Origin: Streptomyces sp. Je 1-369
GTDB lineage: Bacteria > Actinomycetota > Actinomycetes > Streptomycetales > Streptomycetaceae
Direction of reading: 5' to 3'
Length of the DNA: 64,000 bases
NCBI RefSeq assembly: GCF_026810505.1
Contig: NZ_CP101750.1
Coordinates: forward strand, 2,633,448-2,697,447
In this document: positions 1 to 64,000 of the stretch, piece by piece
Numbering within the stretch: the stretch's first letter is position 1
How the letters are laid out: every line of letters starts with the position of its first letter
Made by a program: the position numbers and the translations under genes
Notes under the pieces: generated by a model
What the model was told of the DNA's origin: nothing
The model's input: the letters and a program-made list of their open reading frames with translations, nothing else
Databases searched by the model: none

Positions 1-1
1 C

Positions 2-997
2 GGCGCAGGGAGCGCGGTCACCGTAAGGGGACTGGTCAAGCACTACGGCGAGACCAAAGCACTGGACGGCGTGGACCTCGACGTGCGCGAGGGCACCGTC
101 CTCGGCGTCCTCGGGCCCAACGGCGCGGGCAAGACGACCCTCGTGCGCTGCCTGTCCACCCTCATCACCCCGGACGCGGGCTCCGCCCTCGTCGCCGGGT
201 ACGACGTGGTGCGTCAGCCCCGCCAGCTCCGCCGCGTCATCGGCCTCACCGGGCAGTACGCGGCGGTGGACGAGAAGCTGTCCGGCCGCGAGAACCTGTA
301 CATGATCGGGCGGCTGCTCGACCTGTCCCGCAAGGAGGCGAGGTCCCGTGCCGACGGTCTCCTCGAGCGGTTCTCGCTGACCGAGGCGGCCAAGCGCCCC
401 GCGAGCACGTACTCCGGCGGTATGCGCCGCCGCCTCGACCTCGCCGCGTCGATGATCGGCAGCCCGTCCGTCCTCTACCTGGACGAGCCGACGACCGGCC
501 TCGACCCCCGTACCCGCAACGAGGTGTGGGCCGAGGTCAAGCGCATGGTCGGCGACGGCGTGACCGTGCTGCTCACCACGCAGTACATGGAGGAGGCCGA
601 GCAGCTGGCCTCCGAGCTGACGGTCATCGACCGCGGCAAGGTCATCGCCAACGGCGGCATCGACGAGCTGAAGGCGAAGGTCGGCGGCCGCACCCTGCGC
701 ATCCGCCCGGCCGACCCGCTGGAGCTCGGCCCGCTCGCGAGCGCCCTCGACGACCTGGGCCTGACCGGCCTCGCCACCACGACGGTGGACGCCGAGTCCG
801 GCACGGTCCTCGTCCCGATCCTCAGCGACGAGCAGCTGACCGCCGTCGTCGGCGCGGTCACCGCGCGCGGCATCACCATCGGCTCGATAGCCACCGAACT
901 GCCCAGCCTGGACGAGGTGTTCCTGTCCATCACCGGCCAGAAGGCCAGTGCCCCGCAGGACGCACGCCCCACGGAACTCGAGGAGGTCGCCGTATGA
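2..997 (+). CDS. ABC transporter ATP-binding protein, DrrA-like (5' end outside window)
   Basis: This is the ATPase of a drug- or lipid-export type ABC transporter. The frame is already open at base 2 and reads through GLVKHYGETKALDGVDL, so the true start lies left of the window and the internal GTG at 71 is not the start. The Walker A motif GPNGAGKTT, the signature YSGGMRRRLDL and the Walker B stretch YLDEPTTGLDP are all intact. The roughly 100-residue tail after the nucleotide-binding domain resembles the DUF4162-type extension of DrrA proteins. The stop overlaps the next ATG (ATGA at 994-997), so the permease is translationally coupled. The substrate is not evident. Confidence 0.93.
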   Translation, partial: GAGSAVTVRGLVKHYGETKALDGVDLDVREGTVLGVLGPNGAGKTTLVRCLSTLITPDAGSALVAGYDVVRQPRQLRRVIGLTGQYAAVDEKLSGRENLYMIGRLLDLSRKEARSRADGLLERFSLTEAAKRPASTYSGGMRRRLDLAASMIGSPSVLYLDEPTTGLDPRTRNEVWAEVKRMVGDGVTVLLTTQYMEEAEQLASELTVIDRGKVIANGGIDELKAKVGGRTLRIRPADPLELGPLASALDDLGLTGLATTTVDAESGTVLVPILSDEQLTAVVGAVTARGITIGSIATELPSLDEVFLSITGQKASAPQDARPTELEEVAV

Positions 998-1824
998 GCG
1001 CCACCACACTCACGGCCGCCCCCCTCAAGAAGGGCGAGGCGGACGCCCACATCGGCCTGCGCGGCCACGTCCGGCACACCGGCGCGCTGGTCCGCCGCAA
1101 CCTGCTGTGGATCCGGCAGGACCCGGAGTCGATGTTCGACGCGGTCCTGATGCCGATCGTCTTCACGCTCCTGTTCGTGTACGTCTTCGGCGGCTCCATC
1201 GGGCAGGCGCTCGGCGGCGGTCAGGACCAGTACGTGCAGTACGTGGTGCCCGGCATGATGGCGATGATGAGCATGAACATCGCGATGGCCGTCGGGACCG
1301 GCTTCAACCAGGACTTCCAGAACGGCATCATGGACCGCTTCCGTACCCTGCCGATCGGCCAGGGCTCGGTGCTCTTCGCCAAGATCGTGGTGGAGCTGAT
1401 GCGGCTGCTCATCGCGACGACGATCATGATGATCGTCGGTGTCCTGGTGGGCTTCGACATCACGAACTGGGGCGGCCTGTTCGCCGCGGTCGGGCTCTCC
1501 GCCCTGTTCGGCACGTCCATCATGTGGATCTTCCTGGTCCTCGGCGTCTCGATGAAGAGCGCCCAGTCCGTGCAGGCGATGGGCTTCCTGGTCCTGATGC
1601 CGCTGCAGTTCGGCTCGTCGATCTTCGCGCCGACCCAGTCGATGCCGGGCTGGCTCCAGGGCTTCACCGACTACAACCCGCTGTCCGCGCTCGCGGACTC
1701 CGCGCGCGGCCTGATGGTCGGCGGCCCCGTCGCCCACGACGTGTGGGTGACGGTGGGCTGGTCGGTGGCGCTCACGGTGGTCATGGCGCCGATCGCGATC
1801 CACAAGTTCCGCACGAAGAACTGA
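994..1824 (+). CDS. ABC transporter permease, DrrB/ABC-2 type
   Basis: This is the membrane partner of the preceding ATPase (276 aa). It has about six hydrophobic segments: MPIVFTLLFVYVFGG, the MMAMMSMNIAMAVG region, LLIATTIMMIVGVLVG, ALFGTSIMWIFLVLGV, FLVLMPLQFGSS and a last helix near the C-terminus. The ABC-2 features NGIMDRFRTLPIG and a late NPLSALADSARGLM are present. The start is the ATG inside the ATGA overlap with the upstream gene. A short GC palindrome at 1829-1843 follows the stop and may help terminate this operon and the convergent regulator. Export of an antibiotic-like or lipid substrate is inferred from family only. Confidence 0.93.
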   Translation: MSATTLTAAPLKKGEADAHIGLRGHVRHTGALVRRNLLWIRQDPESMFDAVLMPIVFTLLFVYVFGGSIGQALGGGQDQYVQYVVPGMMAMMSMNIAMAVGTGFNQDFQNGIMDRFRTLPIGQGSVLFAKIVVELMRLLIATTIMMIVGVLVGFDITNWGGLFAAVGLSALFGTSIMWIFLVLGVSMKSAQSVQAMGFLVLMPLQFGSSIFAPTQSMPGWLQGFTDYNPLSALADSARGLMVGGPVAHDVWVTVGWSVALTVVMAPIAIHKFRTKN

Positions 1825-1850
1825 TCACGGGCCGCCGCGGCCCACACGGA

Positions 1851-4800
1851 TCACAGGGCCGCTTCGGCCCACACGGCGCACAGGGCGGCGGCCTCCTCCA
1901 GGGAGAGGTCGCCGCCCTTCGCGTACGCCGCTTCGTACGGGCCGTCCCCGAGCGCGGCGCGGCACCGCTGCTCCGCGCCCTCGCGGATCTCCCGCTCCAT
2001 CGTGTTCACGAAGTGCCGCGGCGGCAGCTCCCGGTCCGCGAGCGCGAGGAGCCGCGCGGCGTCGTGCGCGTGAACGCCGTCGCCGTACGCGGCCGCCGCC
2101 ATGGCGACGACGGACAGATGGACGGAGGCCATCTGCGGGGCGACGATCCGCGACAGCGGGTCGAGGGCCTTCTCGAAGGCCTCGCACGCTCCCGCGAGGC
2201 TCTCGGCGTGCCGCCCGTCCAGCGCGTCGAGCCAGGCCGTGATGCCGAGCACGGAGCTGTCGAAGACCGCGTATCCGACGCCGCTGAACTCCCGGCGCAA
2301 CAGGTGCAGTTGCTCGCGCGCCTCGTCCAGGCGGCCGCTGCGGCCCAGCGCCAGGGCGAGGAAGAGCCGGGCGGCGGGCATCGCATCGCCCGAACCGTGC
2401 CCTCCGGGGCTGTCGAGGACTTCCCGCAGCAGCGCCTCCCCCCTCTCGAAGCGGTCCCGCCGCTCGAGCGAGTCCGTCAGGATCGAGCCGAGCCTGGCCT
2501 TGAGCAGGGCCACCTGACTCTGGGCGCCGAGCTGTTCGGCGTACGGGACCGCGGCCTCGTAGTCCTCCATGGCCGCCACGTACTCGCCGCGCCGCTCGTG
2601 CGATTCGCCCCGTGCGGCGAGTGCCTCGGCGATGCCCCAGACGTCACCGAGCCGCCGGAACCCGTGCAGCGCCTCGTCCGCGTCGCGGATGGCGTCGCCG
2701 GCCCAGTCGGTGCGGTTGGCGAGGATGTTGGCCCGGGTCTGGAGGGCGGCGGCCAGCTCCCACTCGTACCCGAGGGCGCGGCAGGCGGCGACCGTCTCGG
2801 CGAGGGTGACCCGGAGCGCTTCCATGCCGCCGCCGAGCAGCACGGCGAAGAACCAGAGGTTGCCGGGTGTCCGGCAGGTCTGCGGGAGGCCGGGGCGGTA
2901 CGCGCGCCTGATGCCCTCCAGCTTCGTCGCCGCCTCCGGCGACTGCCAGTCCTGCATGTCCATCTCCATGCAGGAGAGCAGAAGCAGGTGCACCCCGCGG
3001 CGGGCCTCCGCGAGGACCTCGGGGCGCATCGGCGGGGGCGCGTCCGTGCACGACTCGTAGAGCGCGGGCGCGGGGGCGACGGGCGGGGCGAACGGGTCGG
3101 GGCCGAGGGCGGCGACGTCGCGGGACCAGTTGCGGGTCTCGAGGCGCAGGCCGCGGATCTGCCAGTACCAGCAGAGGGACAGGACGAGGCAGAGGGCCTC
3201 CTGCTCGTCCCGTGCGGCGACCGCGTGACGCAGGGCGGTGCGCAGGTTCTCGTACTCGGCCTCGAGACGCTCCACGGCGGCGCGCTGCCCGCGGCCGCGC
3301 AGTTCGGGGTCGGTGGTCCGCGCGACCTCGCGGTAGTGCAGCAGGTGGGCCCGCGCGGCGGCGGCCCGGCCCCCCGTCTCGTCGAGCCGCTCGCCCGCGT
3401 ACTCCGCGACGGTTTCGAGGAGCCGGTAGCGCATGCCGCCGTCGGAGAGCGGCGAAGGGGCGGCGACGACGAGGGACTTGTCGACGAGGGAGCCGAGCAG
3501 GTCGGCGACGTCGTGGGGACGGCCGGGGACCGCGCACACCTCTTCCGCCGCGGTGAGGTCGCAGCCGCCCGCGAAGACCGAGAGGCGCCGCAGGACCGTC
3601 CGTTCGGCCTCGTCGAGGAGGTCCCAGGACCAGTCGACGACGGCCCGCAGGGTCTGCTGGCGGGGCAGGACCGTGCGGGCGCCGCTGGTGAGCAGCCGGA
3701 AGCGGTCGTCGAGGCGGTCGGCGATCTGGCGCGGGGTGAGCATCCGCAGGCGGGCGGCGGCGAGTTCGATGGCGAGCGGCAGGCCGTCGAGGCGACGGCA
3801 GATCTCGGCGGCGGCCGCGGGGTCCGCCCCGACGGTGAAGTCCGGCCGGGCCGCGGCGCCGCGCTCGGCGAACAGCCGCAGCGCGACGGGCTCGGGCAGG
3901 GGTTCCACGGGCCGCAGCAACTCGCCGGGTACGCCGAGGGGTTCGCGGCTCGTGGCGAGGACCGTGACGCCGGGGCAGCGGGCGAGGAGTTCGTCGGCGA
4001 GGCGGGCGGCGGCCTCGACGACATGCTCGCAGTTGTCGAGGACGATCAGCATGTGGCGCGCGCCGCAGTGCTCGACGAGCCGGGCGACGGGGTCCTTGCC
4101 GTGCCGCTCCGACATGGCCCGCATCTCCTCGGCGCCGGCGCCGCGCAGCACGGTCTCGCGGGCGCCGAGTGCGGTGAGGACGGCGGCGGGGACGTCGGCG
4201 GGGTCCTCGACCGGGGCGAGTTCGGCCAGCCACACGCCGTCCGGGAGGCCTGCCGCGACGGCTTCGGCGGCCTCCTGGGAGAGCCGCGTCTTGCCGGCGC
4301 CGCCGGGTCCGAGGAGCGTCACGAGCCGCGAGTCCGCCAGGTCCTGCCGGAGCGCGTCGATGTCGGCCTCGCGTCCGACGAAGGAGGTGAGGCGGGCGCG
4401 GAGGTTGCCGGGGGTGCGGTCGCGGGCGGAAGCGGGGGCGGCGGGCGGTTCCCGCAGCAACTCCTGGTGCAGAGAGCGGAGTTCTGGTCCGGGGTCGGCT
4501 CCGATGCGGTCCGCGATGCCGCGCCGTACCCCTTCGTACGCGGAGAGCGCCTCCGCCGCGCGGCCCGTGTCGCGCAGGGCGCGCAGCCGCAGGGCTTGCA
4601 GCGGTTCGTCCAGGGGGTATGTGGCGCAGAGCTCGGCGAGCTCGGGCAGGACGCGTTCGCCGTCGCCCAGGGCGAGGGCCGCGGCCATCCTCGCGCGGCG
4701 GGCGTCGATGTGGCGGGCCTGCCAGCGGGCGGCGTCCGCGGTGCGTTCGGGGAGGTCGGCGAGGGGTTCGCCGGTCCACAGGTCGAGGGCGTCGTCCAGG

Positions 4801-5165
4801 GCCGCGGCGGCCTTCGCCGCGTCGCCGTCCGCGAGGGCGCGGGTGCCGTCGCCGACGAGGCGGTCGAAGCGGAACACGTCCACGTCGTCGGGGCGGGCGC
4901 GGAGCCGGTAGCCGCCGTCCGCCGAGGCGACGGCGTCCGCGCCGAGCGCCCTGCGGAGCCGGGCCACCAGCGCTTGCAGCGCGCCGTTCGCGTCCGCGGG
5001 GGGTTCGCCGGTCCATACGTCGTCGACGAGGGCCTGTGCGGGGACAAGGGTGCCGGGGCGCAGGGCGAGTGCGGCGAGGAGGGCGCGCAGGCGGGCGCCG
5101 CCGACGGGAACGGTCGTTCCGTCGGGGCGGGTGGCTTTGGTCGTCCCCAGCACGCTGTATCGCAC
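1851..5165 (-). CDS. AfsR/SARP-family transcriptional regulator with BTAD and NB-ARC domains
   Basis: This is a large (1104 aa) pathway-type activator. It has an OmpR-like winged helix at about residues 1-90, a BTAD helical domain to about 245, an NB-ARC ATPase with P-loop GPGGAGKTRL near 288 and LIVLDNCEHV, and then a long TPR-like helical tail. I chose the GTG at 5165 (VRYSVLGTTKA) because the winged helix begins immediately after it. The frame stays open to 5240, but those 25 codons read through an intergenic repeat (5202-5280), and the same repeat yields a similar false N-terminus at another locus near 60700. The 3' end carries an imperfect 26-bp duplication (about 1840-1885). Targets are unknown; the neighbouring exporter is a candidate. 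Confidence 0.9.
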   Translation of the reverse strand: MRYSVLGTTKATRPDGTTVPVGGARLRALLAALALRPGTLVPAQALVDDVWTGEPPADANGALQALVARLRRALGADAVASADGGYRLRARPDDVDVFRFDRLVGDGTRALADGDAAKAAAALDDALDLWTGEPLADLPERTADAARWQARHIDARRARMAAALALGDGERVLPELAELCATYPLDEPLQALRLRALRDTGRAAEALSAYEGVRRGIADRIGADPGPELRSLHQELLREPPAAPASARDRTPGNLRARLTSFVGREADIDALRQDLADSRLVTLLGPGGAGKTRLSQEAAEAVAAGLPDGVWLAELAPVEDPADVPAAVLTALGARETVLRGAGAEEMRAMSERHGKDPVARLVEHCGARHMLIVLDNCEHVVEAAARLADELLARCPGVTVLATSREPLGVPGELLRPVEPLPEPVALRLFAERGAAARPDFTVGADPAAAAEICRRLDGLPLAIELAAARLRMLTPRQIADRLDDRFRLLTSGARTVLPRQQTLRAVVDWSWDLLDEAERTVLRRLSVFAGGCDLTAAEEVCAVPGRPHDVADLLGSLVDKSLVVAAPSPLSDGGMRYRLLETVAEYAGERLDETGGRAAAARAHLLHYREVARTTDPELRGRGQRAAVERLEAEYENLRTALRHAVAARDEQEALCLVLSLCWYWQIRGLRLETRNWSRDVAALGPDPFAPPVAPAPALYESCTDAPPPMRPEVLAEARRGVHLLLLSCMEMDMQDWQSPEAATKLEGIRRAYRPGLPQTCRTPGNLWFFAVLLGGGMEALRVTLAETVAACRALGYEWELAAALQTRANILANRTDWAGDAIRDADEALHGFRRLGDVWGIAEALAARGESHERRGEYVAAMEDYEAAVPYAEQLGAQSQVALLKARLGSILTDSLERRDRFERGEALLREVLDSPGGHGSGDAMPAARLFLALALGRSGRLDEAREQLHLLRREFSGVGYAVFDSSVLGITAWLDALDGRHAESLAGACEAFEKALDPLSRIVAPQMASVHLSVVAMAAAAYGDGVHAHDAARLLALADRELPPRHFVNTMEREIREGAEQRCRAALGDGPYEAAYAKGGDLSLEEAAALCAVWAEAAL

Positions 5166-5201
5166 CGGGCCATTCTCCCTGACCGGGGTCCGGGGGATTT
5201 C

Positions 5202-5280
5202 GAGCCCGCCGCTGCGCGGCGGATCACTCCCACCCGCCAACCCGTTCCCCCCGCGACGTTCAGCGGGAGCAGGGGCCCGG
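5202..5280. repeat. Dispersed intergenic repeat, copy 1 (CCGCCGC hairpin element)
   Basis: The copy starts with a hairpin-forming core, GCCCGCCGCTGCGCGGCGG, followed by a C-rich CCCACCCGCC..CCCGTTCCCC stretch and a weaker GACGTTCAGCGGGAG part. Two further copies in tandem lie at about 60692-60850. It sits just upstream of the AfsR-like start codon, so it occupies the promoter side of that gene. The rest of this intergenic stretch up to 5328 shows nothing recognisable. Confidence 0.75.
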
Positions 5281-5328
5281 GATACCCTCGCGGCGCGAAG
5301 CCGTGCCGAGGCGACGCCCCTGCTCGGC

Positions 5329-5814
5329 CTACTCGACGACCTCCAGCGCCACCAGCACCCCCGTCTCCTCCCGCCGGAGCTTCTCCCCCGCGGCCGCCCT
5401 GCCCACGTGCGCGAACCGCTTCGGGCACCTGTCCACCGGGCGGAGCCGCCGCTCCCCCGGGACCAGGTTCTCCTCCCGGTAGCCCTGGCTGACCACCTGG
5501 ATGCCGCGCACCACCCCCGTCGTCCGCGGCCACTTGCCGCCGTGCCGCTCCACCTTCAGCAGGCCCTTCAGGTGCAGCCGCGGAGGCCACGCCCCCGTTC
5601 CCGTCCACGGCACCGTCACCCCGCCCGAGGACACCACAGGGCCGCCGCCCGCCGACTCCACCGGACCCTCGATCACGGCGAGTTCGGCCGCCCACTCACG
5701 CTTGGACGCCGTCGCGTCGACAAGGAGCTGCCACGTCACCTCGTCGCCCACCGCGAAACGGTCCCCGCAGCACTCCAGCTGCCAGTCCTCGTACATCACA
5801 TTCCATACGGTCAT
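5329..5814 (-). CDS. DUF6578 family protein
   Basis: This is a conserved actinobacterial protein of unknown function (161 aa). The opening MTVWNVMYEDWQLECCG, the GDEVTW segment and the later LLKVERHG and VPGERRLRPVDRCPKRF segments look like the DUF6578 family as I remember it. There is no signal peptide or membrane helix, so it should be cytoplasmic. Four cysteines are present, including a CC pair near residue 15. It is divergent from the site-2 protease, with about 97 bp between the starts. I cannot assign a function. Confidence 0.72.
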   Translation of the reverse strand: MTVWNVMYEDWQLECCGDRFAVGDEVTWQLLVDATASKREWAAELAVIEGPVESAGGGPVVSSGGVTVPWTGTGAWPPRLHLKGLLKVERHGGKWPRTTGVVRGIQVVSQGYREENLVPGERRLRPVDRCPKRFAHVGRAAAGEKLRREETGVLVALEVVE

Positions 5815-5911
5815 GCCCCCAGCCTCCCCGGAACCCGGCGCGTCGTGCGAAACGTTTTAGGTACGGTCGGCACGCCCGGCCGCCGCCGCCAGACCCCTGG
5901 AGCACCGCCCC

Positions 5912-6706
5912 ATGACCACCGCCCCCATCCGCCGCACCGACCGGCGGATCAGCCCCGTCTTCCTGGGGATCGCCGCCGTCACGGCGGTCTCCGGCTGGGC
6001 CGCCTGGACCGGTTTCGCCGACAACCCCGGACTCGCCGTCTTCCTCTTCGTGACGGCCGCCTGGATCGTCTCGCTCTGCCTGCACGAGTACGCGCACGCG
6101 CGCACCGCCCTGCACAGCGGCGACATCTCCATCGGCGCGAAGGGCTATCTGACCCTCAATCCGCTCGCGTACACGCACGCGCTGCTCAGCATCGTGCTGC
6201 CCGTTCTGTTCGTGATCATGGGCGGCATCGGCCTGCCCGGCGGCGCCGTCTTCATCGAGCGCGGCCGCATCCGGGGCCGCTGGCGGCACAGCCTGATCTC
6301 GGCGGCGGGCCCGCTGACCAACGTGCTGTTCGCCGTCGTCTGTACGGCGCCGTTCTGGCTTGACGCCCTGGACGGCGTCCCGCGCACGTTCCGCTACGCG
6401 CTCGCGTTCCTCGCCCTGCTCCAGGTGACCGCCGCGATCCTGAACTTCCTGCCCATCCCGGGCCTGGACGGGTACGGCGTCATCGAACCGTGGCTCTCGC
6501 ACGGCATCCGCCGCCAGGTGGAGCCGTTCGCGCCGTTCGGACTGATCGCGGTCTTCGTCATCCTCTGGATCCCGGAGGTCAACCACGCCTTCTTCGACGC
6601 GATCGACGCGGTCCTGCGCGCCCTGGGCGTCGCCGAGGGGGACACCTACTGGGGCCACGAGCTGTACCGCTTCTGGGAGGGTTCCCAGGAGATCCCCGGG
6701 ACCTAG
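5912..6706 (+). CDS. Site-2 protease family (M50) membrane metalloprotease
   Basis: This is an intramembrane zinc metalloprotease-like protein (264 aa) with about six hydrophobic segments. The zinc motif HEYAH (HExxH) lies in the second helix near residue 59. The downstream NFLPIPGLDGYG supplies the third ligand (the LDG of the family). ISAAGPLTN marks the central helix. There is no PDZ domain, so this is the compact site-2 type. It stands alone between DUF6578 (divergent) and a small membrane protein (convergent). The substrate is unknown; anti-sigma factors are typical for the family but nothing here points to one. Confidence 0.9.
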   Translation: MTTAPIRRTDRRISPVFLGIAAVTAVSGWAAWTGFADNPGLAVFLFVTAAWIVSLCLHEYAHARTALHSGDISIGAKGYLTLNPLAYTHALLSIVLPVLFVIMGGIGLPGGAVFIERGRIRGRWRHSLISAAGPLTNVLFAVVCTAPFWLDALDGVPRTFRYALAFLALLQVTAAILNFLPIPGLDGYGVIEPWLSHGIRRQVEPFAPFGLIAVFVILWIPEVNHAFFDAIDAVLRALGVAEGDTYWGHELYRFWEGSQEIPGT

Positions 6707-6725
6707 GGCCTGTGTCGGCCGGGCG

Positions 6726-6914
6726 CTACGCCTGCGCCCGCTGCGCGTCCCGCTCCACCTTCGCCCGCCGCAGGTAGAACCAGGCCATGTTCGACGAGAG
6801 CCCGGCGAGCAGCACCCACACGATGCCGAGCCAGCTGCCCTGCACGAACGAGATCACGGCCGCGGCGACGGCGAGGGCGCAGACGACGAGGGCGTACACG
6901 GCGAGGCGGGGCAT
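6726..6914 (-). CDS. Small membrane protein, unknown function
   Basis: This 62-aa protein has two hydrophobic helices (LAVYALVVCALAVAAAVISF and SWLGIVWVLLAGLSSNMAWF) and a basic C-terminal tail (RRAKVERDAQRAQA). The ATG at 6914 is preceded at proper spacing by GGAG on the minus strand, which supports this start over the longer open frame. It lies about 100 bp downstream of the F420 oxidoreductase gene and may be co-transcribed. No family is recognised. Confidence 0.7.
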   Translation of the reverse strand: MPRLAVYALVVCALAVAAAVISFVQGSWLGIVWVLLAGLSSNMAWFYLRRAKVERDAQRAQA

Positions 6915-7015
6915 GGGGGTCGGCTCCTGTCGGGGGAAGCGTGCTGACGTACGCGTCCAGTGTCCCCCATGCCCCGCCCCGGCCCCGCACCCGTCTCCGG
7001 AAGCCCCGGCGGTTC

Positions 7016-7720
7016 CTATACGTCCGTGACGCGCAGCCCCGCGTGCGCCTTGTAGCGCCGGTTCACGGAGATCAGGTTGGCGACCAGCGACTCGACCTGG
7101 TGGGCGTTGCGGAGGCGGCCCGCGAAGACGCCGCGCATGCCGGGGATGCGGGCGGCGAGGGCCTGGATCGTGTCGGTGTCGGCGCGGCTCTCGCCGAGCA
7201 CCATCACGTCCGTGTCGATCTCCTCGATCTCCGGGTCCTGGAGCAGTACGGCCGACAGGTGGTGGAAGGCGGCGGTGACGCGGGAGTCGGGGAGCAGCGC
7301 GGCGGCCTGCTCGGCGGCGCTGCCCTCCTCGGGCTTGAGGGCGTAGGCGCCCTTCTTGTCGAAGCCGAGCGGGTTCACGCAGTCGACGACGAGCTTGCCG
7401 TTCAGCTCCTCGCGGAGCCCTTCGAGGGTCTTGGCGTGGCCGTCCCACGGCACGGCGACGATCACGATGTCGCTGCGCCGCGCGCACTCCGCGTTGTCCG
7501 CGCCCTCGACGCCGTGGCCGAGCTCGTCGGCGGCGGCCCGCGCGCGGTCGGCGGCGCGGGAGCCGATGATCACCTTCTGGCCCGCGCGGGCGAGGCGGTA
7601 GGCGAGCCCCCGCCCCTGGTCGCCGGTGCCGCCGAGGACGCCGACGACGAGCCCGGACACGTCGGGGAGCTCCCAGGGGTCCTTGGCGGGGGCCTTCTGC
7701 ACACTGTCGGTAGAGGTCAT
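7016..7720 (-). CDS. npdG: NADPH-dependent F420 reductase (F420:NADP oxidoreductase)
   Basis: This enzyme exchanges hydride between NADP(H) and coenzyme F420 (234 aa, cytoplasmic). The N-terminal Rossmann motif GVLGGTGDQGRG (about residues 27-38) is the typical start of this family. It is followed by VIIGSRAADRA for NADP, and by VIVAVPWDGH and VVDCVNPL in the family positions. The C-terminal part (about 190-234) matches the short F420-binding end. It follows the sialidase gene by 24 bp on the same strand, so the two may share a transcript, although no functional link is obvious. Confidence 0.92.
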   Translation of the reverse strand: MTSTDSVQKAPAKDPWELPDVSGLVVGVLGGTGDQGRGLAYRLARAGQKVIIGSRAADRARAAADELGHGVEGADNAECARRSDIVIVAVPWDGHAKTLEGLREELNGKLVVDCVNPLGFDKKGAYALKPEEGSAAEQAAALLPDSRVTAAFHHLSAVLLQDPEIEEIDTDVMVLGESRADTDTIQALAARIPGMRGVFAGRLRNAHQVESLVANLISVNRRYKAHAGLRVTDV

Positions 7721-7744
7721 ACGGCGACCTTACTCAGCCGTACG

Positions 7745-8821
7745 TCACGTCAGTTCCGCGACCGGTATCCGGCGGAACGTGATCGTCTCGTACGCGCTGA
7801 AGCCACCGGTCTCGTAGAGCAGTCCGACGGTCGCGGCGTCGAGGCGGGTGAGGTCGGAGTAGGCCGCCGGGAGCCCGTCGACCGTGTGGGCGGCCTGCCA
7901 GGTCGTGCCGCCGTCGGTGGAGCGGCGCACGGTCATCAGCGCGCGGAAGCCCGGGTCGGCGGGGCCGGAGAAGAGGAGCACGTCGGGGTCGCGCAGCTGG
8001 AGGACGCTGCCCTCGACGACGGGGCCCGTGAGTCCGGCCTGGGGGCGGAAGGGCTTGGCGAGGGTGCGGCCGCCGTCGTGGGAGTGGGCGTCGCCGCGGG
8101 TGCCGGGGGCCGGGGAGTCGTTGCGGGTGTTGAGGTAGACGCGGCCGTCGGGGAGTTCGGCCGCGGTGGTCTCGTTCACGTTGATGTAGCCGTTGGTGTT
8201 GTCGTCGACGTAGCCGATGCGCCAGGTCGCGCCCGCGTCGTCGCTGAGCAGGCAGTGTCCGCCGTTGTACTTCCCCTCGGTGCCGTTGTCCGCTCCGGAG
8301 GGCGGCAGGGAGTGGTTGGCGGGGACCAGCACGCGGCCCGTGGTGAGCTGCACGGCGTGCCCGGGCGTCGTCGCGTACCACCGCCAGTTCGCCCTCTTCA
8401 CCTGTCCGGTGATCTCGCGCGGCGTGCTCCAGGTGAGGCCGTCGTCGTCGCTGTGCTGCACCCAGACGCGGCGCCCGGCGGCCGCGGAGACCTGGCCGCG
8501 GCGGATGGCGTCCTCGGTGGCCGCGGCGGCGTTCCTGACCTGGACGAGGAGGACGCGTCCGGTGTCGAGGACGACGGGGGCGGGGTTGCCCGCGAGGTCG
8601 GGGCCGTTCTTGCCGACGATCTGGAGCGGGCCCCAGGTGCGGCCGCCGTCGGCGGAGCGCTTGAGGACGATGTCGATGTTGCCGAAGTCGTCCTGGGAGC
8701 CGACGCGGCCCTCGCAGAAGGCGAGGACGGTACCGGCGGCACTGGTGACGACGGCGGGGATGCGGAAGCTCGCGTAGCCCTCGCGGCCCGCTCGGAAGGG
8801 AACAGATGTCTCAACAGTCAT
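7745..8821 (-). CDS. Exo-alpha-sialidase / BNR-repeat glycosidase without signal peptide
   Basis: This is a six-bladed propeller sialidase-like protein (358 aa). It has the YASFRIPAVV (RIP) motif near residue 19 and five Asp-box type repeats: SADGGRTW, SDDDGLTW, SDDAGATW, SHDGGRTL and STDGGTTW. The start is the ATG at 8821 (MTVETSVPF). The frame remains open for far longer upstream, but that part is unlike coding sequence and runs antisense to two other genes. No signal peptide is visible, so the protein is predicted cytosolic, which is unusual for a sialidase acting on host or environmental glycans. The substrate could instead be another ulosonic acid or sugar. Confidence 0.88.
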   Translation of the reverse strand: MTVETSVPFRAGREGYASFRIPAVVTSAAGTVLAFCEGRVGSQDDFGNIDIVLKRSADGGRTWGPLQIVGKNGPDLAGNPAPVVLDTGRVLLVQVRNAAAATEDAIRRGQVSAAAGRRVWVQHSDDDGLTWSTPREITGQVKRANWRWYATTPGHAVQLTTGRVLVPANHSLPPSGADNGTEGKYNGGHCLLSDDAGATWRIGYVDDNTNGYINVNETTAAELPDGRVYLNTRNDSPAPGTRGDAHSHDGGRTLAKPFRPQAGLTGPVVEGSVLQLRDPDVLLFSGPADPGFRALMTVRRSTDGGTTWQAAHTVDGLPAAYSDLTRLDAATVGLLYETGGFSAYETITFRRIPVAELT

Positions 8822-8900
8822 CCCCCGCCCTTCCCCTGCGCGGGGGAATTCCGCGTGAACGCCCGGTGACGAGTGGCCTGTTGCCGGAGGATGCGACGCC

Positions 8901-9503
8901 ATGGACGCCGTACGGGTCGCGCTGCTGCGCGAAGTGCTCGCAGGGACCGAGTGGCTGGGCGCCACCCGCCGCTTCGCCGGGACGCTGCGGACCTCCGTCG
9001 TGCCGCACGGCGGCGGGCTGCTGCTCGTGGGCACGGAGGCGTACGAGCCGTGGCACCTGGCCGCGCACCTCGTGGACGAGGCGGCCTGGTCGGGCACGCC
9101 GGAGCTGACCCCGACGCTCGTGCGGCACCGGGTCCTCGCCACCGACCCGGCCCACCTGTCGACGGGCCTCGGCCGCATCGAGGCGGCCCGGCGCGGCGAG
9201 ACGCTGCTCGTCGTGGCGCCGGACGCGCCGGACGCGGAGCTCCTGACGCGGGTGCACGACGCGCGGCGGGCGGGCGCGACGGTGCTCGCGCTCGACTCCG
9301 GCGACCGGGACCTGGCCGCGCTCTCGCACGAGGCCCTCGCCGTGCCCGAGACGCCGGAGCTCGACCTCGACACGGTCCAGCACCTGGTGAGCGCGGCGGC
9401 AGGGGAGAACGCGCTGCCCGGGGCGCGGGGCCGCAGACGCCTGCGCGACCGCCTCTCCCGGCTCGCCGACCAGCTGACGTCGCCGCCGCCGACGCGGTGG
9501 TGA
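8901..9503 (+). CDS. Conserved hypothetical protein (200 aa)
   Basis: This protein is mixed alpha/beta with strong internal hydrophobic patches (LLLVGTEAYEPWHLAAHLVDEA, LLVVAPDAPDAELL, ATVLALDSGDRDLAAL) and a basic C-terminal end (RGRRRLRDRLSRLADQL). A GGAGG precedes the ATG at acceptable distance. There is no signal peptide or membrane helix. The arrangement hints at a Rossmann-like fold, but no cofactor motif is visible. I do not recognise the family. It is divergent from the sialidase, with about 80 bp between the starts. Confidence 0.72.
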   Translation: MDAVRVALLREVLAGTEWLGATRRFAGTLRTSVVPHGGGLLLVGTEAYEPWHLAAHLVDEAAWSGTPELTPTLVRHRVLATDPAHLSTGLGRIEAARRGETLLVVAPDAPDAELLTRVHDARRAGATVLALDSGDRDLAALSHEALAVPETPELDLDTVQHLVSAAAGENALPGARGRRRLRDRLSRLADQLTSPPPTRW

Positions 9504-9571
9504 CGGGGGGGACGCGGTGGCGGCGTAAATCGGTTGCTCGCGGCACCGGTCTGCGCTGAGCATGGCTTCTC

Positions 9572-10873
9572 GTGCCTCTCTCCGCAATACTGCCCGACCT
9601 CTCCCCCTGGCGATCCACCCGTGACTTCCGGTTGCTGTGGGTGCAGGGGGTCGTCACCACGTTCGGCAGTTTCATGGCCCTGGTCGCCCTGCCGCTCCAG
9701 ATCAAGGATCTGACGGACTCCCCGGTCGCGGTCGGCGCGATGGGTGCGGTCGAGCTGGTGCCGTTGATCGTCTTCGGGCTGTACGGCGGGGCGCTCGCCG
9801 ACGCCGTGGACCGGCGCAAGGTGATCCTCCTGACCGAGGCCGGGCTCGGGCTCCTCGCCGTCGTCCTCCTGGTGAACGCGCTGCTGCCCGAGCCGCTGCT
9901 GTGGCCGCTGTACGTCGTGGCGGCCGGTGTCTCCGCGCTCGCCGGGCTCCAGCGGCCCGCCCTCGACTCCCTGATGGCGCGGATCGTGCCGCACGACCAG
10001 CTGACCGCGGCCGCCGCGCTGAACTCGCTGCGCTGGAACGTGGGCGCCATCGCTGCGCCCTCCCTCGCGGGCATCGTCGTCGCCTACGCGGGCCACGCGT
10101 CGGCGTACGGGGTCACGGCGGTCTGCTTCGTGCTCTCCGTCGCGCTGTGCACCCGCCTCTCCCCCGCGCCCGCCGCGCACGACGCGGAGAAGCCGTCGCT
10201 GAAGGGGCTCGCGGAGGGCGCGCGGTACGCGTGGTCGCGGCCGGTGCTGCTCGGCACGTACGCGATCGACATGGCGGCGATGTTCTTCGCCTTCCCGAAC
10301 ACGATCTTCCCGTTCCTCGCGGACGACCTGGACGCGGAGTGGGCGCTCGGCCTGATGTACGCGGCGGGCGCGGTCGGCTCCCTCGTGTTCAGCCTCACCA
10401 GCGGCTGGACGTCACGGGTGCGGCGGCACGGGCTGCTCGTCGTGTTCGGCGCGGCGGGCTGGGGTCTCGCGATCACCGCGGCGGGCTGGTTCTCGAACGT
10501 CTGGGTGGTGCTCGGCTGCCTCGCGTTCGCGGGCGCGGGGGACATGGCGAGCGGGCTCGGGCGCTCCACGATCTGGAACCAGACCATCCCGGACGGGCTG
10601 CGGGGGCGGCTCGCCGGGATCGAGGTCCTGTCGTACAGCGTCGGCCCGCAGCTCGGCCAGGTCCGCGCGGGCACGGCGGCGGGCTGGACGGGTACGCGGC
10701 CCGCGATCTGGTCGGGCGGCCTGGCCTGTCTGGCCTCGGTCGGCGTCCTGGCGGCGGTGCTGCCGAAGCTCGTCTCGTACGACGCGACGACGGACCCGGA
10801 CGCGCGGCGGCGCAGGGAGCGGGACGGGGAGAGGGCGGCGGGGCGCAAGGACCCTGACGCCGCCCCCGTCTAA
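9572..10873 (+). CDS. MFS transporter, EntS-like exporter type
   Basis: This is a major facilitator of 433 aa with about 12 helices. It has an N-terminal RDFRLLWVQG segment and a loop GGALADAVDRRKVILLTE, the positions typical of the EntS/MFS_3 group of small-molecule or siderophore exporters. The GTG at 9572 is the only sensible in-frame start and has no clear ribosome binding site. An ATG 11 bases upstream is out of frame. The C-terminal tail is very basic and low in complexity (RRRRERDGERAAGRKD). The final codons begin a degenerate tandem repeat that continues past the stop. The substrate is unknown. Confidence 0.88.
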   Translation: MPLSAILPDLSPWRSTRDFRLLWVQGVVTTFGSFMALVALPLQIKDLTDSPVAVGAMGAVELVPLIVFGLYGGALADAVDRRKVILLTEAGLGLLAVVLLVNALLPEPLLWPLYVVAAGVSALAGLQRPALDSLMARIVPHDQLTAAAALNSLRWNVGAIAAPSLAGIVVAYAGHASAYGVTAVCFVLSVALCTRLSPAPAAHDAEKPSLKGLAEGARYAWSRPVLLGTYAIDMAAMFFAFPNTIFPFLADDLDAEWALGLMYAAGAVGSLVFSLTSGWTSRVRRHGLLVVFGAAGWGLAITAAGWFSNVWVVLGCLAFAGAGDMASGLGRSTIWNQTIPDGLRGRLAGIEVLSYSVGPQLGQVRAGTAAGWTGTRPAIWSGGLACLASVGVLAAVLPKLVSYDATTDPDARRRRERDGERAAGRKDPDAAPV

Positions 10874-10995
10874 GACCCCGCCCGGATGCCACCCCCGTCC
10901 GGGACCTCGCCCGGATGCCACCCCCGTCCAGGACCTCGCCGTGTGCCACCCCCGTCCAGGACCTCGCTTCGACGCCTCCCCCGTCCAGCACCTCC
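10860..10995. repeat. About 29-bp degenerate tandem repeat after the MFS stop
   Basis: Five units follow the pattern GCCACCCCCGTCCAGGACCT plus a variable 7-10 bases. The first unit is the end of the coding region (the DAAPV-stop codons). The later units are non-coding and run up to the convergent 75-residue protein. This fills the 137-bp gap between the two convergent genes. No clear terminator hairpin is seen besides it. Confidence 0.75.
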
Positions 10996-11010
10996 CCCTG
11001 CCGCCCGGTC

Positions 11011-11238
11011 CTACTCGCCCTCGCCCTGTGCCCCCTTGTCATGCCACTTGGGGTCGGTCTCCCACTCCAGGTTGCGTTCCTCGGCGGTCCGCATCGCGCG
11101 CTGCGCCTCCTCGCGCGAGCCGTAGGGGCCCATGCGGTCCTTGCCGGGGCAGTCGGGGCCCTCCTCGACCTTTCCGTGCTCCAGGCAGTAGAACCACTCG
11201 CCCGGCTTGCCGACCGTCCGCTTCTTGAACAGCGCCAT
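11011..11238 (-). CDS. Small conserved hypothetical protein (75 aa)
   Basis: This is a short, charged, soluble protein beginning [20 protein letters not shown]. The ATG at 11238 has a perfect AAGGAG upstream on the minus strand, which fixes the start; the longer open frame upstream belongs to the antisense of map. The sequence has two cysteines ([21 protein letters not shown]) in an arrangement that could bind a metal, and a conserved-looking [13 protein letters not shown] helix. No function can be assigned. Confidence 0.72.
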
Positions 11239-11304
11239 GCCCCGCTCCTTCCGTCCCCGATCGGGTACCGCTCTCCGAGACCATGCTGCCCCACGACGGC
11301 TGGC

Positions 11305-11310
11305 TAGACT
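11305..11310 (+). promoter_or_regulatory. Possible -10 element of map (near-leaderless)
   Basis: TAGACT lies 7 bases before the map ATG at 11318. This matches the actinobacterial TAGRRT-like -10 pattern, and transcription would then start at or just before the ATG. No convincing Shine-Dalgarno sequence precedes the ATG, in line with a leaderless message. No good -35 hexamer is visible. Confidence 0.35.
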
Positions 11311-11317
11311 CGCTGGC

Positions 11318-12175
11318 ATGTCTGGCCAGTCACTGCTCGTCCCGGGGGAGCTCTCTCCCCACCGTTCCGTCCCCGGCTCCATCCGGCGCCCGGAGTACGT
11401 GGGGAAACCCGCGCCGACCCCGTACTCGGGACCCGAGGTGCAGACCCCCGAGACCATCGAGCTGATGCGGACCGCGGGCCGCATCGCCGCCCGCGCCATG
11501 GAAGAGGCCGCGAAGCACATCGCGCCGGGCGTCACCACCGATGAGCTGGACCGCGTCGCGCACGAGTACATGTGCGACCACGGGGCCTACCCCTCCACGC
11601 TCGGCTACCGCGGCTTCCCGAAGTCGCTGTGCAGCTCGGTCAACGAGGTCATCTGCCACGGCATCCCGGACTCGACCGTCCTGAACGACGGCGACATCAT
11701 CAACCTCGACGTGACGGCGTACATCGGCGGCGTGCACGGCGACAACAACGCGACGTACCTCGTGGGCGACGTCGACGACGAGTCGAAGCTGCTCGTCGAG
11801 CGGACGCGGGAGTCCCTGAACCGCGCCATCAAGGCGGTCAAGCCCGGCCGCCAGATCAACATCATCGGCCGGGTCATCGAGTCGTACGCCAAGCGGTTCG
11901 GCTACGGCGTGGTGCGCGACTTCACCGGCCACGGCATCAACACGTCCTTCCACTCCGGCCTGATCGTCCCGCACTACGACAGCCCGCACGCCACGACCGT
12001 CATCCAGCCCGGCATGACGTTCACGATCGAGCCGATGCTGACGCTCGGCACGCACGAGTACGACATGTGGGAGGACGGCTGGACCGTCGTCACCAAGGAC
12101 AGGAAGCGGACCGCTCAGTTCGAGCACACGCTGGTGGTGACGGACACGGGGGCGGAGATTCTCACGCTGCCCTGA
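11318..12175 (+). CDS. map: Type I methionine aminopeptidase
   Basis: This enzyme removes the initiator methionine from nascent proteins (285 aa, cytoplasmic). The metal ligands are all visible: [17 protein letters not shown] holds the two aspartates, GHGI the histidine, IEPML one glutamate and FEHTLVV the last glutamate. The active-site [11 protein letters not shown] is also present. The N-terminal extension of about 40 residues ([20 protein letters not shown]) is typical of actinobacterial enzymes. The start is the ATG at 11318 ([10 protein letters not shown]); the open frame further upstream lies over the promoter region. Confidence 0.95.
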
Positions 12176-12271
12176 GCCCCGCTGGGACGCTGCCCTGAGG
12201 AAGATTCTTTCCGGGAGGTTCCGAGGGCTGTGAGCGGGTAGCGTTTTTACCGACAGGGTGTCGGGAACCGG

Positions 12272-12300
12272 TTGACTTAGGTAAGCCTAACTTGCATGAT
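12272..12300 (+). promoter_or_regulatory. Iron-regulated promoter of the heme oxygenase gene (iron box 12277-12295)
   Basis: TTGACT (12272-12277) and CATGAT (12295-12300) are separated by exactly 17 bp. The spacer holds TTAGGTAAGCCTAAC, which matches 16 of 19 positions of the DmdR/IdeR-type iron box seen intact at 16186. Binding of the iron-loaded repressor here would block RNA polymerase directly, so iron-starvation induction is inferred. The bases between map and this promoter show nothing else recognisable. Confidence 0.8.
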
Positions 12301-12359
12301 CTGCAGAGGGCGCACTGGTTCCCGCCGTTCCGTCAGCTCTCGGCCCCCGGAGGCACCGC

Positions 12360-13037
12360 ATGGTCACGCCGCACTCGCCGCTCACTCCGTTCTCGACGGT
12401 CATCCGCACCGCGTCCCACGAGCAGCACACCGAGGCGGAGGCCTCGTCCTTCATGAGCGACCTCCTCGGCGGCAGGCTCGGCGTCGACGCGTACACGCGG
12501 TACACGGAGCAGCTGTGGTTCGTGTACCGCGCCCTGGAGGACGGTGCGCGCACCCTGCGCGAGGACCCCGTCGCGGGACCGTTCATACGGCCCGAGCTGG
12601 CCCGCGTCGGCGAGCTGGAGCGCGACCTCGCCCATCTGCGGGGCGCGGACTGGCGCGCGGGCCTCACCCCGCTGCCCGCCACGGAGGCGTACGCGGCCCG
12701 GGTCGAGGAGTGCGCCCGCACCTGGCCCGGCGGTTACGTGGCCCACCACTACACGCGCTACCTGGGCGACCTCTCCGGCGGCCAGATCATCCGCGGCAAG
12801 GCCGAACAGACCTGGGGCTTCGCCCGCAAGGGAGACGGCGTGCGGTTCTACGTCTTCGAGGGCATCTCCAACCCCGCCGCGTTCAAGCGGAGTTACCGCG
12901 AACTGCTCGACGGAATCGACGCGGTGGTCACGGACGACCTGGAGAAGAAGCGCATCGTCGACGAGTGCAAGCGCGCCTTCGCCCTGAACACGGCGGTCTT
13001 CCGTGAGCTCGGGGACGAGTTCCCGCTGACCGCCTGA
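12360..13037 (+). CDS. hmuO: Biliverdin-producing heme oxygenase (HmuO-like)
   Basis: This enzyme oxidatively opens heme to biliverdin, CO and iron in the cytoplasm (225 aa, normal length for bacterial enzymes). The segment HTEAEASSFMSDLL aligns with the HmuO region around the proximal heme ligand, which makes His23 the predicted ligand. The distal-helix motif YLGDLSGGQIIRGK is intact, and AHHYTRYLGDLSGG is close to the corynebacterial protein. It is preceded by an iron-box promoter and followed by a strong hairpin. With the HtaA and HmuTUV genes next door it forms the intracellular end of a heme-iron acquisition route. Confidence 0.95.
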   Translation: MVTPHSPLTPFSTVIRTASHEQHTEAEASSFMSDLLGGRLGVDAYTRYTEQLWFVYRALEDGARTLREDPVAGPFIRPELARVGELERDLAHLRGADWRAGLTPLPATEAYAARVEECARTWPGGYVAHHYTRYLGDLSGGQIIRGKAEQTWGFARKGDGVRFYVFEGISNPAAFKRSYRELLDGIDAVVTDDLEKKRIVDECKRAFALNTAVFRELGDEFPLTA

Positions 13038-13044
13038 CGCCGCG

Positions 13045-13076
13045 CCGGGCCCGGGGGGCGGCACCCCCGGGCCCGG
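13045..13076. terminator. Bidirectional hairpin terminator between hmuO and htaA
   Basis: A 13-bp perfect GC stem (CCGGGCCCGGGGG / CCCCCGGGCCCGG) surrounds a six-base loop. It lies 7 bases after the hmuO stop and 19 bases after the convergent htaA stop. There is no U-tract, which is usual for Streptomyces terminators. It probably serves both genes. Confidence 0.8.
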
Positions 13077-13095
13077 GCATCGAAGCGTCACACCG

Positions 13096-14628
13096 TCACA
13101 CCGCTTCGGAGCCCCGGCGCCGTCGTGCCGCGACCACCGCGCCCGCGCCCGCCGCCAGGGCCACGCCCGCCACGCCGAGCAGTGCCGTCGAGGGGACGGA
13201 GGAGCCGGTGGCCGCGAGTGCGGCCGTGCCGCCGACCGTGTTCCCGCCGCCCACCGAGCCGGAACCGGTCGTGCCGGAACCGGTCGTGCCGAAGCCGGTC
13301 ATGCCCGTGCCGCCCGGCTGCCCGTCGCCGGTCTCGCCGCCTGCCTCCGGAAGGGTGGCGCCCGCTTTGGAGGAGAGGGCGACCGTCACCGGGTCGAGCT
13401 TCTCGCCGGGCTCGTACGGGGAACCGTTCGTGTCGTTGGCGAACTGCTCCGCGCCCGCCGCCGTGAGCGTCGCGGGCACCTTGGCGAGGTGCACGACGTC
13501 GTTCTTGGGCTTGTAGGAGACCCCGGAGAGGTCCAGCGCGGCGAACTTCACGTCGTTGTCGGTGCCCTTGGGTGTGGTGACGTCCGCGAGCAGCGTGCCC
13601 TTGGCGCCGGTCGCCCGCACCTTGAGGTCGCTGAACTTCATGTCGATGCCGTGCGCCTTGTACGTGAAGCGGACGCTGCCGCCGAAGGAGGCGTCGACCT
13701 TCTTCGCGTCGGAGTCCAGGTCCGCCTTGGCGTACGGGAACCGGAAGCCGGTGGAGATCTTCTTCGCGCCGCCCGCGACGGTCGCCTCGCCGCCCCTGGA
13801 GATGTACTTGCGGAAGGACTCCTTCAGCCCCCAGGACAGGGAGCCGTCGACGACACCGGCCGGTGCGGTGGCCTCGGGGCGCTTGGGAGGCTCGGAGTGG
13901 TTGGGGTGCTTGGGGTGGCTGGGCTGCTTGGGGGGACTGGGGTGCTTGGGGGGCTCCGCGGGTACGGTCGGCTCCTCGGGCACGGGCTCGCCCGGCGTGA
14001 CCGTGAGCGTGGCCGGGTCCAGCTTCTCGCCCTTCTCGTACATGCCGTCGAACGCCTTGGCCCCCTTCTCGGTGAGCGTCGCCGGTATGTCCTTGAAGAC
14101 CATCGCGCCGCCTTCGCCCCCGCCCTGTCCGGAGCCGGCCGCGCTCAGGTCGAGCTGAGCGAAGTCGATGTCGTTCTGCACGGCGCCGTTGAGCGTCACG
14201 TCGGCCCGGATGGCGCCGGTCTTCCCCTTGGTGCGGACCTTGACGTCGGCGATGCTGATGTCGAACTTGTGGAGCGTGGACGTGAAGCGGACGCTGCCCT
14301 TGAAGGCGGTGTCGGTGGCGTGCGTGCCGGGGTCGTACGTCCCCTTGCCGTCGGAGAACGTGAACACCCCGTTCTCCGCGGCCTGCGTGGCGCCGCCCGC
14401 GGCCTCGATCCTGCCGCGGGCCATGCCCGTGACGTACTTGCGGAAGGACTCCTTCACACCCCACTGGAGCGTGCCGTCCTTGAGCTCCAGCTTCGGCGAC
14501 GCGGGCCGTTCGACACCGCCACCGCCTCCATCGGCGGCGAGCGCGGGCAGCGTCAGGACGCTCGCGCCGAGCGCGACTGCGGTCGCGGCGGCTGCCGCGA
14601 GGGTCATGGGACGACGGGTGGCGGCCAT
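13096..14628 (-). CDS. Cell-wall anchored HtaA-domain heme-binding protein with LAXTG sortase signal
   Basis: This is a secreted heme-capture protein (510 aa). It has a signal peptide with LTLPALAADG, HtaA domain 1 (about 50-215, starting LQWGVKESFRKYVTG) and a Pro/Lys/His-rich linker (PKHPSPPKQPSHPKHPNH). HtaA domain 2 (about 265-425, starting LSWGLKESFRKYI) follows, then a Gly/Thr linker. The C-terminus is LAATGS near residue 474 followed by a hydrophobic helix and RRRR, which is the LAXTG form used by class E sortases. It lies 55 bp downstream of a second HtaA gene on the same strand, presumably in one operon under the iron box at 16186. Heme binding is inferred from the family. Confidence 0.92.
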   Translation of the reverse strand: MAATRRPMTLAAAAATAVALGASVLTLPALAADGGGGGVERPASPKLELKDGTLQWGVKESFRKYVTGMARGRIEAAGGATQAAENGVFTFSDGKGTYDPGTHATDTAFKGSVRFTSTLHKFDISIADVKVRTKGKTGAIRADVTLNGAVQNDIDFAQLDLSAAGSGQGGGEGGAMVFKDIPATLTEKGAKAFDGMYEKGEKLDPATLTVTPGEPVPEEPTVPAEPPKHPSPPKQPSHPKHPNHSEPPKRPEATAPAGVVDGSLSWGLKESFRKYISRGGEATVAGGAKKISTGFRFPYAKADLDSDAKKVDASFGGSVRFTYKAHGIDMKFSDLKVRATGAKGTLLADVTTPKGTDNDVKFAALDLSGVSYKPKNDVVHLAKVPATLTAAGAEQFANDTNGSPYEPGEKLDPVTVALSSKAGATLPEAGGETGDGQPGGTGMTGFGTTGSGTTGSGSVGGGNTVGGTAALAATGSSVPSTALLGVAGVALAAGAGAVVAARRRRGSEAV

Positions 14629-14683
14629 GATCAGGCTTCTCCTTGGTGAGAGAGGGGGGTGCCAGGGGGGACGGTGCAGGGGG

Positions 14684-16150
14684 TCAGGAGTCGTCGGCGG
14701 TGGACGTCGACGTGTCGGCCGCCGCCCGCCTCTTGCGTACGACCCCGAATGCGACCGCCGCGGCGAGCAGGACCGCGACGCCCGCGCCGACGCCGATGGG
14801 CACGGCGTTCGACGAGGAGTCGGCGGATTTCGCGGCGTTCTCGGTCTTCGGCCGCGCGTGCTTCTCCGGTGCGGGCTCCGGTGCCGCGGACGAGCCGAGG
14901 TCGGGCAGCGCGGGCAGCTTCGCCCCGCCGTCGAGGGCGACGGCGAGCGACAGGGGGTCCATCGCGGAGCCCGCCTTGTACATGCCGCCGAACGCCTTGG
15001 CTCCCTCGGCGGTGAGCTTCGACGGCACCTCGGCGAGGGAGACGAGGCCGTCCTGTGGCCTCAACTCCTTTGCCGCCGCAGGGAAGGTGATCAGTGGGGC
15101 GTCCTTCAGGGTGGTGCCGCGGTCGCCCTTGCTCTCGACGTCCGCCGAGAGCGTGCCCTTGCCGCCCTTCACCTCGACGGCGATTCCGGCGAGCGTCAGG
15201 TCGAGGCCGTGCGCGCCGGTGAAGCGCACGGACCCGGCGAAGTCCGCGGCGAGGGTGTGCTTTTTCTCGTCGTACGTGCCCTCGCCCCGCGGGAAGCGGA
15301 AGAGCGCGCCGCCGTCCTGGGCGCCGGCGGACAGTTTCCACTCGCCCTTGGCGATGGGCCCGGTGACGTACTCGCGGAAGGTGCGGCGCACGCCCCAGTC
15401 GACGGCGGCGTTCTCGATGCGCCCCGCTGCCGACTCCCTTTTCCCCTCGCCGGATTCGGGCTTGGCCTTGGACTTGGGTTCGGACTTGGGCTTGGGCTCC
15501 GACTTGGGCTCGGACTTCGCGACGAGGTCCGTCGACAGGCTCACCGGATCGAGCGCGGTGCCCGCCGCGTAGTACCCCGCGAACGCCTCGGCACCCTGTG
15601 ACGTGAGCGTCGCGGGCAGGTCGTTGAGGGCGACCGGGCCCGCGCCGCCCTTCATGTCGATGCCGGAGACGTTGAGCGAGGCGAGCGGCACCTGCGGGGT
15701 CGAGGTGACCTTGCCGGTGCCCTTCTCCTTGCTGACCATGTCGGCGTAGAGCGTGCCGGAGCCGCCGGACACCTTCACGGTGGGGCGGCTGATCGTGAGG
15801 TCGAGCTCGTACGAGCCGCCCTTCTTGTGGCCGGTGAAGCGCACCCCGCCCGAGAACCCGGCACTGAACGCCCCGCTGTCCGGGTCGTACGAACCCTTCG
15901 CCGAGTGGAAGCGGAACTGGCTGCCGCCGACCGTGGCGGCGCCCCCTTGGAGCGTCGAACCGCCGTGGGCGATGGGCCCGGTGACGTAGCTCTGGAAGGA
16001 GGACTTGATGCCCCAGTCGAGCCTGCCGCCCCGGACCGTGCGGTCGTCGGCGTGCGCGACGGCCGCCGGGAGCAGGGCTCCGGCCAGTGCGGTGAGCGCG
16101 GCCACGGTTCCTGCGCGGCCGATGGCGCGCGCCTGTCCGGACGACGGCAT
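14684..16150 (-). CDS. Membrane-anchored HtaA-domain heme-binding protein
   Basis: This is the second secreted heme-binding protein (488 aa). It has a signal peptide (residues 1-35, ending AVAHADD), HtaA domain 1 (about 40-210, LDWGIKSSFQSYVTGPI), a linker of SEPKSEPKPKSEPKSK repeats and HtaA domain 2 (about 243-415, VDWGVRRTFREYVTGPI). A C-terminal helix (VGAGVAVLLAAAVAFGVV) and RKRRAA follow, but no LPXTG-like motif. It should stay membrane-tethered rather than sortase-anchored, and may hand heme from the wall protein to HmuT. It is the first gene of the htaA operon and is divergent from hmuT across a perfect iron box. Confidence 0.92.
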   Translation of the reverse strand: MPSSGQARAIGRAGTVAALTALAGALLPAAVAHADDRTVRGGRLDWGIKSSFQSYVTGPIAHGGSTLQGGAATVGGSQFRFHSAKGSYDPDSGAFSAGFSGGVRFTGHKKGGSYELDLTISRPTVKVSGGSGTLYADMVSKEKGTGKVTSTPQVPLASLNVSGIDMKGGAGPVALNDLPATLTSQGAEAFAGYYAAGTALDPVSLSTDLVAKSEPKSEPKPKSEPKSKAKPESGEGKRESAAGRIENAAVDWGVRRTFREYVTGPIAKGEWKLSAGAQDGGALFRFPRGEGTYDEKKHTLAADFAGSVRFTGAHGLDLTLAGIAVEVKGGKGTLSADVESKGDRGTTLKDAPLITFPAAAKELRPQDGLVSLAEVPSKLTAEGAKAFGGMYKAGSAMDPLSLAVALDGGAKLPALPDLGSSAAPEPAPEKHARPKTENAAKSADSSSNAVPIGVGAGVAVLLAAAVAFGVVRKRRAAADTSTSTADDS

Positions 16151-16185
16151 GAAGGGCTCCTCCAGGTCTGACAGGGCCTAGCTAA

Positions 16186-16204
16186 TTAGGTAAGGCTAAC
16201 CTAA
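16186..16204. promoter_or_regulatory. Perfect DmdR/IdeR-type iron box between htaA and hmuT operons
   Basis: TTAGGTAAGGCTAACCTAA is a near-perfect 19-bp palindrome of the actinobacterial DtxR/IdeR/DmdR box. It lies 36 bases before the HtaA start on the minus strand and 97 bases before the hmuT start on the plus strand, so one site can repress both operons. A TACGAT -10-like hexamer for hmuT follows at 16207. The rest of the 150-bp gap is featureless. Confidence 0.92.
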
Positions 16205-16300
16205 ACTACGATCACTCCGGACTGGAAGACCACAACCGGAATCCGGCCGGACCCGGTCACGGACACAGACCTCAACTACGCGACAGGACGGTGGACTTCG

Positions 16301-17329
16301 GTGCGTAGGGCGCGCTCACTCCGTATCGCCGGCGCATGGGCCGCCGTGCTCGCGCTCGGCCTGGCCGGGTGCGGGACATCGGACGACGGCGGAGGACGGG
16401 CAGGCAAGGCGGACGCCGAGGCGGCGGCCGCCGCACCCGACCGGATCGAGCCCCTCGCGGCCCGGCCGAAGGCCGAACTCCCCGCCACCGTCACCTCCGC
16501 CGACGGCCACCGGGTGACGGTGAAGGACACCAGCCGCATCGTGCCGCTCACCGGCAGCCTGAACGAGATCGTCTTCACCCTGGGACTCGGCGACAACGTC
16601 GTCGCGCGCGACATCACCGCCACCTTCGAGCAGGCGGAGAAGCTGCCGGTGGTGACGCGCGCGCACGACGTCTCGGCGGAGAGCGTGCTGTCGCTCGAAC
16701 CGACCGTCGTCCTCGCGGACTCGACCACAGGACCCGCCGAGGCCGTCGACCAGATCCGCGACGCGGGCATCCCTCTCATCGTGTTCGACCCCGCGAAGGG
16801 CCTCGACGACGTGAGCCCGCGCATCGAGGCGGTCGCGAAGGCCCTGGGCGTCGAGAAGGCGGGCACCGAGCTGACCGCGCGCACCGAGCGACGGCTCGAC
16901 GCGGTCCGCGCGGACATCCCCGCGGGGACCCGCGAGAAGAAGCCCCGGGTCGCCTTCCTCTACCTGCGCGGCACCGCCTCCGTGTATCTGCTCGGCGGCC
17001 GCGAGTCCGGGGCGAGTTCGCTCCTGGAGGCGGCGGGCGCGGTCGACGCGGGCAAGGAGTCCGGGCTGCGGAAGGACTTCACCGCGATCACCAGCGAGGC
17101 GCTCGCCGAGGCCGCACCGGACGCGATCCTCGTGATGACGAAGGGCCTGGACTCGGTGGGCGGCATCGACGGACTCCTGAAGGTGCCGGGCGTCGCCGAG
17201 ACGCCCGCGGGCCTGGACCGCCGCGTCGTCTCCGTCGACGACGGCGTGCTCCTCAACTACGGGCCACGGACCGACCAGGTCCTCAAGTCCCTGGTGAAGC
17301 AGTTGTACGCGGGCGGCTCCGCGTCATGA
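16301..17329 (+). CDS. hmuT: Heme ABC transporter substrate-binding lipoprotein
   Basis: This is the periplasmic-type binding protein of a heme importer (342 aa). A lipoprotein signal ends in LAGC near residue 25, so the protein should be lipid-anchored outside the membrane. The class III binding-protein fold is indicated by VPLTGSLNEIVFTLGLGDNVVARD, ESVLSLEPTVVLAD, the long central helix and the C-terminal PDAILVMTKGLDSVGG. The start is GTG at 16301. The stop overlaps the permease start (ATGA). Heme specificity is inferred from the adjacent HtaA and heme oxygenase genes and from HmuT-like sequence features. Confidence 0.92.
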   Translation: MRRARSLRIAGAWAAVLALGLAGCGTSDDGGGRAGKADAEAAAAAPDRIEPLAARPKAELPATVTSADGHRVTVKDTSRIVPLTGSLNEIVFTLGLGDNVVARDITATFEQAEKLPVVTRAHDVSAESVLSLEPTVVLADSTTGPAEAVDQIRDAGIPLIVFDPAKGLDDVSPRIEAVAKALGVEKAGTELTARTERRLDAVRADIPAGTREKKPRVAFLYLRGTASVYLLGGRESGASSLLEAAGAVDAGKESGLRKDFTAITSEALAEAAPDAILVMTKGLDSVGGIDGLLKVPGVAETPAGLDRRVVSVDDGVLLNYGPRTDQVLKSLVKQLYAGGSAS

Positions 17330-18423
17330 GCCTGCTGACCGGACCCGGGACCCGGAGGACCTCTCCCGTGACCACGCGGGAATCCCCCCGGACCCGCCGC
17401 GCCGCCGCCGTCCCCCTCACCGTCGGCCTCGTCGCCGCCCTCGTCGTCCTGTGCCTGGTCTCCGCCGGTGTCGGCGCGTACGACATCCCGCTCGGCGACG
17501 TCGTCTCCTCCGTGCGGCACCGCATGGGTCTCGGCGGGTCCGCGCTCGACCGGGTCGGCGAGAGCGTGCTGTGGAACGTGCGGCTGCCGCGCGTCGTGCT
17601 CGCCCTCCTCGTCGGCGCCTCGCTCGGCTGCGCGGGTGCGCTGATGCAGGGCGTGTTCGGCAATCCGCTCGCCGAACCCGGCGTCATCGGGATCTCGTCG
17701 GGCGCCGCCGTCGGCGCCGTCGCCTCCCTCGCGCTCGGCTTCTCCTTCTTCGGGAACTGGACCGTCACCGTCTGCGCGTTCGTCGCCGGGCTCGCGACGG
17801 TCCTGCTCGTGTACGCCATGTCGCGCGAAGGCGGCCGTACGGAAGTCGTCACGCTGATCCTCACCGGCATCGCCGTGAACGCCTTCGCGGGCGCCCTCAT
17901 CGGCCTCTGCATCTTCTTCGCGGACAACGCGCAGATCAGCCAGATCACGTTCTGGCAGCTCGGCTCGCTCGCGCAGGCGACGTGGCCGAAGGTCCTCGCC
18001 GTGCTGCCGTGCGCGCTGCTCGGTCTCGCCGTCGCGCCGCTGTACTCCCGGAAGCTGGACCTCCTCGCGCTCGGCGAACGGCCCGCGCGGCACCTGGGCG
18101 TGGACGTGGAGCGGCTGCGGTTCGTACTCGTCCTCGTGGTGGCGCTGCTCACCGCGGCGGCCGTGTCCGTCGCCGGGATCATCACCTTCGTCGGCCTCCT
18201 CGTCCCCCATCTGCTGAGGATGGCCGCAGGCCCCGGGCACCGCTTCCTCGTGCCCGGGAGCGCGCTCGGCGGAGCGCTGGTCCTCGTCGCGGCCGATCTG
18301 GCCGCGCGTACGGTGGCCGCGCCCGCCGAGCTGCCGCTCGGTGTGCTGACCGCGCTCTTCGGCAGCCCGTTCTTCTTCTGGCTGCTGCGCAGGACCCGTC
18401 GCAGGCAAGGGGGTTGGGCATGA
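17326..18423 (+). CDS. hmuU: Heme ABC transporter permease (FecCD family)
   Basis: This is the membrane subunit of the heme importer (365 aa, about 9-10 helices). It shows the FecCD hallmarks LRLPRVVLALLVGASLGCAGALMQG (here NVRLPRVV...), NPLAEPGVIGISSGAAVGAV, LLALGERPARHLGVDVERLR and the coupling segment GIITFVGLLVPHLLRM. The last helix region ends APAELPLGVLTALFGSPFFFWLL. The ATG lies in an ATGA overlap with hmuT, and the stop overlaps the ATPase start in the same way, so the three subunits are translationally coupled. The N-terminal 30 residues are basic and cytoplasmic. Confidence 0.94.
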   Translation: MSLLTGPGTRRTSPVTTRESPRTRRAAAVPLTVGLVAALVVLCLVSAGVGAYDIPLGDVVSSVRHRMGLGGSALDRVGESVLWNVRLPRVVLALLVGASLGCAGALMQGVFGNPLAEPGVIGISSGAAVGAVASLALGFSFFGNWTVTVCAFVAGLATVLLVYAMSREGGRTEVVTLILTGIAVNAFAGALIGLCIFFADNAQISQITFWQLGSLAQATWPKVLAVLPCALLGLAVAPLYSRKLDLLALGERPARHLGVDVERLRFVLVLVVALLTAAAVSVAGIITFVGLLVPHLLRMAAGPGHRFLVPGSALGGALVLVAADLAARTVAAPAELPLGVLTALFGSPFFFWLLRRTRRRQGGWA

Positions 18424-19289
18424 TCGGGGAGTTGGGCAGGAGGCTCTTCGCGGGCCGTGAACGGGCGCTGCCCGCGCCGGTCGCCCCGGGTGACGTCCTC
18501 GCCGAGACCGAGGGGCTGCGGGTGCGGCTCGGGGGGCGGGAGGTGCTCGGCGGGGTGCTGGGCGGGGTGTCGCTCGTCGCGCGCGCTGGTGAGGTGCTCG
18601 CCCTTGTCGGGCCCAACGGGGCCGGGAAGTCGTCCCTGTTGGCCGCACTGGCCGGTGACCTGCCGTCCGCCGACGGGATCGTACGCGTCTGCGGCAGGCC
18701 CGCCGCCGACTGGCCCGCCCCCGACCTCGCCCTGCGCAGGGCCGTGCTGCCGCAGTCCGCCGCGCTGTCCTTCCCCTTCCCCGTCGAGGACGTCGTCCGC
18801 ATGGGCCGCGCGCCCTGGGACGGGACACGGCGGGCGGACGACGACGACCGGATCGTGCGCGAGGCGATGGCGGCCACCGAGGTGACGGAGTTCGCCGCGC
18901 GCCCCTTCGCCGCGCTCAGCGGCGGCGAGCGGGCCCGGGTCGCGCTGGCCCGCGTCCTCGCCCAGCGCGCCCCGCTGCTGCTGCTCGACGAGCCGACCGC
19001 CGCCCTGGACCTGCGCCACCAGGAGCTGGTCCTGCGGATCTGCCGGGACCGGGCGGCGGCCGGTGACGCGGTCGTGGTGGTCCTGCACGATCTGGGGCTC
19101 GCGGCGGCGTACGCGGACCGGGTCGCGGTGCTGCGCGGCGGGACGATCGCGGCGGAGGGCACCCCCGGCGACGTATTCGGGGAAGCGCTGCTCTCCGAGG
19201 TGTACCGGCAGCCCGTCGAGGTCTTCCCGCACCCGCGCACCGGCGCCCCCGTGGTCGCTCCGCTACGGGACCCGCGCACCCCTGCTTGA
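18420..19289 (+). CDS. hmuV: Heme ABC transporter ATP-binding protein
   Basis: This is the ATPase of the heme importer (289 aa). It has Walker A GPNGAGKSSLL, Q-loop VLPQSAALSFPFPVEDVVRMGR (the HmuV-like Q-loop neighbourhood), signature LSGGERARVALAR, Walker B LLLLDEPTAALD and H-loop VVVLHDLGLAA. About 30 extra N-terminal residues precede the domain. It is the last gene of the hmuTUV operon. The next operon (efeO) starts 187 bp downstream behind its own iron box, and no clear terminator is visible between them. Confidence 0.94.
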   Translation: MIGELGRRLFAGRERALPAPVAPGDVLAETEGLRVRLGGREVLGGVLGGVSLVARAGEVLALVGPNGAGKSSLLAALAGDLPSADGIVRVCGRPAADWPAPDLALRRAVLPQSAALSFPFPVEDVVRMGRAPWDGTRRADDDDRIVREAMAATEVTEFAARPFAALSGGERARVALARVLAQRAPLLLLDEPTAALDLRHQELVLRICRDRAAAGDAVVVVLHDLGLAAAYADRVAVLRGGTIAAEGTPGDVFGEALLSEVYRQPVEVFPHPRTGAPVVAPLRDPRTPA

Positions 19290-19391
19290 CCGTTGCTTTG
19301 CCTGGTCATGGGCCCTCCATCAGGCAGCTGTGATCGGGCCGTGAGCGGTGGTGGACCGTGAGAGCTGAATCACGGAACGGGCGGGTATTAC

Positions 19392-19410
19392 CGAGGTAAG
19401 GCTCAGTTAA
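19392..19410 (+). promoter_or_regulatory. Degenerate iron box upstream of efeO
   Basis: CGAGGTAAGGCTCAGTTAA matches the core AGGTAAGGCT of the perfect box at 16186 and deviates mainly at both ends. It lies 66 bases before the efeO start, in the position expected for iron-dependent repression of the efeOBU operon. A second half-site-like GTTAGGT follows at 19411-19417. Confidence 0.65.
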
Positions 19411-19475
19411 GTTAGGTCCGCCTCGCCCGCCTGTGGCGTGGCCGGCGCCTGCCGTGAACCGTCTTGGAGCCACCT

Positions 19476-20657
19476 ATGCGACCCGTGCGACCCGCCCGTG
19501 TCCCCGTCGTCACCGCCGTCGTCGCCGCGGCGGCCCTGACCGCCGTCACCGGCTGCACGGAGAAGAGCGACGCCAAGGGCGGCGGGGCGAACAGTGTCAG
19601 CGTGACCGCCACCGACGACAAGTGCGAGGTCTCCAAGAAGGAGCTCACCGCCGGACACGTCGAGCTGGCCATCGAGAACAAGGGCTCCAAGGTCACCGAG
19701 GTCTACCTCCTCTTCCCCGACGACCGCATCGTCAGCGAGCGCGAGAACATCGGCCCCGGCACGAAGCAGAAGCTGACCGCCGAGGTGAAGGCGGGCTCGT
19801 ACGACATCGCCTGCAAGCCCGGCATGAAGGGCGACGGCATCCGCCAGAAGGTCACCGTCACGGGCGGCGGGAAGTCGGTCAAGCGCGACCCGCGGCTGGA
19901 CAAGGCCGTCGCCGAGTACCGGGCCTACGCGCAGGCGCAGGCCGACGAGACGCTGCCCGCCACGAAGACCTTCACCGACGCCGTGCGCGAGGGCGACCTG
20001 GACGCGGCGAAGAAGGCGTACGCCCCCTCACGCATCGGCTGGGAGCGCACCGAGCCGGTCGCGGAGTCCTTCGGCGACATCGACCCGAAGGTCGACGTGC
20101 GCGAGGACGGCCTCGAAGAGGGCCAGGACCTGGAGAAGGACTGGACGGGCTGGCACCGTCTGGAGCGCGCGCTGTGGAAGGACGAGAAGACCGGCAAGCG
20201 CGAGAAGGCGCTCGCCACGCAGCTCGACAAGGACCTCCTCGACTGGCAGAAGCGCGTCGGCAAGGCGGTCATCACACCGACCTCCATGGCCAACGGCGCC
20301 AAGGAGCTCCTCGACGAAGTCGCCACCGGCAAGGTCACCGGCGAGGAGGAGCGCTACTCGCACACCGACCTCGTCGACTTCAAGGCCAACGTCGAGGGCG
20401 CCCAGAAGTCGTACGAGCTCCTGAAGCCGGTCGCCGCCGAGAACGACCCGAAGCTCACCAAGGAGCTCGACAAGCAGTTCGCGGCGCTGAACAAGCTCCT
20501 GGAGAAGCACCGCGAGGGCGGCGCGGGCTCCTACACGTTCACGTCGTACGACAAGGTCGGCAAGGCGGACCGCAAGGAGCTGCACGACGGCGTCAACGCG
20601 CTGGCCGAGCCGCTGTCGAAGCTCGCCGCCGCCGTCGCCGTCGCCAAGACCAAGTAG
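19476..20657 (+). CDS. efeO: Iron uptake system lipoprotein EfeO
   Basis: This is the extracytoplasmic component of the Efe iron importer (393 aa). A lipoprotein signal ends TAVTGC near residue 26. A cupredoxin-like domain follows (about 40-135, with DKCEVSKKEL and DIACKPGMKGDG), then the M75/imelysin-like helical domain (about 145-390). The HxxE motif is present as GWHRLERALW, and GWERTEPVAESFGDIDPKVD is characteristic of EfeO. I chose the ATG at 19476, 6 bases after GGAG, over an upstream TTG that lies inside the ribosome binding site. efeB follows by 15 bp. Confidence 0.93.
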   Translation: MRPVRPARVPVVTAVVAAAALTAVTGCTEKSDAKGGGANSVSVTATDDKCEVSKKELTAGHVELAIENKGSKVTEVYLLFPDDRIVSERENIGPGTKQKLTAEVKAGSYDIACKPGMKGDGIRQKVTVTGGGKSVKRDPRLDKAVAEYRAYAQAQADETLPATKTFTDAVREGDLDAAKKAYAPSRIGWERTEPVAESFGDIDPKVDVREDGLEEGQDLEKDWTGWHRLERALWKDEKTGKREKALATQLDKDLLDWQKRVGKAVITPTSMANGAKELLDEVATGKVTGEEERYSHTDLVDFKANVEGAQKSYELLKPVAAENDPKLTKELDKQFAALNKLLEKHREGGAGSYTFTSYDKVGKADRKELHDGVNALAEPLSKLAAAVAVAKTK

Positions 20658-20672
20658 TGACTGGGGGGAACG

Positions 20673-21911
20673 ATGGCTGAGTCGACCACCTCAAGGCGTG
20701 CCGTGCTCGGCTGGGGCGGTGCCGGGCTCGCGCTCGGCGCGGCCGCGGCCGGTGGCGCCGTGGCGATGGCCCGCTCCGGCGACGCCGTGGCGCCCGCCGC
20801 CGAGCCGGGGGCCGCCGTCGCCTTCCACGGCGCGCACCAGGCCGGTATCGCCACCGCCGTCCAGGACCGGCTGCACTTCGCGGCGTTCGACGTGAAGACG
20901 GCCGACCGGGACGAGTTCGTGCAGCTCCTCAAGGACTGGACGGAGGCGGCGGCGCGGATGACCGCGGGCCACGCGGTCGGCGAGGGCGCGTACGGCGGGC
21001 TCGCCGAGGCACCGCCGGACGACACCGGCGAGGCGCTCGGCCTCAGGCCGTCCCGGCTCACCCTGACGATCGGCTTCGGCCCGTCCCTGTTCGGGAAGTT
21101 CGGGCTCGGCGACCGGCGCCCCGAGGCGCTCGTCGACCTTCCCAAGTTCCCCGGCGACAACCTCGACAAGGCCCGCAGCGGCGGCGACCTGTGCGTGCAG
21201 GCCTGCGCGGACGACCCGCAGGTCGCGGTGCACGCGATCCGCAACCTCGCCCGCATCGGCTTCGGCAAGGTCGCCGTGCGCTGGTCCCAGCTGGGCTTCG
21301 GCAAGACGTCGTCGACGACGCCGGACGCCCAGACGCCGCGCAACATGATGGGCTTCAAGGACGGCACGCGGAACATCGCGGGCACCGACGCCGCCGCGCT
21401 CGACCGGCACGTGTGGGTCGGCGAGAAGGACGGGCCCGGCTGGCTGACGGGCGGCTCCTACCTGGTGGCCCGCCGGATCCGCATGAACATCGAGACGTGG
21501 GACCGGACCTCGCTGCAGGAGCAGGAGGACGTCTTCGGCCGCGACAAGGGCGAGGGCGCGCCGGTCGGCAAGGCCAAGGAACGCGACGAGCCGTTCCTCA
21601 AGGCGATGAAGCCGGACGCGCACGTCCGCCTCGCCCACCCCGACACCAACGACGGGGCGACGATCCTGCGCCGCGGCTACTCCTTCACGGACGGCACCGA
21701 CGGCCTGGGCCGCCTGGACGCGGGCCTCTTCTTCCTCGCGTACCAGCGGGACGTCCGCAAGGGCTTCATCCCGGTGCAGCGCAGCCTGTCGCGCTCCGAC
21801 GCGCTCAACGAGTACATCCAGCACGTGGGCTCCGCGGTCTTCGCGGTCCCGCCGGGCGTCCGCGGCAAGGACGACTGGTGGGGCAGGGGCCTGTTCACCC
21901 GGGAGGCGTGA
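20673..21911 (+). CDS. efeB: Deferrochelatase/peroxidase EfeB (DyP-type, Tat-exported)
   Basis: This is a dye-decolorising-type heme peroxidase associated with iron uptake (412 aa). The N-terminus TSRRAVLGWGGAGLALGAA is a twin-arginine signal, so it is exported folded with heme. The DyP motif GFKDGTRN carries the distal aspartate, and HVRLAHPDTN holds the likely proximal heme histidine. The C-terminal FFLAYQRDVRKGFIPVQRSLS segment is typical. It sits between efeO and efeU, with a 4-bp gap to efeU. In other bacteria EfeB has been proposed to oxidise Fe(II) or to release iron from heme; which applies here is not shown by the sequence. Confidence 0.93.
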   Translation: MAESTTSRRAVLGWGGAGLALGAAAAGGAVAMARSGDAVAPAAEPGAAVAFHGAHQAGIATAVQDRLHFAAFDVKTADRDEFVQLLKDWTEAAARMTAGHAVGEGAYGGLAEAPPDDTGEALGLRPSRLTLTIGFGPSLFGKFGLGDRRPEALVDLPKFPGDNLDKARSGGDLCVQACADDPQVAVHAIRNLARIGFGKVAVRWSQLGFGKTSSTTPDAQTPRNMMGFKDGTRNIAGTDAAALDRHVWVGEKDGPGWLTGGSYLVARRIRMNIETWDRTSLQEQEDVFGRDKGEGAPVGKAKERDEPFLKAMKPDAHVRLAHPDTNDGATILRRGYSFTDGTDGLGRLDAGLFFLAYQRDVRKGFIPVQRSLSRSDALNEYIQHVGSAVFAVPPGVRGKDDWWGRGLFTREA

Positions 21912-21915
21912 GCCG

Positions 21916-22776
21916 ATGTTCGGCAACTATCTGATCGGCCTGCGCGAGGGCCTGGAGGCCAGTCTGGTCGTCTGCATCCTCATCGCGTACCTGGTGAAGA
22001 CCGAACGGCGGGACGCGCTCGTCGCCGTCTGGGCCGGCATCGGCGTCGCGGTGGCGCTCGCGCTGGGCTTCGGCTGCGCGCTCACCTTCGGCTCGCAGGA
22101 GCTGACGTTCGAGGCGCAGGAGGCACTCGGCGGCTCCCTGTCGATCGTCGCGGTGGGCCTGGTGACGTGGATGGTCTTCTGGATGCGGCGCACGGCACGG
22201 CACTTGAAGGCCGAGCTGCACGGCAAGCTCGACGCCGCGCTCCGGATGGGCACCGCCGCGCTGGTCGCGACGGCGTTCCTCGCGGTGGGCCGTGAGGGCC
22301 TGGAGACGGCGCTGTTCGTGTGGGCGTCGGTACGGGCGTCCAGTGACGGCTCGCACACCCCGCTGATCGGCGTGCTCCTCGGGCTGCTCACCGCGGTCGC
22401 GCTCGGCTGGCTGTTCTACCGGGGCGCGGTCCGCATCAACCTCGCGAAGTTCTTCACCTGGACCGGCGCGATGCTGGTCGTCGTGGCCGCGGGCGTCCTC
22501 GCGTACGGCGTGCACGACCTCCAGGAGGCGCGGTTCGTCGGCGGGTTGAGCGACAAGGCGTTCGACGTCAGCGCGACGGTCCCGCCGGACAGCTGGTACG
22601 GCACGCTCCTGAAGGGCGTCTTCAACTTCCAGCCCGACCCGACGGTGCTGCAGGTCGTGGTGTGGCTGCTGTACCTCGTCCCGACGCTGGCGTTCTTCTT
22701 CGCCCCGACGCGGCCCCGCGCTTCCACTCCGCGGAAGGCGACGCCCGAGAGGGCAACAGTTCCGGAACAGGGTTGA
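21916..22776 (+). CDS. efeU: Iron permease EfeU (FTR1 family)
   Basis: This is the membrane iron channel of the Efe system (286 aa, seven predicted helices). Both REGLE iron-binding motifs are present: LREGLEASLVV in helix 1 and GREGLETALFVW in helix 4. The C-terminal tail is short and basic. It begins 5 bases after the efeB stop. The operon order here is O-B-U rather than the U-O-B order of E. coli. No strong hairpin follows directly. Confidence 0.94.
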   Translation: MFGNYLIGLREGLEASLVVCILIAYLVKTERRDALVAVWAGIGVAVALALGFGCALTFGSQELTFEAQEALGGSLSIVAVGLVTWMVFWMRRTARHLKAELHGKLDAALRMGTAALVATAFLAVGREGLETALFVWASVRASSDGSHTPLIGVLLGLLTAVALGWLFYRGAVRINLAKFFTWTGAMLVVVAAGVLAYGVHDLQEARFVGGLSDKAFDVSATVPPDSWYGTLLKGVFNFQPDPTVLQVVVWLLYLVPTLAFFFAPTRPRASTPRKATPERATVPEQG

Positions 22777-22808
22777 TCGCGACTCGTCAAGTTGCAAACG
22801 GTTGTGCC

Positions 22809-22814
22809 TATGAT
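22809..22814 (+). promoter_or_regulatory. Possible -10 element for the small SH3-like gene
   Basis: TATGAT lies 40 bases before the ATG at 22854, in a locally AT-richer stretch with TTGCAAACGGTTG just upstream. No -35 hexamer is seen at ideal spacing, so this is tentative. Confidence 0.3.
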
Positions 22815-22853
22815 CGGCGCGTTCATCAACCGATCAACCTACGGGGAAGCTCC

Positions 22854-23192
22854 ATGCGTAACTCCCGGTTCGGGAAGAGCCTTGCCACGCTGACCGCGGT
22901 GACCGCGGTGGCACTCGGCGCCTCGCTCATCACCGCTCCCACCGCCTCCGCGGTCGGCGGCAGCGCCTGCACCAAGAACGTCAAGAACCACAACATGATG
23001 GTCATCAACGTGGGCGCCACCGCGTACTCGGGCCCCGGCACGAGCTACAGCAAGCGCAAGCGCCTCGAGTGGTTCGACAACGTCTACGTCCGCTGCTACA
23101 CGGTGAAGCGTGGCACCCAGTGGTACTACGGCGACCTGCCCCGCACGAGCAAGCGCGGCTGGGTCAACGCGATGCTCCTCCAGGAGATCTGA
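22854..23192 (+). CDS. Small secreted SH3-like protein
   Basis: This is a secreted protein of 112 aa. The signal peptide ends TAPTASAVGG near residue 33. The mature part (INVGATAYSGPGTSYSKRKRLEWFDNVYVRCYTVKRGTQWYYGDLPRTSKRGWV, described by its key segments) has the YSGPGTSY..GW pattern of bacterial SH3-like domains, which often bind the cell wall or other proteins. Two cysteines (Cys near 41 and YVRCY) could form a disulfide. GGGGAAG precedes the ATG. A very strong hairpin follows the stop. Function unknown. Confidence 0.78.
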   Translation: MRNSRFGKSLATLTAVTAVALGASLITAPTASAVGGSACTKNVKNHNMMVINVGATAYSGPGTSYSKRKRLEWFDNVYVRCYTVKRGTQWYYGDLPRTSKRGWVNAMLLQEI

Positions 23193-23204
23193 CCCGCACC
23201 ACGC

Positions 23205-23246
23205 ACCCCTTCCCGGGCCCGATAAGGTTCGGGCCCGGGAAGGGGT
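23205..23246 (+). terminator. Very strong 18-bp hairpin after the SH3-like gene
   Basis: A perfect 18-bp stem (ACCCCTTCCCGGGCCCGA and its complement) with loop TAAGGT occupies 42 bases starting 13 bases after the stop. It ends only 16 bases before the next ATG (23263). It should act as a terminator, yet it also lies in the leader of the following lipoprotein gene. Confidence 0.85.
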
Positions 23247-23262
23247 AGGTGAGGGAATTCCG

Positions 23263-24261
23263 ATGAGCAACGTTCGCAGGGCCCGACGTCTCCGCGGGCC
23301 CGTCATGGCGTCGGCGGCGGTGACGGCACTCGCGCTCGCGGCGAGCGGATGCGTGACCGTCCACGGTGAGCGGGAGATCGTTCCCACGGCCACCAAGTCG
23401 GAGGCGGAGCGCGCCCTCAGAGACTTCCTCAAGGCGTACAACGCGGCGGACAAGGCGTACGACCCGGCGCTGGACGCGGCCCGCATCACCGGACCTCTCG
23501 GCGCCATCAACCAGGGCGGTCTGAAGTCGCGGCACGTGCAGCACCCGGACGGCAACGCGGGGCACGTACCGCTCGAACTCACCGACGTGACGTACTCGAT
23601 CCCCAAGAAGGCCGGCTGGCCGCGCTGGTTCATGGCCGACACGAAGGCCAACCGCCGCTCCGACCTGCGCTGGCTGTGGGTGTTCACGAAGAGCGGCCCC
23701 GACCAGCTGTGGCGGGCCACCTATCTGAACCTGGTGTCGCCGCAGAAGATGCCGAAGCTGAAGAAGGACGAGGACGGCTGGGCCGTGCCGGTGGCGCCGA
23801 CCGCGAAGAACCTCGCGATGGCCCCCACGGACCTCGGCGAGAAGTACACGACGTACCTGAAGTCGGGCGGCGAAGGCTTCGCGCCGGGCGATCACACGAC
23901 GCGCTGGAAGGCGTTCCGCGAGCGGAACAGCAAGCGGGCCGGTCTCGCCGTGCAGTACGTCGACGAGCCGCGCAACGACGGCGCGTTCGCACCCCTCGGC
24001 CTGCGCACCGAGGACGGCGGCGCGCTCATGTTCTTCTCCACGCACCACTACGAGAGGCAGACCGCGTTCAAGGGCCTGAGCCCGAAGGTCGACGCGGACG
24101 CGAAGGCCCTGCTCAAGGGCGAGGTGCGGCAGACCCTGCTGCTGGAGCGGGTCTCCAACCAGGTGGTCGTCGACCCGAAGAAGGGCGCGGAGGACACGGA
24201 CGGCGGCGAGGTGGCGTTCCTGGGCCGCATCCAGGGCCTGACGGGCGCGAAGGGCGAGTAG
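23263..24261 (+). CDS. Putative lipoprotein, unknown function
   Basis: This protein of 332 aa has a lipoprotein signal ending LAASGC near residue 30, so it should be membrane-anchored outside the cell. The mature part has an NTF2-like looking start (ERALRDFLKAYNAADKAYDPALDAA) and a repeated pattern of beta-rich segments. I do not recognise a named family. The ATG at 23263 (MSNVRRARRLRG) has GTGAGGGA upstream. The open frame further left reads antisense-like sequence through the hairpin and is not used. Confidence 0.78.
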   Translation: MSNVRRARRLRGPVMASAAVTALALAASGCVTVHGEREIVPTATKSEAERALRDFLKAYNAADKAYDPALDAARITGPLGAINQGGLKSRHVQHPDGNAGHVPLELTDVTYSIPKKAGWPRWFMADTKANRRSDLRWLWVFTKSGPDQLWRATYLNLVSPQKMPKLKKDEDGWAVPVAPTAKNLAMAPTDLGEKYTTYLKSGGEGFAPGDHTTRWKAFRERNSKRAGLAVQYVDEPRNDGAFAPLGLRTEDGGALMFFSTHHYERQTAFKGLSPKVDADAKALLKGEVRQTLLLERVSNQVVVDPKKGAEDTDGGEVAFLGRIQGLTGAKGE

Positions 24262-24319
24262 AAGCCCGCCGCCCTGCCCCTCGGTCCCGCTCCTCGATCC
24301 CGCTCCTCGGTCCCGCTCC

Positions 24320-25057
24320 TCAGCCCCGCAACGGCCAGGCGGCGATGTCCTGTTGGGGCTCGCCCGCGACCCGGGCGCACTCGTCGGTGAGCGTCGCGAG
24401 GAGCGTCAGCGGGTCGGGCAGCGGGTGCTCGGGGCCGCGCAGCCAGCGCACCTCCAGGTCACCGGGGAGCCGGGCGGGCGGCACCAGGACGTAGGAACCC
24501 CGGCAGTGCCAGCGCAGGCCCGGATGCTCGTCCATCGTCTCGGGGTGGCAGTCCAGCTCGCAGGGCCACCACTCGTCCTCGTCCTCGGGGGTGCCGCGGG
24601 TCGCGGTGAAGAAGAGGAGCCTGCCGTGTCCGTTGCTGCCGCCCGACTCGGCGACGGGGCCGACGTCGATACCGGCCGCGAGGAGCCGCTCCAGCGCTTC
24701 GAGGCCCGCGTCCAGCGGTACGTCGAGGACGTCGTGGACCATGCCGGTCGCGGTGATGAAGTTGGCCTGGGGCTGGTGGCGTGCCCACCGCTCGATCTGG
24801 CCGCGGTCGGTCGTCGACTGCGTCTGCCAGGCGAAGGAGACGGGGTGCCGGGCCGGTGTGGGGCAGCCGATGCGGTCGCACGAACATCGGTACCCCGACG
24901 GATACGCGGCGGGCGCGAGAGGCAGCCCGGCCCCCGCGGCCGCGAGGAGCAGGTCCTCGCGGGCCCGGTCATCCGCCGATGTGTCCTTGGGACCCCGTCG
25001 GAGCCACTGGGAAATCCTGCTCCGCCCGCCGGACCGGCTGCCGAACTCCGCGCCCAT
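24320..25057 (-). CDS. Bifunctional DNA primase/polymerase (Prim-Pol) N-terminal domain protein
   Basis: This is a 245-aa stand-alone protein with a prim-pol-like domain. It contains the APAAYPSGYRCSCDRIGCPTPARHPVSFAW cysteine-rich start (Cys-x-Cys...Cys, a possible metal site), the GQIERWARHQPQANF helix typical of prim-pol proteins, GRLLFFTA and the late CRGSYVLVPPARLPGD. Family members elsewhere are fused to helicases in plasmids and phages; this one has no partner domain. Chromosomal single-domain copies like this are common in Streptomyces, so it is not by itself evidence of a mobile element. Activity is unproven. Confidence 0.8.
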   Translation of the reverse strand: MGAEFGSRSGGRSRISQWLRRGPKDTSADDRAREDLLLAAAGAGLPLAPAAYPSGYRCSCDRIGCPTPARHPVSFAWQTQSTTDRGQIERWARHQPQANFITATGMVHDVLDVPLDAGLEALERLLAAGIDVGPVAESGGSNGHGRLLFFTATRGTPEDEDEWWPCELDCHPETMDEHPGLRWHCRGSYVLVPPARLPGDLEVRWLRGPEHPLPDPLTLLATLTDECARVAGEPQQDIAAWPLRG

Positions 25058-25203
25058 CTAGCCCCTCACCTCGCCGTTGTGCCGAAAGCATGACCCATGG
25101 TCCCACCATCCTGCGCCTCGGGGGGCCGGAGCCCACATCCGGGGTCCACGGGGGTGATGCCAGCCTGTGGGTGACATAGCCGTCTATTTCAGTGCAAGGA
25201 GTG

Positions 25204-26091
25204 ATGTACCGGCCTACCGTGGGCGCCATGGTCATTAGGACTGTGCTGACGGGCCTCACGGCGCTCACCCTCACGGCACCGAACGGCTTCCTCGGCCCGA
25301 TCGAGTGGGGCGGCGGGCCCCTGACCGTGGACGCGCTCCCCCGCGTCGTCTACACGGCGCACCGCGGCGGAGCCCTGGAGGTGCCGGAGAACAGCATGTC
25401 GGGCCTCCGGACGGCCTACGAACGCGGCACGGCCCAGGTCATCGACTTCGATACGCGGATACTGCGTGACGGCACGCTGGTGGTCATGCACGACGAGACC
25501 GTGGACCGCACCACGTACGCGTCCGGCTCGGTCCGCACCATGGACCGGTGGGACTGGCTGACCGTCCTGCTGCGGCCGGGGGCCGCGCTGCCGGGCGACT
25601 GGCAGCCGGAGCGGCCGCCGACGGTCGCGGAGGTCCTCGACCGGTTCGGCGGGAAGATCATGCTGATGCTGGAGGCCAAGGACCCCAGGAGCCTGGAACC
25701 ACTCGCCCGGCTGATCCGCTCGCGCAAGCTGACCCGCTCGGTGTTCGTGAACACGAACGACCCCGCGGTCGCCCGCCGCGCCCATCGGCTGGGGCTGCTC
25801 GCCCAGCTGTGGCGCTCCAAGCGGCAGATGCTCAGCGACCGCCCGGAGGGGTGGGCGGCGTTCGTGGACGTCCTTGACGTGGACTACAAGGCGCGCGACG
25901 GCGACCTGCTGCGGGCGGTCAACTCGGGCATCCCGCGAGTGTGGGCGCACACCGTGACCACTCCGAAGCAGCGCGACCGGGTGCTGTGGCTGGGCTGCAA
26001 CGGCGTGATCACGGACGCCCCGGGCCTGCTCTCGCGCACACCGGTCAAGAAGTACAAGCCGGTGCGGGCGGGCGGGCCCGTCAGGCGCTGA
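25204..26091 (+). CDS. Glycerophosphodiester phosphodiesterase family protein
   Basis: This GDPD TIM-barrel enzyme (295 aa from this start) would hydrolyse glycerophosphodiesters to glycerol-3-phosphate and an alcohol. The catalytic HRGG...PENS motif is near residue 53, and IDFDTRILRDGTLVVMHDETVDRTT follows with the family's metal and base residues. The usual ExD at the first metal site reads DFD here, a conservative change. IMLMLEAKD and the C-terminal GVITDAPGLL are also typical. The start is uncertain: ATG 25204 is very close to AAGGAG, while ATG 25228 would give a cleaner hydrophobic leader. Confidence 0.85.
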   Translation: MYRPTVGAMVIRTVLTGLTALTLTAPNGFLGPIEWGGGPLTVDALPRVVYTAHRGGALEVPENSMSGLRTAYERGTAQVIDFDTRILRDGTLVVMHDETVDRTTYASGSVRTMDRWDWLTVLLRPGAALPGDWQPERPPTVAEVLDRFGGKIMLMLEAKDPRSLEPLARLIRSRKLTRSVFVNTNDPAVARRAHRLGLLAQLWRSKRQMLSDRPEGWAAFVDVLDVDYKARDGDLLRAVNSGIPRVWAHTVTTPKQRDRVLWLGCNGVITDAPGLLSRTPVKKYKPVRAGGPVRR

Positions 26092-26097
26092 GCCGGG

Positions 26098-26742
26098 TCA
26101 GGAGGTCCGAGGGCGCGGGGTGATGCCGTAGAGGGCGTACTCGACGAGTGTGTCGGCGTAGGCGTGGGTGAGCGGGCCCGAGCGCATCATCCAGCGCTGG
26201 GCGAGCGGGCTGGCCCACAGTTCCAGGGCGATGCGGGGGTCGACGCCGGGGGCGACCTGGCCCGCGTCGCGGGCCTGCTCCACGCGCTTCACGTAGAGCT
26301 GGAGCTGCGGCTCCAGGAGCTTCTCGACGAATTCGGCGCCCAGCTCGGGGTTGAGCAGCCCCTCGGCGGCGAGCGCGCGGTAGGGGGCGTCGTACTTGGC
26401 GTCATTGAACTCGTCGACGGTGGCCCGCATCACGTACTTGAGATCGGCCTCCAGGTCGCCCGAGTTCGGGATCTCGGTCTGGAGCTCCGTCCGGCCCGCG
26501 TTCTCGCTCGCGGCGCGGGCGGCCTGTTCGCCGAGGTCGAGGAAGGCGTCGAGCAGGACGGCGCCCTTGGACGTCCACCAGCGGTAGATCGTCTGCTTGC
26601 CGACACCGGCGCGGGCGGCGATGGCCTCGATCGTGAGCTTGCCGTAGCCGACCTCGGTGACGAGGGCGAGGGCGGCGTCGTAGATCGCGCGGCGCGAGCG
26701 TTCGCTGCGGCGCGTGGAGTCGGGGACGGTCTTCTGGGCCAT
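26098..26742 (-). CDS. TetR family transcriptional regulator
   Basis: This is a one-component repressor (214 aa) with an N-terminal helix-turn-helix: TRRSERSRRAIYDAALALV, then LTIEAIAARAGVGKQTIYRWW. The C-terminal ligand domain matches the TetR_C group with KLLEPQLQLYVKRVEQARDAGQV. The start is the ATG at 26742 (MAQKTVPDST); the frame runs on upstream through the intergenic region without sense. It is divergent from the DDAH-like gene across 240 bp that contains a CGAGACG/CGTCTCG inverted repeat, so control of that gene or of itself is plausible. Confidence 0.9.
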   Translation of the reverse strand: MAQKTVPDSTRRSERSRRAIYDAALALVTEVGYGKLTIEAIAARAGVGKQTIYRWWTSKGAVLLDAFLDLGEQAARAASENAGRTELQTEIPNSGDLEADLKYVMRATVDEFNDAKYDAPYRALAAEGLLNPELGAEFVEKLLEPQLQLYVKRVEQARDAGQVAPGVDPRIALELWASPLAQRWMMRSGPLTHAYADTLVEYALYGITPRPRTS

Positions 26743-26768
26743 GCCGTCGAATGTAGCAGCGACCGAAC

Positions 26769-26803
26769 CGAGACGTCCCGTCTTGACAGGACGCAGCGTC
26801 TCG
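26769..26803. promoter_or_regulatory. Possible regulator-binding inverted repeat between TetR and DDAH genes
   Basis: CGAGACG (26769-26775) and CGTCTCG (26797-26803) form a perfect 7-bp inverted repeat centred on a TTGACA hexamer at 26783-26788. The site is 27 bases from the TetR start. Another GCGAGACGCGCG follows at about 26821. Operator function is a guess. Confidence 0.4.
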
Positions 26804-26983
26804 TCACGGGCCATCGGTGTCGCGAGACGCGCGCAGGACGTGCTCCATGGCACGAGTGGTGCGGTGACCATCCCCGTAACCACCCGTTCGGTTCACAGCG
26901 CGGAGCCTCCTCACACCGCACTATGGGCATCAACTGCCCCACCATGGGCAGCACATGACCCTGCGGTACGTGAGGAGCCTTCT

Positions 26984-27817
26984 TTGTCCCGCAATCCTCG
27001 CTCTCCTCGGCGCGCCACACCCCGGCGCTATCTGATGTGCCCACCGGCACACTTCAAGGTCACCTACTCCATCAACCCCTGGATGGACCCCGCCAAACCG
27101 GTCGACGTCCCGCTCGCCATCGCCCAGTGGGAGGACCTGCGCGACCGTTACCGCTCGCTCGGCCACACCGTCGAGGAGCTCACCCCCCGGCCCGGCCTGC
27201 CGGACATGGTCTTCGCGGCGAACGGCGCGACCGTCGTCGGTGGCCGCGTGCTCGGCGCCCGCTTCGCCTACGCGGAGCGCGAGCAGGAGGCCGTGGCCCA
27301 CCTGGAGTGGTTCCGCGCCCACGGCTTCACCGAGGTCCACGAACCCGTCCACATCAACGAGGGCGAGGGCGACTTCGCCGTCACCGCCTCCTACGTCCTG
27401 GCCGGACGCGGCTTCCGGGCCAGCCCGCTCTCCCACGGCGAGGCACAGGAGTGCTTCGGCCGCCCGGTCATCGGCCTCGACCTCATCGACCCCCGCTACT
27501 ACCACCTGGACACCGCGCTCGCCGTCCTGGACGACGCGGCGGACGACGTCATGTACTACCCGCCCGCCTTCTCGCCCGGCAGCCGCGCGGTCCTGCGGCG
27601 GCTCTTCCCCGACGCGCTGATCGCCGAGGAGCCCGACGCCGTGGCGCTCGGGCTCAACGCCGTCTCCGACGGGCTCCACGTGCTGCTCCCGCAGGCCGCG
27701 GTGGGGCTCTTCGGGCCGCTGCGCGAGCGCGGCTACGAACCCGTCCCGATGGATCTGAGCGAGCTGCTCAAGGGCGGCGGCAGCGTGAAGTGCTGCACGC
27801 AGGAGCTGCGGAGCTAG
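26984..27817 (+). CDS. Dimethylarginine dimethylaminohydrolase / arginine deiminase-like hydrolase
   Basis: This is an amidinotransferase-fold enzyme (277 aa) expected to hydrolyse methylarginine or a related guanidine substrate. The substrate loop LPDMVFAANGATVV, the acidic GEGDF, the catalytic histidine in YYHLDTALAVL and the nucleophilic cysteine in GGGSVKCCTQEL are all in family order. I chose the TTG at 26984 (MSRNPRSPRRATPRRYLMCPP) because AGGAG lies 6 bases upstream. Ornithine-forming deiminase-type activity is the other option. The stop overlaps the convergent glycoside hydrolase stop by 4 bases. Confidence 0.9.
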   Translation: MSRNPRSPRRATPRRYLMCPPAHFKVTYSINPWMDPAKPVDVPLAIAQWEDLRDRYRSLGHTVEELTPRPGLPDMVFAANGATVVGGRVLGARFAYAEREQEAVAHLEWFRAHGFTEVHEPVHINEGEGDFAVTASYVLAGRGFRASPLSHGEAQECFGRPVIGLDLIDPRYYHLDTALAVLDDAADDVMYYPPAFSPGSRAVLRRLFPDALIAEEPDAVALGLNAVSDGLHVLLPQAAVGLFGPLRERGYEPVPMDLSELLKGGGSVKCCTQELRS

Positions 27818-29826
27818 TTCTTCCGCAGGTCGGCCGGGCAGATCCTGCGCGGCTCGTCGTCGCCCTTGAGGCGGGCGTCGACGCAGCCGCCCGGCAGCCC
27901 GGCGTGCGCCTTGGTGCCGAAGTTGGCCGTGACGGTCAGCGTGCCCCCGCCGAACACCGTGCGCTGGACCGAGTGGTCGGCGGTCAGGCGCCGGTAGGAG
28001 GTGAGGGGCTCGGTGCCCGCGGCCTTGTGCAGCGGTGCGAAGTACTTCTGGAGCGCGGCGAGTTCTGTGCCGTGCTTCTTCAGTGACGGGCCGTCGAGGA
28101 CATAGTTGAGGGGGGTGTTGTAGAGCATCGCGGTCAACGCCCGGTCCTTCTTCTGCCGCGGCAGCTTCTCGTACGAGAGTTCCCAGCGCTCGGCGTTGAC
28201 GAGCGAGCCGTGCAGCGCGGTCTCGTAGAGCGGTACGCGGTAGCGCGGGTCGTACATCGCCGTGGCGAGGTCGGCGGGCAGGTCGACCGGCTTGAAGAAG
28301 ATGCCGGGCGCGGCCTCCGGGTAGTAGCCGCCCCACTTCTCGCGGTCCTTCTGGAGCTTCCAGAGGCCGTCGGCGACCGGGGTGCCCGCGCCGTGGTCGA
28401 AGGCGAGCGCCTGGTTCGCCCAGGCCCCGGCGGTCTCCGAGCCGAGGACGAGGCCGCCCTTGCCGTGCTCCGCGATGCGCTTCATCCGCGCGAGGCGGTT
28501 CGTGCGGTCCTTCGCCTTGGTCATGCGGTGGCCCTCGGCGTGGTCACGGAAGAGTTCGCCGGTGGCGTCCACGTCGAGGAAGTAGCTGTCGGAGCCGTTG
28601 GCGACCATGGAGCGGGTGCGGTCCGCGAGGTGGTGCTCGCGCGGTTCGGACCGCTCGAAGGCCTGGGAGCTGAGGTAGCAGCCGCGGCCGCCGAACCCGG
28701 TCTCGGGCTTGCCCTTCGCGTCGCGCACGCAGTAGTCGGGGTAGACGGTGCCGGGCCAGGCGGAGGTCGGGCTGTCGGCGCTCTTCGGGTCCTGGCCGTT
28801 GGCGAAGGAGTCGTAGGGGCCGACGAGGTACCCGGCCTTCTTGGCGGCGCTCACCGCGGCCTTGTCCATGGGGCCGGGGCCCGCGTCGTAGCCGAGCCAC
28901 ATCCGGTCGACGCCGAGCTTGCGGAGCTGCCGCACGCCCTCCGCCTTGCGGGCGGTGCCCCAGGTGTAGGCGTGGAAGGCGCCGAGGAGCTTCTCCGTGG
29001 CCGGGTTCTTCGCGATCTTCCGCTTCAGGCTGCCGAGGCGGCCGCGCTCGGCGAGGTAGGAGCGGTAGTCGGCGGCGGGCGCGACCGCGTTGCCGTCGGT
29101 CAGGGCGAGCGTGACGGTGTAGTCGCTGGTGCCCTCGCCGCGGTCGAAGGTGTGCTCGGCGGTGGTGCGCAGCCGCCCCTTGTCGGTGGTGAAGGCGAGA
29201 TGCGTGCCGATGTCGGTGGGGGTGAGATAGCTGACGCCGGTGCGCTTGCCGAGGGAGTAGCCCCACAGGGGCAGGGTCAGGCCTTCGCTCATGTCGACTG
29301 AGCTGCTGCCGAGTTGGCCTCCTCCCGCCGTCCAGAAGGCGTCCTTGACGGGTATGTCCAGGCCTTCACCGCGGGGCAGTTGCAGGGACGACGCGGTGGC
29401 GTCGGTGCCGGTGACGGGCCAGCTGAGCCTGGTGTCGCGGTGCGCCTTCATGCTGATGGAGAGGCGGCCGTGGTCGGTGCGCGCGGTGACGTCGATGCCG
29501 CGCTCGGGGTAGCTCCAGCGGGCCCGGCCCGTGCCGGTGCGGGTCACGGGGCCCGGCTTGCCGAGGTCGGTGGCCGCGGCGTCGGAGAGGGTGAGGTCGT
29601 GTCCCGCGCGGGTGCGGGCGCGGACGGCGAGCGTGGCGGTGTCGACGACGGCGGTGCCGCCGTCGAGGGAGAGTTCGACGTCGCGGCCGTGCGGCTCCTC
29701 CGCCCCGGCGGTGAAGGCGTAGGTGGTGGCTCCGGCGGCGGCGACCGCCAGGGTGATGGACAGGGCGAGGAAACGGGTCTCCGACCGCCTGCGGGCGTGG
29801 CCGGGAGAACTGCTCTTGTTCGGCAT
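27814..29826 (-). CDS. Secreted glycoside hydrolase-like protein (TIM-barrel type)
   Basis: This is a 670-aa exported protein with an N-terminal signal anchor (RFLALSITLAVAAAGATTYAFTAG, residues 18-41) and a beta-rich N-terminal domain to about 260. A barrel-like catalytic region follows with GAFHAYTWGT, VDRMWLGYDAGPG, DSYFLDVDATGELFRDH (likely catalytic aspartates) and GLVLGSETAGAWANQ. A beta C-terminal domain ends CVDARLKG..RRICPADL. The layout recalls the GH101-like endo-alpha-N-acetylgalactosaminidase group, but I cannot fix the family. The start is the ATG at 29826. Two 11-bp spaced GTTCTTA repeats lie 25-42 bases upstream. Confidence 0.72.
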   Translation of the reverse strand: MPNKSSSPGHARRRSETRFLALSITLAVAAAGATTYAFTAGAEEPHGRDVELSLDGGTAVVDTATLAVRARTRAGHDLTLSDAAATDLGKPGPVTRTGTGRARWSYPERGIDVTARTDHGRLSISMKAHRDTRLSWPVTGTDATASSLQLPRGEGLDIPVKDAFWTAGGGQLGSSSVDMSEGLTLPLWGYSLGKRTGVSYLTPTDIGTHLAFTTDKGRLRTTAEHTFDRGEGTSDYTVTLALTDGNAVAPAADYRSYLAERGRLGSLKRKIAKNPATEKLLGAFHAYTWGTARKAEGVRQLRKLGVDRMWLGYDAGPGPMDKAAVSAAKKAGYLVGPYDSFANGQDPKSADSPTSAWPGTVYPDYCVRDAKGKPETGFGGRGCYLSSQAFERSEPREHHLADRTRSMVANGSDSYFLDVDATGELFRDHAEGHRMTKAKDRTNRLARMKRIAEHGKGGLVLGSETAGAWANQALAFDHGAGTPVADGLWKLQKDREKWGGYYPEAAPGIFFKPVDLPADLATAMYDPRYRVPLYETALHGSLVNAERWELSYEKLPRQKKDRALTAMLYNTPLNYVLDGPSLKKHGTELAALQKYFAPLHKAAGTEPLTSYRRLTADHSVQRTVFGGGTLTVTANFGTKAHAGLPGGCVDARLKGDDEPRRICPADLRKN

Positions 29827-29998
29827 GGAGTAGTGGATAGTCGCCGCCTCTAAGAACGTTTTAAGAACAGCGGCGGGTCGGCCACGGACAGGGGTGGTTC
29901 AGCCATCTGGCCGACTTCGTGCTAACAATACGAACGCAACACCACAACCAAAAAGTTGGGCCCACCAGGGCCCAGGGGGAAGAAGAGGTATCAGCGCA

Positions 29999-30493
29999 GT
30001 GAACCGCATGCGCACGTCCGCCGCTGTTCTGGCCACCGCGGGGGCGCTCACCGCCGCTCAGCTCGGCCTGGCCGGGTCCGCTTCCGCGGCGCCCAAGTCG
30101 ACCGTCAAGGCATCGCCGCGCGTCGTCAACGGCTGCCCGATCGACATCGTCTACCCGAAGCGCTTCTCGTACGACCGGTACGGGAACGTGACCAACGGTG
30201 GCCTGTACTTCGGCATCAAGAGCAAGACCACGAAGAGCATCAAGAAGGTCACCTTCACGGTGACCAACACGAAGAACGTCCGCTTCAAGAAGGCGACGCC
30301 GACGGGCGGCAAGATCACCCGTCGCACGACGAAGACGGTCTCCGTCCACGACACGACCTTCAAGGGCAAGCAGAAGCTCGGCTTCAAGGTGCAGACCCGG
30401 CTGCTCAACACCCGTTCGTTCGGTGTGAAGTTCACCCTGCGCGGGTCCGGCTGGAACTGCTCGGTGAACCAGGGGACCTGGGGCCCGAGGTAG
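29999..30493 (+). CDS. Small secreted protein, unknown function
   Basis: This is a secreted protein of 164 aa. The signal peptide (MRTSAAVLATAGALTAAQLGLAG..SASAA) is cut near residue 32. The mature part is Lys/Thr-rich and all-beta in appearance (KKVTFTVTNTKNVRFKKA, KQKLGFKVQTRLL, GVKFTLRGSGWNC), with two cysteines (NGCPID and WNCSV) probably forming a disulfide. The GTG at 29999 is 10 bases after AGAGG; ATG 30008 is the alternative. The preceding intergenic region from 29827 holds the promoter area shared with the divergent hydrolase. Confidence 0.72.
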   Translation: MNRMRTSAAVLATAGALTAAQLGLAGSASAAPKSTVKASPRVVNGCPIDIVYPKRFSYDRYGNVTNGGLYFGIKSKTTKSIKKVTFTVTNTKNVRFKKATPTGGKITRRTTKTVSVHDTTFKGKQKLGFKVQTRLLNTRSFGVKFTLRGSGWNCSVNQGTWGPR

Positions 30494-30494
30494 T

Positions 30495-31511
30495 TCACTC
30501 CGCGGACGGGGGCGGCCAGGCGTCGCCCCAGTCCGCGTCGCGCGCCGCGCGGTAGAGGGGGCCGTGGCGCTTGGTCACGGTCTCCCTGCGCAGCGCCTCC
30601 TCGGCCTCGCACAGGTCGAGGAGGACCTGGCCCTTGCGGATCTGCGGGCGGCGCACGACGCGCGAGGGCGCGGGGTCGGGGTCGAAGCGGACCGCGGCGA
30701 CATAGCTGAACTTCTCGTCCTCGTACGCCAGGGAGCCGCCCTTGACCTTGCGGTGCAGGGACGACCTGCTGACCCGGGCGGAGAAGTGGCACCAGTCCGT
30801 GCCGGGCTCGATGGGGCAGGCCGCGCTGTGCGGGCAGGGCGCGGCGATCCGGTAGCCCGCGGCGATGAGCCGGTCGCGTGCCTCGATGACGCGCAGGTAG
30901 CCGTCGGGGGTGCCGGGCTCGATGACGACGACGGCCTGCTCGGCGGCGTCGGCGGCAGCGTCGACGACGGACCGCCGGTCGGCCTCCGTGAGCTCTCCCA
31001 GCACATACGACACGGTGACGAGATCAGTGCTCTCGATGGCGAGCGCCGCTCCGATACGAGAGCGCCGCCACTGGACGCCGCGCAGCTGAGGCGCGCCGCC
31101 GGCCAGTTCCCGCCCCAACGCGAGCGCGGGCTCAGCCCAGTCCAGGACCGTCACGGGCCGCTCCCCCGCCCAGGCCGCCGCGACGGCCCACGTCGCCGCG
31201 CCGGTCCCACCGCCCACATCCACGTGACTCTTCGGCGCCCACCCCTCCGGCGCCGCGTCCGCGAGCGCGCCGAGCGCGGCCCGGACGGCCTCGAACGTCG
31301 CGGGCATCCGGTACGCGGCATACGCGACGACATCCGCCCGGTCCCGCAGGATCGGCGCGTCGGTCGGGGTCCGCCCCCGATAGTTCGCGATCAGCCGCTC
31401 GACGGCCTGAGCCGCCTGCCGCGGCGGAAGACCGTCCAGAAGCCCGGCGAGGGCGGCGCGCAGGGTCTCGGCGGGAGAGGCGGCCGTGGCCTGGGGGGTG
31501 GGGGCGTTCAC
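30495..31511 (-). CDS. Small ribosomal subunit Rsm22 family methyltransferase-like protein
   Basis: This is a SAM-binding protein of the Rsm22 family (338 aa), related to a mitochondrial ribosome assembly factor. The Rossmann start HVDVGGGTGAATWAV, VTVLDWAEPALALGRELAGG and LVTVSYVLGELTE fit the methyltransferase fold. The four-cysteine-type signature is represented by CPHSAACP and DWCHFSARVSR, which in this family binds an iron-sulfur cluster or zinc. The start is GTG at 31511. It is convergent with the small secreted protein, with 1 base between the stops. The function in bacteria is not established. Confidence 0.88.
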   Translation of the reverse strand: MNAPTPQATAASPAETLRAALAGLLDGLPPRQAAQAVERLIANYRGRTPTDAPILRDRADVVAYAAYRMPATFEAVRAALGALADAAPEGWAPKSHVDVGGGTGAATWAVAAAWAGERPVTVLDWAEPALALGRELAGGAPQLRGVQWRRSRIGAALAIESTDLVTVSYVLGELTEADRRSVVDAAADAAEQAVVVIEPGTPDGYLRVIEARDRLIAAGYRIAAPCPHSAACPIEPGTDWCHFSARVSRSSLHRKVKGGSLAYEDEKFSYVAAVRFDPDPAPSRVVRRPQIRKGQVLLDLCEAEEALRRETVTKRHGPLYRAARDADWGDAWPPPSAE

Positions 31512-31586
31512 CCGGTGATTCTACGGGGCACGGTGCGTCTGCCCGGCTCGGGCCGTTCAGCGGGTGCGGGCCCGTCGTGGCCGCTC

Positions 31587-31701
31587 GCGCAGTTCCCCGC
31601 GCCCCTAAAACACCCCCGGCACCGCCGGCAGGGGCTGCCTGGGGGCGCGGGGAACTGCGCACAGCCCCGCAGGGGCTGTTTGGGGGCGCGGGGAACTGCG
31701 C
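31587..31701. repeat. Three copies of the GGGGCGCGGGGAACTGCGC intergenic repeat
   Basis: An inverted copy lies at 31587-31605 and two direct copies at 31641-31660 and 31682-31701, the latter two with a 41-bp period and each preceded by GGGGCTG(C/T)(C/T)T. The opposite orientations allow a stable hairpin. This repeat occupies the 274-bp gap between the Rsm22 start and the serine hydrolase stop. Elements of this type are widespread between Streptomyces genes. Confidence 0.85.
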
Positions 31702-31785
31702 GACCAGCCACCTACGGCCCGCAGCCGCCGACGCTGCCCAGCCGGGCAGACGAGCCCGCGGCACCGCCTCCGAGCAAGCGCAGCG

Positions 31786-32919
31786 CTACCGCCCCCGCGC
31801 CGCCCGCGCGAGCCGCGTGGCCGCCGCGGCCCGGGGCGCGTTGTCCGCGGGGCGGCGGCGCGGATGGACCGTGTTGGCGAGGAGGACCAGGAACGTGTCC
31901 GTCGACGGGTCGAGGACCAGCGACGTGCCGGTGAACCCCGTGTGGCCCGCCGCGCCGCGCCCCGCGAGCTCGCCCATGAACCACGGCTGGTCGATGCCGA
32001 AGCCGAGGCCGGACCCCGCGAGCATCAGCTCGACGAAGTCGGGGCCGAGGATGCGCGCCCTGCCGTACGACCCGCCGCACAGCAGCGTGCGGCAGAGCAC
32101 CGCCAGGTCGCGCGCGGTCGAGAAGAGCCCGGCGTGCCCTGCGACGCCTCCGAGCGCCCACGCGTTCTCGTCGTGGACGGTGCCGCGCAGCATCCCACGG
32201 TCGGCCTTGGCCCAGGGCCTGCGCTGGTCCTCGGTCGCGGCCGCGTCGGGGCGCGGCCCGAACCCGGTGGCGGTCATGCCGAGCGGGCGGGTGATGCCCT
32301 CGCGGATGAGGTCGTCGAGGGGGCGGCGGGTGAGGCGCTCCAGGATGTGCTGGAGCAGCAGCATGTTCAGGTCGGAGTAGACGTAGTCGCCGGGTTCGGT
32401 GGCGGGGGCCTCGGCGCGCAGGGCGGCGAGGCGTGCCGCGGCGTCCGGGCAGTCGTACAGCGGCAGCTCGGGCCGCAGCCCGGAGGTGTGGGTGAGCAGC
32501 TGGCGCACCGTGATGCGGTGCTGAGCCGCGGCCGTGAACTCGGGAACGTACGCCCCGACGAGCGCGTCGATGCCGAGCGTGCCGCGCTCCAGCTGCTGCA
32601 CGGCGGCGACCGTCGTGAAGAGCTTGGTGAGCGAGGCCAGATCGAAGGGGGTGGTGGTGCGCATCGGCACCCGCCACTCGGGGGGCAGCTCGACGCCGCG
32701 GTCGGTCGCCGGGTCGTACGAGGCGTACCGCACCGCCCACCCCGCCGCCTCCTCCGCCGCGATGACGGGCCCGCGGCCGACGAGGACGACGGCGCCCGCG
32801 CACCAGGGCCGCGGCCCGCGCGTCAGGTCGGCCACCTCGGCGACGAGGCGGCCGATCTCGTCGGGGTCGAGGCCCGCGCGGTCCGGGGTGCCGGGGCGCA
32901 GGAGTCTGGGTGCGCTCAG
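31786..32919 (-). CDS. Serine hydrolase, class C beta-lactamase/S12 family (probable CTG start)
   Basis: This is a cytoplasmic-looking penicillin-binding-type serine hydrolase (377 aa). The catalytic SLTK (SxxK) is in FDLASLTKLFTTV, the Y-x-(N/D) position is YSDLNM and the third motif is HTG in GHTGFTGTS. There is no signal peptide. The best start is CTG at 32919 (reading SAPRLLRPGTP). GGAGG lies 7 bases upstream, and the CTG overlaps the stop of the transporter gene as CTGA, in the manner of the usual ATGA coupling. The nearest in-frame standard start is GTG at 32970, which lacks a good ribosome binding site. Confidence 0.85.
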   Translation of the reverse strand: MSAPRLLRPGTPDRAGLDPDEIGRLVAEVADLTRGPRPWCAGAVVLVGRGPVIAAEEAAGWAVRYASYDPATDRGVELPPEWRVPMRTTTPFDLASLTKLFTTVAAVQQLERGTLGIDALVGAYVPEFTAAAQHRITVRQLLTHTSGLRPELPLYDCPDAAARLAALRAEAPATEPGDYVYSDLNMLLLQHILERLTRRPLDDLIREGITRPLGMTATGFGPRPDAAATEDQRRPWAKADRGMLRGTVHDENAWALGGVAGHAGLFSTARDLAVLCRTLLCGGSYGRARILGPDFVELMLAGSGLGFGIDQPWFMGELAGRGAAGHTGFTGTSLVLDPSTDTFLVLLANTVHPRRRPADNAPRAAAATRLARAARGR

Positions 32920-34214
32920 TGGTCCGCCTCCGTCGCGTGCGTCGTGGGTCCGTGCTGCCAGGGGCGGCACAGTCCTACGAAGCATGCGATGGCTGCCAGT
33001 GCGCAGGCCAGTTGGACGACGGCCATCGGGACGGCCGTGTCCTCGCCCGCGATGCCGACGAGCGGTGAGGCGACGGCGCCGACGAGGAAGGAGGAGGTGC
33101 CGAGCAGCGCGGACGCGGAGCCCGCGGCGTGCGGGGTGCGGATGAGGGCGAGGGACTGGGTGTTGGGCAGGGTGAGGCCCATCGACGACATGAGGACGAA
33201 GAGCCCGGCGGCGACGGGGACCAGGCCGACGTCGCCGAAGACGCCGGTGGTCATGAGCAGCAGCGCCACCGCGGCGACCGTGACCATGGCGAGGCCGACG
33301 GCGAGGACCTTGTTGAGGCTGGTGCGGCCGACGAGGAGCTTGCCGTTGATCTGGCCCGCGGCGATCAGTCCGACGGAGTTGACGCCGAAGAGGAGGCTGA
33401 AGGTCTGCGGGGAGGCGCCGTAGATCTCCTGGATGACGAAGGGCGAGGCGGAGATGTACGCGAAGAGCGCGGCGAACGCGAAGCCGCCCGCGATCATGTA
33501 CCCGGCGAAGACGCGGTCGGCGAGGAGCGACTTCATGGTGCGCAGCGCCTCGACGGTGCCGCCGCTGTGCCGCTTCTCGGGGGCGAGGGTCTCGGGGAGG
33601 CGGCGCCAGACCAGCAGGGTCAGGGCGGTGCCGACGACCGTGAGGACGACGAAGATGCCGCGCCAGTCGGTGAAGCGGAGGACCTGGCCGCCGATGAGGG
33701 GCGCGGCGACGGGGGCGACGCCGGAGATCAGCATGAGGGTGGAGAAGAAGCGGGCCATCGCCACGCCGTCGTACAGGTCGCGGACGATCGCGCGGGCGAT
33801 GACGATGCCGGCGGAGCCCGCGAGGCCCTGGAGCAGGCGGAAGCCGATGAGGAGTTCGGCGGTGGGTGCGAAGGCGCAGGTCGCGGTGGCTATGACGTAG
33901 ACGAGCAGGCCGATGAGGAGCGGGCGGCGGCGGCCCCACTTGTCGCTCATGGGGCCGACGACGAGCTGGCCGAGTGCCATGCCCATGAGGCAGGCGGTCA
34001 GGGTGAGCTGGACGGTCGCGGCCGGGGAGCTCAGGGCGTCGGTGACCTCGGGCAGCGCCGGCAGGTACATGTCCATGGAGAGCGCGGGGACGGCGGTGAG
34101 GCCGCCGAGCACGAGGGTGACCAGGGCTCCGGTACGGCGGAGGGCGGCGGGGCCCGATGGCTCCGCCGCCTTCGTTATCGGATGGTCTTCGGTGGCCTGC
34201 CCGAGCTCAGGCAT
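32916..34214 (-). CDS. Bcr/CflA family multidrug efflux MFS transporter
   Basis: This is a 12-helix proton-driven exporter (432 aa). Family marks are SMDMYLPALPEVTDAL in the first loop, LVVGPMSDKWGRRRPLLIGL (MFS motif A), RLLQGLAGSAGIVIARAIVRDLYDG (helix 5) and LPETLAPEKR in the central loop. The start is the ATG at 34214 (MPELGQATED). It is followed, with a 4-base overlap, by the serine hydrolase gene, so the two proteins are made together. Substrates of such pumps include bicyclomycin-like drugs and small metabolites; the real one is unknown. Confidence 0.92.
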   Translation of the reverse strand: MPELGQATEDHPITKAAEPSGPAALRRTGALVTLVLGGLTAVPALSMDMYLPALPEVTDALSSPAATVQLTLTACLMGMALGQLVVGPMSDKWGRRRPLLIGLLVYVIATATCAFAPTAELLIGFRLLQGLAGSAGIVIARAIVRDLYDGVAMARFFSTLMLISGVAPVAAPLIGGQVLRFTDWRGIFVVLTVVGTALTLLVWRRLPETLAPEKRHSGGTVEALRTMKSLLADRVFAGYMIAGGFAFAALFAYISASPFVIQEIYGASPQTFSLLFGVNSVGLIAAGQINGKLLVGRTSLNKVLAVGLAMVTVAAVALLLMTTGVFGDVGLVPVAAGLFVLMSSMGLTLPNTQSLALIRTPHAAGSASALLGTSSFLVGAVASPLVGIAGEDTAVPMAVVQLACALAAIACFVGLCRPWQHGPTTHATEADH

Positions 34215-34308
34215 CGCGCCCCTCCCAGTCGCTGCGTTTCGCCTCTGCGGCTTCTATCGTCGCAGCTGTGGGTGGGTGGTACGGACCGGTTTCCGCTGTG
34301 CCGGGGTG

Positions 34309-35943
34309 CTACGCCGGGTACAGGCCCGGCTTTCCCGCCTCCGTGACGAAGGACGCCGCCGTGCTGATGGGGGCGCCCGGCTTGCTGATCATCGGGACCG
34401 TCTTGAAGTCGGCGAGCGCGGAGTCGCGGTCGAGTGTGACGGTCACGTAGCCGCGGCGGCCGTTGTAGAACTTCATGTGCGGGTTGGCCTTCGTGAGCGT
34501 CTCCCAGTTGGCCGGCTTGTCCGCGCCGTCCTTGCCGCTCGCGATGGACGTGGTGACGATTTCCGTGCCGACGTTCTTCGAGGACGGGTCGTCGAAGTCC
34601 TCCTTGATGTCGAAGGCGTAGCCGACGTGTACGTCGCCGGTGAGGACCATGAGGTTGTCGATGCCCGCGGCCTCGGCGCCCGCGAGGACCCGCTTGCGGG
34701 AGGCGCGGTAGCCGTCCCAGGCGTCCATGGAGAGCTTCGCCCGCGCGTTGAGGTCGAGCCTGCGCTCGGAGAAGGTGACCTGCTGCGGTACGACGTTCCA
34801 CAGGGCGTTCGAGCGGCGCCAGCCGTCGATGAGCCAGCGCTCCTGGGTGGCGCCGGTGATGCTGCGCGCCGGGTCGTCCGACTCGGACCCCGGGACGTGG
34901 GCCTTGTCGCCGTAGGCCTGGTCGGAGCGGTACTGGCGGGTGTCCAGGATGTCGAACTGGGCGAGCCTGCCCCAGGTGAGGCGCCGGTAGAGCTGCGCGT
35001 CGGGCCCGCTCGGCAGCTGCGAGCGGCGCAGCGGCTGGTTCTCCCAGTAGGCGCGGTAGGCGGCGGCGCGGCGGAGCAGGAACTCGGCGGGCGGGTCGTC
35101 GTTCTCGGAGATGTCGTCGGCGTAGTTGTTCTCGGCCTCGTGGTCGTCCCAGGTGACGACGAAGGGGTGCGCGGCGTGTGCGGCGCGCAGGTCGGGGTCG
35201 TGCTTGTAGAGGGCATACCGCAGGCGGTAGTCCTCCAGGGTCTTCGTCTCCTTGTTGAAGTGCGCGGGCAGCGTGCGGTCGGTGTAGTCGCGGGCGCCGC
35301 CGACCGCGTTGACCGCGTACTCGTAGAGGTAGTCGCCGAGGTGGAAGACGACGTCGACATCGTCCTTGGCGAGGTGCTTGTACGCGGTGAAGTACCCGTC
35401 GTGGTACGCCTGGCAGGAGACGGCGGCGAGGGTGAGGCTGCCGGGGCGGGAGACCAGGAGGGGCGCGGTGCGGGTGCGGCCCGTCTCGCTGATCCAGCTG
35501 CCGGTCCTGAAGCGGAAGTAGTAGGTGCGGCCCGCGTGCAGGTGGTCCGCCTCCACGTGCACGGTGTGGCTGAACTCGGGGTGCGCGGTGACGGTGCCCC
35601 GTCTGGCGACGCGCCGGAAGCGGGCGTCGTGGGCGACCTCCCACTGGACGGTGACGCGCTGGCGCGGGAGGCCGCCGCCGGGCTCGTAGGGGGCGGGGGC
35701 GAGGCGGGTCCAGAGCAGGACCGAGGTGGGCTGCGGGTCGCCCGATGCGACACCGAGGGTGAAGGGGTTCTCCGCGATGCGGCGGGCGTCGAGCTCGGCG
35801 GCGCCCGCGACACCCGCGGTGGGCAGGTTGGTCGCGAAGGCGAGCGCGGCGGCGGCGCCCGTGACGGTGAGGAAACGACGGCGGCCCAGGTGCTGGGCGG
35901 CGGCCCGGATATCGGGTGCGTGCTGCTGGCCTGCGTTGGTCAT
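34309..35943 (-). CDS. phoD: Alkaline phosphatase D (PhoD family, Tat-exported)
   Basis: This is a secreted metallophosphoesterase (544 aa). A twin-arginine signal ([18 protein letters not shown]) begins near residue 20. A small N-terminal beta domain ([24 protein letters not shown]) is followed by the catalytic domain with [21 protein letters not shown] (metal aspartate), [12 protein letters not shown] and [11 protein letters not shown], all PhoD hallmarks. It cleaves phosphomonoesters and diesters outside the cell. No obvious PHO box (GTTCACC repeats) is seen upstream, but an 8-bp perfect hairpin overlaps the ribosome binding site. Confidence 0.94.
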
Positions 35944-35951
35944 GTGGCCCT

Positions 35952-35974
35952 CCCCTGACGATTGGTGTCAGGGG
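35952..35974 (-). promoter_or_regulatory. Hairpin overlapping the phoD ribosome binding site
   Basis: CCCCTGAC and GTCAGGGG form a perfect 8-bp inverted repeat with a 7-base loop, 8 bases upstream of the phoD ATG. In the message the 3' arm (GTCAGGGG) runs straight into GAGGG, so the purine-rich initiation region is partly inside the stem. It could equally be an operator. Function is inferred. Confidence 0.5.
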
Positions 35975-36076
35975 CATGGAAGTGGTGGGGGACGACGCGC
36001 GACTGTCGCGTACACAACACCCATATGGCGGGCGGATGATGTCCGCGTGGACGCCCCTCCCGTACGCTGCGGGGCC

Positions 36077-36898
36077 ATGAACGCTGAGCGAACTGCCCCA
36101 TCGAACGGGTCGGGGACCACCCCTTCCGCAGCCTCTTCCAAGGTCGCGGTGGTGACCGGAGCCGGGTCCGGAATCGGCCGCTCCGTCGCCCTCGAACTGC
36201 TCGCCGCGGGCTGGACCGTGGCGCTCGCGGGCCGCCGCACGGAGACGCTGGAGGAGACGGCCGCGCTCGCGGCGGCCGAGTCGGGCGCGCGGGACGACGC
36301 GGTCGTCTGCGTCCGCACGGACGTGTCGCGCCCCGAGGACGTGGCGGCCCTCTTCTCCCGCGTCGCCACCGACTTCGGCCGCCTGGACCTCCTCTTCAAC
36401 AACGCGGGCACGTTCGGCCCCGGCGGCGTCCCGGTCGAGGAGCTCCCCTACGACGCGTGGCGCCACGTCGTCGACACCAACCTCAACGGCGCGTTCCTGT
36501 GCGCGCAGGCGGCGTTCCGCCAGATGAAGGAGCAGACCCCGCAGGGCGGTCGCATCATCAACAACGGCTCCATCTCGGCCCACGCCCCCCGTCCGAACTC
36601 GGTCGCCTACACGGCGACGAAGCACGCCCTGACCGGCCTGACGAAGTCCCTCTCCCTGGACGGCAGGCCGTACCGGATCGCGGTCGGCCAGATCGACATC
36701 GGCAACGCCGCGACCGACATGACCGAACGCATGCAGTCCGGAATCCTCCAGGCGAACGGCGAGTTGGCGAGCGAGCCGGTGATGGACGTGACGGACGTGG
36801 CCCGCACGGTACGGCACATGGCGGAACTGCCACTGGAGGCGAACATCCAGTTCGCGACGGTGCTCGCGACGAACATGCCGTACGTGGGGCGGGGCTGA
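36077..36898 (+). CDS. SDR family oxidoreductase
   Basis: This is a classical short-chain dehydrogenase (273 aa). It has an NAD(P)-binding [13 protein letters not shown] motif near residue 28, [10 protein letters not shown] (a basic pattern suggesting NADPH), NNAGTFG, an active-site serine in [13 protein letters not shown] and the [11 protein letters not shown] (YxxxK) pair. About 20 Ser/Thr-rich residues precede the domain. The start is the ATG at 36077. The end of the gene and the following bases carry an imperfect 19-bp duplication (CGTGGGGCGGG.CTGAGGC). The substrate is unknown. Confidence 0.92.
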
Positions 36899-37045
36899 GG
36901 CCGTGGGGCGGGACTGAGGCGACGGCACGGCCGGGGGTCGGCGTGAGATCTCCACAAGTGGAATAGGAAGTACCGCATCAATCCAGGTCAGTGCTCCCCT
37001 TATGCTCAGTTCCTCTCCACGAGAACTTCACACTTGGAGCACTCC

Positions 37046-37516
37046 TTGCGCATACGCACCACGGCCCCCGCCGTCCTCGCCGCTGCCGCCCTGTCGGTGT
37101 CGCTGCTCGCCGCGTCTCCCGCCTCGGCGGCGACGGCTCGTCACCAGGGCGGGCTGCACCTCGGCACCATCCAGTACGACAGCCCGGGCCGGGACAGCCG
37201 TTCGAACTCCTCGCTGAACGCGGAGTGGGTGAACATCCACAACAGCGGCCGCTCGGCGGTCCAGCTCAAGGGCTACAAGCTGAAGGACAACACCGGCTAC
37301 ACGTACACCTTCGGCAGCTACAAGATCGGCGCCGGCAAGACTGTCAAGGTCCGCACCGGCAAGGGCTCCAACGCGTCCGGCGTGCGCTACTGGGGTCGTA
37401 CCAACTACGTCTGGAACAACACCGGCGACAAGGCCCGCCTGATCAAGCCGAGCGGCTCGCAGCTCGACTCCTGCTCGTGGGCGCGGACCGGCTCGGGCTC
37501 CATCAGCTGCCACTGA
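37046..37516 (+). CDS. Secreted lamin-tail-domain (LTD) protein
   Basis: This is a secreted protein of 156 aa: a signal peptide (RIRTTAPAVLAAAALSVSLLAASPASA) followed by one lamin-tail immunoglobulin-like domain. The domain shows AEWVNIHNSGRSAVQLKGYKLKDN, the GYTYTFGSYKIGAGKTVKVRTG strand pair and NTGDKARLIKPSG. The start is TTG at 37046, 6 bases after GGAG; an upstream TTG at 37034 overlaps the ribosome binding site. LTD proteins in bacteria are often extracellular and associated with nucleases or surfaces. Function here is unknown. Confidence 0.82.
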   Translation: MRIRTTAPAVLAAAALSVSLLAASPASAATARHQGGLHLGTIQYDSPGRDSRSNSSLNAEWVNIHNSGRSAVQLKGYKLKDNTGYTYTFGSYKIGAGKTVKVRTGKGSNASGVRYWGRTNYVWNNTGDKARLIKPSGSQLDSCSWARTGSGSISCH

Positions 37517-37536
37517 CCACCATCAGGGGGAGGGGG

Positions 37537-37610
37537 AGGGCGACCGCTCCGCGGCGAGGGGCCCGCGGTTGGGGCCGCGGGAGCGACTCGCGCCGCGGAA
37601 CGGTCGCCCT
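37537..37610. terminator. Large nested inverted repeat between convergent genes
   Basis: AGGGCGACCGCTCCGCGGCG (37537-37556) pairs with 37591-37610 at 19 of 20 positions. The interior holds a second hairpin (CCCGCGG/CCGCGGG). It lies between the LTD gene and the NTF2-like gene, which converge, so it most likely terminates both. A DNA cruciform is also possible. Confidence 0.8.
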
Positions 37611-37637
37611 GCGACGGATGCAGCCGGAGCCGGTCCG

Positions 37638-37961
37638 TCAGGCCTGGCCCGTTTCGAAGCGGGTGATCTTTCCGTCGTCGACGGTGAAGTACCACTTCGT
37701 CCGCATCTCGCCCCACGTGTCATTGCGGTACGAGGCCGTCAGCACGCGGCCCCCGTCCGACTCCGAATCGACGTCCATGTGGCCGTTGCACGAGAAGATC
37801 TCGCGGTCCGCCCAGTCGGCGACGTCACGGTCGGTGCCGTCGTCCGCCATGGTCGCGCCGGACGCCAGCAGGGCGTCGAAGGCTGCCTTGTCGTGGGAGT
37901 TCACCGCGGTCACGAAGGCGCGGACCGTGGGGTCGGCGAGCCGGTTCACCTGGATGCTCAT
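37638..37961 (-). CDS. NTF2-like / SnoaL-like family protein
   Basis: This is a small cone-fold protein (107 aa). VRAFVTAVNSHDKAAFDALLASGATMADDGT is the typical first helix and turn, followed by DREIFSCNGHMDVDSESDGGRVLTASYRND and KWYFTVDDGKITRFETGQA strands. The ATG at 37961 (MSIQVNRLADP) is the natural start; the open frame 12 codons upstream is not needed. Such proteins may be isomerases, hydrolases or simple binding proteins. No pathway context is present. Confidence 0.82.
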   Translation of the reverse strand: MSIQVNRLADPTVRAFVTAVNSHDKAAFDALLASGATMADDGTDRDVADWADREIFSCNGHMDVDSESDGGRVLTASYRNDTWGEMRTKWYFTVDDGKITRFETGQA

Positions 37962-38120
37962 GGGTTCACGGTCACACCGGGCCGCGCCCGTCGCCACCGG
38001 TGCCCCGCCGGACGGGCGTCACCCGTACGGCCCCTGGGGCCGGGTGCACGGAGCCGGTCCGGTGGACGGTGGAGGCGGACGCGACCGCCACCCCGCCCAG
38101 GGGCCGAACCAGGAGTTCCC

Positions 38121-38663
38121 ATGACCACCTGCACGTGCCTGGACCGCCGAGACCTCGGGCTGCTGCTGCTCCGCGCGGGCACCGGCGGGGTGCTCGCCGC
38201 GCACGGCGCCCAGAAACTGTTCGGCTGGTTCGGCGGAGGCGGACTCGCGGGCACCGGCGCCTTCATGGAGTCCATCGGGTACGCGCCGGGCCGCCTGAAC
38301 GCCATCGTGGCGGGCGTCTGCGAGGCGGGCGGCGGCGCACTCCTCGCCCTCGGCCTCGCGACGCCCGCGGCGGGCTCGGCGGCGGCGGGCGCGATGGCCG
38401 GCGCGGCCGCCGTGCACGCGCCGAACGGCTTCTTCAGCCAGGGCGGCGGCTACGAGTACCCCGCCTTCCTCGGCATGGTCTCCGCGGCCCTCGCCGTCAC
38501 AGGCCCCGGCCGCTACTCCGCCGACCACGCGCTCGGCCACTCCCTCAACCGCGCCTGGATGGTGCCCGCCGCACTCGCGGGTACGGCGGTCGGGGTGCTC
38601 GCGACGATCGGCGCCAGGAACAAGAACGTCCGCGCGGCGGCGGAGGGCGACGACGCCACCTGA
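38121..38663 (+). CDS. DoxX family membrane protein
   Basis: This is a small membrane protein (180 aa) with four hydrophobic helices. The family start LGLLLLRAGTGGVLAAHGAQKLFGWFGGGGLAGTGAFMESIGY is clear, then CEAGGGALLALGLATPAAG and NGFFSQGGGYEYPAFLGM. The ATG at 38121 follows AGGAG by 5 bases. An N-terminal CTC pair of cysteines is present. DoxX-like proteins are linked to redox or sulfur metabolism in other organisms, but no such link is visible here. It opens a run of four plus-strand genes. Confidence 0.88.
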   Translation: MTTCTCLDRRDLGLLLLRAGTGGVLAAHGAQKLFGWFGGGGLAGTGAFMESIGYAPGRLNAIVAGVCEAGGGALLALGLATPAAGSAAAGAMAGAAAVHAPNGFFSQGGGYEYPAFLGMVSAALAVTGPGRYSADHALGHSLNRAWMVPAALAGTAVGVLATIGARNKNVRAAAEGDDAT

Positions 38664-38684
38664 CCGGGCCGTAGCCTGCGGGGC

Positions 38685-39134
38685 ATGGACGACGAGCGGA
38701 CACGCACCTCAGCCGACAGCCCCGTAAGCCCCGTCAGCCCCGTCAGCCCCGTCAGCCCCGACGATCCCTGGGGTATCGTCGAGCGGCTCTGCACCTGGCT
38801 CGACGCGCATAATCAGCAGGCGCCCCAAGCAGCGCTGCTGCTCCGCATGTTGAAGCTGTCGGAAGAGGTCGGCGAAGTCGCGCAGGCGGTCATCGGCGCC
38901 ACGGGGCAGAACCCGCGCAAAGGCACCACGCACAGCTGGGACGACGTGCGGGCCGAGCTCTGCGACGTCATCGTCACCGCCATGGTCGCCCTGCGCACGC
39001 TCACCCCGGACGCGGCGGCCGTCCTCGCCGACCACCTGCGCCGCGTCGACGAGCGTTCCACGGCAACGGGCGGCGCCAAAACCGCTGTTCCGCCCGGGGA
39101 ACGGCAGGCTAGCGTGCCGGTCCATGACCACTGA
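38685..39134 (+). CDS. MazG-like nucleotide pyrophosphohydrolase family protein
   Basis: This is an all-alpha NTP pyrophosphatase-like protein (149 aa). The metal-binding pattern is LSEEVGEVAQAV (ExxE) and ELCDVIVTAMVAL (ExxD), with WDDVRAELCD between. It probably removes unwanted nucleoside triphosphates. The N-terminus contains four PVSP repeats encoded by a 12-bp DNA tandem repeat (38717-38760), a likely length-variable tract. The stop overlaps the methyltransferase start by 11 bases. Confidence 0.87.
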   Translation: MDDERTRTSADSPVSPVSPVSPVSPDDPWGIVERLCTWLDAHNQQAPQAALLLRMLKLSEEVGEVAQAVIGATGQNPRKGTTHSWDDVRAELCDVIVTAMVALRTLTPDAAAVLADHLRRVDERSTATGGAKTAVPPGERQASVPVHDH

Positions 39135-39930
39135 GACCGCTGAGACCAGCGAGGACAGCGAGAACTCCAACGACGGCGATCAGCCGCCGCGCCTCACCCG
39201 CCTCACCTTCCACGGCCCCCTCTCCGAGACCCGCGCGCAGCGCATCGTCGAGCGCCTGACGGCGTCCGGGCCCCGTACCGTGCTCGATCTGGGCTGCGGA
39301 TGGGGCGAGTTGCTGCTCCGCATCCTCGAAGCCGCCCCCGGGGCCACCGGCATCGGCGTCGACATCAAGGGCGAGGACCTGGACCGCGGCCGCGCCGCCG
39401 CGAAGGAGCGCGGGCTCGACGGGCGGGTCCGGTTCGTCGAGGAGACGGCGAAGGACACCGCTCGCGGCCCCGCCGACGTCGTCCTGTGTCTCGGCGCGAG
39501 CCAGGCCCTCAGCTCGGCCGCGCCCGCCCGGGCCGCCGCCGAGGCGCTCCGCGCGCTGCGCGGCCTGGTCAACCCGGGCGGTCGTGTCGTACTCGGCGAG
39601 GGCTTCTGGGAGCGCGAACCCACCGCGCGGGAGCTGGCCGGGATGTGGCCGGACGCCGACGCCGGTGATCACCTGTACCTGGGCGACCTCGTGGACGCGG
39701 CGGTCGAGGCCGGGTTCCGCCCGCTGTGGGTGGAGACCGCGGGCGTGGACGAGTGGGAGGAGTTCGAGTCGGGCTACCGTTCCGATGTCGAGGAGTGGCT
39801 GGCCGCGCACCCCGACCACCCGGAGGCCGCCGGGACCCGCGCGCGCGTGGACGCCCAGCGTGCGTCCTGGCTGCGCGGCTACCGCGGCGTGCTCGGCATC
39901 ACCTATCTGACCTTGGCACCCGTGGGCTGA
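39124..39930 (+). CDS. Class I SAM-dependent methyltransferase
   Basis: This is a soluble methyltransferase (268 aa). Motif I is VLDLGCGWGELLLRIL near residue 53, then IGVDIKGEDLDRGR (acidic end of strand 2), ADVVLCLGASQAL (motif II region) and the LVNPGGRVVLGEGFWERE segment. The N-terminal 20 residues are acidic and disordered (TETAETSEDSENSND). It starts inside the MazG-like gene, which suggests translational coupling. The substrate is not evident; the C-terminal WLRGYRGVLGITYLTL resembles small-molecule methyltransferases. Confidence 0.88.
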   Translation: MTTETAETSEDSENSNDGDQPPRLTRLTFHGPLSETRAQRIVERLTASGPRTVLDLGCGWGELLLRILEAAPGATGIGVDIKGEDLDRGRAAAKERGLDGRVRFVEETAKDTARGPADVVLCLGASQALSSAAPARAAAEALRALRGLVNPGGRVVLGEGFWEREPTARELAGMWPDADAGDHLYLGDLVDAAVEAGFRPLWVETAGVDEWEEFESGYRSDVEEWLAAHPDHPEAAGTRARVDAQRASWLRGYRGVLGITYLTLAPVG

Positions 39931-39949
39931 CGCGGGTTAGGGTCGTCGC

Positions 39950-40492
39950 ATGGGCGCCACGGTCACTGCGGTCAGCAGCAACGGAACGTACTCCTTCACC
40001 AAGCCGAACCGTGAGAGCGTCACGCTGCTCACGGGCCTCGGCGTCGAGGGCGACGTACACGCGGGTACGAAGGTGAAGCACCGTTTCCGTGTCGCGCAGA
40101 ACCCCGACCAGCCGAACCTCCGCCAGGTCCACCTCATGCACGAGGAGCTCTTCGACGAGCTGGCGGAGGACGGCTTCACCGTGGCGCCGGGCGAGCTCGG
40201 CGAGAACGTCACCACGCGCGGCATCGACCTGCTCGGCCTCCCCACCGGCGCCCTCCTGCACCTCGGCGACGAGGCGGTCCTGGAGATCACCGGCCTGCGC
40301 AACCCGTGTCGCCAGATCGACGGCTTCCAGGCCGGTCTGATGAAGAGGGTCGTCGGCCGTGACGCGTCGGGGGCCGTCTTCCACAAGGCGGGCGTGATGA
40401 GCGTCGTGCGCCGGGGCGGCGAGGTCCGGCCCGGCGACGCGATCGACATCGTCCTGCCGGAGGGCCCGCACCACCCCTTGAAGACCGTCTGA
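39950..40492 (+). CDS. MOSC domain-containing protein
   Basis: This is a molybdenum cofactor sulfurase C-terminal-like domain protein (180 aa). It shows GLGVEGDVHAGTKVKHR, RQVHLMHEELFDEL, PGELGENVTTRGIDLLGLPTGALL and the conserved cysteine in LRNPCRQIDGFQ. Stand-alone MOSC proteins of this size are usually thought to carry sulfur or to act on N-hydroxylated compounds. The start is the ATG at 39950, 19 bases after the methyltransferase stop. Confidence 0.9.
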   Translation: MGATVTAVSSNGTYSFTKPNRESVTLLTGLGVEGDVHAGTKVKHRFRVAQNPDQPNLRQVHLMHEELFDELAEDGFTVAPGELGENVTTRGIDLLGLPTGALLHLGDEAVLEITGLRNPCRQIDGFQAGLMKRVVGRDASGAVFHKAGVMSVVRRGGEVRPGDAIDIVLPEGPHHPLKTV

Positions 40493-40526
40493 CGGCGCCC
40501 TCGCCGGGGCGGGCGGGCCGTAGGTT

Positions 40527-40576
40527 CAGAAGCGGGTCGCAAGTGGGTCAGAAGCGGGTCAGGAGCGGGTCAGAAG
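40527..40576. repeat. Short 11-bp tandem repeat (CAGAAGCGGGT)
   Basis: Four to five imperfect copies of CAGAAGCGGGT run between the MOSC gene and the end of the convergent secreted protein, overlapping its stop codon at 40570-40572. The remaining bases of the 77-bp gap show nothing else. Confidence 0.6.
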
Positions 40577-41067
40577 ACGAACGGTCCCGGTGACTGCGCC
40601 GACGTCGCGTTGCACGTCACCGTGAGGCCGAAGACGACGATCTTCAAGGACTTGCCCTCCAGGCTGTCGCCCGCGGCGACGGTCCCGGTGAGCGGTCCCG
40701 TGGAGACGGCGCCACCGGCCGGGATGGCCGGGTTGGAGTTGCCGGTGAAGTCGGTCGTCCCCGTGCCGTTCTTCGCCAGCGTGAGCGTCGAGTTCACGGC
40801 GCCCGCCCCGATGTCGATCGGCGCGGTGATCGCCGAGGTCGACAGCGCGATGGTCGCGCTGGTGCCGTCCTGACTGGCGGTGAGTGTCGCCGTACCCGAG
40901 CCGTACGTTCCGCAGTCGAACGAGAGCGTGGCGCTCTGCGGTTCCACGGCGCCTGCCGCGGGCGCCATCGCGAGTGCGCCGACGGCGAGCGCGCCTGCAC
41001 CGAGAGCCGTACCGATTCCTGTGCCCAGTCCTATGCCGCGACCTGTGCCGAGTCTGCTGTTCCGCAT
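40570..41067 (-). CDS. Secreted protein, unknown function
   Basis: This is a 165-aa secreted protein. A Gly-rich signal peptide (MRNSRLGTGRGIGLGTGIGTALGAGALAVGALAMAPAAGA, given by its ends) is cut near residue 41. The mature part is beta-rich with Thr/Ala repeats (GTATLTASQDGTSATIALS, NSTLTLAKNGTGTTDFTGNSNPAIPAGG) and two cysteines (FDCGTYG and VTCNAT). Its pattern recalls actinobacterial secreted beta-sandwich proteins. The start is the ATG at 41067 with AGGCAGG upstream. It lies downstream of the NRPS gene but behind a terminator, so it is probably not part of the cluster. Confidence 0.72.
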   Translation of the reverse strand: MRNSRLGTGRGIGLGTGIGTALGAGALAVGALAMAPAAGAVEPQSATLSFDCGTYGSGTATLTASQDGTSATIALSTSAITAPIDIGAGAVNSTLTLAKNGTGTTDFTGNSNPAIPAGGAVSTGPLTGTVAAGDSLEGKSLKIVVFGLTVTCNATSAQSPGPFVF

Positions 41068-41206
41068 GGGGGGCCTGCCTTTGTGGGGTGGGGTGGGGGG
41101 AGCGAGGGGGGATACGCCCGCGCGGCGCCGGGCCTGCCTGTGACGGCACTTCTGACGGGTAGTCAGCAGCCCGGCTCGCCGCCCATTGAGGCACAGGGAC
41201 CTTGGA

Positions 41207-41243
41207 GTGACAAGGCAAGGCCTCAAGATCCTTGCCATGTCAC
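41207..41243 (-). terminator. Terminator of the PKS-NRPS operon
   Basis: GTGACAAGGCAAGG (41207-41220) pairs with CCTTGCCATGTCAC (41230-41243) at 13 of 14 positions around a 9-base loop. It lies 28 bases beyond the NRPS stop on the minus strand and separates the biosynthetic operon from the next gene. Confidence 0.75.
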
Positions 41244-41270
41244 GACCAATTCCGGCCGCGGCCCCCGAGC

Positions 41271-44200
41271 TCACCCTTCGCCCCGGAGCGCCTCCCCCAC
41301 CTCCCTCGCCAGGAGTCGGCCGTACGCCTCGGTCCAGGCCTCGACCGTGGAGCGGTCCCACAGGTCGGTCGAGTACTCCAGGTACCCGGAGAGCACGTCG
41401 CCCGTCGGGATCAGCCCGAAGTTGAACTCGGAGCGCGCGCCCGGGACCGCGAGGTCCTCCACCGCCGTGACCAGGCCCGGCAGCTCGACCTCCGTCTCCA
41501 GTGAGCTCTGGTACTGGAAGCCGAGCGGCAGCCGGTCCGGCACCTCCGTGCCCAGCACCGCGCTCACGTCCGCCGCCACCGCGCGGAGCGGCGCGGCGTG
41601 GTCGATGGCGCCGACGGAGGTGCGCGCCACCTGGTCCACCAACGCCCCGAACGACGCGGCCGCGTCACCCCGTATCCGCAGCGTGAAGGACGACACCGTG
41701 CAAGCGGCCAGCGCCTCGAACTCGCGCCGCTCGCGGTTGGCGTGGGAGATGCCGAGCACGACGTCGGGCCCCTGCTCCCCCACCTCCGCGACCAGCCGCG
41801 CGAACGCGGCCGCCGTCACCACGAAGGGCGTCGTACGGTGCCGTCGGGCCAGCTCCTCCACGTCGGCGCGGGCGCCCTCGCCCACCGTGAACAGGACCAC
41901 GTCACCCGCGCCGCTCAGCTCCGCGGGGCGGGGCCGGTCAAGCGGCAGCGGCATCCCGAAGCGGGCACCCGCCAGCTCCCGCGCCCAGTGGGCGACGAGG
42001 CGGTCCTTGTCCTGCGTACGGCTGTGCTCGCGCTGCCAGCGCGCGTACTCGCCCTGCTGCGGGAGGGTGTCGGCGGCCGGCAGGCCGTGCGGAGCCCCGG
42101 TGGCCTCGGTCCCGTACAGCGCCGCCAGTTCGCGCAGCAGCAGACTGACCGACCAGCCGTCGCAGGCCGCGTGGTGCAGGACGAAGAGCAGCACCCAGCG
42201 GTCGTGGTCCACGCGCATCAGGCGCAGTACGGGGGCGAGTTCGGCCTCGATGTCGTACGGGACGGCCGCCGTCTCCCCCGCGAGCCGATCCGCCTCCTCG
42301 GCCGCGGCGTCCGCCGAGCCGTGCCGCGCGAACAGGTCCTCTTCCGGCAGCTCCACGGGCCGCGCCCGCAGCGCTTCCTGCCACCACTCCCCGTCGCCGT
42401 CCGCCACGAAGCGGGTCCGCAACGCCTCGTGCCGGGCGATGAGTTGGGTGAACGCGGTGCGCAGGGCCGGCACGTCGAGCGTTCCCGTGAGGGTGAGTCG
42501 CATCGCCACGTTGTAGATCTGCGGGCGGGGGTGGGTGCGGTGGCGGGTGAGGAAGGCGGACTGCTGGGCAGTGAGGGGGGCGCGGGCGGGCGTGTCGCCG
42601 GGTTCCGCGACCTCGCCGCCCGCCGCGCGCCGGACGGCCTCCCCGTCCCCCGCCCGCCGGACGGTCGCACCGTTCACCGGCCGCTGGACGGTCGCACCGT
42701 TCACCGCCAGGTAGGCGGCCATCGCCCGGAACGTGGGCTCCTCGTAGAAGCGCGCCACGGGGTACTCCGTGCCGAACTCCTCCCGTACGCCGTTGGCCAG
42801 CCGGATCGCCGTGAGGGAGTGCCCGCCGAGCTCGAAGAAGGACACGTCCGGCGTGATCGCCGACGCGTCGATGTCGAACTCCTGGGCCCAGAGCCGCTTG
42901 AGCCGCGCCTCGACGGACGACGGCCGCGCCGCGGGGTTGGTCACGATGCCGGGCGCGGGCAGCGCGGCCCGGTCCAGTTTGCCGTTGCCGGAGAGGGGCA
43001 GCGCGGGCAGGACGGCCCAGGCGCGGGGCACGAGGTGGTCGGGCAGCCGTTCGGCGAGTTCCGCCGTCAGACGGTCGCTGAACCCCTGCGCCGACAGGTC
43101 GGGCGCGGGTACGTCGGGGTCGTGCACGTCCTCCTTCCGTACGACGTAGGCCACGAGGCGGGCGTCGCCGTGGTGGTCGCGGCGGGCGAGGACGACGGCG
43201 TCACGGACCCCGGGGAGACCGTTGAGCGCGCGGGACACCTCTTCGGGCTCGACCCGGTAACCGCGCACCTTCACCTGATCGTCCGTCCGGCCGCGGAACT
43301 CCAGCGCGCCGTCGTCGTTCCAGCACACCAGGTCGCCCGTGCGGTACATCCGCACATCGGTCCCCCGGGGATCGCGGACGAAGCGTTCGGCGGTCAGCTC
43401 GGGCCGTCCCAGGTACCCGGTGGCCACGCCGGGCCCGCCCACGTACAACTCCCCGACCTCGTCTCCGGAGACTTCACGGCCGCCCTCGCCGAGCACGCGG
43501 AGGATGACGTTGTGGACGGGCCTGCCGATCGGGATCGGCAGGTCGGGCCCCTCCGGGGCGCGCGGCCCGACCGTCGCGGCCGTGCACAGCACGGTCACCT
43601 CGGTGGGCCCGTACACGTTGACCGTCTCGTACGGCGCGCCGGGGCGCGGGCGGGTGCGCATCACGTCGCCGCCGAGCAACAGGTGCCGCAGGGGCGGCTG
43701 TTGGCTGACCGGGAGCGCGAGGACCGCCTCGCCGAGAGCGGTCGGCAGGATCGAGAAGGTGACGCGCCGCTCCGCGTACCAGCGGGCCAGCGCGGCCGGG
43801 TCCTTGCGGACCGTCTCGTCGGCCACGACGACGGTGGCGCCCGCGGTCAGCGCGGGCCAGATCTCCAGCGCGGCGGCGTCGAAGCCCTGGCTGCACACGG
43901 CGGCACTGCGGTCGTCCGCGGTGAACCCGAACCGCTCGTGATGCCACTGACAGAGATCGACGACGGCCCGGTGCGGAATGGCGACGCCCTTGGGGGTGCC
44001 GGTGCTGCCGGAGGTGTAGATGGCGAAGCAGAGGGAGTCGGGGGCGGTGGGCGACCTGTCGGGGGACGTGGTCGCGCGGGTGGGCGCCGGTGCCGTCACG
44101 TCCACCGGCACCGTTCCGGCCGGGGCCTTCGGTCGCGGGCCGGTGTCCCCGGCCGCGCTTCCGTTCGTGACCAGGATCCGCGCCCCGCTCTCCGCGAGGA

Positions 44201-47200
44201 TGGTCTCCGCCCGTGCCGTGCCCTGGGCCGGGTCCAGTGGGACGTAGCCGCGTCCCGACTTGAGGGACGCGAGCATCGCGACGATCAGGTCGGCGCCGCG
44301 CGGCAGCCACAGGGCGACCGGGGCACCGGCTCCCTCACCGACCGTACGGAACACCGCCGCGAGCCGTTCCGCCCGGGCCTCCAACTCGGCGTACGTCAGC
44401 TCGCCTTCGTCACTGAGCACCGCCGTCCGGCCGGGAGCCACCTGCGCCCACCGCGACGTCAGCGAGTGGACCGTGCTGCTCGTCCGCTGCCGGACCGGGC
44501 CGTGGCTCCACTCCCCCGACTCCGGCACCGGCACCGGCACCGCGGCGGCGGCGACGTCGTCCGCTCCCACCGCCGCCGCGAGGATGCCCCTGAACGTCCC
44601 GAAGAGCGCGTCGACCGTCGCCTCGTCGAAGAGGTCGGTGTGGTACTCCAGGTGGCAGCGGACGCCGTCCGGCAGGTCGGTGAAGTAGACGCTGAGATCG
44701 GTCAGCGCCTTGTCCGGGCCCGAGTCGAGCGGTGTCGCCCGCACCCCGGGCAGGTCGAAGCGGAACGGGTCGCCCGTCTCGAACTCGGCGAGTGTCTGGA
44801 AGACCGGCGTACGGTCGAGGGCGCGCGGCGGCGCCAGCTCCCGCACGACCGCCTCGAAGGGCACGTCGGCGTGGTCGTACGCGTCCAGGGCCACCCCGCG
44901 CACCCGGTCCAGGAGCGTGCCGAAGTCCGGGTTCCCGGTGAGATCGAGGCGCAGCGCCAGCGTGTTGACGAAGAAGCCGACCACGTCCTCGTACTCGGGC
45001 TTGCGGTCGGACATCGGCGTGCCGATGACCAGGTCGTCCTGGCCGGTGACGCGGTGCAGGGCGGCCGCGTACCCGGCGAGCAGGGTCATGAAGAGGGTGC
45101 TGCGGCGGGCACGGCTGAATTCCCGTACGCGGGCGGACAGTTCGGCGTCCAGCGTGCGGAACAGGGCACGGCCGTTGGACGTCATGACCGTCGGCCTCGG
45201 CCGGTCGGTCGGCAGGGCCAGGACGGGCAGGTCGCCGTCGAGCGCCTTCTTCCAGTACGCCAGGTCCTCGGCCGCCTTGGGGCCGCCCAGCGAGTCGAGC
45301 TGCGCGCGGGCGTGGTCCGCGTACGTGCGGGGGAGGGCCGGGAGGTCCGCCGACCGCTCGCCCGGCAGCTGCGCGCGGTAGAGGGCGGACACGTCGCGGG
45401 CGAGCACGGCCGCCGACGCCGCGTCCATCACGATGTGGTGCAGGGACAGCACGAGGACGTGCCGCCGCTCGCCGAGCCGGACGAGGCGCGTCACGAACAA
45501 CGGCCCCTCCGCCAGGTCGAAGCGGCGCGCGCTCTCCTGCCTCAGTACGGCGGCGACGGCGTCCCCGTCTCCCCCCGTACGGTCGGCTCCCGTACCGTCG
45601 CCTCCCGTACCCTCGACAATCTCGAAGTCCACCTCGCCCGGCGGGCGCGTGAACTGGCGCGGTTCGCCTGCCACGTCGCGGAAGACCGTGCGCAGCTGGC
45701 CGTGGCGCGCGGCGAGAGCGCGGAGCGCGGTCCGCAGCGCCGGAACGTTCAGCGGGCCTTCGAGCTCGATGGCCTTGGTCTCGTTGTACGCGGTGCGGCC
45801 GGGCAGCATCCGCTCCAGGAACCAGACGCGCTGCTGGCCGGGCGAGAGCGGAGCGCCCTGGTGGTCGGCGGATATGTGGGCGGCGGCTAGGTGGGCGGGG
45901 GCCGGTTCCGGGGCCTTCGGAAAAGCCGCAGGAAGAGCCGTCGAAAAAGCCGCAGGAAGAGCCGCAGGAGTCTCGTACGCGCCCCGCAACCCGTCGAAGT
46001 GCCGCAACCCGTCCCGCAGCGCCGCAGGGTCCACGCCGAAGTCGACGAGCCCGACGATCTCGTCCGCGCCCGCCGCGCGCACCGCGTCCACGACGGGCCG
46101 CACGCTCTCGGGGCTGCCGATGAGGGCGCGCTGGTCGCAGTAGCGGTCGTAGGCGCGGCGGAAGACCACGTCCAGGTCGTCCTCGGTCATCGTCGACATG
46201 TCGATCTTCTGGCCCAGGCTGTTCGCCACGTTGCCGAACAGGGACAGGGACGAGCGCATGTACCGGGCCAGGGGGTCGCGGGCGACGGCGCGGGCCGCCG
46301 CGTGGTCCTCGGCGAGGTAGGTGTGCAGCAGCACGGCCACGTGCCCGGCGTCCGGGTCCAGGCCGCACTCGGCGCGCGTACGGCGGTAGAGCGCGACGTT
46401 GTCGCGGAGCTGCTCGACGCTCTGGGTCATGAGGTTGGTGACGATGCCGACGTCGTTGCGCGCGGCCAGTTCGTACGACGCGGGGTTGCCGACGACCGCC
46501 GTGTACATGGGCGGCGCGTCCTGCACGGGGCGGGGGAACAGCCGCAGGTCGCTCTCGCCGTTCCCGGTGGTGCGGCGCACCGGCTCACCGCGCCACAACT
46601 TCCGCACCTCCGCGACCTGTTCGTACATCTTCTCCTTGTGGGTGCCGAAGCGCTCCGGGAAGAAGACGAAGTCGTTGGCGTGCCAGCCGCTCGCGCAGCC
46701 GATGCCGATCCGGCCGCCGGAGAGGTTGTCGACCATCGACCACTCTTCGGCGACACGGATCGGATCGTGCAGCGGCAGCACGACGGAGCCCGCGTTGATG
46801 CGGATGCGCCCGGTCTCGCGGGCGAGCGCGGCGGCGAGGACGACGGGGTTGGGGAAGAGGCCGCCGAAGGAGTGGAAGTGCCGCTCGGGGATCCACAGGG
46901 AGTGGAATCCGTGGCGGTCGGCGAACCGGGCGGTCTCCAGGAGGTGGTCGTACTTGCCGTGCCGGGACGTCGCCTCGTCGTCCTGCGGGTAGTCCCCGAA
47001 GAAGTAGACGCCGAAGTCGAGGGAGCGGGGCTTCTGTTCCACCCGCTCCGGTCGCTCGGCGGTCGCGGCCGCCGCCCGGTTCCAGGCCATGGCCTTCGGC
47101 TTCGCCGCGGGGACCACCGCCTTGTTCGCTGGCTTGTTCGCCCGCTTGTTCGCTGGCTTGTTCCCGAGCGGGAAGCCCGCCCCGCGCAGCTCCCGCAGGG

Positions 47201-48698
47201 AGTCCTTCACCGCGTCCACGATGAACTCAACGTCCCCGTCGGTGTGTTCGGTGGACAGGAAGAAGTTGCGCCACTCCCACACGTGCACGCCGCGCAGCAT
47301 CAGGTGGTGGTAGAGCAGTTCCATGTCCGCGCGGTGTTCGAAGCGGAACATCGAGCCGAAGTGGCTCATGCTCAGCGCGTATCCCTCGTCCTCGAAGAAG
47401 GAGTTGAGCGTGGTGGCGAGGTCGTCCGTGCGGGCGTTCAGCCGCTCCTGGAGACGCGGGCTGTGCTCCTTGAGGTGGGCGAGCACGGCGCGGGTGGCGA
47501 CCATAGACACCGGGTGCTGGATGTACGTACCGCCGAAGAACGTCGTGTCGGCGGCCGGATAGCTGGCGTCCCCGTAGCTCCAGTGGCCGCCGTCGATGCC
47601 GTCCATGATGTCGGCGCGGCCCGCGATGGCACCGATGGGGAAGCCGCCGCCGAGCAGTTTCCCGTACGTGGCGAGGTCGGGCGTGACCCCGTAGAGCTCC
47701 TGGGCGCCGCGCGGCGCGGGCCGGAAGCCGGTCAGCATCTCGTCGAAGAGCAGCACGATGCCGTGCCGACGGGTCAGCTCGCGCAGGCGGCGTACGAAGT
47801 CGGCGGGCCGGAGCGACGGATGGCGGCTCTGCACGGGCTCGACGAGGACCGCGGCGATGTCGGCGGCCTGCTGCTCGATGACGGCGAGGCTCTCCTCGCC
47901 GCCGTACGGCAGGACGAGCAGGTCGGCGACGGCGTTCGGCGGGACGCCCGCGGACATCGGGACGGTCGTCAGGCCCTCGCCGCCGGTGCGCGGGGAGCGG
48001 CCCAGCACGTTGTCGTTGTGGCCGTGGTACGCGCCCTCGAACGTGATGATGCGGGAGCGTCCGGTGGCGGCGCGGGCGAGCCGGATCGCCGCGGAGTTCG
48101 CCTCCGTACCGGAGTTGGCGAAGGCGACGCGCTCCATGCCGGTCAGCTCGGCGAGCAGCTCGGCGGCCTCGCCGGTCTCCACGTTGCGCGGGCCGAGCTG
48201 GATGCCGCGCGAGAGGTGCTCGCGGACCGCCTCGGTGACGAAGTCGGGCTCGTGGCCGAAGAGCAGGACGCCGAAGCCCATCGTGATGTCGACGTACCGG
48301 TTGCCGTCGATGTCCTCGAGCCACGACCCCCGCGCCCGCCGCCCCGCGATCGGGTACAGCATCTCCTTCGTACTGCTGCGGAAGCCGACCGCCGCCCTGC
48401 TGTCGGCGAGCACGCGCCGGTAGCGCTGGGCGATGCTCTTGGACGTGGGCGTCTTCGCGGTGTAGCGGCGCACCAGGTCGTCGAGGTGGGCCCGCTGGGT
48501 GTCGGAGGCGTTGCCGCGGAGCATGCCGGAGCCGCGGGCGACCTCCGGGCGCGGCCCGTGCTGGGCGGCCCGGGGTGCCGGGGAGTCCGCCGCCTCCTCC
48601 TGGGTGCCCATCTGCCGGGCGATGCGCTGCGACAGCTCGGCCATCGCCGCGAGGTCCTGGTCGACGGCGGCGGATACGGTGTCTGCTCCCCCGGTCAT
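41271..48698 (-). CDS. Hybrid megasynthase: aminotransferase - luciferase-like monooxygenase - C - A - PCP - C
   Basis: This 2475-residue assembly-line protein holds six domains (approximate residues). First is a class III aminotransferase (70-510) with PLP lysine near 343 in TYGKLLGGGFPIGA. Next is an FMN-dependent luciferase-like monooxygenase (555-905, LDFGVYFFGDYP, LWIPERHFHSFGG) of the natural-product LLM type. A condensation domain (940-1385, HHIVMDA) and an adenylation domain (1430-1905, YTSGSTGTPKG, NVYGPTE, GNGKLDR) follow. A PCP (FFELGGHSL near 1959) and a second condensation domain (2040-2475, HHAACDG) complete it. No thioesterase or reductase is present. The aminotransferase and monooxygenase should turn an ACP-bound beta-ketoacyl chain into 3-amino-2-hydroxyacyl, then join it to one amino acid. 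The start ATG overlaps the PKS stop (ATGA). The linkers contain PANK and NGATV repeats. Confidence 0.93.
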   Translation of the reverse strand: MTGGADTVSAAVDQDLAAMAELSQRIARQMGTQEEAADSPAPRAAQHGPRPEVARGSGMLRGNASDTQRAHLDDLVRRYTAKTPTSKSIAQRYRRVLADSRAAVGFRSSTKEMLYPIAGRRARGSWLEDIDGNRYVDITMGFGVLLFGHEPDFVTEAVREHLSRGIQLGPRNVETGEAAELLAELTGMERVAFANSGTEANSAAIRLARAATGRSRIITFEGAYHGHNDNVLGRSPRTGGEGLTTVPMSAGVPPNAVADLLVLPYGGEESLAVIEQQAADIAAVLVEPVQSRHPSLRPADFVRRLRELTRRHGIVLLFDEMLTGFRPAPRGAQELYGVTPDLATYGKLLGGGFPIGAIAGRADIMDGIDGGHWSYGDASYPAADTTFFGGTYIQHPVSMVATRAVLAHLKEHSPRLQERLNARTDDLATTLNSFFEDEGYALSMSHFGSMFRFEHRADMELLYHHLMLRGVHVWEWRNFFLSTEHTDGDVEFIVDAVKDSLRELRGAGFPLGNKPANKRANKPANKAVVPAAKPKAMAWNRAAAATAERPERVEQKPRSLDFGVYFFGDYPQDDEATSRHGKYDHLLETARFADRHGFHSLWIPERHFHSFGGLFPNPVVLAAALARETGRIRINAGSVVLPLHDPIRVAEEWSMVDNLSGGRIGIGCASGWHANDFVFFPERFGTHKEKMYEQVAEVRKLWRGEPVRRTTGNGESDLRLFPRPVQDAPPMYTAVVGNPASYELAARNDVGIVTNLMTQSVEQLRDNVALYRRTRAECGLDPDAGHVAVLLHTYLAEDHAAARAVARDPLARYMRSSLSLFGNVANSLGQKIDMSTMTEDDLDVVFRRAYDRYCDQRALIGSPESVRPVVDAVRAAGADEIVGLVDFGVDPAALRDGLRHFDGLRGAYETPAALPAAFSTALPAAFPKAPEPAPAHLAAAHISADHQGAPLSPGQQRVWFLERMLPGRTAYNETKAIELEGPLNVPALRTALRALAARHGQLRTVFRDVAGEPRQFTRPPGEVDFEIVEGTGGDGTGADRTGGDGDAVAAVLRQESARRFDLAEGPLFVTRLVRLGERRHVLVLSLHHIVMDAASAAVLARDVSALYRAQLPGERSADLPALPRTYADHARAQLDSLGGPKAAEDLAYWKKALDGDLPVLALPTDRPRPTVMTSNGRALFRTLDAELSARVREFSRARRSTLFMTLLAGYAAALHRVTGQDDLVIGTPMSDRKPEYEDVVGFFVNTLALRLDLTGNPDFGTLLDRVRGVALDAYDHADVPFEAVVRELAPPRALDRTPVFQTLAEFETGDPFRFDLPGVRATPLDSGPDKALTDLSVYFTDLPDGVRCHLEYHTDLFDEATVDALFGTFRGILAAAVGADDVAAAAVPVPVPESGEWSHGPVRQRTSSTVHSLTSRWAQVAPGRTAVLSDEGELTYAELEARAERLAAVFRTVGEGAGAPVALWLPRGADLIVAMLASLKSGRGYVPLDPAQGTARAETILAESGARILVTNGSAAGDTGPRPKAPAGTVPVDVTAPAPTRATTSPDRSPTAPDSLCFAIYTSGSTGTPKGVAIPHRAVVDLCQWHHERFGFTADDRSAAVCSQGFDAAALEIWPALTAGATVVVADETVRKDPAALARWYAERRVTFSILPTALGEAVLALPVSQQPPLRHLLLGGDVMRTRPRPGAPYETVNVYGPTEVTVLCTAATVGPRAPEGPDLPIPIGRPVHNVILRVLGEGGREVSGDEVGELYVGGPGVATGYLGRPELTAERFVRDPRGTDVRMYRTGDLVCWNDDGALEFRGRTDDQVKVRGYRVEPEEVSRALNGLPGVRDAVVLARRDHHGDARLVAYVVRKEDVHDPDVPAPDLSAQGFSDRLTAELAERLPDHLVPRAWAVLPALPLSGNGKLDRAALPAPGIVTNPAARPSSVEARLKRLWAQEFDIDASAITPDVSFFELGGHSLTAIRLANGVREEFGTEYPVARFYEEPTFRAMAAYLAVNGATVQRPVNGATVRRAGDGEAVRRAAGGEVAEPGDTPARAPLTAQQSAFLTRHRTHPRPQIYNVAMRLTLTGTLDVPALRTAFTQLIARHEALRTRFVADGDGEWWQEALRARPVELPEEDLFARHGSADAAAEEADRLAGETAAVPYDIEAELAPVLRLMRVDHDRWVLLFVLHHAACDGWSVSLLLRELAALYGTEATGAPHGLPAADTLPQQGEYARWQREHSRTQDKDRLVAHWARELAGARFGMPLPLDRPRPAELSGAGDVVLFTVGEGARADVEELARRHRTTPFVVTAAAFARLVAEVGEQGPDVVLGISHANRERREFEALAACTVSSFTLRIRGDAAASFGALVDQVARTSVGAIDHAAPLRAVAADVSAVLGTEVPDRLPLGFQYQSSLETEVELPGLVTAVEDLAVPGARSEFNFGLIPTGDVLSGYLEYSTDLWDRSTVEAWTEAYGRLLAREVGEALRGEG

Positions 48699-51600
48699 CG
48701 GCCCGCCTGCGCGGTGAGCAGCTGGGAGAGCTGTCCCATCAGCTGGAGCTGCACCTGCGTGAGCTGCTGGAGCTGCCGCCGGAGCTCTTCGACCTCTTGA
48801 CGAGTGGCGTACGCGTCATGACGCGTGGCGTCCACGGCGACAGGCGGAGTCTCGCGGGCGGCCGGACGCTCCTCAGCCGCCGCAACGGGGGCGGGGGCCG
48901 CAGCAGGGGCCGGAGCCGCGGCGGGGGCCGGAGCCGCCTTGCCCGCGATGATCACCGCGAGCCCGCGCGCCGTCCCCGCCTCCTCGAAGAGCTCCCGCAT
49001 CGAGACCTTGACCCGGTGCTCCTCCTCCAGCTCGCGCAGCACCCCGATCATCTGCAACGAGTCCGCGCCGAGGTCGAAGAAGGACGCGTCCTCGGCTATC
49101 TCGCTGGTGTCGTAGCTGAGGTGCTTCGCGGTGACCTTGATGATGTGCTGGAGCACCCGCTCGACCGCTGCTTCGTCCTGTGCCACTTCCGCCCCATCCC
49201 TGATCGGTTGTTCGGGTTGTACGTGCTGTACGGGTTGTTCGGGTCGTACGGGCCGGGGAAGGTAGTTCTCCGGCCCCGTCCAGTAGTCCTTGTGCTGGAA
49301 GCGGTATCCGGGCAGCGGGATCCTGCGGCCGCCCACCCCATCCACGAGGGTCCGCCAGCCGACCGGCGCCCCGGCCCGGTACAGTCCGGCGGCCGCGTCC
49401 CACAGCGGTGCGAGCCCCGCACCGCGCCGCAGTGTCGGATGCGCGGCCCGGCCCGGGAGCGCCTGGCGGGCGAGGCTGCTGAGGGTCGTGTGCGGGCCGA
49501 TCTCGACCAGCGTGCCAACGATGTCGTACGAGACGCGCAACTCCCCGAGCACGTCGGCGAACCGGACCGGCTCACGCGCCTGCCGTACGAGATAGTCGGC
49601 GTCCGGTACCCATCCGGCCGGGCGCGTACGCCCATCGAGACCGCTCACGAACGGCACGCGGCTCCCCCGCCGCACCACCCCGCCGACGAGCTCCCGGAGC
49701 CCGTCGAGTGCCGGGTCCATGAGGGCCGTGTGGAAGGCGTGCCGCACCGGGAGTTCACGTGCGTGGATGCCGCGCTCGGCGAGGAGTTCCGTCAGCCGTG
49801 CCATGGCGGCCGCCGGGCCCGCGAGGACCTGGCTGTGTTCGCCGTTCGTGACGGCGAGCTCCACGCCGGGCACCTCCGCCGCCAGCTTCCGCGCCGTGTG
49901 CGTGTCCGTCGGGACGGCGACCATCGCGCCGGGCGCGCACCGCTCCCGCATGAGCCTCCCCCGCCCCGCGGTCAGCCGCAGCCCGTCCTCGGCACTCAGC
50001 ACACCGGCGGCGTACAGCGCGCCGTACTCCCCCACGCTGTGCCCCGCCACCACGTCCGGCTCGATCCCGGCCTCCCGCCACAGGCGGACGAGTGCGCACT
50101 GCAACGTGAAGAGGGCGGGTTGCGCCACCTCGGTGTCCAGGACCGGCTCGCCCGTGTCCGCGCCCCGGGGGTCACCCAGCAGCGCGTCGAGGAGGCCGCC
50201 CCCACCGGTGAGGTCCGCGAACTGCCGCTCGCGGGCGTCCAGGGTTTCGCGTACGACGGCGAACCGCTCGTACAGGGGACGGGCCGCGCCCCGGTGCAGG
50301 CTGCCCTGCCCCGTGAAGAGGAACCCGGCACCGCCCCCGCCCGAAGGCCGTGCCCCCGCCCGTGACCGCGGCCGCGTGAGCCAGTCGTCCAGCGCCCCGC
50401 TCAGCGCCGCCACCGTGTCGCCGCGCACCGCGAGCCGGTGTCCGCGGTGGGAGCGGCCCAGGGCCAGCGTGGTCACGAGGTCGGCGTGGTGCGTGGCGGG
50501 GTGGGCGCGCAGGTGGTCGCGGAGGGCCGTGGCGTTGTCGGCGAGCGCCTTCTCCGTGTGGCCGGAGACCACCAGGACGCCCGGGGGACTCGGAAAGCCC
50601 GGCTCGTCGGCGGTCGCCCGGGGCGCGGGCGCGGGGGCCTCCTCCAGGACGACGTGGACGTTGGTGCCGCCGACCCCGAACGAGCTGACGCAGGCCCTGC
50701 GCGGCCCGTCGCCCGCGGGCCACGGGCGCGCGGCCCCGGGGATGTAGAACGGGCTGGCCGCGAGGTCAAGGGCGGGGTTGGGGCGGCGGAAGTTGGCCAT
50801 CGGCGGGATGACGCGGTGCCGTAGCACCAGGAGCGCCTTGACCAGGCTCGCCAGGCCCGAACACACGTCGAGGTGACCGATGTTGGCCTTGACCGAGCCG
50901 AGCGCGCAGTAGCCCGTGCGGTCGGTGTCGGCGCGGAACGCGGCCGTGGCGCCCGCGAACTCGATGGGGTCGCCCTTGAACGTGCCGGTGCCGTGCGTCT
51001 CCAGGTAGCCGACCGTGCCCGCGTCGACGCCCGCCCGGTCGAGGGCCCGGCGGATCGCCCCGCGCTGGCCGGCCGCGCTGGGCGCGCTGAACGCCTTCTT
51101 GTCCGCGCCGTCGTTGTTGACGCCCCAGCCCCGGATGACGCCGTGGATGTGGTCGCCGTCCGCGAGGGCCCGGTCGAGGCGCTTCAGCACCAGCGCCACG
51201 ACGCCCGTACCGCCGACGGTCCCGTCCGCGTCGGCGTCGAAGGGGCGCAGGCGGCCGCTCTTGGAGAGGATGGACCCCTTGACGTACTGGTACCCGATCA
51301 CCTGCGGCACGTGCAGGGCGGTGGCCCCGGCGACGGCGATGTCGCACTCGCCCGCGACCACGGACTGCGCGGCGAGGTAGGCCGCGGTGAGCGAACTGGA
51401 GCACGCCGTCTGGACGTTGACCGCGGGCCCTGTCAGGCCGAGCCGGTAGGCGGCGCGGTTCGCGGTGAAGTCGGTGAAGTTGCCGATGGTGACCTGGAGT
51501 CCGGCGACCCAGTCCGCGATGCCGCCCTGGAGGACGTTGTTCTGGAGGTAGGTCTGGAGGGAGTAGAGGTGATAGCCGGTACTGGCGTACACCCCCACGT

Positions 51601-52012
51601 CACGGGCACCGCCATCCGCTCCCGGTTCACCCGCGTACCCCGCGTTCTCCAGCGCGTGGTGGACGCACTCCAGGAACAGCCGCTGCTGCGGGTCGGTGAT
51701 CCGCGCCTCGTGCGCGCTCATCCCGAAGAACCCCGCGTCGAACCCCGCGATCCCGTCGAGCACCCCGCTCGCCCCGACGAACTCCTCGGCCCGGTACACC
51801 TCCTCGGGCACCCCGGCGGCGGCGAGTTCGTCCTCCGTGAAGCGGCGGATGCGGTCGGCGCCGTCGTGAATCGTGCGCCAGAACTCCTCCGGGGTGTCGG
51901 CGCCGGGCAGCCGAAAGGACATCCCGATGACGGCGACGGCGTCACGTGCAGGAGCGGAGGCAGGGACAGGAGCAGGGACAGGAGCGGGGGCAGGGGCAGG
52001 GGCTGTGGTCAT
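48695..52012 (-). CDS. Type I polyketide synthase module KS-AT-ACP
   Basis: This single PKS module (1105 aa) has an Ala/Pro-rich N-terminus and a ketosynthase (about 28-450) with TACSSSL near 203, ETHGTGTFKGDP near 340 and KANIGHLD near 375. The acyltransferase (about 530-830) has GHSVGEYGAL near 656 and HAFH near 758, the malonyl-CoA signature. An ACP follows with DLGADSLQM near 982. A C-terminal coiled coil (EVEELRRQLQQLTQVQL) is a likely docking tail for the next protein. There is no KR, DH or ER, so the product stays a beta-ketoacyl-ACP, as the following aminotransferase needs. There is no loading domain, so the starter acyl group must come from a free acyl-CoA or in trans. The ATG at 52012 overlaps the exporter stop. 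Confidence 0.93.
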   Translation of the reverse strand: MTTAPAPAPAPVPAPVPASAPARDAVAVIGMSFRLPGADTPEEFWRTIHDGADRIRRFTEDELAAAGVPEEVYRAEEFVGASGVLDGIAGFDAGFFGMSAHEARITDPQQRLFLECVHHALENAGYAGEPGADGGARDVGVYASTGYHLYSLQTYLQNNVLQGGIADWVAGLQVTIGNFTDFTANRAAYRLGLTGPAVNVQTACSSSLTAAYLAAQSVVAGECDIAVAGATALHVPQVIGYQYVKGSILSKSGRLRPFDADADGTVGGTGVVALVLKRLDRALADGDHIHGVIRGWGVNNDGADKKAFSAPSAAGQRGAIRRALDRAGVDAGTVGYLETHGTGTFKGDPIEFAGATAAFRADTDRTGYCALGSVKANIGHLDVCSGLASLVKALLVLRHRVIPPMANFRRPNPALDLAASPFYIPGAARPWPAGDGPRRACVSSFGVGGTNVHVVLEEAPAPAPRATADEPGFPSPPGVLVVSGHTEKALADNATALRDHLRAHPATHHADLVTTLALGRSHRGHRLAVRGDTVAALSGALDDWLTRPRSRAGARPSGGGGAGFLFTGQGSLHRGAARPLYERFAVVRETLDARERQFADLTGGGGLLDALLGDPRGADTGEPVLDTEVAQPALFTLQCALVRLWREAGIEPDVVAGHSVGEYGALYAAGVLSAEDGLRLTAGRGRLMRERCAPGAMVAVPTDTHTARKLAAEVPGVELAVTNGEHSQVLAGPAAAMARLTELLAERGIHARELPVRHAFHTALMDPALDGLRELVGGVVRRGSRVPFVSGLDGRTRPAGWVPDADYLVRQAREPVRFADVLGELRVSYDIVGTLVEIGPHTTLSSLARQALPGRAAHPTLRRGAGLAPLWDAAAGLYRAGAPVGWRTLVDGVGGRRIPLPGYRFQHKDYWTGPENYLPRPVRPEQPVQHVQPEQPIRDGAEVAQDEAAVERVLQHIIKVTAKHLSYDTSEIAEDASFFDLGADSLQMIGVLRELEEEHRVKVSMRELFEEAGTARGLAVIIAGKAAPAPAAAPAPAAAPAPVAAAEERPAARETPPVAVDATRHDAYATRQEVEELRRQLQQLTQVQLQLMGQLSQLLTAQAGR

Positions 52013-53346
52013 CGGGGGGCCTCGCTCTCGCGCTCCACGGACACGTCGCCGCGCCGGTGCGGCGGCTCCTGCGCCACCGGTAAGGGTTCGCCGGACACCG
52101 CTCTCCGCCCTTGCCGCACCAGGACGACGAACATCCCGAAGCACAACGCGATGGCCAACCCGTGCAGCAGCCCCACGACTTGGAACGGCGAGAAGCGGTC
52201 GAGCAACGCACCGCTGACCAGCATGCCGAGGCCGAACCCGGTGTTCTCGACCGACGCGGAGAGCCCGAACAGCCTGCCGCGCTGCTCGTCGGGGGTCGCC
52301 TGGAGGCGGGTCACGTAGGCGATCTCGGTGAGCCCGTCGGCCATGCCCGCCACCAGCGCGGCCACGACCGCCACGTACGTGGGCAGCCCCGCGAAGACCA
52401 CGATGAACGCGGCCGACATCACGCACGCCCCGACCGCGAACGCCTGCTCCCCCGGCCCCTGCCGCCCGCCGCGCCCGGCCCACCGCCCGCACACCTGCTG
52501 CATGACGATGTTGCCGATGGCCCACGTCGCCCAGAACTGGCTGACGAACGTGGCCGGATGGGACGGGTCGAGGTCGCTGGAGTAGACCGGCAGGGCCACG
52601 TTGTGGGAGGAGGAGCCGAGGCCGTCGGCGGCCCTGAGCGCGATCATCACGGCGAGGACGGGGGCGGCCCGCAGCAGAATCATCGCACCGACGCCACGCC
52701 CCCCGGAGTCCCCCTTCGCCTCGCCCTTCTGAGCGCCCCCGTCCTTCTCCCGCGTACGGATCGGCAGGGAGAGAAGGACGCACGCGGAGACCGCGAACGT
52801 GGCGGCGTCGAGGGAGATCGCGGCGACGTAGCCGAGCTGCGCGACCACGACACCCGCGGAGGCGAAGCCCGCGATCATGGCGAGCGAACGGCCCGTCGCG
52901 AGCAGCGAGTTGGCGCGCAGGCGCAGGTCGCCGCCGACGATCTCGGGGATGCTGCTGCGCAGCGAGACGCCGGAGAGGGTGGAGCAGAAGCCGGTCACGA
53001 CGGCAAGGACGTACAGCAGCCCGGCACGGCCACCGTCGGGCGCGATCAGCAGCGCTATCATGGCGGCGCACTGTGTGAGATCGGCGCCGACCATCAACAT
53101 CTTCCGGTCGTACGCCGAGACCAGCCGTCCGCTCACAAAGCCGGAGACGACACTGGTCAACAGGCGTACGGCCATGAAGATTCCAGCGGCCAGGGCGCTG
53201 TCGGTCACCTCGTAGATGAAGACGTTGAGGGCGACCATGTTCAGGTAACTGCCGTACGCCGATATGCCGTTGCCCACGACGAGCAGGCGAAAGTGCCGCA
53301 AGCTATCCCCCTGGTCCACGCGCCGGGCTGCCTTGAGAACGTGCAC
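52009..53346 (-). CDS. MFS transporter, probable exporter of the PKS-NRPS product
   Basis: This is a 12-helix major facilitator (445 aa) of the EntS/MFS_3 exporter type: HFRLLVVGNGISAYGSYLNMVALNVFIYEVTDSALAAGIF in the first helices, RLVSAYDRKMLMVGADL in loop 2-3 and a long basic loop with TREKDGGAQKGEAKGDS between the halves. It is the first gene of the three-gene biosynthetic operon and is coupled to the PKS by an ATGA overlap, so export and self-protection are likely roles. The GTG start at 53346 has no clear ribosome binding site; GTG 53316 is an alternative. Confidence 0.9.
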   Translation of the reverse strand: MHVLKAARRVDQGDSLRHFRLLVVGNGISAYGSYLNMVALNVFIYEVTDSALAAGIFMAVRLLTSVVSGFVSGRLVSAYDRKMLMVGADLTQCAAMIALLIAPDGGRAGLLYVLAVVTGFCSTLSGVSLRSSIPEIVGGDLRLRANSLLATGRSLAMIAGFASAGVVVAQLGYVAAISLDAATFAVSACVLLSLPIRTREKDGGAQKGEAKGDSGGRGVGAMILLRAAPVLAVMIALRAADGLGSSSHNVALPVYSSDLDPSHPATFVSQFWATWAIGNIVMQQVCGRWAGRGGRQGPGEQAFAVGACVMSAAFIVVFAGLPTYVAVVAALVAGMADGLTEIAYVTRLQATPDEQRGRLFGLSASVENTGFGLGMLVSGALLDRFSPFQVVGLLHGLAIALCFGMFVVLVRQGRRAVSGEPLPVAQEPPHRRGDVSVERESEAPR

Positions 53347-53558
53347 GGCCGCGCTCAGCCGAGGCCGTCTTCACACTCACCCGCGCCGAAGCGCGCCCAC
53401 AGTCCCTCGAATTGGGGACTTGACACCGCCCGTCGCGCTCAGTAGCGCCGCGTTTCCCCTGGGTACGCGGGGTTTCCTTTCTGTTTCTTCACAAGCGTGG
53501 TTAGATCACGTTGCGGCTACAGCCGTCGTACGTGTTGACAGTCCCTCCCGGAGGGAAG

Positions 53559-53777
53559 ATGCCAGTAAGCAGCCGCCCACCGAACCCGCCGGCGTTGTCC
53601 CACAGGGAGCGTCAGGTGCTGGCCCACATCGCGGCAGGCCTCTCCCACAAACAGATAGCCCGGCGTCTGGGCATCAGCGTGCACACCGTGAGCACGTACT
53701 TGCGCCGCATCCGGAGCAAGCGCACCGCGCCCACGGTGGCCCATCTGATCCACCTCAGCCACACGGAAGACTGCTGA
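53559..53777 (+). CDS. Small LuxR-type helix-turn-helix regulator
   Basis: This 72-residue protein consists almost only of a LuxR/NarL DNA-binding domain: ALSHRERQVLAHIAAGLSHKQIARRLGISVHTVSTYLRRI is the four-helix core. There is no sensor or receiver domain. The ATG at 53559 follows GGAGGG by a short spacer; the open frame extends to 53511 without a better start. It is divergent from the exporter-PKS-NRPS operon across 212 bp, which makes it the best candidate for the pathway regulator. No TTA codon is present in the gene. Confidence 0.82.
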   Translation: MPVSSRPPNPPALSHRERQVLAHIAAGLSHKQIARRLGISVHTVSTYLRRIRSKRTAPTVAHLIHLSHTEDC

Positions 53778-53813
53778 CGGCCCTCCGGTGAGGGGGCCTG
53801 GGCCTGCCCGGGG

Positions 53814-55244
53814 TCAGCCCCCGCGCCGCACCCGCGCCGCCCTGCGGGCCTCCGCGAGCTTGCGGGCCTCCGCGGACTTCCGCGAGGGCGACTTGCCGCC
53901 GCCCCCCTTGCCGCCCGAGCCGCCGGGGCTCTCCTTGGTGCTGCCGAGGCCGCGGAAGGGCGCGTTGTGGTTCTTGGCGCGGCCCGCGGCGGTACCGCCG
54001 TCGAGCGGGGTGCCGGAGGGGGCCTTCGCCCCGGTGATCCGGGACAGCTCCGCCTCGCCCGAACGCACCTTGGTCGTCTTCGGCTCGATGCCCGCCTCGG
54101 CAAGCACCTGGACGGTCTCGCGCCGCTGGCCGGACAGCACCAGGGTGACGACGCGGCCGGACTCGCCGGCACGCGCGGTGCGGCCCGCACGGTGCAGATA
54201 GTCCTTGGGATCGGTCGGCGGGTCGACGTTGACGACGAGGTCGAGGTCGTCGACGTGCAGGCCGCGGGCCGCGACGTTGGTCGCCACGAGCACGGTGACC
54301 TGGCCGTCCTTGAACCGGGCGAGGGTCCGGGAGCGCTGCGGCTGGGACTTGCCGCTGTGCAGGGCCTCGGCGTGGACGCCACTGTCCCGCAGGTGTTTGG
54401 TGAGGCGGTCGACGGCGTGCTTGGTGTCGAGGAAGAGCAGGACGCGGCCGTCGCGGGCGGCGATCTCGGTGACGACGGCGTACCGGTCGGGGCCGTGGAC
54501 GACGAGGACGTGGTGGTCCATCGTCGTGACGGCACCCGCCGACGGGTCGACGGAGTGGACGACGGGGTCCTTCAGGTAGTCGCTGACCAGCTGGTCGACG
54601 TCGCGGTCCAGGGTGGCCGAGAACAGCATCCGCTGCCCGTCCGCGCGCACTTGGTCGAGGGCCTCGGTGACCTGGGGCAGGAAGCCCATGTCGCACATCT
54701 GGTCGGCCTCGTCGAGGACGGTGATCCTGACCTGCCCGAGCCGACAGCCCTTGCGGTCGATGAGGTCGTGCAGACGCCCGGGGGTGGCCACGACGACCTC
54801 GGCGCCGTCGCGCAGCGCGGCGGCCTGGCGGCCGATCGAGATGCCGCCGACGACGGTGGCCATCCGCAGCCGCATCGCCTCCGCGTACGGCGTGAGTGCC
54901 TCGGTGACCTGCTGGGCCAGCTCACGGGTGGGCACCAGGACCAGCGCGAGGGGCTGCTTCGGCTCGGCGCGCCGCCCGGCGAGGCGGGCGAGCAACGGCA
55001 GAGCGAAGGCGAGCGTCTTGCCGGAGCCGGTACGGCCACGCCCCAGGACGTCCCGGCCCGCGAGGGCACTGGGCACCGTGGCGGCCTGGATCGGGAAGGG
55101 CTCGGTGACGCCGAGTTCGTCGAGCTTCCGCAGCAGCGCGGCGGGCAGTTCGAGATCGGCGAAGGAGGAGACGGAGACGGTGGGCAGACCGGCGTCGGCA
55201 TCGGTGCCGGTGCCGGGGCGGTCGTCCTGGGGTGTCGGGGTCAT
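53814..55244 (-). CDS. DEAD-box RNA helicase
   Basis: This is an ATP-dependent RNA helicase (476 aa, cytoplasmic). Motifs in order are the Q motif (PFPIQAATVPSALAGRD), Walker A GRGRTGSGKT, PTRELAQQV, TPGRLHDLI, the DEAD box in VLDEADQM, SAT in LFSATLDRD and the C-terminal HRAGRTARAG. The tail after about residue 400 is Gly/Lys/Arg-rich (GGSGGKGGGGKSPSRKS) and likely binds RNA. The start is the ATG at 55244 with GGAAGG upstream. The open frame continues upstream through the rnpB region but without coding character. It probably acts in ribosome assembly or mRNA decay. Confidence 0.93.
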   Translation of the reverse strand: MTPTPQDDRPGTGTDADAGLPTVSVSSFADLELPAALLRKLDELGVTEPFPIQAATVPSALAGRDVLGRGRTGSGKTLAFALPLLARLAGRRAEPKQPLALVLVPTRELAQQVTEALTPYAEAMRLRMATVVGGISIGRQAAALRDGAEVVVATPGRLHDLIDRKGCRLGQVRITVLDEADQMCDMGFLPQVTEALDQVRADGQRMLFSATLDRDVDQLVSDYLKDPVVHSVDPSAGAVTTMDHHVLVVHGPDRYAVVTEIAARDGRVLLFLDTKHAVDRLTKHLRDSGVHAEALHSGKSQPQRSRTLARFKDGQVTVLVATNVAARGLHVDDLDLVVNVDPPTDPKDYLHRAGRTARAGESGRVVTLVLSGQRRETVQVLAEAGIEPKTTKVRSGEAELSRITGAKAPSGTPLDGGTAAGRAKNHNAPFRGLGSTKESPGGSGGKGGGGKSPSRKSAEARKLAEARRAARVRRGG

Positions 55245-55359
55245 GGCGAGCCTTCCGCATCGGGAGCGTACGCGCGTACCGAGGAAGGCCCGGCAGGCTG
55301 CGGCCCAGCGGGCGCGGGCCGGGGTGGTGCGCCGCGCCGGGCGGGCCGGAGCGGGTGGG

Positions 55360-55784
55360 GCAGACGAGTCGGGCTGTACGCCGGGTTCTGTACCGCGGGT
55401 CCTCGCGGACGTCGCGGTGACGGCCATCCATCTAGGGCCGGCATTGCTGCCGGCCTCGTGCGGTCTACCCGCGGACTCGGGCGGGCAGCCCTCGATCATC
55501 CGCGCAGAAGCGCCTTTTCCTGGGAAGAGGCGCTTCCTCTTGACCTTGCTCCAGGTGGGGTTTACCTAGCCGCCTGAGTCACCTCAGGCGCTGGTGGTCT
55601 CTTACACCACCGTTTCACCCTTACCGAGGGCCTTGCGGTCCCCGGCGGTCTGTTCTCTGTGGCACTGTCCCGCGGGTCACCCCGGGTGGCCGTTAGCCAC
55701 CACCTTGCCCTGTGGAGCCCGGACGTTCCTCGGGAAGGGCCCCCGAAGGGGTCTTCACGCGGCCGCCCGCCCGGCTCGTCTGCC
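55360..55784 (-). ncRNA. rnpB: RNase P RNA, bacterial class A
   Basis: This is the catalytic RNA of RNase P, which matures tRNA 5' ends. On the minus strand the 5' part reads GAGGAACGTCCGGGCTCCAC and AGGGCAAGGTGGTGGCTAACG, the classic conserved start. The middle contains GGTAAGGGTGAAACGGTG and GTAAGAGACCACCAGCGCC. The 3' part carries GGTAAACCCCACC and the closing ACAGAACCCGGCGTACAG. The two ends pair (GGCAGACGAG with CTCGTCTGCC) as helix P1, which sets the limits to within a few bases. About 110 bp separate it from the downstream helicase start. The 5' end overlaps the EamA reading frame. Confidence 0.96.
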
Positions 55785-56685
55785 GTGCCGACCATGGTAC
55801 CCGCCGGTCCCCCCGGCTCGGCGCCGCGGCCGCCGTCGCCGTCGCCAGGACCGATCCGGCGAGGATCAGGGTGAACGCCGCCACGACGTCGCCCGTCAGC
55901 GGCTCGGAGAGGAACGTGACGCCCGCCGCCACCGCGACGGCCGGGTTGACGTACGTGAAGACGACCGCGCGGGTCGGTCCCGCCTCCCTGATGAGTTCGA
56001 GGAAGACGACGAAGGCCAGGGCCGTGCAGATGACGCCGAGGCCCGCGAGGGAGGCCAGGGTCGGAGTGTCGGGCACGGCGGCGGGCCGGGACACCACAGC
56101 GGCGGGGGCGTAGACGAGCGCGGCCAGGGCCAGGCAGGGCGCGATCAGTTGCAGGGTGGGGACGTCGCGGAGGTGGCGGGCCACGATCAGGGGGGCGACG
56201 GCGTACCCGAGGGCGGTGAGCATGACCTCCGTGAGGGACCAGGCGTCGCCGCCCGTCAGGTGGGGCACGGTGAGGACGGCGACGCCCGCGAGGCCGAGGC
56301 CGAGACCGGTGAGGCGGCGCGCGCCGAGGCGTTCCGTGTCGCCGAAGAAGCGGGCGAGGAGGGCGCCGATGATCGGGACGGCGGCGATGAGGAGCCCGGC
56401 CGTGGAGCTGGAGATACGGCGCTCGGCGTCGGTCAGCGTCCACCACGGGCCGAGGATCTCCACGCAGGCGAACGCGAGCATGGGCCGCCAGTGCGTCCTC
56501 AGTACGCCGATGAGTCCGCCCTGCCGTACGGCGAACGGCAGCAGCAGGGCCGCGCCGAGCGCACAGCGCGTGAAGACCACGAACGACGGCGACAGATCGC
56601 TGTCGACCGCCACTTTGATCATGAGGTAGGGGATGCCCCACAGGACACCCATGAGGGAGAAGAGGAACCAGGCGCGTGCCGTCAT
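55693..56685 (-). CDS. EamA/RhaT family (DMT) transporter
   Basis: This is a drug/metabolite transporter (330 aa) with ten hydrophobic segments and two EamA repeats: WFLFSLMGVLWGIPYLMIKVAVDSDLSPSFVVFTRC at the start and ALVFFL-like segments in the second half (CTALAFVVFLELIREAGPTRAVVFTYVNPAVAVAAG). The last about 30 residues (GDRRVPWSARQTSRAGG...) are hydrophilic and are encoded over the first 92 bases of rnpB; the stop TAA belongs to the conserved GGCTAACG of that RNA. It follows an AraC regulator by 19 bases on the same strand, which probably controls it. Confidence 0.9.
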   Translation of the reverse strand: MTARAWFLFSLMGVLWGIPYLMIKVAVDSDLSPSFVVFTRCALGAALLLPFAVRQGGLIGVLRTHWRPMLAFACVEILGPWWTLTDAERRISSSTAGLLIAAVPIIGALLARFFGDTERLGARRLTGLGLGLAGVAVLTVPHLTGGDAWSLTEVMLTALGYAVAPLIVARHLRDVPTLQLIAPCLALAALVYAPAAVVSRPAAVPDTPTLASLAGLGVICTALAFVVFLELIREAGPTRAVVFTYVNPAVAVAAGVTFLSEPLTGDVVAAFTLILAGSVLATATAAAAPSRGDRRVPWSARQTSRAGGRVKTPSGALPEERPGSTGQGGG

Positions 56686-56704
56686 GCGGGCAGTTTCGGC
56701 CGCG

Positions 56705-57640
56705 TCACCGGCCGGTGTCTTGAACGCTGTTGCGACGTACGGTGTTGCTACGGACGGTGCTGCTGCGGACGCCGCTGCTCCGGATGCTGGTGCGGTACGC
56801 CGCCGGGGTCACCCCGAGCACCCTGCGGAACCAGCGCGTCAGGTGCGCCTGGTCGGCGAAGCCCACGAGCGGGGCCACCGCGGACGGGCGCAGGCCCGCT
56901 TCCAGGTGGGCGCGGGCCAGCGCCACGCGGTGCTGGGCGAGCCAGGCGTAGGGCGGCATCCCCGTCGACGTACGGAAGGCGCGCAGGAGCTGGTAGCGGG
57001 AGAGGCCCAGCGGGGCGGCGAGTTCGGCGAGGGTGGGCGGGGTCAGGAGCTCGTCGGCGAGGCGCCCGCGCACGGTGCGGGCGATGTGGTCGGCGCCGGG
57101 AACGCGGTCGTCGAGGGGGCGGGCGGTGCCGTGCCGCCGGGCGAGTGCGGCCAGCAGCCACGGAACCCGGGACTCGGCCTCCAGCGGGTCCGCGTGCGCG
57201 CTCAGCTCGGTGTGGGCGGCGCGCAGGGCGGCGGCGAGTTCGGGGTCGTCGACCACGGGGTCGCGGAAGTGCGGCGGGGCGGCGGTTCCCTCGGCGAGGA
57301 GGGGCGGTGCGGGATACATGGCGCGGTAGGCGTAGCCACCCGTCGCGCCGGGACCGCCGGTGTGCACCTCGCCGGGGGCGAGGACGACGATGGAGCCGGG
57401 CCCCACGTCGAGCCGTCCGCCCCGGTAGTCGATGACCTCCCAGCCGTCGACACAGACGCCGACGCTGAACTCCTCGTGGAAGTGCGGTGCGTAGCGGTGC
57501 CGGTCGAAGCGGGCGGTGAGGAGGTCCAGGGGCGGGTTGCGGGGACCGAGCGGGGCGCGGGCCCAGACTGCGTGTTCGCGGGGGTGGCTGGGGCTGCTGG
57601 GGCGGCTGGGGCTGCTCGCCCTCGTGGTTCCGTCATCCAT
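56705..57640 (-). CDS. AraC family transcriptional regulator with cupin-type sensor domain
   Basis: This is a regulator of about 311 aa. The N-terminal cupin-like domain has YAPHFHEEFSVGVCVDG and PGSIVVLAPGEVHTGG (metal-binding His pattern). The C-terminal double helix-turn-helix has PTLAELAAPLGLSRYQLLRAFRTSTGMPPYAWLAQHRV and LVGFADQAHLTRWFRRVLGVTPAAYR. The C-terminal tail is a repeat of SSxVRSNTVRR type, encoded by short DNA repeats at 56725-56775. The start may be the ATG at 57640 or 57688; both have weak ribosome sites. It most likely controls the EamA exporter directly downstream. Confidence 0.88.
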   Translation of the reverse strand: MDDGTTRASSPSRPSSPSHPREHAVWARAPLGPRNPPLDLLTARFDRHRYAPHFHEEFSVGVCVDGWEVIDYRGGRLDVGPGSIVVLAPGEVHTGGPGATGGYAYRAMYPAPPLLAEGTAAPPHFRDPVVDDPELAAALRAAHTELSAHADPLEAESRVPWLLAALARRHGTARPLDDRVPGADHIARTVRGRLADELLTPPTLAELAAPLGLSRYQLLRAFRTSTGMPPYAWLAQHRVALARAHLEAGLRPSAVAPLVGFADQAHLTRWFRRVLGVTPAAYRTSIRSSGVRSSTVRSNTVRRNSVQDTGR

Positions 57641-57703
57641 GCGCTGCCTGTCCGTTCCCCCTGTGGGTCGCCGCTCGTACGACCCCATGCGGCCTGTGCC
57701 GTC

Positions 57704-58234
57704 CTACCGGTCCAACGCCCGCGTGCCCCTCTTCCATGCCGCTCCGAGGTCCACGCCGTCCGGAAACCGTCCGTGGATCTCCAGGATGACCATGCCGTGC
57801 GCGAACGCCCAGGCGGCGCGGGCCAGGTCGGTGTCACCGCCGCAGACCCGCATCAGGGGGGCGGCGGCCCGTTCCTCCAGGCCCCGCGGCAGGGCCTGGC
57901 GCGGGAGGGGTCGTTCGGTGGCCAGGCGGTAGAGGTGGGGGTGGCGCAGGGCGTAGGCGCGGTAGGCCTCGGTCAGGGCGTCGAGGGAGCCGGGGTCGGC
58001 GGTCTCGGCCGCCTCGCAGGCCGCCGCGGACTCGTCGAGCATCTGGACGACGAGCTCCACCTCGACCGCGGACTTGTCGGGGAAGTGCTTGTAGAGGGAA
58101 GGGGCCTTGATGCCGAGCCGGTCGGCGAGCGAGCGCATCGTGAGCTTCTCGGCGCCGGACTCCTCCAGGAGGCCGCGGGCGGCCGCGACGATCTCCCTGG
58201 CGCGGGGGGTGAGGCGCTCGTTCTGGTCAGACAC
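57704..58234 (-). CDS. TetR family regulator
   Basis: This is a repressor of 176 aa with the HTH REIVAAARGLLEESGAEKLTMRSLADRLGIKAPSLYKHFPDKSAV and a TetR_C_33-like ligand domain (AYRAYALRHPHLYRL, AAWAFAHGMVILEIHGRFP). The GTG at 58234 (VSDQNERLTPR) overlaps the end of the DUF4260 gene by 8 bases, so the two are coupled. Two near-identical palindromes in front of that operon (58726-58767) are the expected operators, which points to autorepression. The ligand is unknown. Confidence 0.9.
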   Translation of the reverse strand: MSDQNERLTPRAREIVAAARGLLEESGAEKLTMRSLADRLGIKAPSLYKHFPDKSAVEVELVVQMLDESAAACEAAETADPGSLDALTEAYRAYALRHPHLYRLATERPLPRQALPRGLEERAAAPLMRVCGGDTDLARAAWAFAHGMVILEIHGRFPDGVDLGAAWKRGTRALDR

Positions 58235-58682
58235 GCTGGAAGCCGTCCTTCGTCCGCAGTCCATAGCCGAAGGCGCGATCGTACGAGATGTGGGCGAGCC
58301 ACCCGCACAGAGCGGCGAAGGCGGGCGCCCAGACGACGGGCGTGAAGGTGTAGAGGGCGATCAGCGCGACGGGGAGCAGCGCGCGGTGGGCGGCGTTGTA
58401 GTACGGGACGGCGCGGGTCGGCAGCTGGCCCTTCGCCATGTGGCGCACGTCCCGTACGGCCACGAGGAACGTCAGGTCGGGGGCGATGAAGAACGCCCCG
58501 GCGAGCAGGCCCGCGAGCCAGCCGTGGTTGACGCCTTCGAGCACGGCGAAGGCGGACCAGAAGAGCGCGCCGGCGAACCAGGCGGTACGCCGGGTGACGG
58601 CGAGGGCGCGCTTCGCGGGGGCGGCGGGGGTGGTGGCGGGGGCGGTGCGGGTGGTGTGGGTGGTGTGGGTCAGGGTGCTCAT
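58227..58682 (-). CDS. DUF4260 family membrane protein
   Basis: This is a small membrane protein (151 aa) with four predicted helices. A Thr/His-rich N-terminus (TLTHTTHTTRTAPATTP) precedes the DUF4260 pattern: GALFWSAFAVLEGV, GAFFIAPDLTFLVAV, PYYNAAHRALLPVALIALYTF and CGWLAHISYDRAFGYGLR. The ATG at 58682 has a strong GGAGGAGG upstream. It is the first gene of an operon with its own TetR repressor, a layout common for stress- or drug-responsive membrane proteins. Function unknown. Confidence 0.87.
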   Translation of the reverse strand: MSTLTHTTHTTRTAPATTPAAPAKRALAVTRRTAWFAGALFWSAFAVLEGVNHGWLAGLLAGAFFIAPDLTFLVAVRDVRHMAKGQLPTRAVPYYNAAHRALLPVALIALYTFTPVVWAPAFAALCGWLAHISYDRAFGYGLRTKDGFQRV

Positions 58683-58725
58683 GGGGGCCTCCTCCTAGGT
58701 GCGGGTTCCGGCTGGAGCCTTGCTG

Positions 58726-58767
58726 GCTAACTTTGTTAGCTCGAACGTATGGCTAACGGTGTTAGCC
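58726..58767. promoter_or_regulatory. Double palindromic operator (TetR-type) upstream of DUF4260-TetR
   Basis: GCTAACTTTGTTAGC (58726-58740) and GGCTAACGGTGTTAGCC (58751-58767) share the arms GCTAAC/GTTAGC with a 3-base centre. Their centres are 26 bp apart. The region is unusually AT-rich for the genome and lies 43-85 bases before the DUF4260 start and just before the broken MerR gene. It should contain the promoters for both directions. Confidence 0.82.
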
Positions 58768-58792
58768 GTCAAGGGTCGCAGCGAAAGCCCCC

Positions 58793-59191
58793 GTGGAGTC
58801 CCCGCCGTCCCCGGCCTCGTCGGCGTCACCACACGCGCCATCAGGCACTACCACCGCCAAGGCCTGCTGCCGGAGCCCGAGCGGCGCCCCAACGGCTAGC
58901 GCGCGTACGGGCCGCGAGCTCGCCGAGGTCCTCGGCGAACCGGACGCGGACCTCGCACGGCAGGAGGCAGCGATCCGCGAGCGCAGGGAACGGCTGCGGT
59001 CGCTGCTCGACGAAGCGGGGCGCGGACGCCTCTCACTGGCCGAACCCGTCACCGCCGTGGGCTTCCTGGGGAAGCGGCGCGAGGTGACGAAGGTGCGGCT
59101 GCACGCGGACGAGCCGGAGCGGCTGTGTGAGGCGTTGCGGGAAACTCTGGCCGCCCGCACCACCGGCCCCTCTCACGCGGGCGCGAACTGA
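58793..59191 (+). pseudogene. Broken MerR-family regulator
   Basis: GTG 58793 opens with VESPPSPAS in one frame. The MerR helix-turn-helix, VTTRAIRHYHRQGLLPEPER, then follows in the next frame and stops at RPNG just before 58900. The C-terminal effector part (ARTGRELAEVLGEPDADLARQEAAIRERRERLRSLLDEA, described by its ends) is again in the first frame to 59191. The central part of the DNA-binding domain after NGY is missing. At least one deletion and a frameshift are needed to explain this, so no intact regulator can be made. It is divergent from the DUF4260-TetR operon. Confidence 0.78.
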
Positions 59192-60615
59192 ACCTTCGCC
59201 GCGCCCGGGTCCGCCTGGGTGAGCCGGACCCGCAGGCGCTCCCCGAGGGGCAGCTTCGCCGAGCCGCCCTCGATCCGGGCCACGATCGCGGGCTCCGCCA
59301 ACTGCACGGTTCCGACGGCAGGTTCGCCGTCCTTGACGTCCACCACGACCGCGTCGAACATCTCGCCGACCCGCCCCTGGAGCAGGGCGGCCTCGACGAT
59401 GTCCACGCACTCGCGCTCCACGGTGTTGCCGCGCCGCGTGCCGTCAGCCATCTCCTTGGGCAGCTCGTCCAGGGCGGCGAGCGCCCACTCCGGGGGCGGC
59501 GCGTCCGCGCAGGCGGCGAGGCAGAGCTCGGCGGCGTAGCGGTCGACGAGGCGGCGCAGGGGGGCGGTGCAGTGGGCGTAGGGCGCGGCGACGGCGGCGT
59601 GGGTGGTGAGCTCGGGCAGGTCGCCGTCGCGGAACGCCGTGTAGCCCGCGCCGCGCAGCAGCGTCGTGCACTCCTGGAGGAAGGCGGCGTGGTGCGGCGT
59701 ACGGGGATCGAGGGAGCGTACGAGCTGCGCGTACGACACGTGGTGCGGCCAGTCGATGTGCAGCGCCTGCGCGGTGCGGCGCAGGCGGCCCACGGCGCCG
59801 TCGGGGGCGGTGGGCAGCGTCCGCAGGATGCCGACGCCCGAGGCGAGCATGAGTTCGGCTGCGGCCATGCCGGTGAGGAGGGAGATCTGCGCGTTCCAGC
59901 CGTCGGCGGGGAGCGGGGCGCGGAAGCCGAGCTCGTACGTTCCGTCGCGCTCGACGACCTCCTGCTCCGGTACGTCCAGGGAGATGCCGCCGCGCTCGAC
60001 CTCCAGCTGTTCGCGCAGGCGACCGATGTCCCGCAGCAGCGCGAGGGGCTCCTCCGCGGTGCCGCCGTCGATGGCGGCCTGCACGCCTTCGTAGTCGAGC
60101 TTGGCGCGGCTGCGGACGAGGGCGCGCCGCACGTCGGTCCGCTCGGCACGGCCGTCCCCGTCCAGGTCGATCGTCCACAGGACGGCCGGGCAGGTCTGGC
60201 CCGGCAGCAGGCTGGCGGCGCCCTCGCTGAGCGCGGTGGGGTGCAGCGGGACCTTCTCGTCGGGGAAGTACAGGGTGGTGACGCGGCGGTGCGCCTCGGT
60301 GTCGAGGGGGCCGCCGGGGGTGACGTACGCGGCGACGTCGGCGATCGCGTACGACACCCTGAACCCGCCTCCGCCCCGCCTTGCCAGGTGCATGGCCTGG
60401 TCCAGGTCCACGGAGGTGGGCGGGTCGACGGTGAAGAGGGGCAGGTCCGTGGCGTCGTACTCCGGGAGCCTCGGTGACGCGGCGGCGCGGTCCGCCTCCG
60501 CGAGGACGTCGGCGGGGAACTCCTCGGGCACGTCGAGTCGCGTACGCAGATCACGCAGCGCGGCCCGCAGCGGGGCATCGGCTGCGCCGGTCACGCGGAA
60601 GTGGCGGCGGGGCAT
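59173..60615 (-). CDS. RNB-domain ribonuclease (RNase II/R family)
   Basis: This is a 3'-5' exoribonuclease-like protein (480 aa). The RNB catalytic segment DLPLFTVDPPTSVDLDQAMHLARRGGGGFRVSYAIADVAAYV carries the clustered aspartates. YFPDEKVPLHPTALSEGAASLLPGQ and the late APLRRLVDRYAAELCLA complete the family signature. The N-terminal cold-shock domains of RNase II/R are absent. A short C-terminal beta domain remains (VQLAEPAIVARIEGGSAKLPLGERLRVRL). The start is the ATG at 60615 (MPRRHFRVTG). The 3' end overlaps the tail of the MerR pseudogene on the other strand. Confidence 0.92.
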   Translation of the reverse strand: MPRRHFRVTGAADAPLRAALRDLRTRLDVPEEFPADVLAEADRAAASPRLPEYDATDLPLFTVDPPTSVDLDQAMHLARRGGGGFRVSYAIADVAAYVTPGGPLDTEAHRRVTTLYFPDEKVPLHPTALSEGAASLLPGQTCPAVLWTIDLDGDGRAERTDVRRALVRSRAKLDYEGVQAAIDGGTAEEPLALLRDIGRLREQLEVERGGISLDVPEQEVVERDGTYELGFRAPLPADGWNAQISLLTGMAAAELMLASGVGILRTLPTAPDGAVGRLRRTAQALHIDWPHHVSYAQLVRSLDPRTPHHAAFLQECTTLLRGAGYTAFRDGDLPELTTHAAVAAPYAHCTAPLRRLVDRYAAELCLAACADAPPPEWALAALDELPKEMADGTRRGNTVERECVDIVEAALLQGRVGEMFDAVVVDVKDGEPAVGTVQLAEPAIVARIEGGSAKLPLGERLRVRLTQADPGAAKVQFAPA

Positions 60616-60691
60616 GGATCGAGCGTAGCGGGGGCGTGCCTGGCTTGGGCGGTTATGCGGTGCCCTGTGCCGTCCCGCACGGGTAGGGGCG

Positions 60692-60850
60692 ACAAGCCCG
60701 CCGCTTCGCGACGGATCACACCCTCCCACCCACCCGTTCGCCCCGCACCGCCCCGCTCAGGCAGGAGCACCGAGCCCGCCGCTTCGCGGCGGATGCCCCC
60801 CCACCCGCCCGCCCGTTTACCCCGCGACATCCTGCGGGAGGAGGCGCCGG
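60692..60850. repeat. Dispersed intergenic repeat, copies 2 and 3 in tandem
   Basis: Two copies (about 60692-60771 and 60772-60850, 80-bp period) of the element also found at 5202-5280. Each begins with AAGCCCGCCGCTTCGCG or GAGCCCGCCGCTTCGCGG, a hairpin core, followed by a C-rich CCCACCC(A/G)CCCG tract and a weaker GGGAGGA end. They fill most of the 323-bp gap between the RNB ribonuclease start and yaaA. The remaining bases near 60890 are C-rich without further signals apart from the yaaA ribosome binding site. Confidence 0.8.
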
Positions 60851-60938
60851 GCGGGGCTGCGTCGGGTGTACTGCACGCCCCCGTACCCTTTCGCAGGGGC
60901 CGCACCCCTCCCCCCGTACCCCCTGAAGGAGTCCCACC

Positions 60939-61745
60939 GTGCTCGTCCTGCTGCCGCCGTCCGAAGGCAAGGCCTCCTCCGGCCGTGGTGCGCCGCTCAA
61001 GGCGGAAGAGCTGTCGCTGCCGGGTCTCACCCCGGCGCGGCAGGCCGTTCTCGACGAGCTCGTCGAGCTGTGTGCCGCGGACGAGGACAAGGCCCGCACC
61101 GTGCTCGGTCTCAGCGAAGGTCTGCGCGGCGAGGTCGCGAAGAACGCCGGGCTGCGTACCGCCGGGGCCCGCCCCGCCGGGGAGGTCTACACCGGCGTGC
61201 TCTACGACGCCCTCGACCTCGCCTCCCTCGACACCGCGGCCAAGCGCCGCGCCACCCGCTCGCTCCTCGTCTTCTCCGGCCTGTGGGGCGCCGTCGGCGT
61301 CAACGACAGGATCCCCTCGTACCGCTGCTCGATGGGCGTGAAGCTGCCGGGCCTCGGCGCACTCGGCGCGTACTGGCGTACGCCGATGGCCTCCGTCATG
61401 CCCGAAGCCGCCGGTGACGGACTCGTCCTGGACCTCCGCTCGTCCGCGTACGCCGCCGCGTGGAAGCCGAAGGGCGAGGTCGCCGAGCGGACCGCGACCG
61501 TTCGCGTGCTGCACGCGCAGGTCGACGACAAGACCGGCACCGAGAAGCGGTCCGTCGTGTCGCACTTCAACAAGGCGACGAAGGGCAGGATCGTCCGGTC
61601 CCTGCTGACCACGGGGGCCAACCCCAAGAACCCGGCCGAGCTGGTCGAGGCGCTGCGCGACCTGGGGCACGTGGTGGAGGCGGAGGTGCCGACGAAGGCG
61701 GGCAAGCCGTGGGCTCTGGATGTCGTGGTGCGCGAGATCCACTGA
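60939..61745 (+). CDS. yaaA: Peroxide stress protein YaaA family
   Basis: This is a DUF328/YaaA family protein (268 aa), which in E. coli lowers free iron during peroxide stress. The start MLVLLPPSEGKASSGRG is the family signature (PPSEGK). GEVYTGVLYDALDL, LLVFSGLWGAVGVNDRIPSYRCSMGVKLPGLG and SVVSHFNKATKGRIVR follow in order. The GTG start at 60939 has GAAGGAG upstream. A 10-bp hairpin with a short T-run follows the stop. It is probably cytoplasmic and DNA-binding by analogy. Confidence 0.92.
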   Translation: MLVLLPPSEGKASSGRGAPLKAEELSLPGLTPARQAVLDELVELCAADEDKARTVLGLSEGLRGEVAKNAGLRTAGARPAGEVYTGVLYDALDLASLDTAAKRRATRSLLVFSGLWGAVGVNDRIPSYRCSMGVKLPGLGALGAYWRTPMASVMPEAAGDGLVLDLRSSAYAAAWKPKGEVAERTATVRVLHAQVDDKTGTEKRSVVSHFNKATKGRIVRSLLTTGANPKNPAELVEALRDLGHVVEAEVPTKAGKPWALDVVVREIH

Positions 61746-61770
61746 GGCGGGGACTGATCCTCGCCACCAC

Positions 61771-61797
61771 AGCCCGTTGCAGCATCCGCAACGGGCT
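61771..61797 (+). terminator. Intrinsic terminator of yaaA
   Basis: AGCCCGTTGC and GCAACGGGCT form a perfect 10-bp stem around AGCATCC, followed by TTG. It lies 26 bases after the yaaA stop and 37 bases before the KDPG aldolase start. Confidence 0.85.
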
Positions 61798-61833
61798 TTG
61801 CGCATGCTGCGCACCTGGGTGCAGGATGCCCCC

Positions 61834-62502
61834 ATGACCTCCTCCGCCTCCTCCGCCTCCTCCGCCTCCTCCGCCTCCTCCTCGTCCCCCGCCTCCGTCC
61901 TCGACCTCGCCCCCGTCGTCCCCGTGGTCGTCGTCGCGGACCTCGACGACGCCGTGCCGATGGCGCGCGCCCTCGTCGCGGGCGGGCTGCCCGCGATCGA
62001 GGTGACCCTGCGGACGCCCGTCGCGCTCGATGCGATCTCCGCCATCGCCGCGGAGGTACCGGACGCGGTGGTCGGCGCGGGCACCGTCATATCCGCGCGG
62101 AACGTCTCCGAGTCCGTGGAGGCGGGCGCCCGGTTCCTCGTCAGCCCGGGCTGGACGGACACGCTGCTCGACGCGATGCAGGGCTCCGGCGTGCCGTTTC
62201 TGCCGGGCGTCTCGACGACCTCGGAGGTCGTGGCGCTGCTCGAACGCGGCGTACGGGAGATGAAGTTCTTCCCGGCGGAGGCCGCGGGCGGCACCGCCTA
62301 CCTGAAGTCGCTCGGCGCCCCGCTGCCGCAGGCCCGGTTCTGCCCGACGGGCGGCATCACCCCGGACTCGGCGCCTTCGTACCTCGCGCTGAAGAACGTC
62401 GGCTGCGTGGGCGGCAGTTGGATGCTGCCCGCCGACGCCGTCGCCGCGAAGGACTGGGCCCGCGTGGAGTCCCTGGCCCGCGAGGCGGCGGCCCTGCGCT
62501 AG
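61834..62502 (+). CDS. eda: 2-dehydro-3-deoxy-phosphogluconate (KDPG) aldolase
   Basis: This is a class I aldolase of the Entner-Doudoroff type (222 aa) that splits KDPG, or KHG, into pyruvate and an aldehyde. The Schiff-base lysine lies in REMKFFPAEAAGG, the general acid/base glutamate in AIEVTLRTP, and the phosphate-binding GAGTVIS, CPTGGI and CVGGSWM are present. The N-terminus is a run of SSA repeats coded by a 9-bp DNA repeat (about 61838-61880) and is not part of the fold. The ATG at 61834 has GGATG-type purines upstream. No other Entner-Doudoroff gene is in the window. Confidence 0.92.
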   Translation: MTSSASSASSASSASSSSPASVLDLAPVVPVVVVADLDDAVPMARALVAGGLPAIEVTLRTPVALDAISAIAAEVPDAVVGAGTVISARNVSESVEAGARFLVSPGWTDTLLDAMQGSGVPFLPGVSTTSEVVALLERGVREMKFFPAEAAGGTAYLKSLGAPLPQARFCPTGGITPDSAPSYLALKNVGCVGGSWMLPADAVAAKDWARVESLAREAAALR

Positions 62503-62519
62503 CGAGACGGACCCGCGAT

Positions 62520-62820
62520 GGCGCGGCGGCCCCACGTCAGCACACGGCCCTGCGTCAGCACGACGGACCCGCGCCAGCACGACCGCCCCACGCCAGCACG
62601 ACCGCCCTGCGTCAGCACGACGGCCCAACGCCAGGGCGGCGCGTCAACGCACGGCCCTGCGTCAGCACGACGGTCCCGCGTCAGCACGACCGCCCCACGC
62701 CAGCACGACCGCCCTGCGCCAGCACGACGGCCCAACGCCAGGGCGGCGCGCCAGCACACGGCCCTGCGCCAGCACGACGGTCCCGCGTCAGCACGACCGC
62801 CCCACGCCAGGGCGGCGCGT
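62520..62820. repeat. 107-bp higher-order tandem repeat built from about 18-bp units
   Basis: The 317-bp gap between the convergent eda and RNase H/phosphatase genes is almost entirely repeat. The basic unit is like GCGTCAGCACGACGGCCC. Six variants form a block that recurs with a 107-bp period (ACGGCCCTGCG at 62544, 62651 and 62758). The third block is shortened by deletion of internal units. The last unit runs into the stop of the minus-strand gene. No spacers of the CRISPR kind exist. Confidence 0.9.
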
Positions 62821-64000
62821 CAGCGCAGGTGCGACGTGTCGTTGAGGAGGCGCAGCGACGCGTTGCCGTCTGCGTAGTACGCCACGGCCGACACCGATGC
62901 CGCCGAGAGCTCCATGCGGAACAGGGCCTCCGGCGGAGCGCCGAGCGCGAGCCGCGCCAGCGTCTTGATGGGCGTGACGTGCGTGACGAGCAGGACGGTG
63001 CGGCCCGCGTAGGCACTGGTCAGGTGGTCGCGGGCGGCCGCAACGCGGCGCGTGACCGCGTCGAACGACTCGCCGCCCGGCGGCGCCGCGTCCGGCGAGG
63101 CCAGCCAGGCGTTCAGCTCCTCCGGGTGACGCTCGCGCACCTCGCCGAACGTCAGCCCTTCCCATGCCCCGAAGTCCGTCTCGCGCAGCCCGTCTTCGAG
63201 GTGTACGTCGAGTCCGAGGCGGGCGGCGACGGTGTGCGCGGTCTCCTGGCAGCGCTTGAGCGGTGAGGAGACGATCGCCTGGACCGTGCCGCGCGCGGCG
63301 AGCGCGGCGGCGACGCGTTCCGCCTGCTCACGGCCCACGTCGGAGAGGGAAGGGTCGGATCCGCCGCTCCCGGAGAACCGCTTCTCGGGGGTCAGCGCGG
63401 TCTCACCGTGCCGCAGCAGCACGAAGGTCGCGGGCGTGCCCAGATCGGCGGGGGCGGCCCAGCCGGCCCGCGGGGCCCGCGTGGCCTGCGTGGCCTGCGT
63501 AGCCCGCGTGGCCCGCGTGGCCTGCGTCGCGTTGTGAGCCGCGCGCGTGTCTGCGTCCTCCGCCACCCCGCCATGCGAAGAGGCCGCAGAAGAGACCTGG
63601 GGAGAGGCCGCAGAAGAGGTGGCGGACGAGACCTCGGGAGAGACCTCGGGAGAGACCTCGGGAGAGACCTCGGGTGAGACCTCGGCAAGGGCAGCACCGC
63701 CACCCCGCCCCGCGCCCGCCAGCGCCGCCCGTGCCCGGGCCGCGCCCGCCGCCGCGTCGCCCGGCGGACCGGCCGGAGCCTCGGCGGCCGACCGTGCGGC
63801 CCGCGCGTCGAACTCCGCCGTGGACGCCGACGGCGACCACTGCTCCCCCCGCTTGCCCGCGTCCATCGCCTCGTTCGCGAGCCGGTCGGCGTGCTTGTTC
63901 TTTTCGCGGGGGATCCACTCGTACGTCACCTGGGACGAGGGGAAGACCCGCGCCGCCTCCGCCGCCAGCGGCTTCATGTCCGGGTGCTTGATCTTCCAGC
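62820..64000 (-). CDS. Bifunctional RNase H / histidine phosphatase (5' end outside window)
   Basis: This fusion protein runs off the right edge, so the start is not seen. The visible N-terminal part is the end of an RNase H domain (VTYEWIPREKNKHADRLANEAMDAG). A long low-complexity linker follows, with EVSPEVSPEVSP and TQATRATRATQ repeats. Then comes a histidine phosphatase domain: FVLLRHGETALT with the phosphohistidine, SSPLKRCQETA, ETDFGAWEGLTFGEV and LVTHVTPIKTL with the second histidine. This domain pair is known in actinobacteria, where the phosphatase part resembles CobC-type alpha-ribazole phosphatases. The linker DNA has 12-bp and 9-bp tandem repeats (63600-63680, 63476-63530). Confidence 0.92.
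   Translation of the reverse strand, partial: WKIKHPDMKPLAAEAARVFPSSQVTYEWIPREKNKHADRLANEAMDAGKRGEQWSPSASTAEFDARAARSAAEAPAGPPGDAAAGAARARAALAGAGRGGGAALAEVSPEVSPEVSPEVSPEVSSATSSAASPQVSSAASSHGGVAEDADTRAAHNATQATRATRATQATQATRAPRAGWAAPADLGTPATFVLLRHGETALTPEKRFSGSGGSDPSLSDVGREQAERVAAALAARGTVQAIVSSPLKRCQETAHTVAARLGLDVHLEDGLRETDFGAWEGLTFGEVRERHPEELNAWLASPDAAPPGGESFDAVTRRVAAARDHLTSAYAGRTVLLVTHVTPIKTLARLALGAPPEALFRMELSAASVSAVAYYADGNASLRLLNDTSHLR

Follow-up and report, generated by a model that had tools for sequence, protein, structure and literature searches.

The genome of Streptomyces sp. Je 1-369 carries, on the minus strand of the 64,000-nucleotide stretch that we analyzed (the window), three coupled genes that, judging from their sequences, very probably build small peptides beginning with a 3-amino-2-hydroxy acid. 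We consider the chances evenly balanced that this set is a minimal assembly line that makes a peptide of the bestatin type, a putative metallo-aminopeptidase inhibitor; on this reading, the orthologous genes of Streptomyces olivoreticuli are the foremost candidates for bestatin biosynthesis. Bestatin (ubenimex), which inhibits aminopeptidases by means of its 3-amino-2-hydroxy acid, is in clinical use. If the family makes it, dozens of Streptomyces with sequenced genomes would be candidates to yield further members. If true, this reading would also provide a compact two-protein model in which outside priming, β-amination, α-hydroxylation, and release by a terminal C domain occur together.

Organization of the operon and its synthetases

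All of the domains named in a preliminary description of this DNA were found by domain searches, in the order KS-AT-ACP in one protein and AMT-LLM-C-A-PCP-C in the other (Table 1). Because the third coupled gene encodes an MFS transporter, the coupled set consists of an exporter, the PKS, and the NRPS. Both gene junctions, MFS/PKS and PKS/NRPS, are 4-base ATGA overlaps. The PKS most likely starts at position 52012, with an ATG that overlaps the MFS stop codon, giving a product of 1105 residues. A mechanically called open reading frame at 48695-53071 (1458 residues) is too long, its N-terminal extension being an out-of-frame overlap with the MFS gene. A promoter and terminator scan gave 0 promoter-like sites versus 0.2 in shuffled sequences, and 2 terminator-like sites versus 2.7.

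Table 1 Genes and domains of the cluster, with positions counted from the first nucleotide of the window.
Feature	Position	Strand	Basis
NRPS-type synthetase AMT-LLM-C-A-PCP-C, 2475 aa	41271..48698	-	domain searches
Type I PKS KS-AT-ACP, 1105 aa, without loading or reducing domain	48695..52012	-	domain searches
MFS transporter, presumed exporter, 445 aa	52009..53346	-	Pfam
LuxR/GerE-type HTH protein, 72 aa, presumed regulator, divergent from the operon	53559..53777	+	
Ketosynthase (KS)	50789..51943	-	C, H, H kept in 59/59 aligned rows
Acyltransferase (AT), HAFH motif	49457..50323	-	domain search and conserved active site
Acyl carrier protein (ACP)	48956..49141	-	domain search and conserved active site
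C-terminal coiled-coil-like PKS tail, presumed docking partner (putative function)	48698..48832	-	similar tail in split-gene loci
N-terminal NRPS segment, presumed docking helix (putative helix and function)	48603..48677	-	similar sequence in split-gene loci
Aminotransferase (AMT), class III, PLP lysine motif YGKLLGGG	47172..48509	-	PDB match 6kfm
Luciferase-like monooxygenase (LLM), presumed α-hydroxylase	45981..47027	-	PDB match 6ket; TIGR04020
Condensation domain C1, HHIVMDAA	44568..45854	-	domain search and conserved active site
Adenylation domain (A), motif-anchored code DALSLGVVLK	42978..44453	-	domain search
Peptidyl carrier protein (PCP), FFELGGHSL	42708..42905	-	domain search and conserved active site
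Terminal condensation domain C2, intact HHAACDG, last domain of the gene	41274..42596	-	domain search and conservation

This domain arrangement is not a product of chance, because two domains match solved structures, the ordered core recurs in 50 of 70 relatives, and active-site residues are invariant. The best PDB match of the AMT is mycosubtilin synthase subunit A (6kfm, E 4.3e-129), and that of the LLM is PuwE from puwainaphycin synthesis (6ket, E 6.3e-108); the LLM also scores 436.6 bits against TIGR04020, which has a cut-off of 244.45. Among aligned family rows, active-site residues are conserved in KS, AT, AMT, ACP, C1, PCP, and C2, with the PLP lysine of the AMT invariant in 67/67 rows and the HHxxxD motif of C2 kept in 62/62. 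Counted among the 50 complete loci are L070, whose layout differs, and L041 and L065, which are fused; 17 of the loci that did not score are cut by contig ends.

Comparison with known synthetases

The iturin-family protein MycA (mycosubtilin) has the AMT that is the closest solved homolog of the AMT in the window. MycA has no LLM and makes a β-amino lipopeptide without an α-hydroxyl group. It is loaded by a FAAL, as stated in PMC4219810, unlike the PKS in the window. The layout is that of the PuwE-type lines: the window has a non-reducing PKS module followed by a class-III aminotransferase, a luciferase-like monooxygenase, and a C domain. In puwainaphycin PuwE, and in the nostophycin, tychonamide, and microginin lines, KS-AT-ACP and the AMT-monooxygenase pair likewise precede C-A-PCP, and the puwainaphycin pair was assigned to formation of the 3-amino-2-hydroxy unit (both from PMC4219810). 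Unlike these lines, the actinobacterial cluster in the window has no FAAL/ACP or other loading part, divides PKS and NRPS between two genes, incorporates a single amino acid, and ends in a C domain without a thioesterase.

These differences led us to abandon the label "microginin-like" that the cluster had been given. As defined in PMC12250027, microginin (mic) clusters have a FAAL and ACP that load octanoate, and two to six NRPS modules with a thioesterase. In contrast, the PKS here starts with KS, and the cluster and its Pfam-searched neighbors in the window gave neither a FAAL nor a loading carrier. There is one A-PCP pair rather than two to six modules, and the domain search found no thioesterase, the NRPS gene ending in an intact C2. 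Without a FAAL in the cluster or these neighbors, and without extra modules or a thioesterase, this is not a microginin cluster.

A relative had already appeared in a 2013 survey (PMC3870968), where the S. griseus protein G0PR31 is entered as "PLP1-Luc-C-HxxPF-CP-C", in a table row that comes with neither a product nor a cluster analysis. Its domain order is that of the NRPS in the window, except that no domain is entered under the name A, and it very probably belongs to the same family.

Predicted route from acyl starter to product

Because the PKS has no loading domain of its own, its KS would take a starter from outside, presumably an acyl group from primary metabolism, with phenylacetyl-, isovaleryl-, and isobutyryl-CoA as candidates. 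All four non-Streptomyces relatives tested have a KR ahead of the KS, plus an extra A domain; the Streptomyces forms must obtain their starter externally. A longer acyl starter supplied in trans would instead yield a 3-amino-2-hydroxyacyl peptide that is not of bestatin type but a short lipopeptide, following true microginin logic, with another target. We regard this outcome as unlikely but worth weighing. Lipopeptide lines are known to contain the AMT-LLM pair (PMC12250027 and PMC4219810), the starter is not fixed by the cluster, and in two loci an acyl-activating protein is encoded just upstream of the MFS gene (665 residues with a Pfam AMP-binding domain in L008, and a relative in L011). 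Such a gene is not recurrent in the flanks, however, no FAAL or loading ACP occurs in the cluster or its Pfam-searched neighbors, and the loading part of the four fused relatives tested contains a KR and does not follow the arrangement of a fatty-acid ligase.

In the bestatin-type model, the AT, whose HAFH motif we take to mark the malonyl type, would supply malonyl, and KS and ACP would form a β-ketoacyl-ACP whose keto group, in the absence of a KR, would be retained. The PKS tail may then dock onto the N terminus of the NRPS, where, by homology, the AMT would convert the ketone to an amine and the LLM would hydroxylate the α-carbon, giving 3-amino-2-hydroxyacyl-ACP. Because the AMT is nearest to the mycosubtilin AMT and the LLM nearest to PuwE, a 3-amino-2-hydroxyacyl intermediate followed by one amino acid is a well-supported expectation. 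The β-amino-α-hydroxy acyl chemistry originally proposed for the pair is likewise supported by the 6kfm and 6ket matches. C1 would link this acyl group to a single amino acid that the A domain loads onto the PCP and that is probably hydrophobic. The A-domain code is at most two changes from DALSLGVVLK in 52 of 62 rows, so that most of the Streptomyces family probably shares a single amino acid substrate; DALSLG(V/I)VLK appears hydrophobic and is not decisive for leucine.

C2 would free the product, either by hydrolysis or by condensation with a free amine (a free amino acid, for instance), and the MFS protein would export it. The product would probably act as an inhibitor of metallo-aminopeptidases by way of its 3-amino-2-hydroxyacyl group. 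Of the 70 loci, 59 have standard C-A-C spacing. In these, C2 is the final domain, and the sequence from the stop codon to the end of the locus, at least 3 kb in 55 of them, has no other KS, AT, A, or C match on the same strand. This finding, together with the lack of a recurrent partner family in the flanks, argues against the cluster being one step of a larger pathway, in which C2 would pass the growing chain to an A-PCP protein from another place in the genome to make a longer peptide. We consider such a pathway improbable, although NRPS places are numerous elsewhere in the genome, KS-like, A, and C matches lie ~3 kb past the C-like domains of L070, and PKS/NRPS genes in Rhodococcus rhodnii (L046) face a version that stops at a single C domain. 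The intact, conserved terminal C and the lack of a thioesterase would also suit ring closure, in which the free β-amine attacks the aminoacyl thioester to give a seven-membered homo-diketopiperazine or another ring of that kind; terminal C domains that cyclize are known from fungi. However, C2 is closest in sequence to the C domains of Txo2 and Txo1, presumably ordinary chain-elongation domains, and we think cyclization quite improbable. Ring closure on the β-amine would leave no free-amine warhead for aminopeptidases.

The bestatin producer and the spread of the family

Bestatin, probestin, phebestin, and amastatin are Streptomyces aminopeptidase inhibitors that combine a 3-amino-2-hydroxyacyl group with one or more amino acids, structures that belong to the product class predicted for the cluster. 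In the open-access literature searched, we found no gene cluster for any of the four and no link of such a cluster to them. The module order would fit bestatin if phenylacetyl-CoA primes the KS and the A domain takes leucine; the phenylacetyl starter is not encoded in the cluster. Bestatin is a dipeptide, and a conserved terminal C would therefore be unneeded unless C2 hydrolyzes, which counts against the bestatin reading. The antiSMASH prediction "Mal-Thr" for the S. griseus homolog, given in PMC3870968, also counts against a leucine/phenylacetyl product.

S. olivoreticuli ATCC 31159 is named as a bestatin producer in a title cited by PMC12472026. Its genome has 31 matches to our AMT-LLM query, exactly one of which extends over both domains. 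This locus (L040) has the HTH-MFS-PKS-NRPS gene set seen in the window and the A-domain code DALSLGIVLK. An MFS-PKS fusion at L040 was ruled out, as the MFS frame stops before the KS. A single AMT-LLM locus in a bestatin-producing strain weakly favors the earlier proposal of an aminopeptidase inhibitor of the bestatin/amastatin type, with the product itself a prediction. Because 39 of 295 same-genus genomes match the query (27 across both domains), its presence in a bestatin producer could be a coincidence, at about 1 in 8. Tentatively, and at somewhat less than even confidence, we propose that these clusters are the biosynthetic family still missing for bestatin and related compounds: an operon that is self-contained, exports its own aminopeptidase inhibitor, is primed directly by acyl-CoA, and releases the product through a terminal C domain. 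About 1/8 to 1/11 of Streptomyces species would then carry a version (39 of 295 genomes, or 27 if both domains must fall in one match).

The family is common to many Streptomyces species. The LuxR-type HTH gene occupies the same place beside the operon in 15 of 54 loci, and its family was detected in 16 loci by six-frame comparison of the flanks of 70. Apart from this gene, no flank family occurs in more than 10 of the 70 loci; the next most frequent is in 10 (a GH64 β-1,3-glucanase in L032) and the others in at most 9. Starter-making genes are not recurrent beside the operon in these flanks. Pfam searches found no self-resistance aminopeptidase in five flanking proteins of L040, which counts against the bestatin reading, nor in four flanking proteins of L008, L012, and L032, or in the searched neighbors in the window. 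In L083, which has the cluster, similarity to the window runs from PhoD to MFS. Around their MOSC genes, L081 and L082, two relatives in which the AMT-LLM query gives no match at E <= 1e-200, have nothing but MOSC in common with the window, and so no insertion boundary can be drawn. Four loci, L019, L035, L065, and L069, were flagged as possible fusions.

Gene set and domain conservation

Three genes on the minus strand of the window, in the order MFS, PKS and NRPS, are joined at both junctions by 4-base ATGA overlaps. Neither a loading nor a reducing domain was found in the PKS with Pfam and NCBIfam, and its acyltransferase (AT) carries the motif HAFH, which we take to be of the malonyl type. 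The first two domains of the NRPS gene are a class-III aminotransferase domain (AMT) and a luciferase-like monooxygenase domain (LLM), and the gene has one condensation domain before A-PCP (C1) and another at its end (C2). In the PDB the AMT best matches the mycosubtilin synthase subunit A aminotransferase (6kfm, E 4.3e-129) and the LLM best matches PuwE (6ket, E 6.3e-108). The LLM also matches NCBIfam TIGR04020, the MupA/Atu3671 family, far over the cut-off.

Features of the MFS-PKS-NRPS set and adjoining genes (window positions)
Feature	Position	Strand	Remarks
Small secreted-like protein	40570-41067	minus	directly downstream of NRPS gene
NRPS gene	41271-48698	minus	AMT-LLM-C-A-PCP-C (Pfam, NCBIfam)
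PKS gene	48695-52012	minus	KS-AT-ACP (Pfam, NCBIfam)
MFS gene	52009-53346	minus	
LuxR/GerE HTH protein, 72 aa	53559-53777	plus	divergent, beyond MFS gene

AMT-oxygenase logic is already known. For puwainaphycin, this domain pair has been credited with forming the 3-amino-2-hydroxy-4-methylacyl unit (PMC4219810), and a 2026 preprint makes a similar assignment for Athmu-type residues (PMC13252402). Because the puwainaphycin assignment is bioinformatic, function here is drawn from homology: judged by sequence, the window pair would act as in puwainaphycin to form a 3-amino-2-hydroxyacyl unit, as the preliminary description had proposed.

Among aligned relatives, the KS Cys and both His motifs and the AT Ser are invariant (59/59 rows each), with the AT motif reading RAFH in 46 of these rows, HAFH in 12 and QAFH in one. 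The AMT Lys (67/67), the PCP motif GGHS (54/54) and the ACP motif GADS (56/56) are likewise invariant, and HHxxxD is present in C1 (64/64) and C2 (62/62). With code positions set by motif anchors, 37 of 62 rows have the A-domain code DALSLGVVLK and 15 more differ from it by at most two changes; the other 10 are L038, L041, L042, L044, L057, L064, L065, L066, L070 and L046, the match used for L046 lying in an opposite-strand gene.

Distribution, and split and fused forms

The AMT-LLM part, searched against named genomes of bacteria and archaea, yielded 74 loci, of which L071-L074 held a distant aminotransferase only, leaving 70. Scoring by script found the ordered core MFS-KS-AT-ACP-AMT-LLM-C-A-C in 50 of these loci; the 50 include L041 and L065, both fused, and L070, which has another layout. 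The 20 misses comprise 17 loci cut by a contig end, the Rhodococcus locus L046, and L038 and L064, which failed on order because the weak C2 query took another C domain. Within the genus, 39 of 295 genomes match AMT-LLM at E <= 1e-200, counting the window's own; in 27 of these genomes a single stretch spans both domains, and in the other 12 just the aminotransferase half is listed.

Besides the HTH gene, the searched neighbours comprise a DEAD-box helicase, an EamA transporter, AraC, TetR and an RNB-domain protein to one side of the set and, to the opposite side, the small secreted-like protein, MOSC, a methyltransferase, DoxX and PhoD; these seemingly have no relation to the set. The small secreted-like protein has a match only in L002 and L039 among fetched loci. 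When up to 5 kb of either flank was compared in six frames, the HTH family turned up in 16/70 loci and no other flank family in more than 10/70; by direct search, the HTH gene is divergent from and adjoins MFS in 15/54 testable loci.

The PKS and NRPS genes are split in 53 loci, and in 52 of these a start was found at the same 4-base overlap. In split-gene loci a coiled-coil-like tail closes the PKS and a conserved segment opens the NRPS, the two being presumed docking partners. In nine loci, none named Streptomyces, PKS and NRPS are continuous or the link is cut. All four of these searched with Pfam (L038, L046, L041 and L064) have a KR ahead of KS; L046 has a single A domain ahead of the KR, and in each of the remaining three there is a second A-domain stretch, which is taken to lie there too. 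A-KR ahead of KS corresponds to a loading module that accepts and reduces an alpha-keto acid. The Streptomyces form would need an outside primer, an acyl-CoA being the simplest candidate. In the LLM tree, with a midpoint root for drawing only, eight LLM-bearing fused or cut-link rows are split off from the other 59 rows, with support of 95/87 and 96/97.

The giant gene of L046 (Rhodococcus rhodnii), with A, KR, KS, AT, AMT, LLM and one C, faces an opposite-strand PKS/NRPS set, an arrangement that suggests a longer product. L016, recorded as Streptosporangium nondiastaticum, falls inside the Streptomyces rows of the LLM tree beside S. roseoverticillatus, reflecting either a naming issue or recent transfer.

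Chain release and the bestatin hypothesis

As a condensation domain C2 is complete, and its nearest PDB matches are C domains of Txo2 and Txo1. C-A-C spacing is standard in 59 of the 70 loci, with the stop at most 30 residues past the C2 match; beyond it, no same-strand KS, AT, A or C was found within these loci, 55 of which extend at least 3 kb downstream. The 11 non-standard loci are eight that are cut or short, L068 (broken frames), L046 (stopping after one C) and L070 (Streptomyces sp. SID12501), a divergent member whose NRPS part differs and which has additional PKS/NRPS-like genes downstream. The chain would be released via a free amine or water.

Bestatin is 3-amino-2-hydroxy-4-phenylbutanoyl-leucine, and could be read as phenylacetyl starter, malonyl, AMT, LLM and one amino acid, a fit of logic rather than proof. 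S. olivoreticuli ATCC 31159, a bestatin producer according to a title cited in PMC12472026, carries the HTH-MFS-PKS-NRPS set (L040), and one of 31 AMT-LLM query matches in its genome spans both domains. Two aminotransferase places, L076 (3897 bases) and L077 (4224 bases), showed no KS, LLM or C in these short stretches. However, several points count against the link: the background frequency is about one in eight, the terminal C is seemingly superfluous, phenylacetyl starter and amino acid choice are unproved, and Pfam identified none of five L040 flank proteins as an aminopeptidase. A mainly open-access literature search found no published link of such a cluster to bestatin or relatives; a 2013 survey table gives nearly the same domain string for S. 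griseus G0PR31, with no product (PMC3870968). The bestatin hypothesis for the AMT-LLM cluster is testable and valuable. A thiamine-diphosphate enzyme (Pfam TPP_enzyme; L040:1990-3864, minus strand) is encoded ~1.4 kb upstream of MFS in the bestatin producer and is possibly relevant to starter supply.

Other loci in the window and genome

A different second cluster lies at ~4.89-4.93 Mb on C1 of the window's own genome (L078:2742-5321, L078:5548-10241, L079:2832-6266), with a stand-alone luciferase-like monooxygenase, very distant from the window LLM in the LLM tree, a B12-binding radical SAM enzyme, NRPS genes and a CP-AMT-C protein. Window positions 13096-21911, with two HtaA-domain proteins, an ABC-transporter ATPase, an imelysin-cupredoxin protein and a Dyp-type peroxidase, are probably an iron/haem uptake region. 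A large regulator with BTAD (SARP-type) and AAA domains lies distant from the cluster at 1851-5240.
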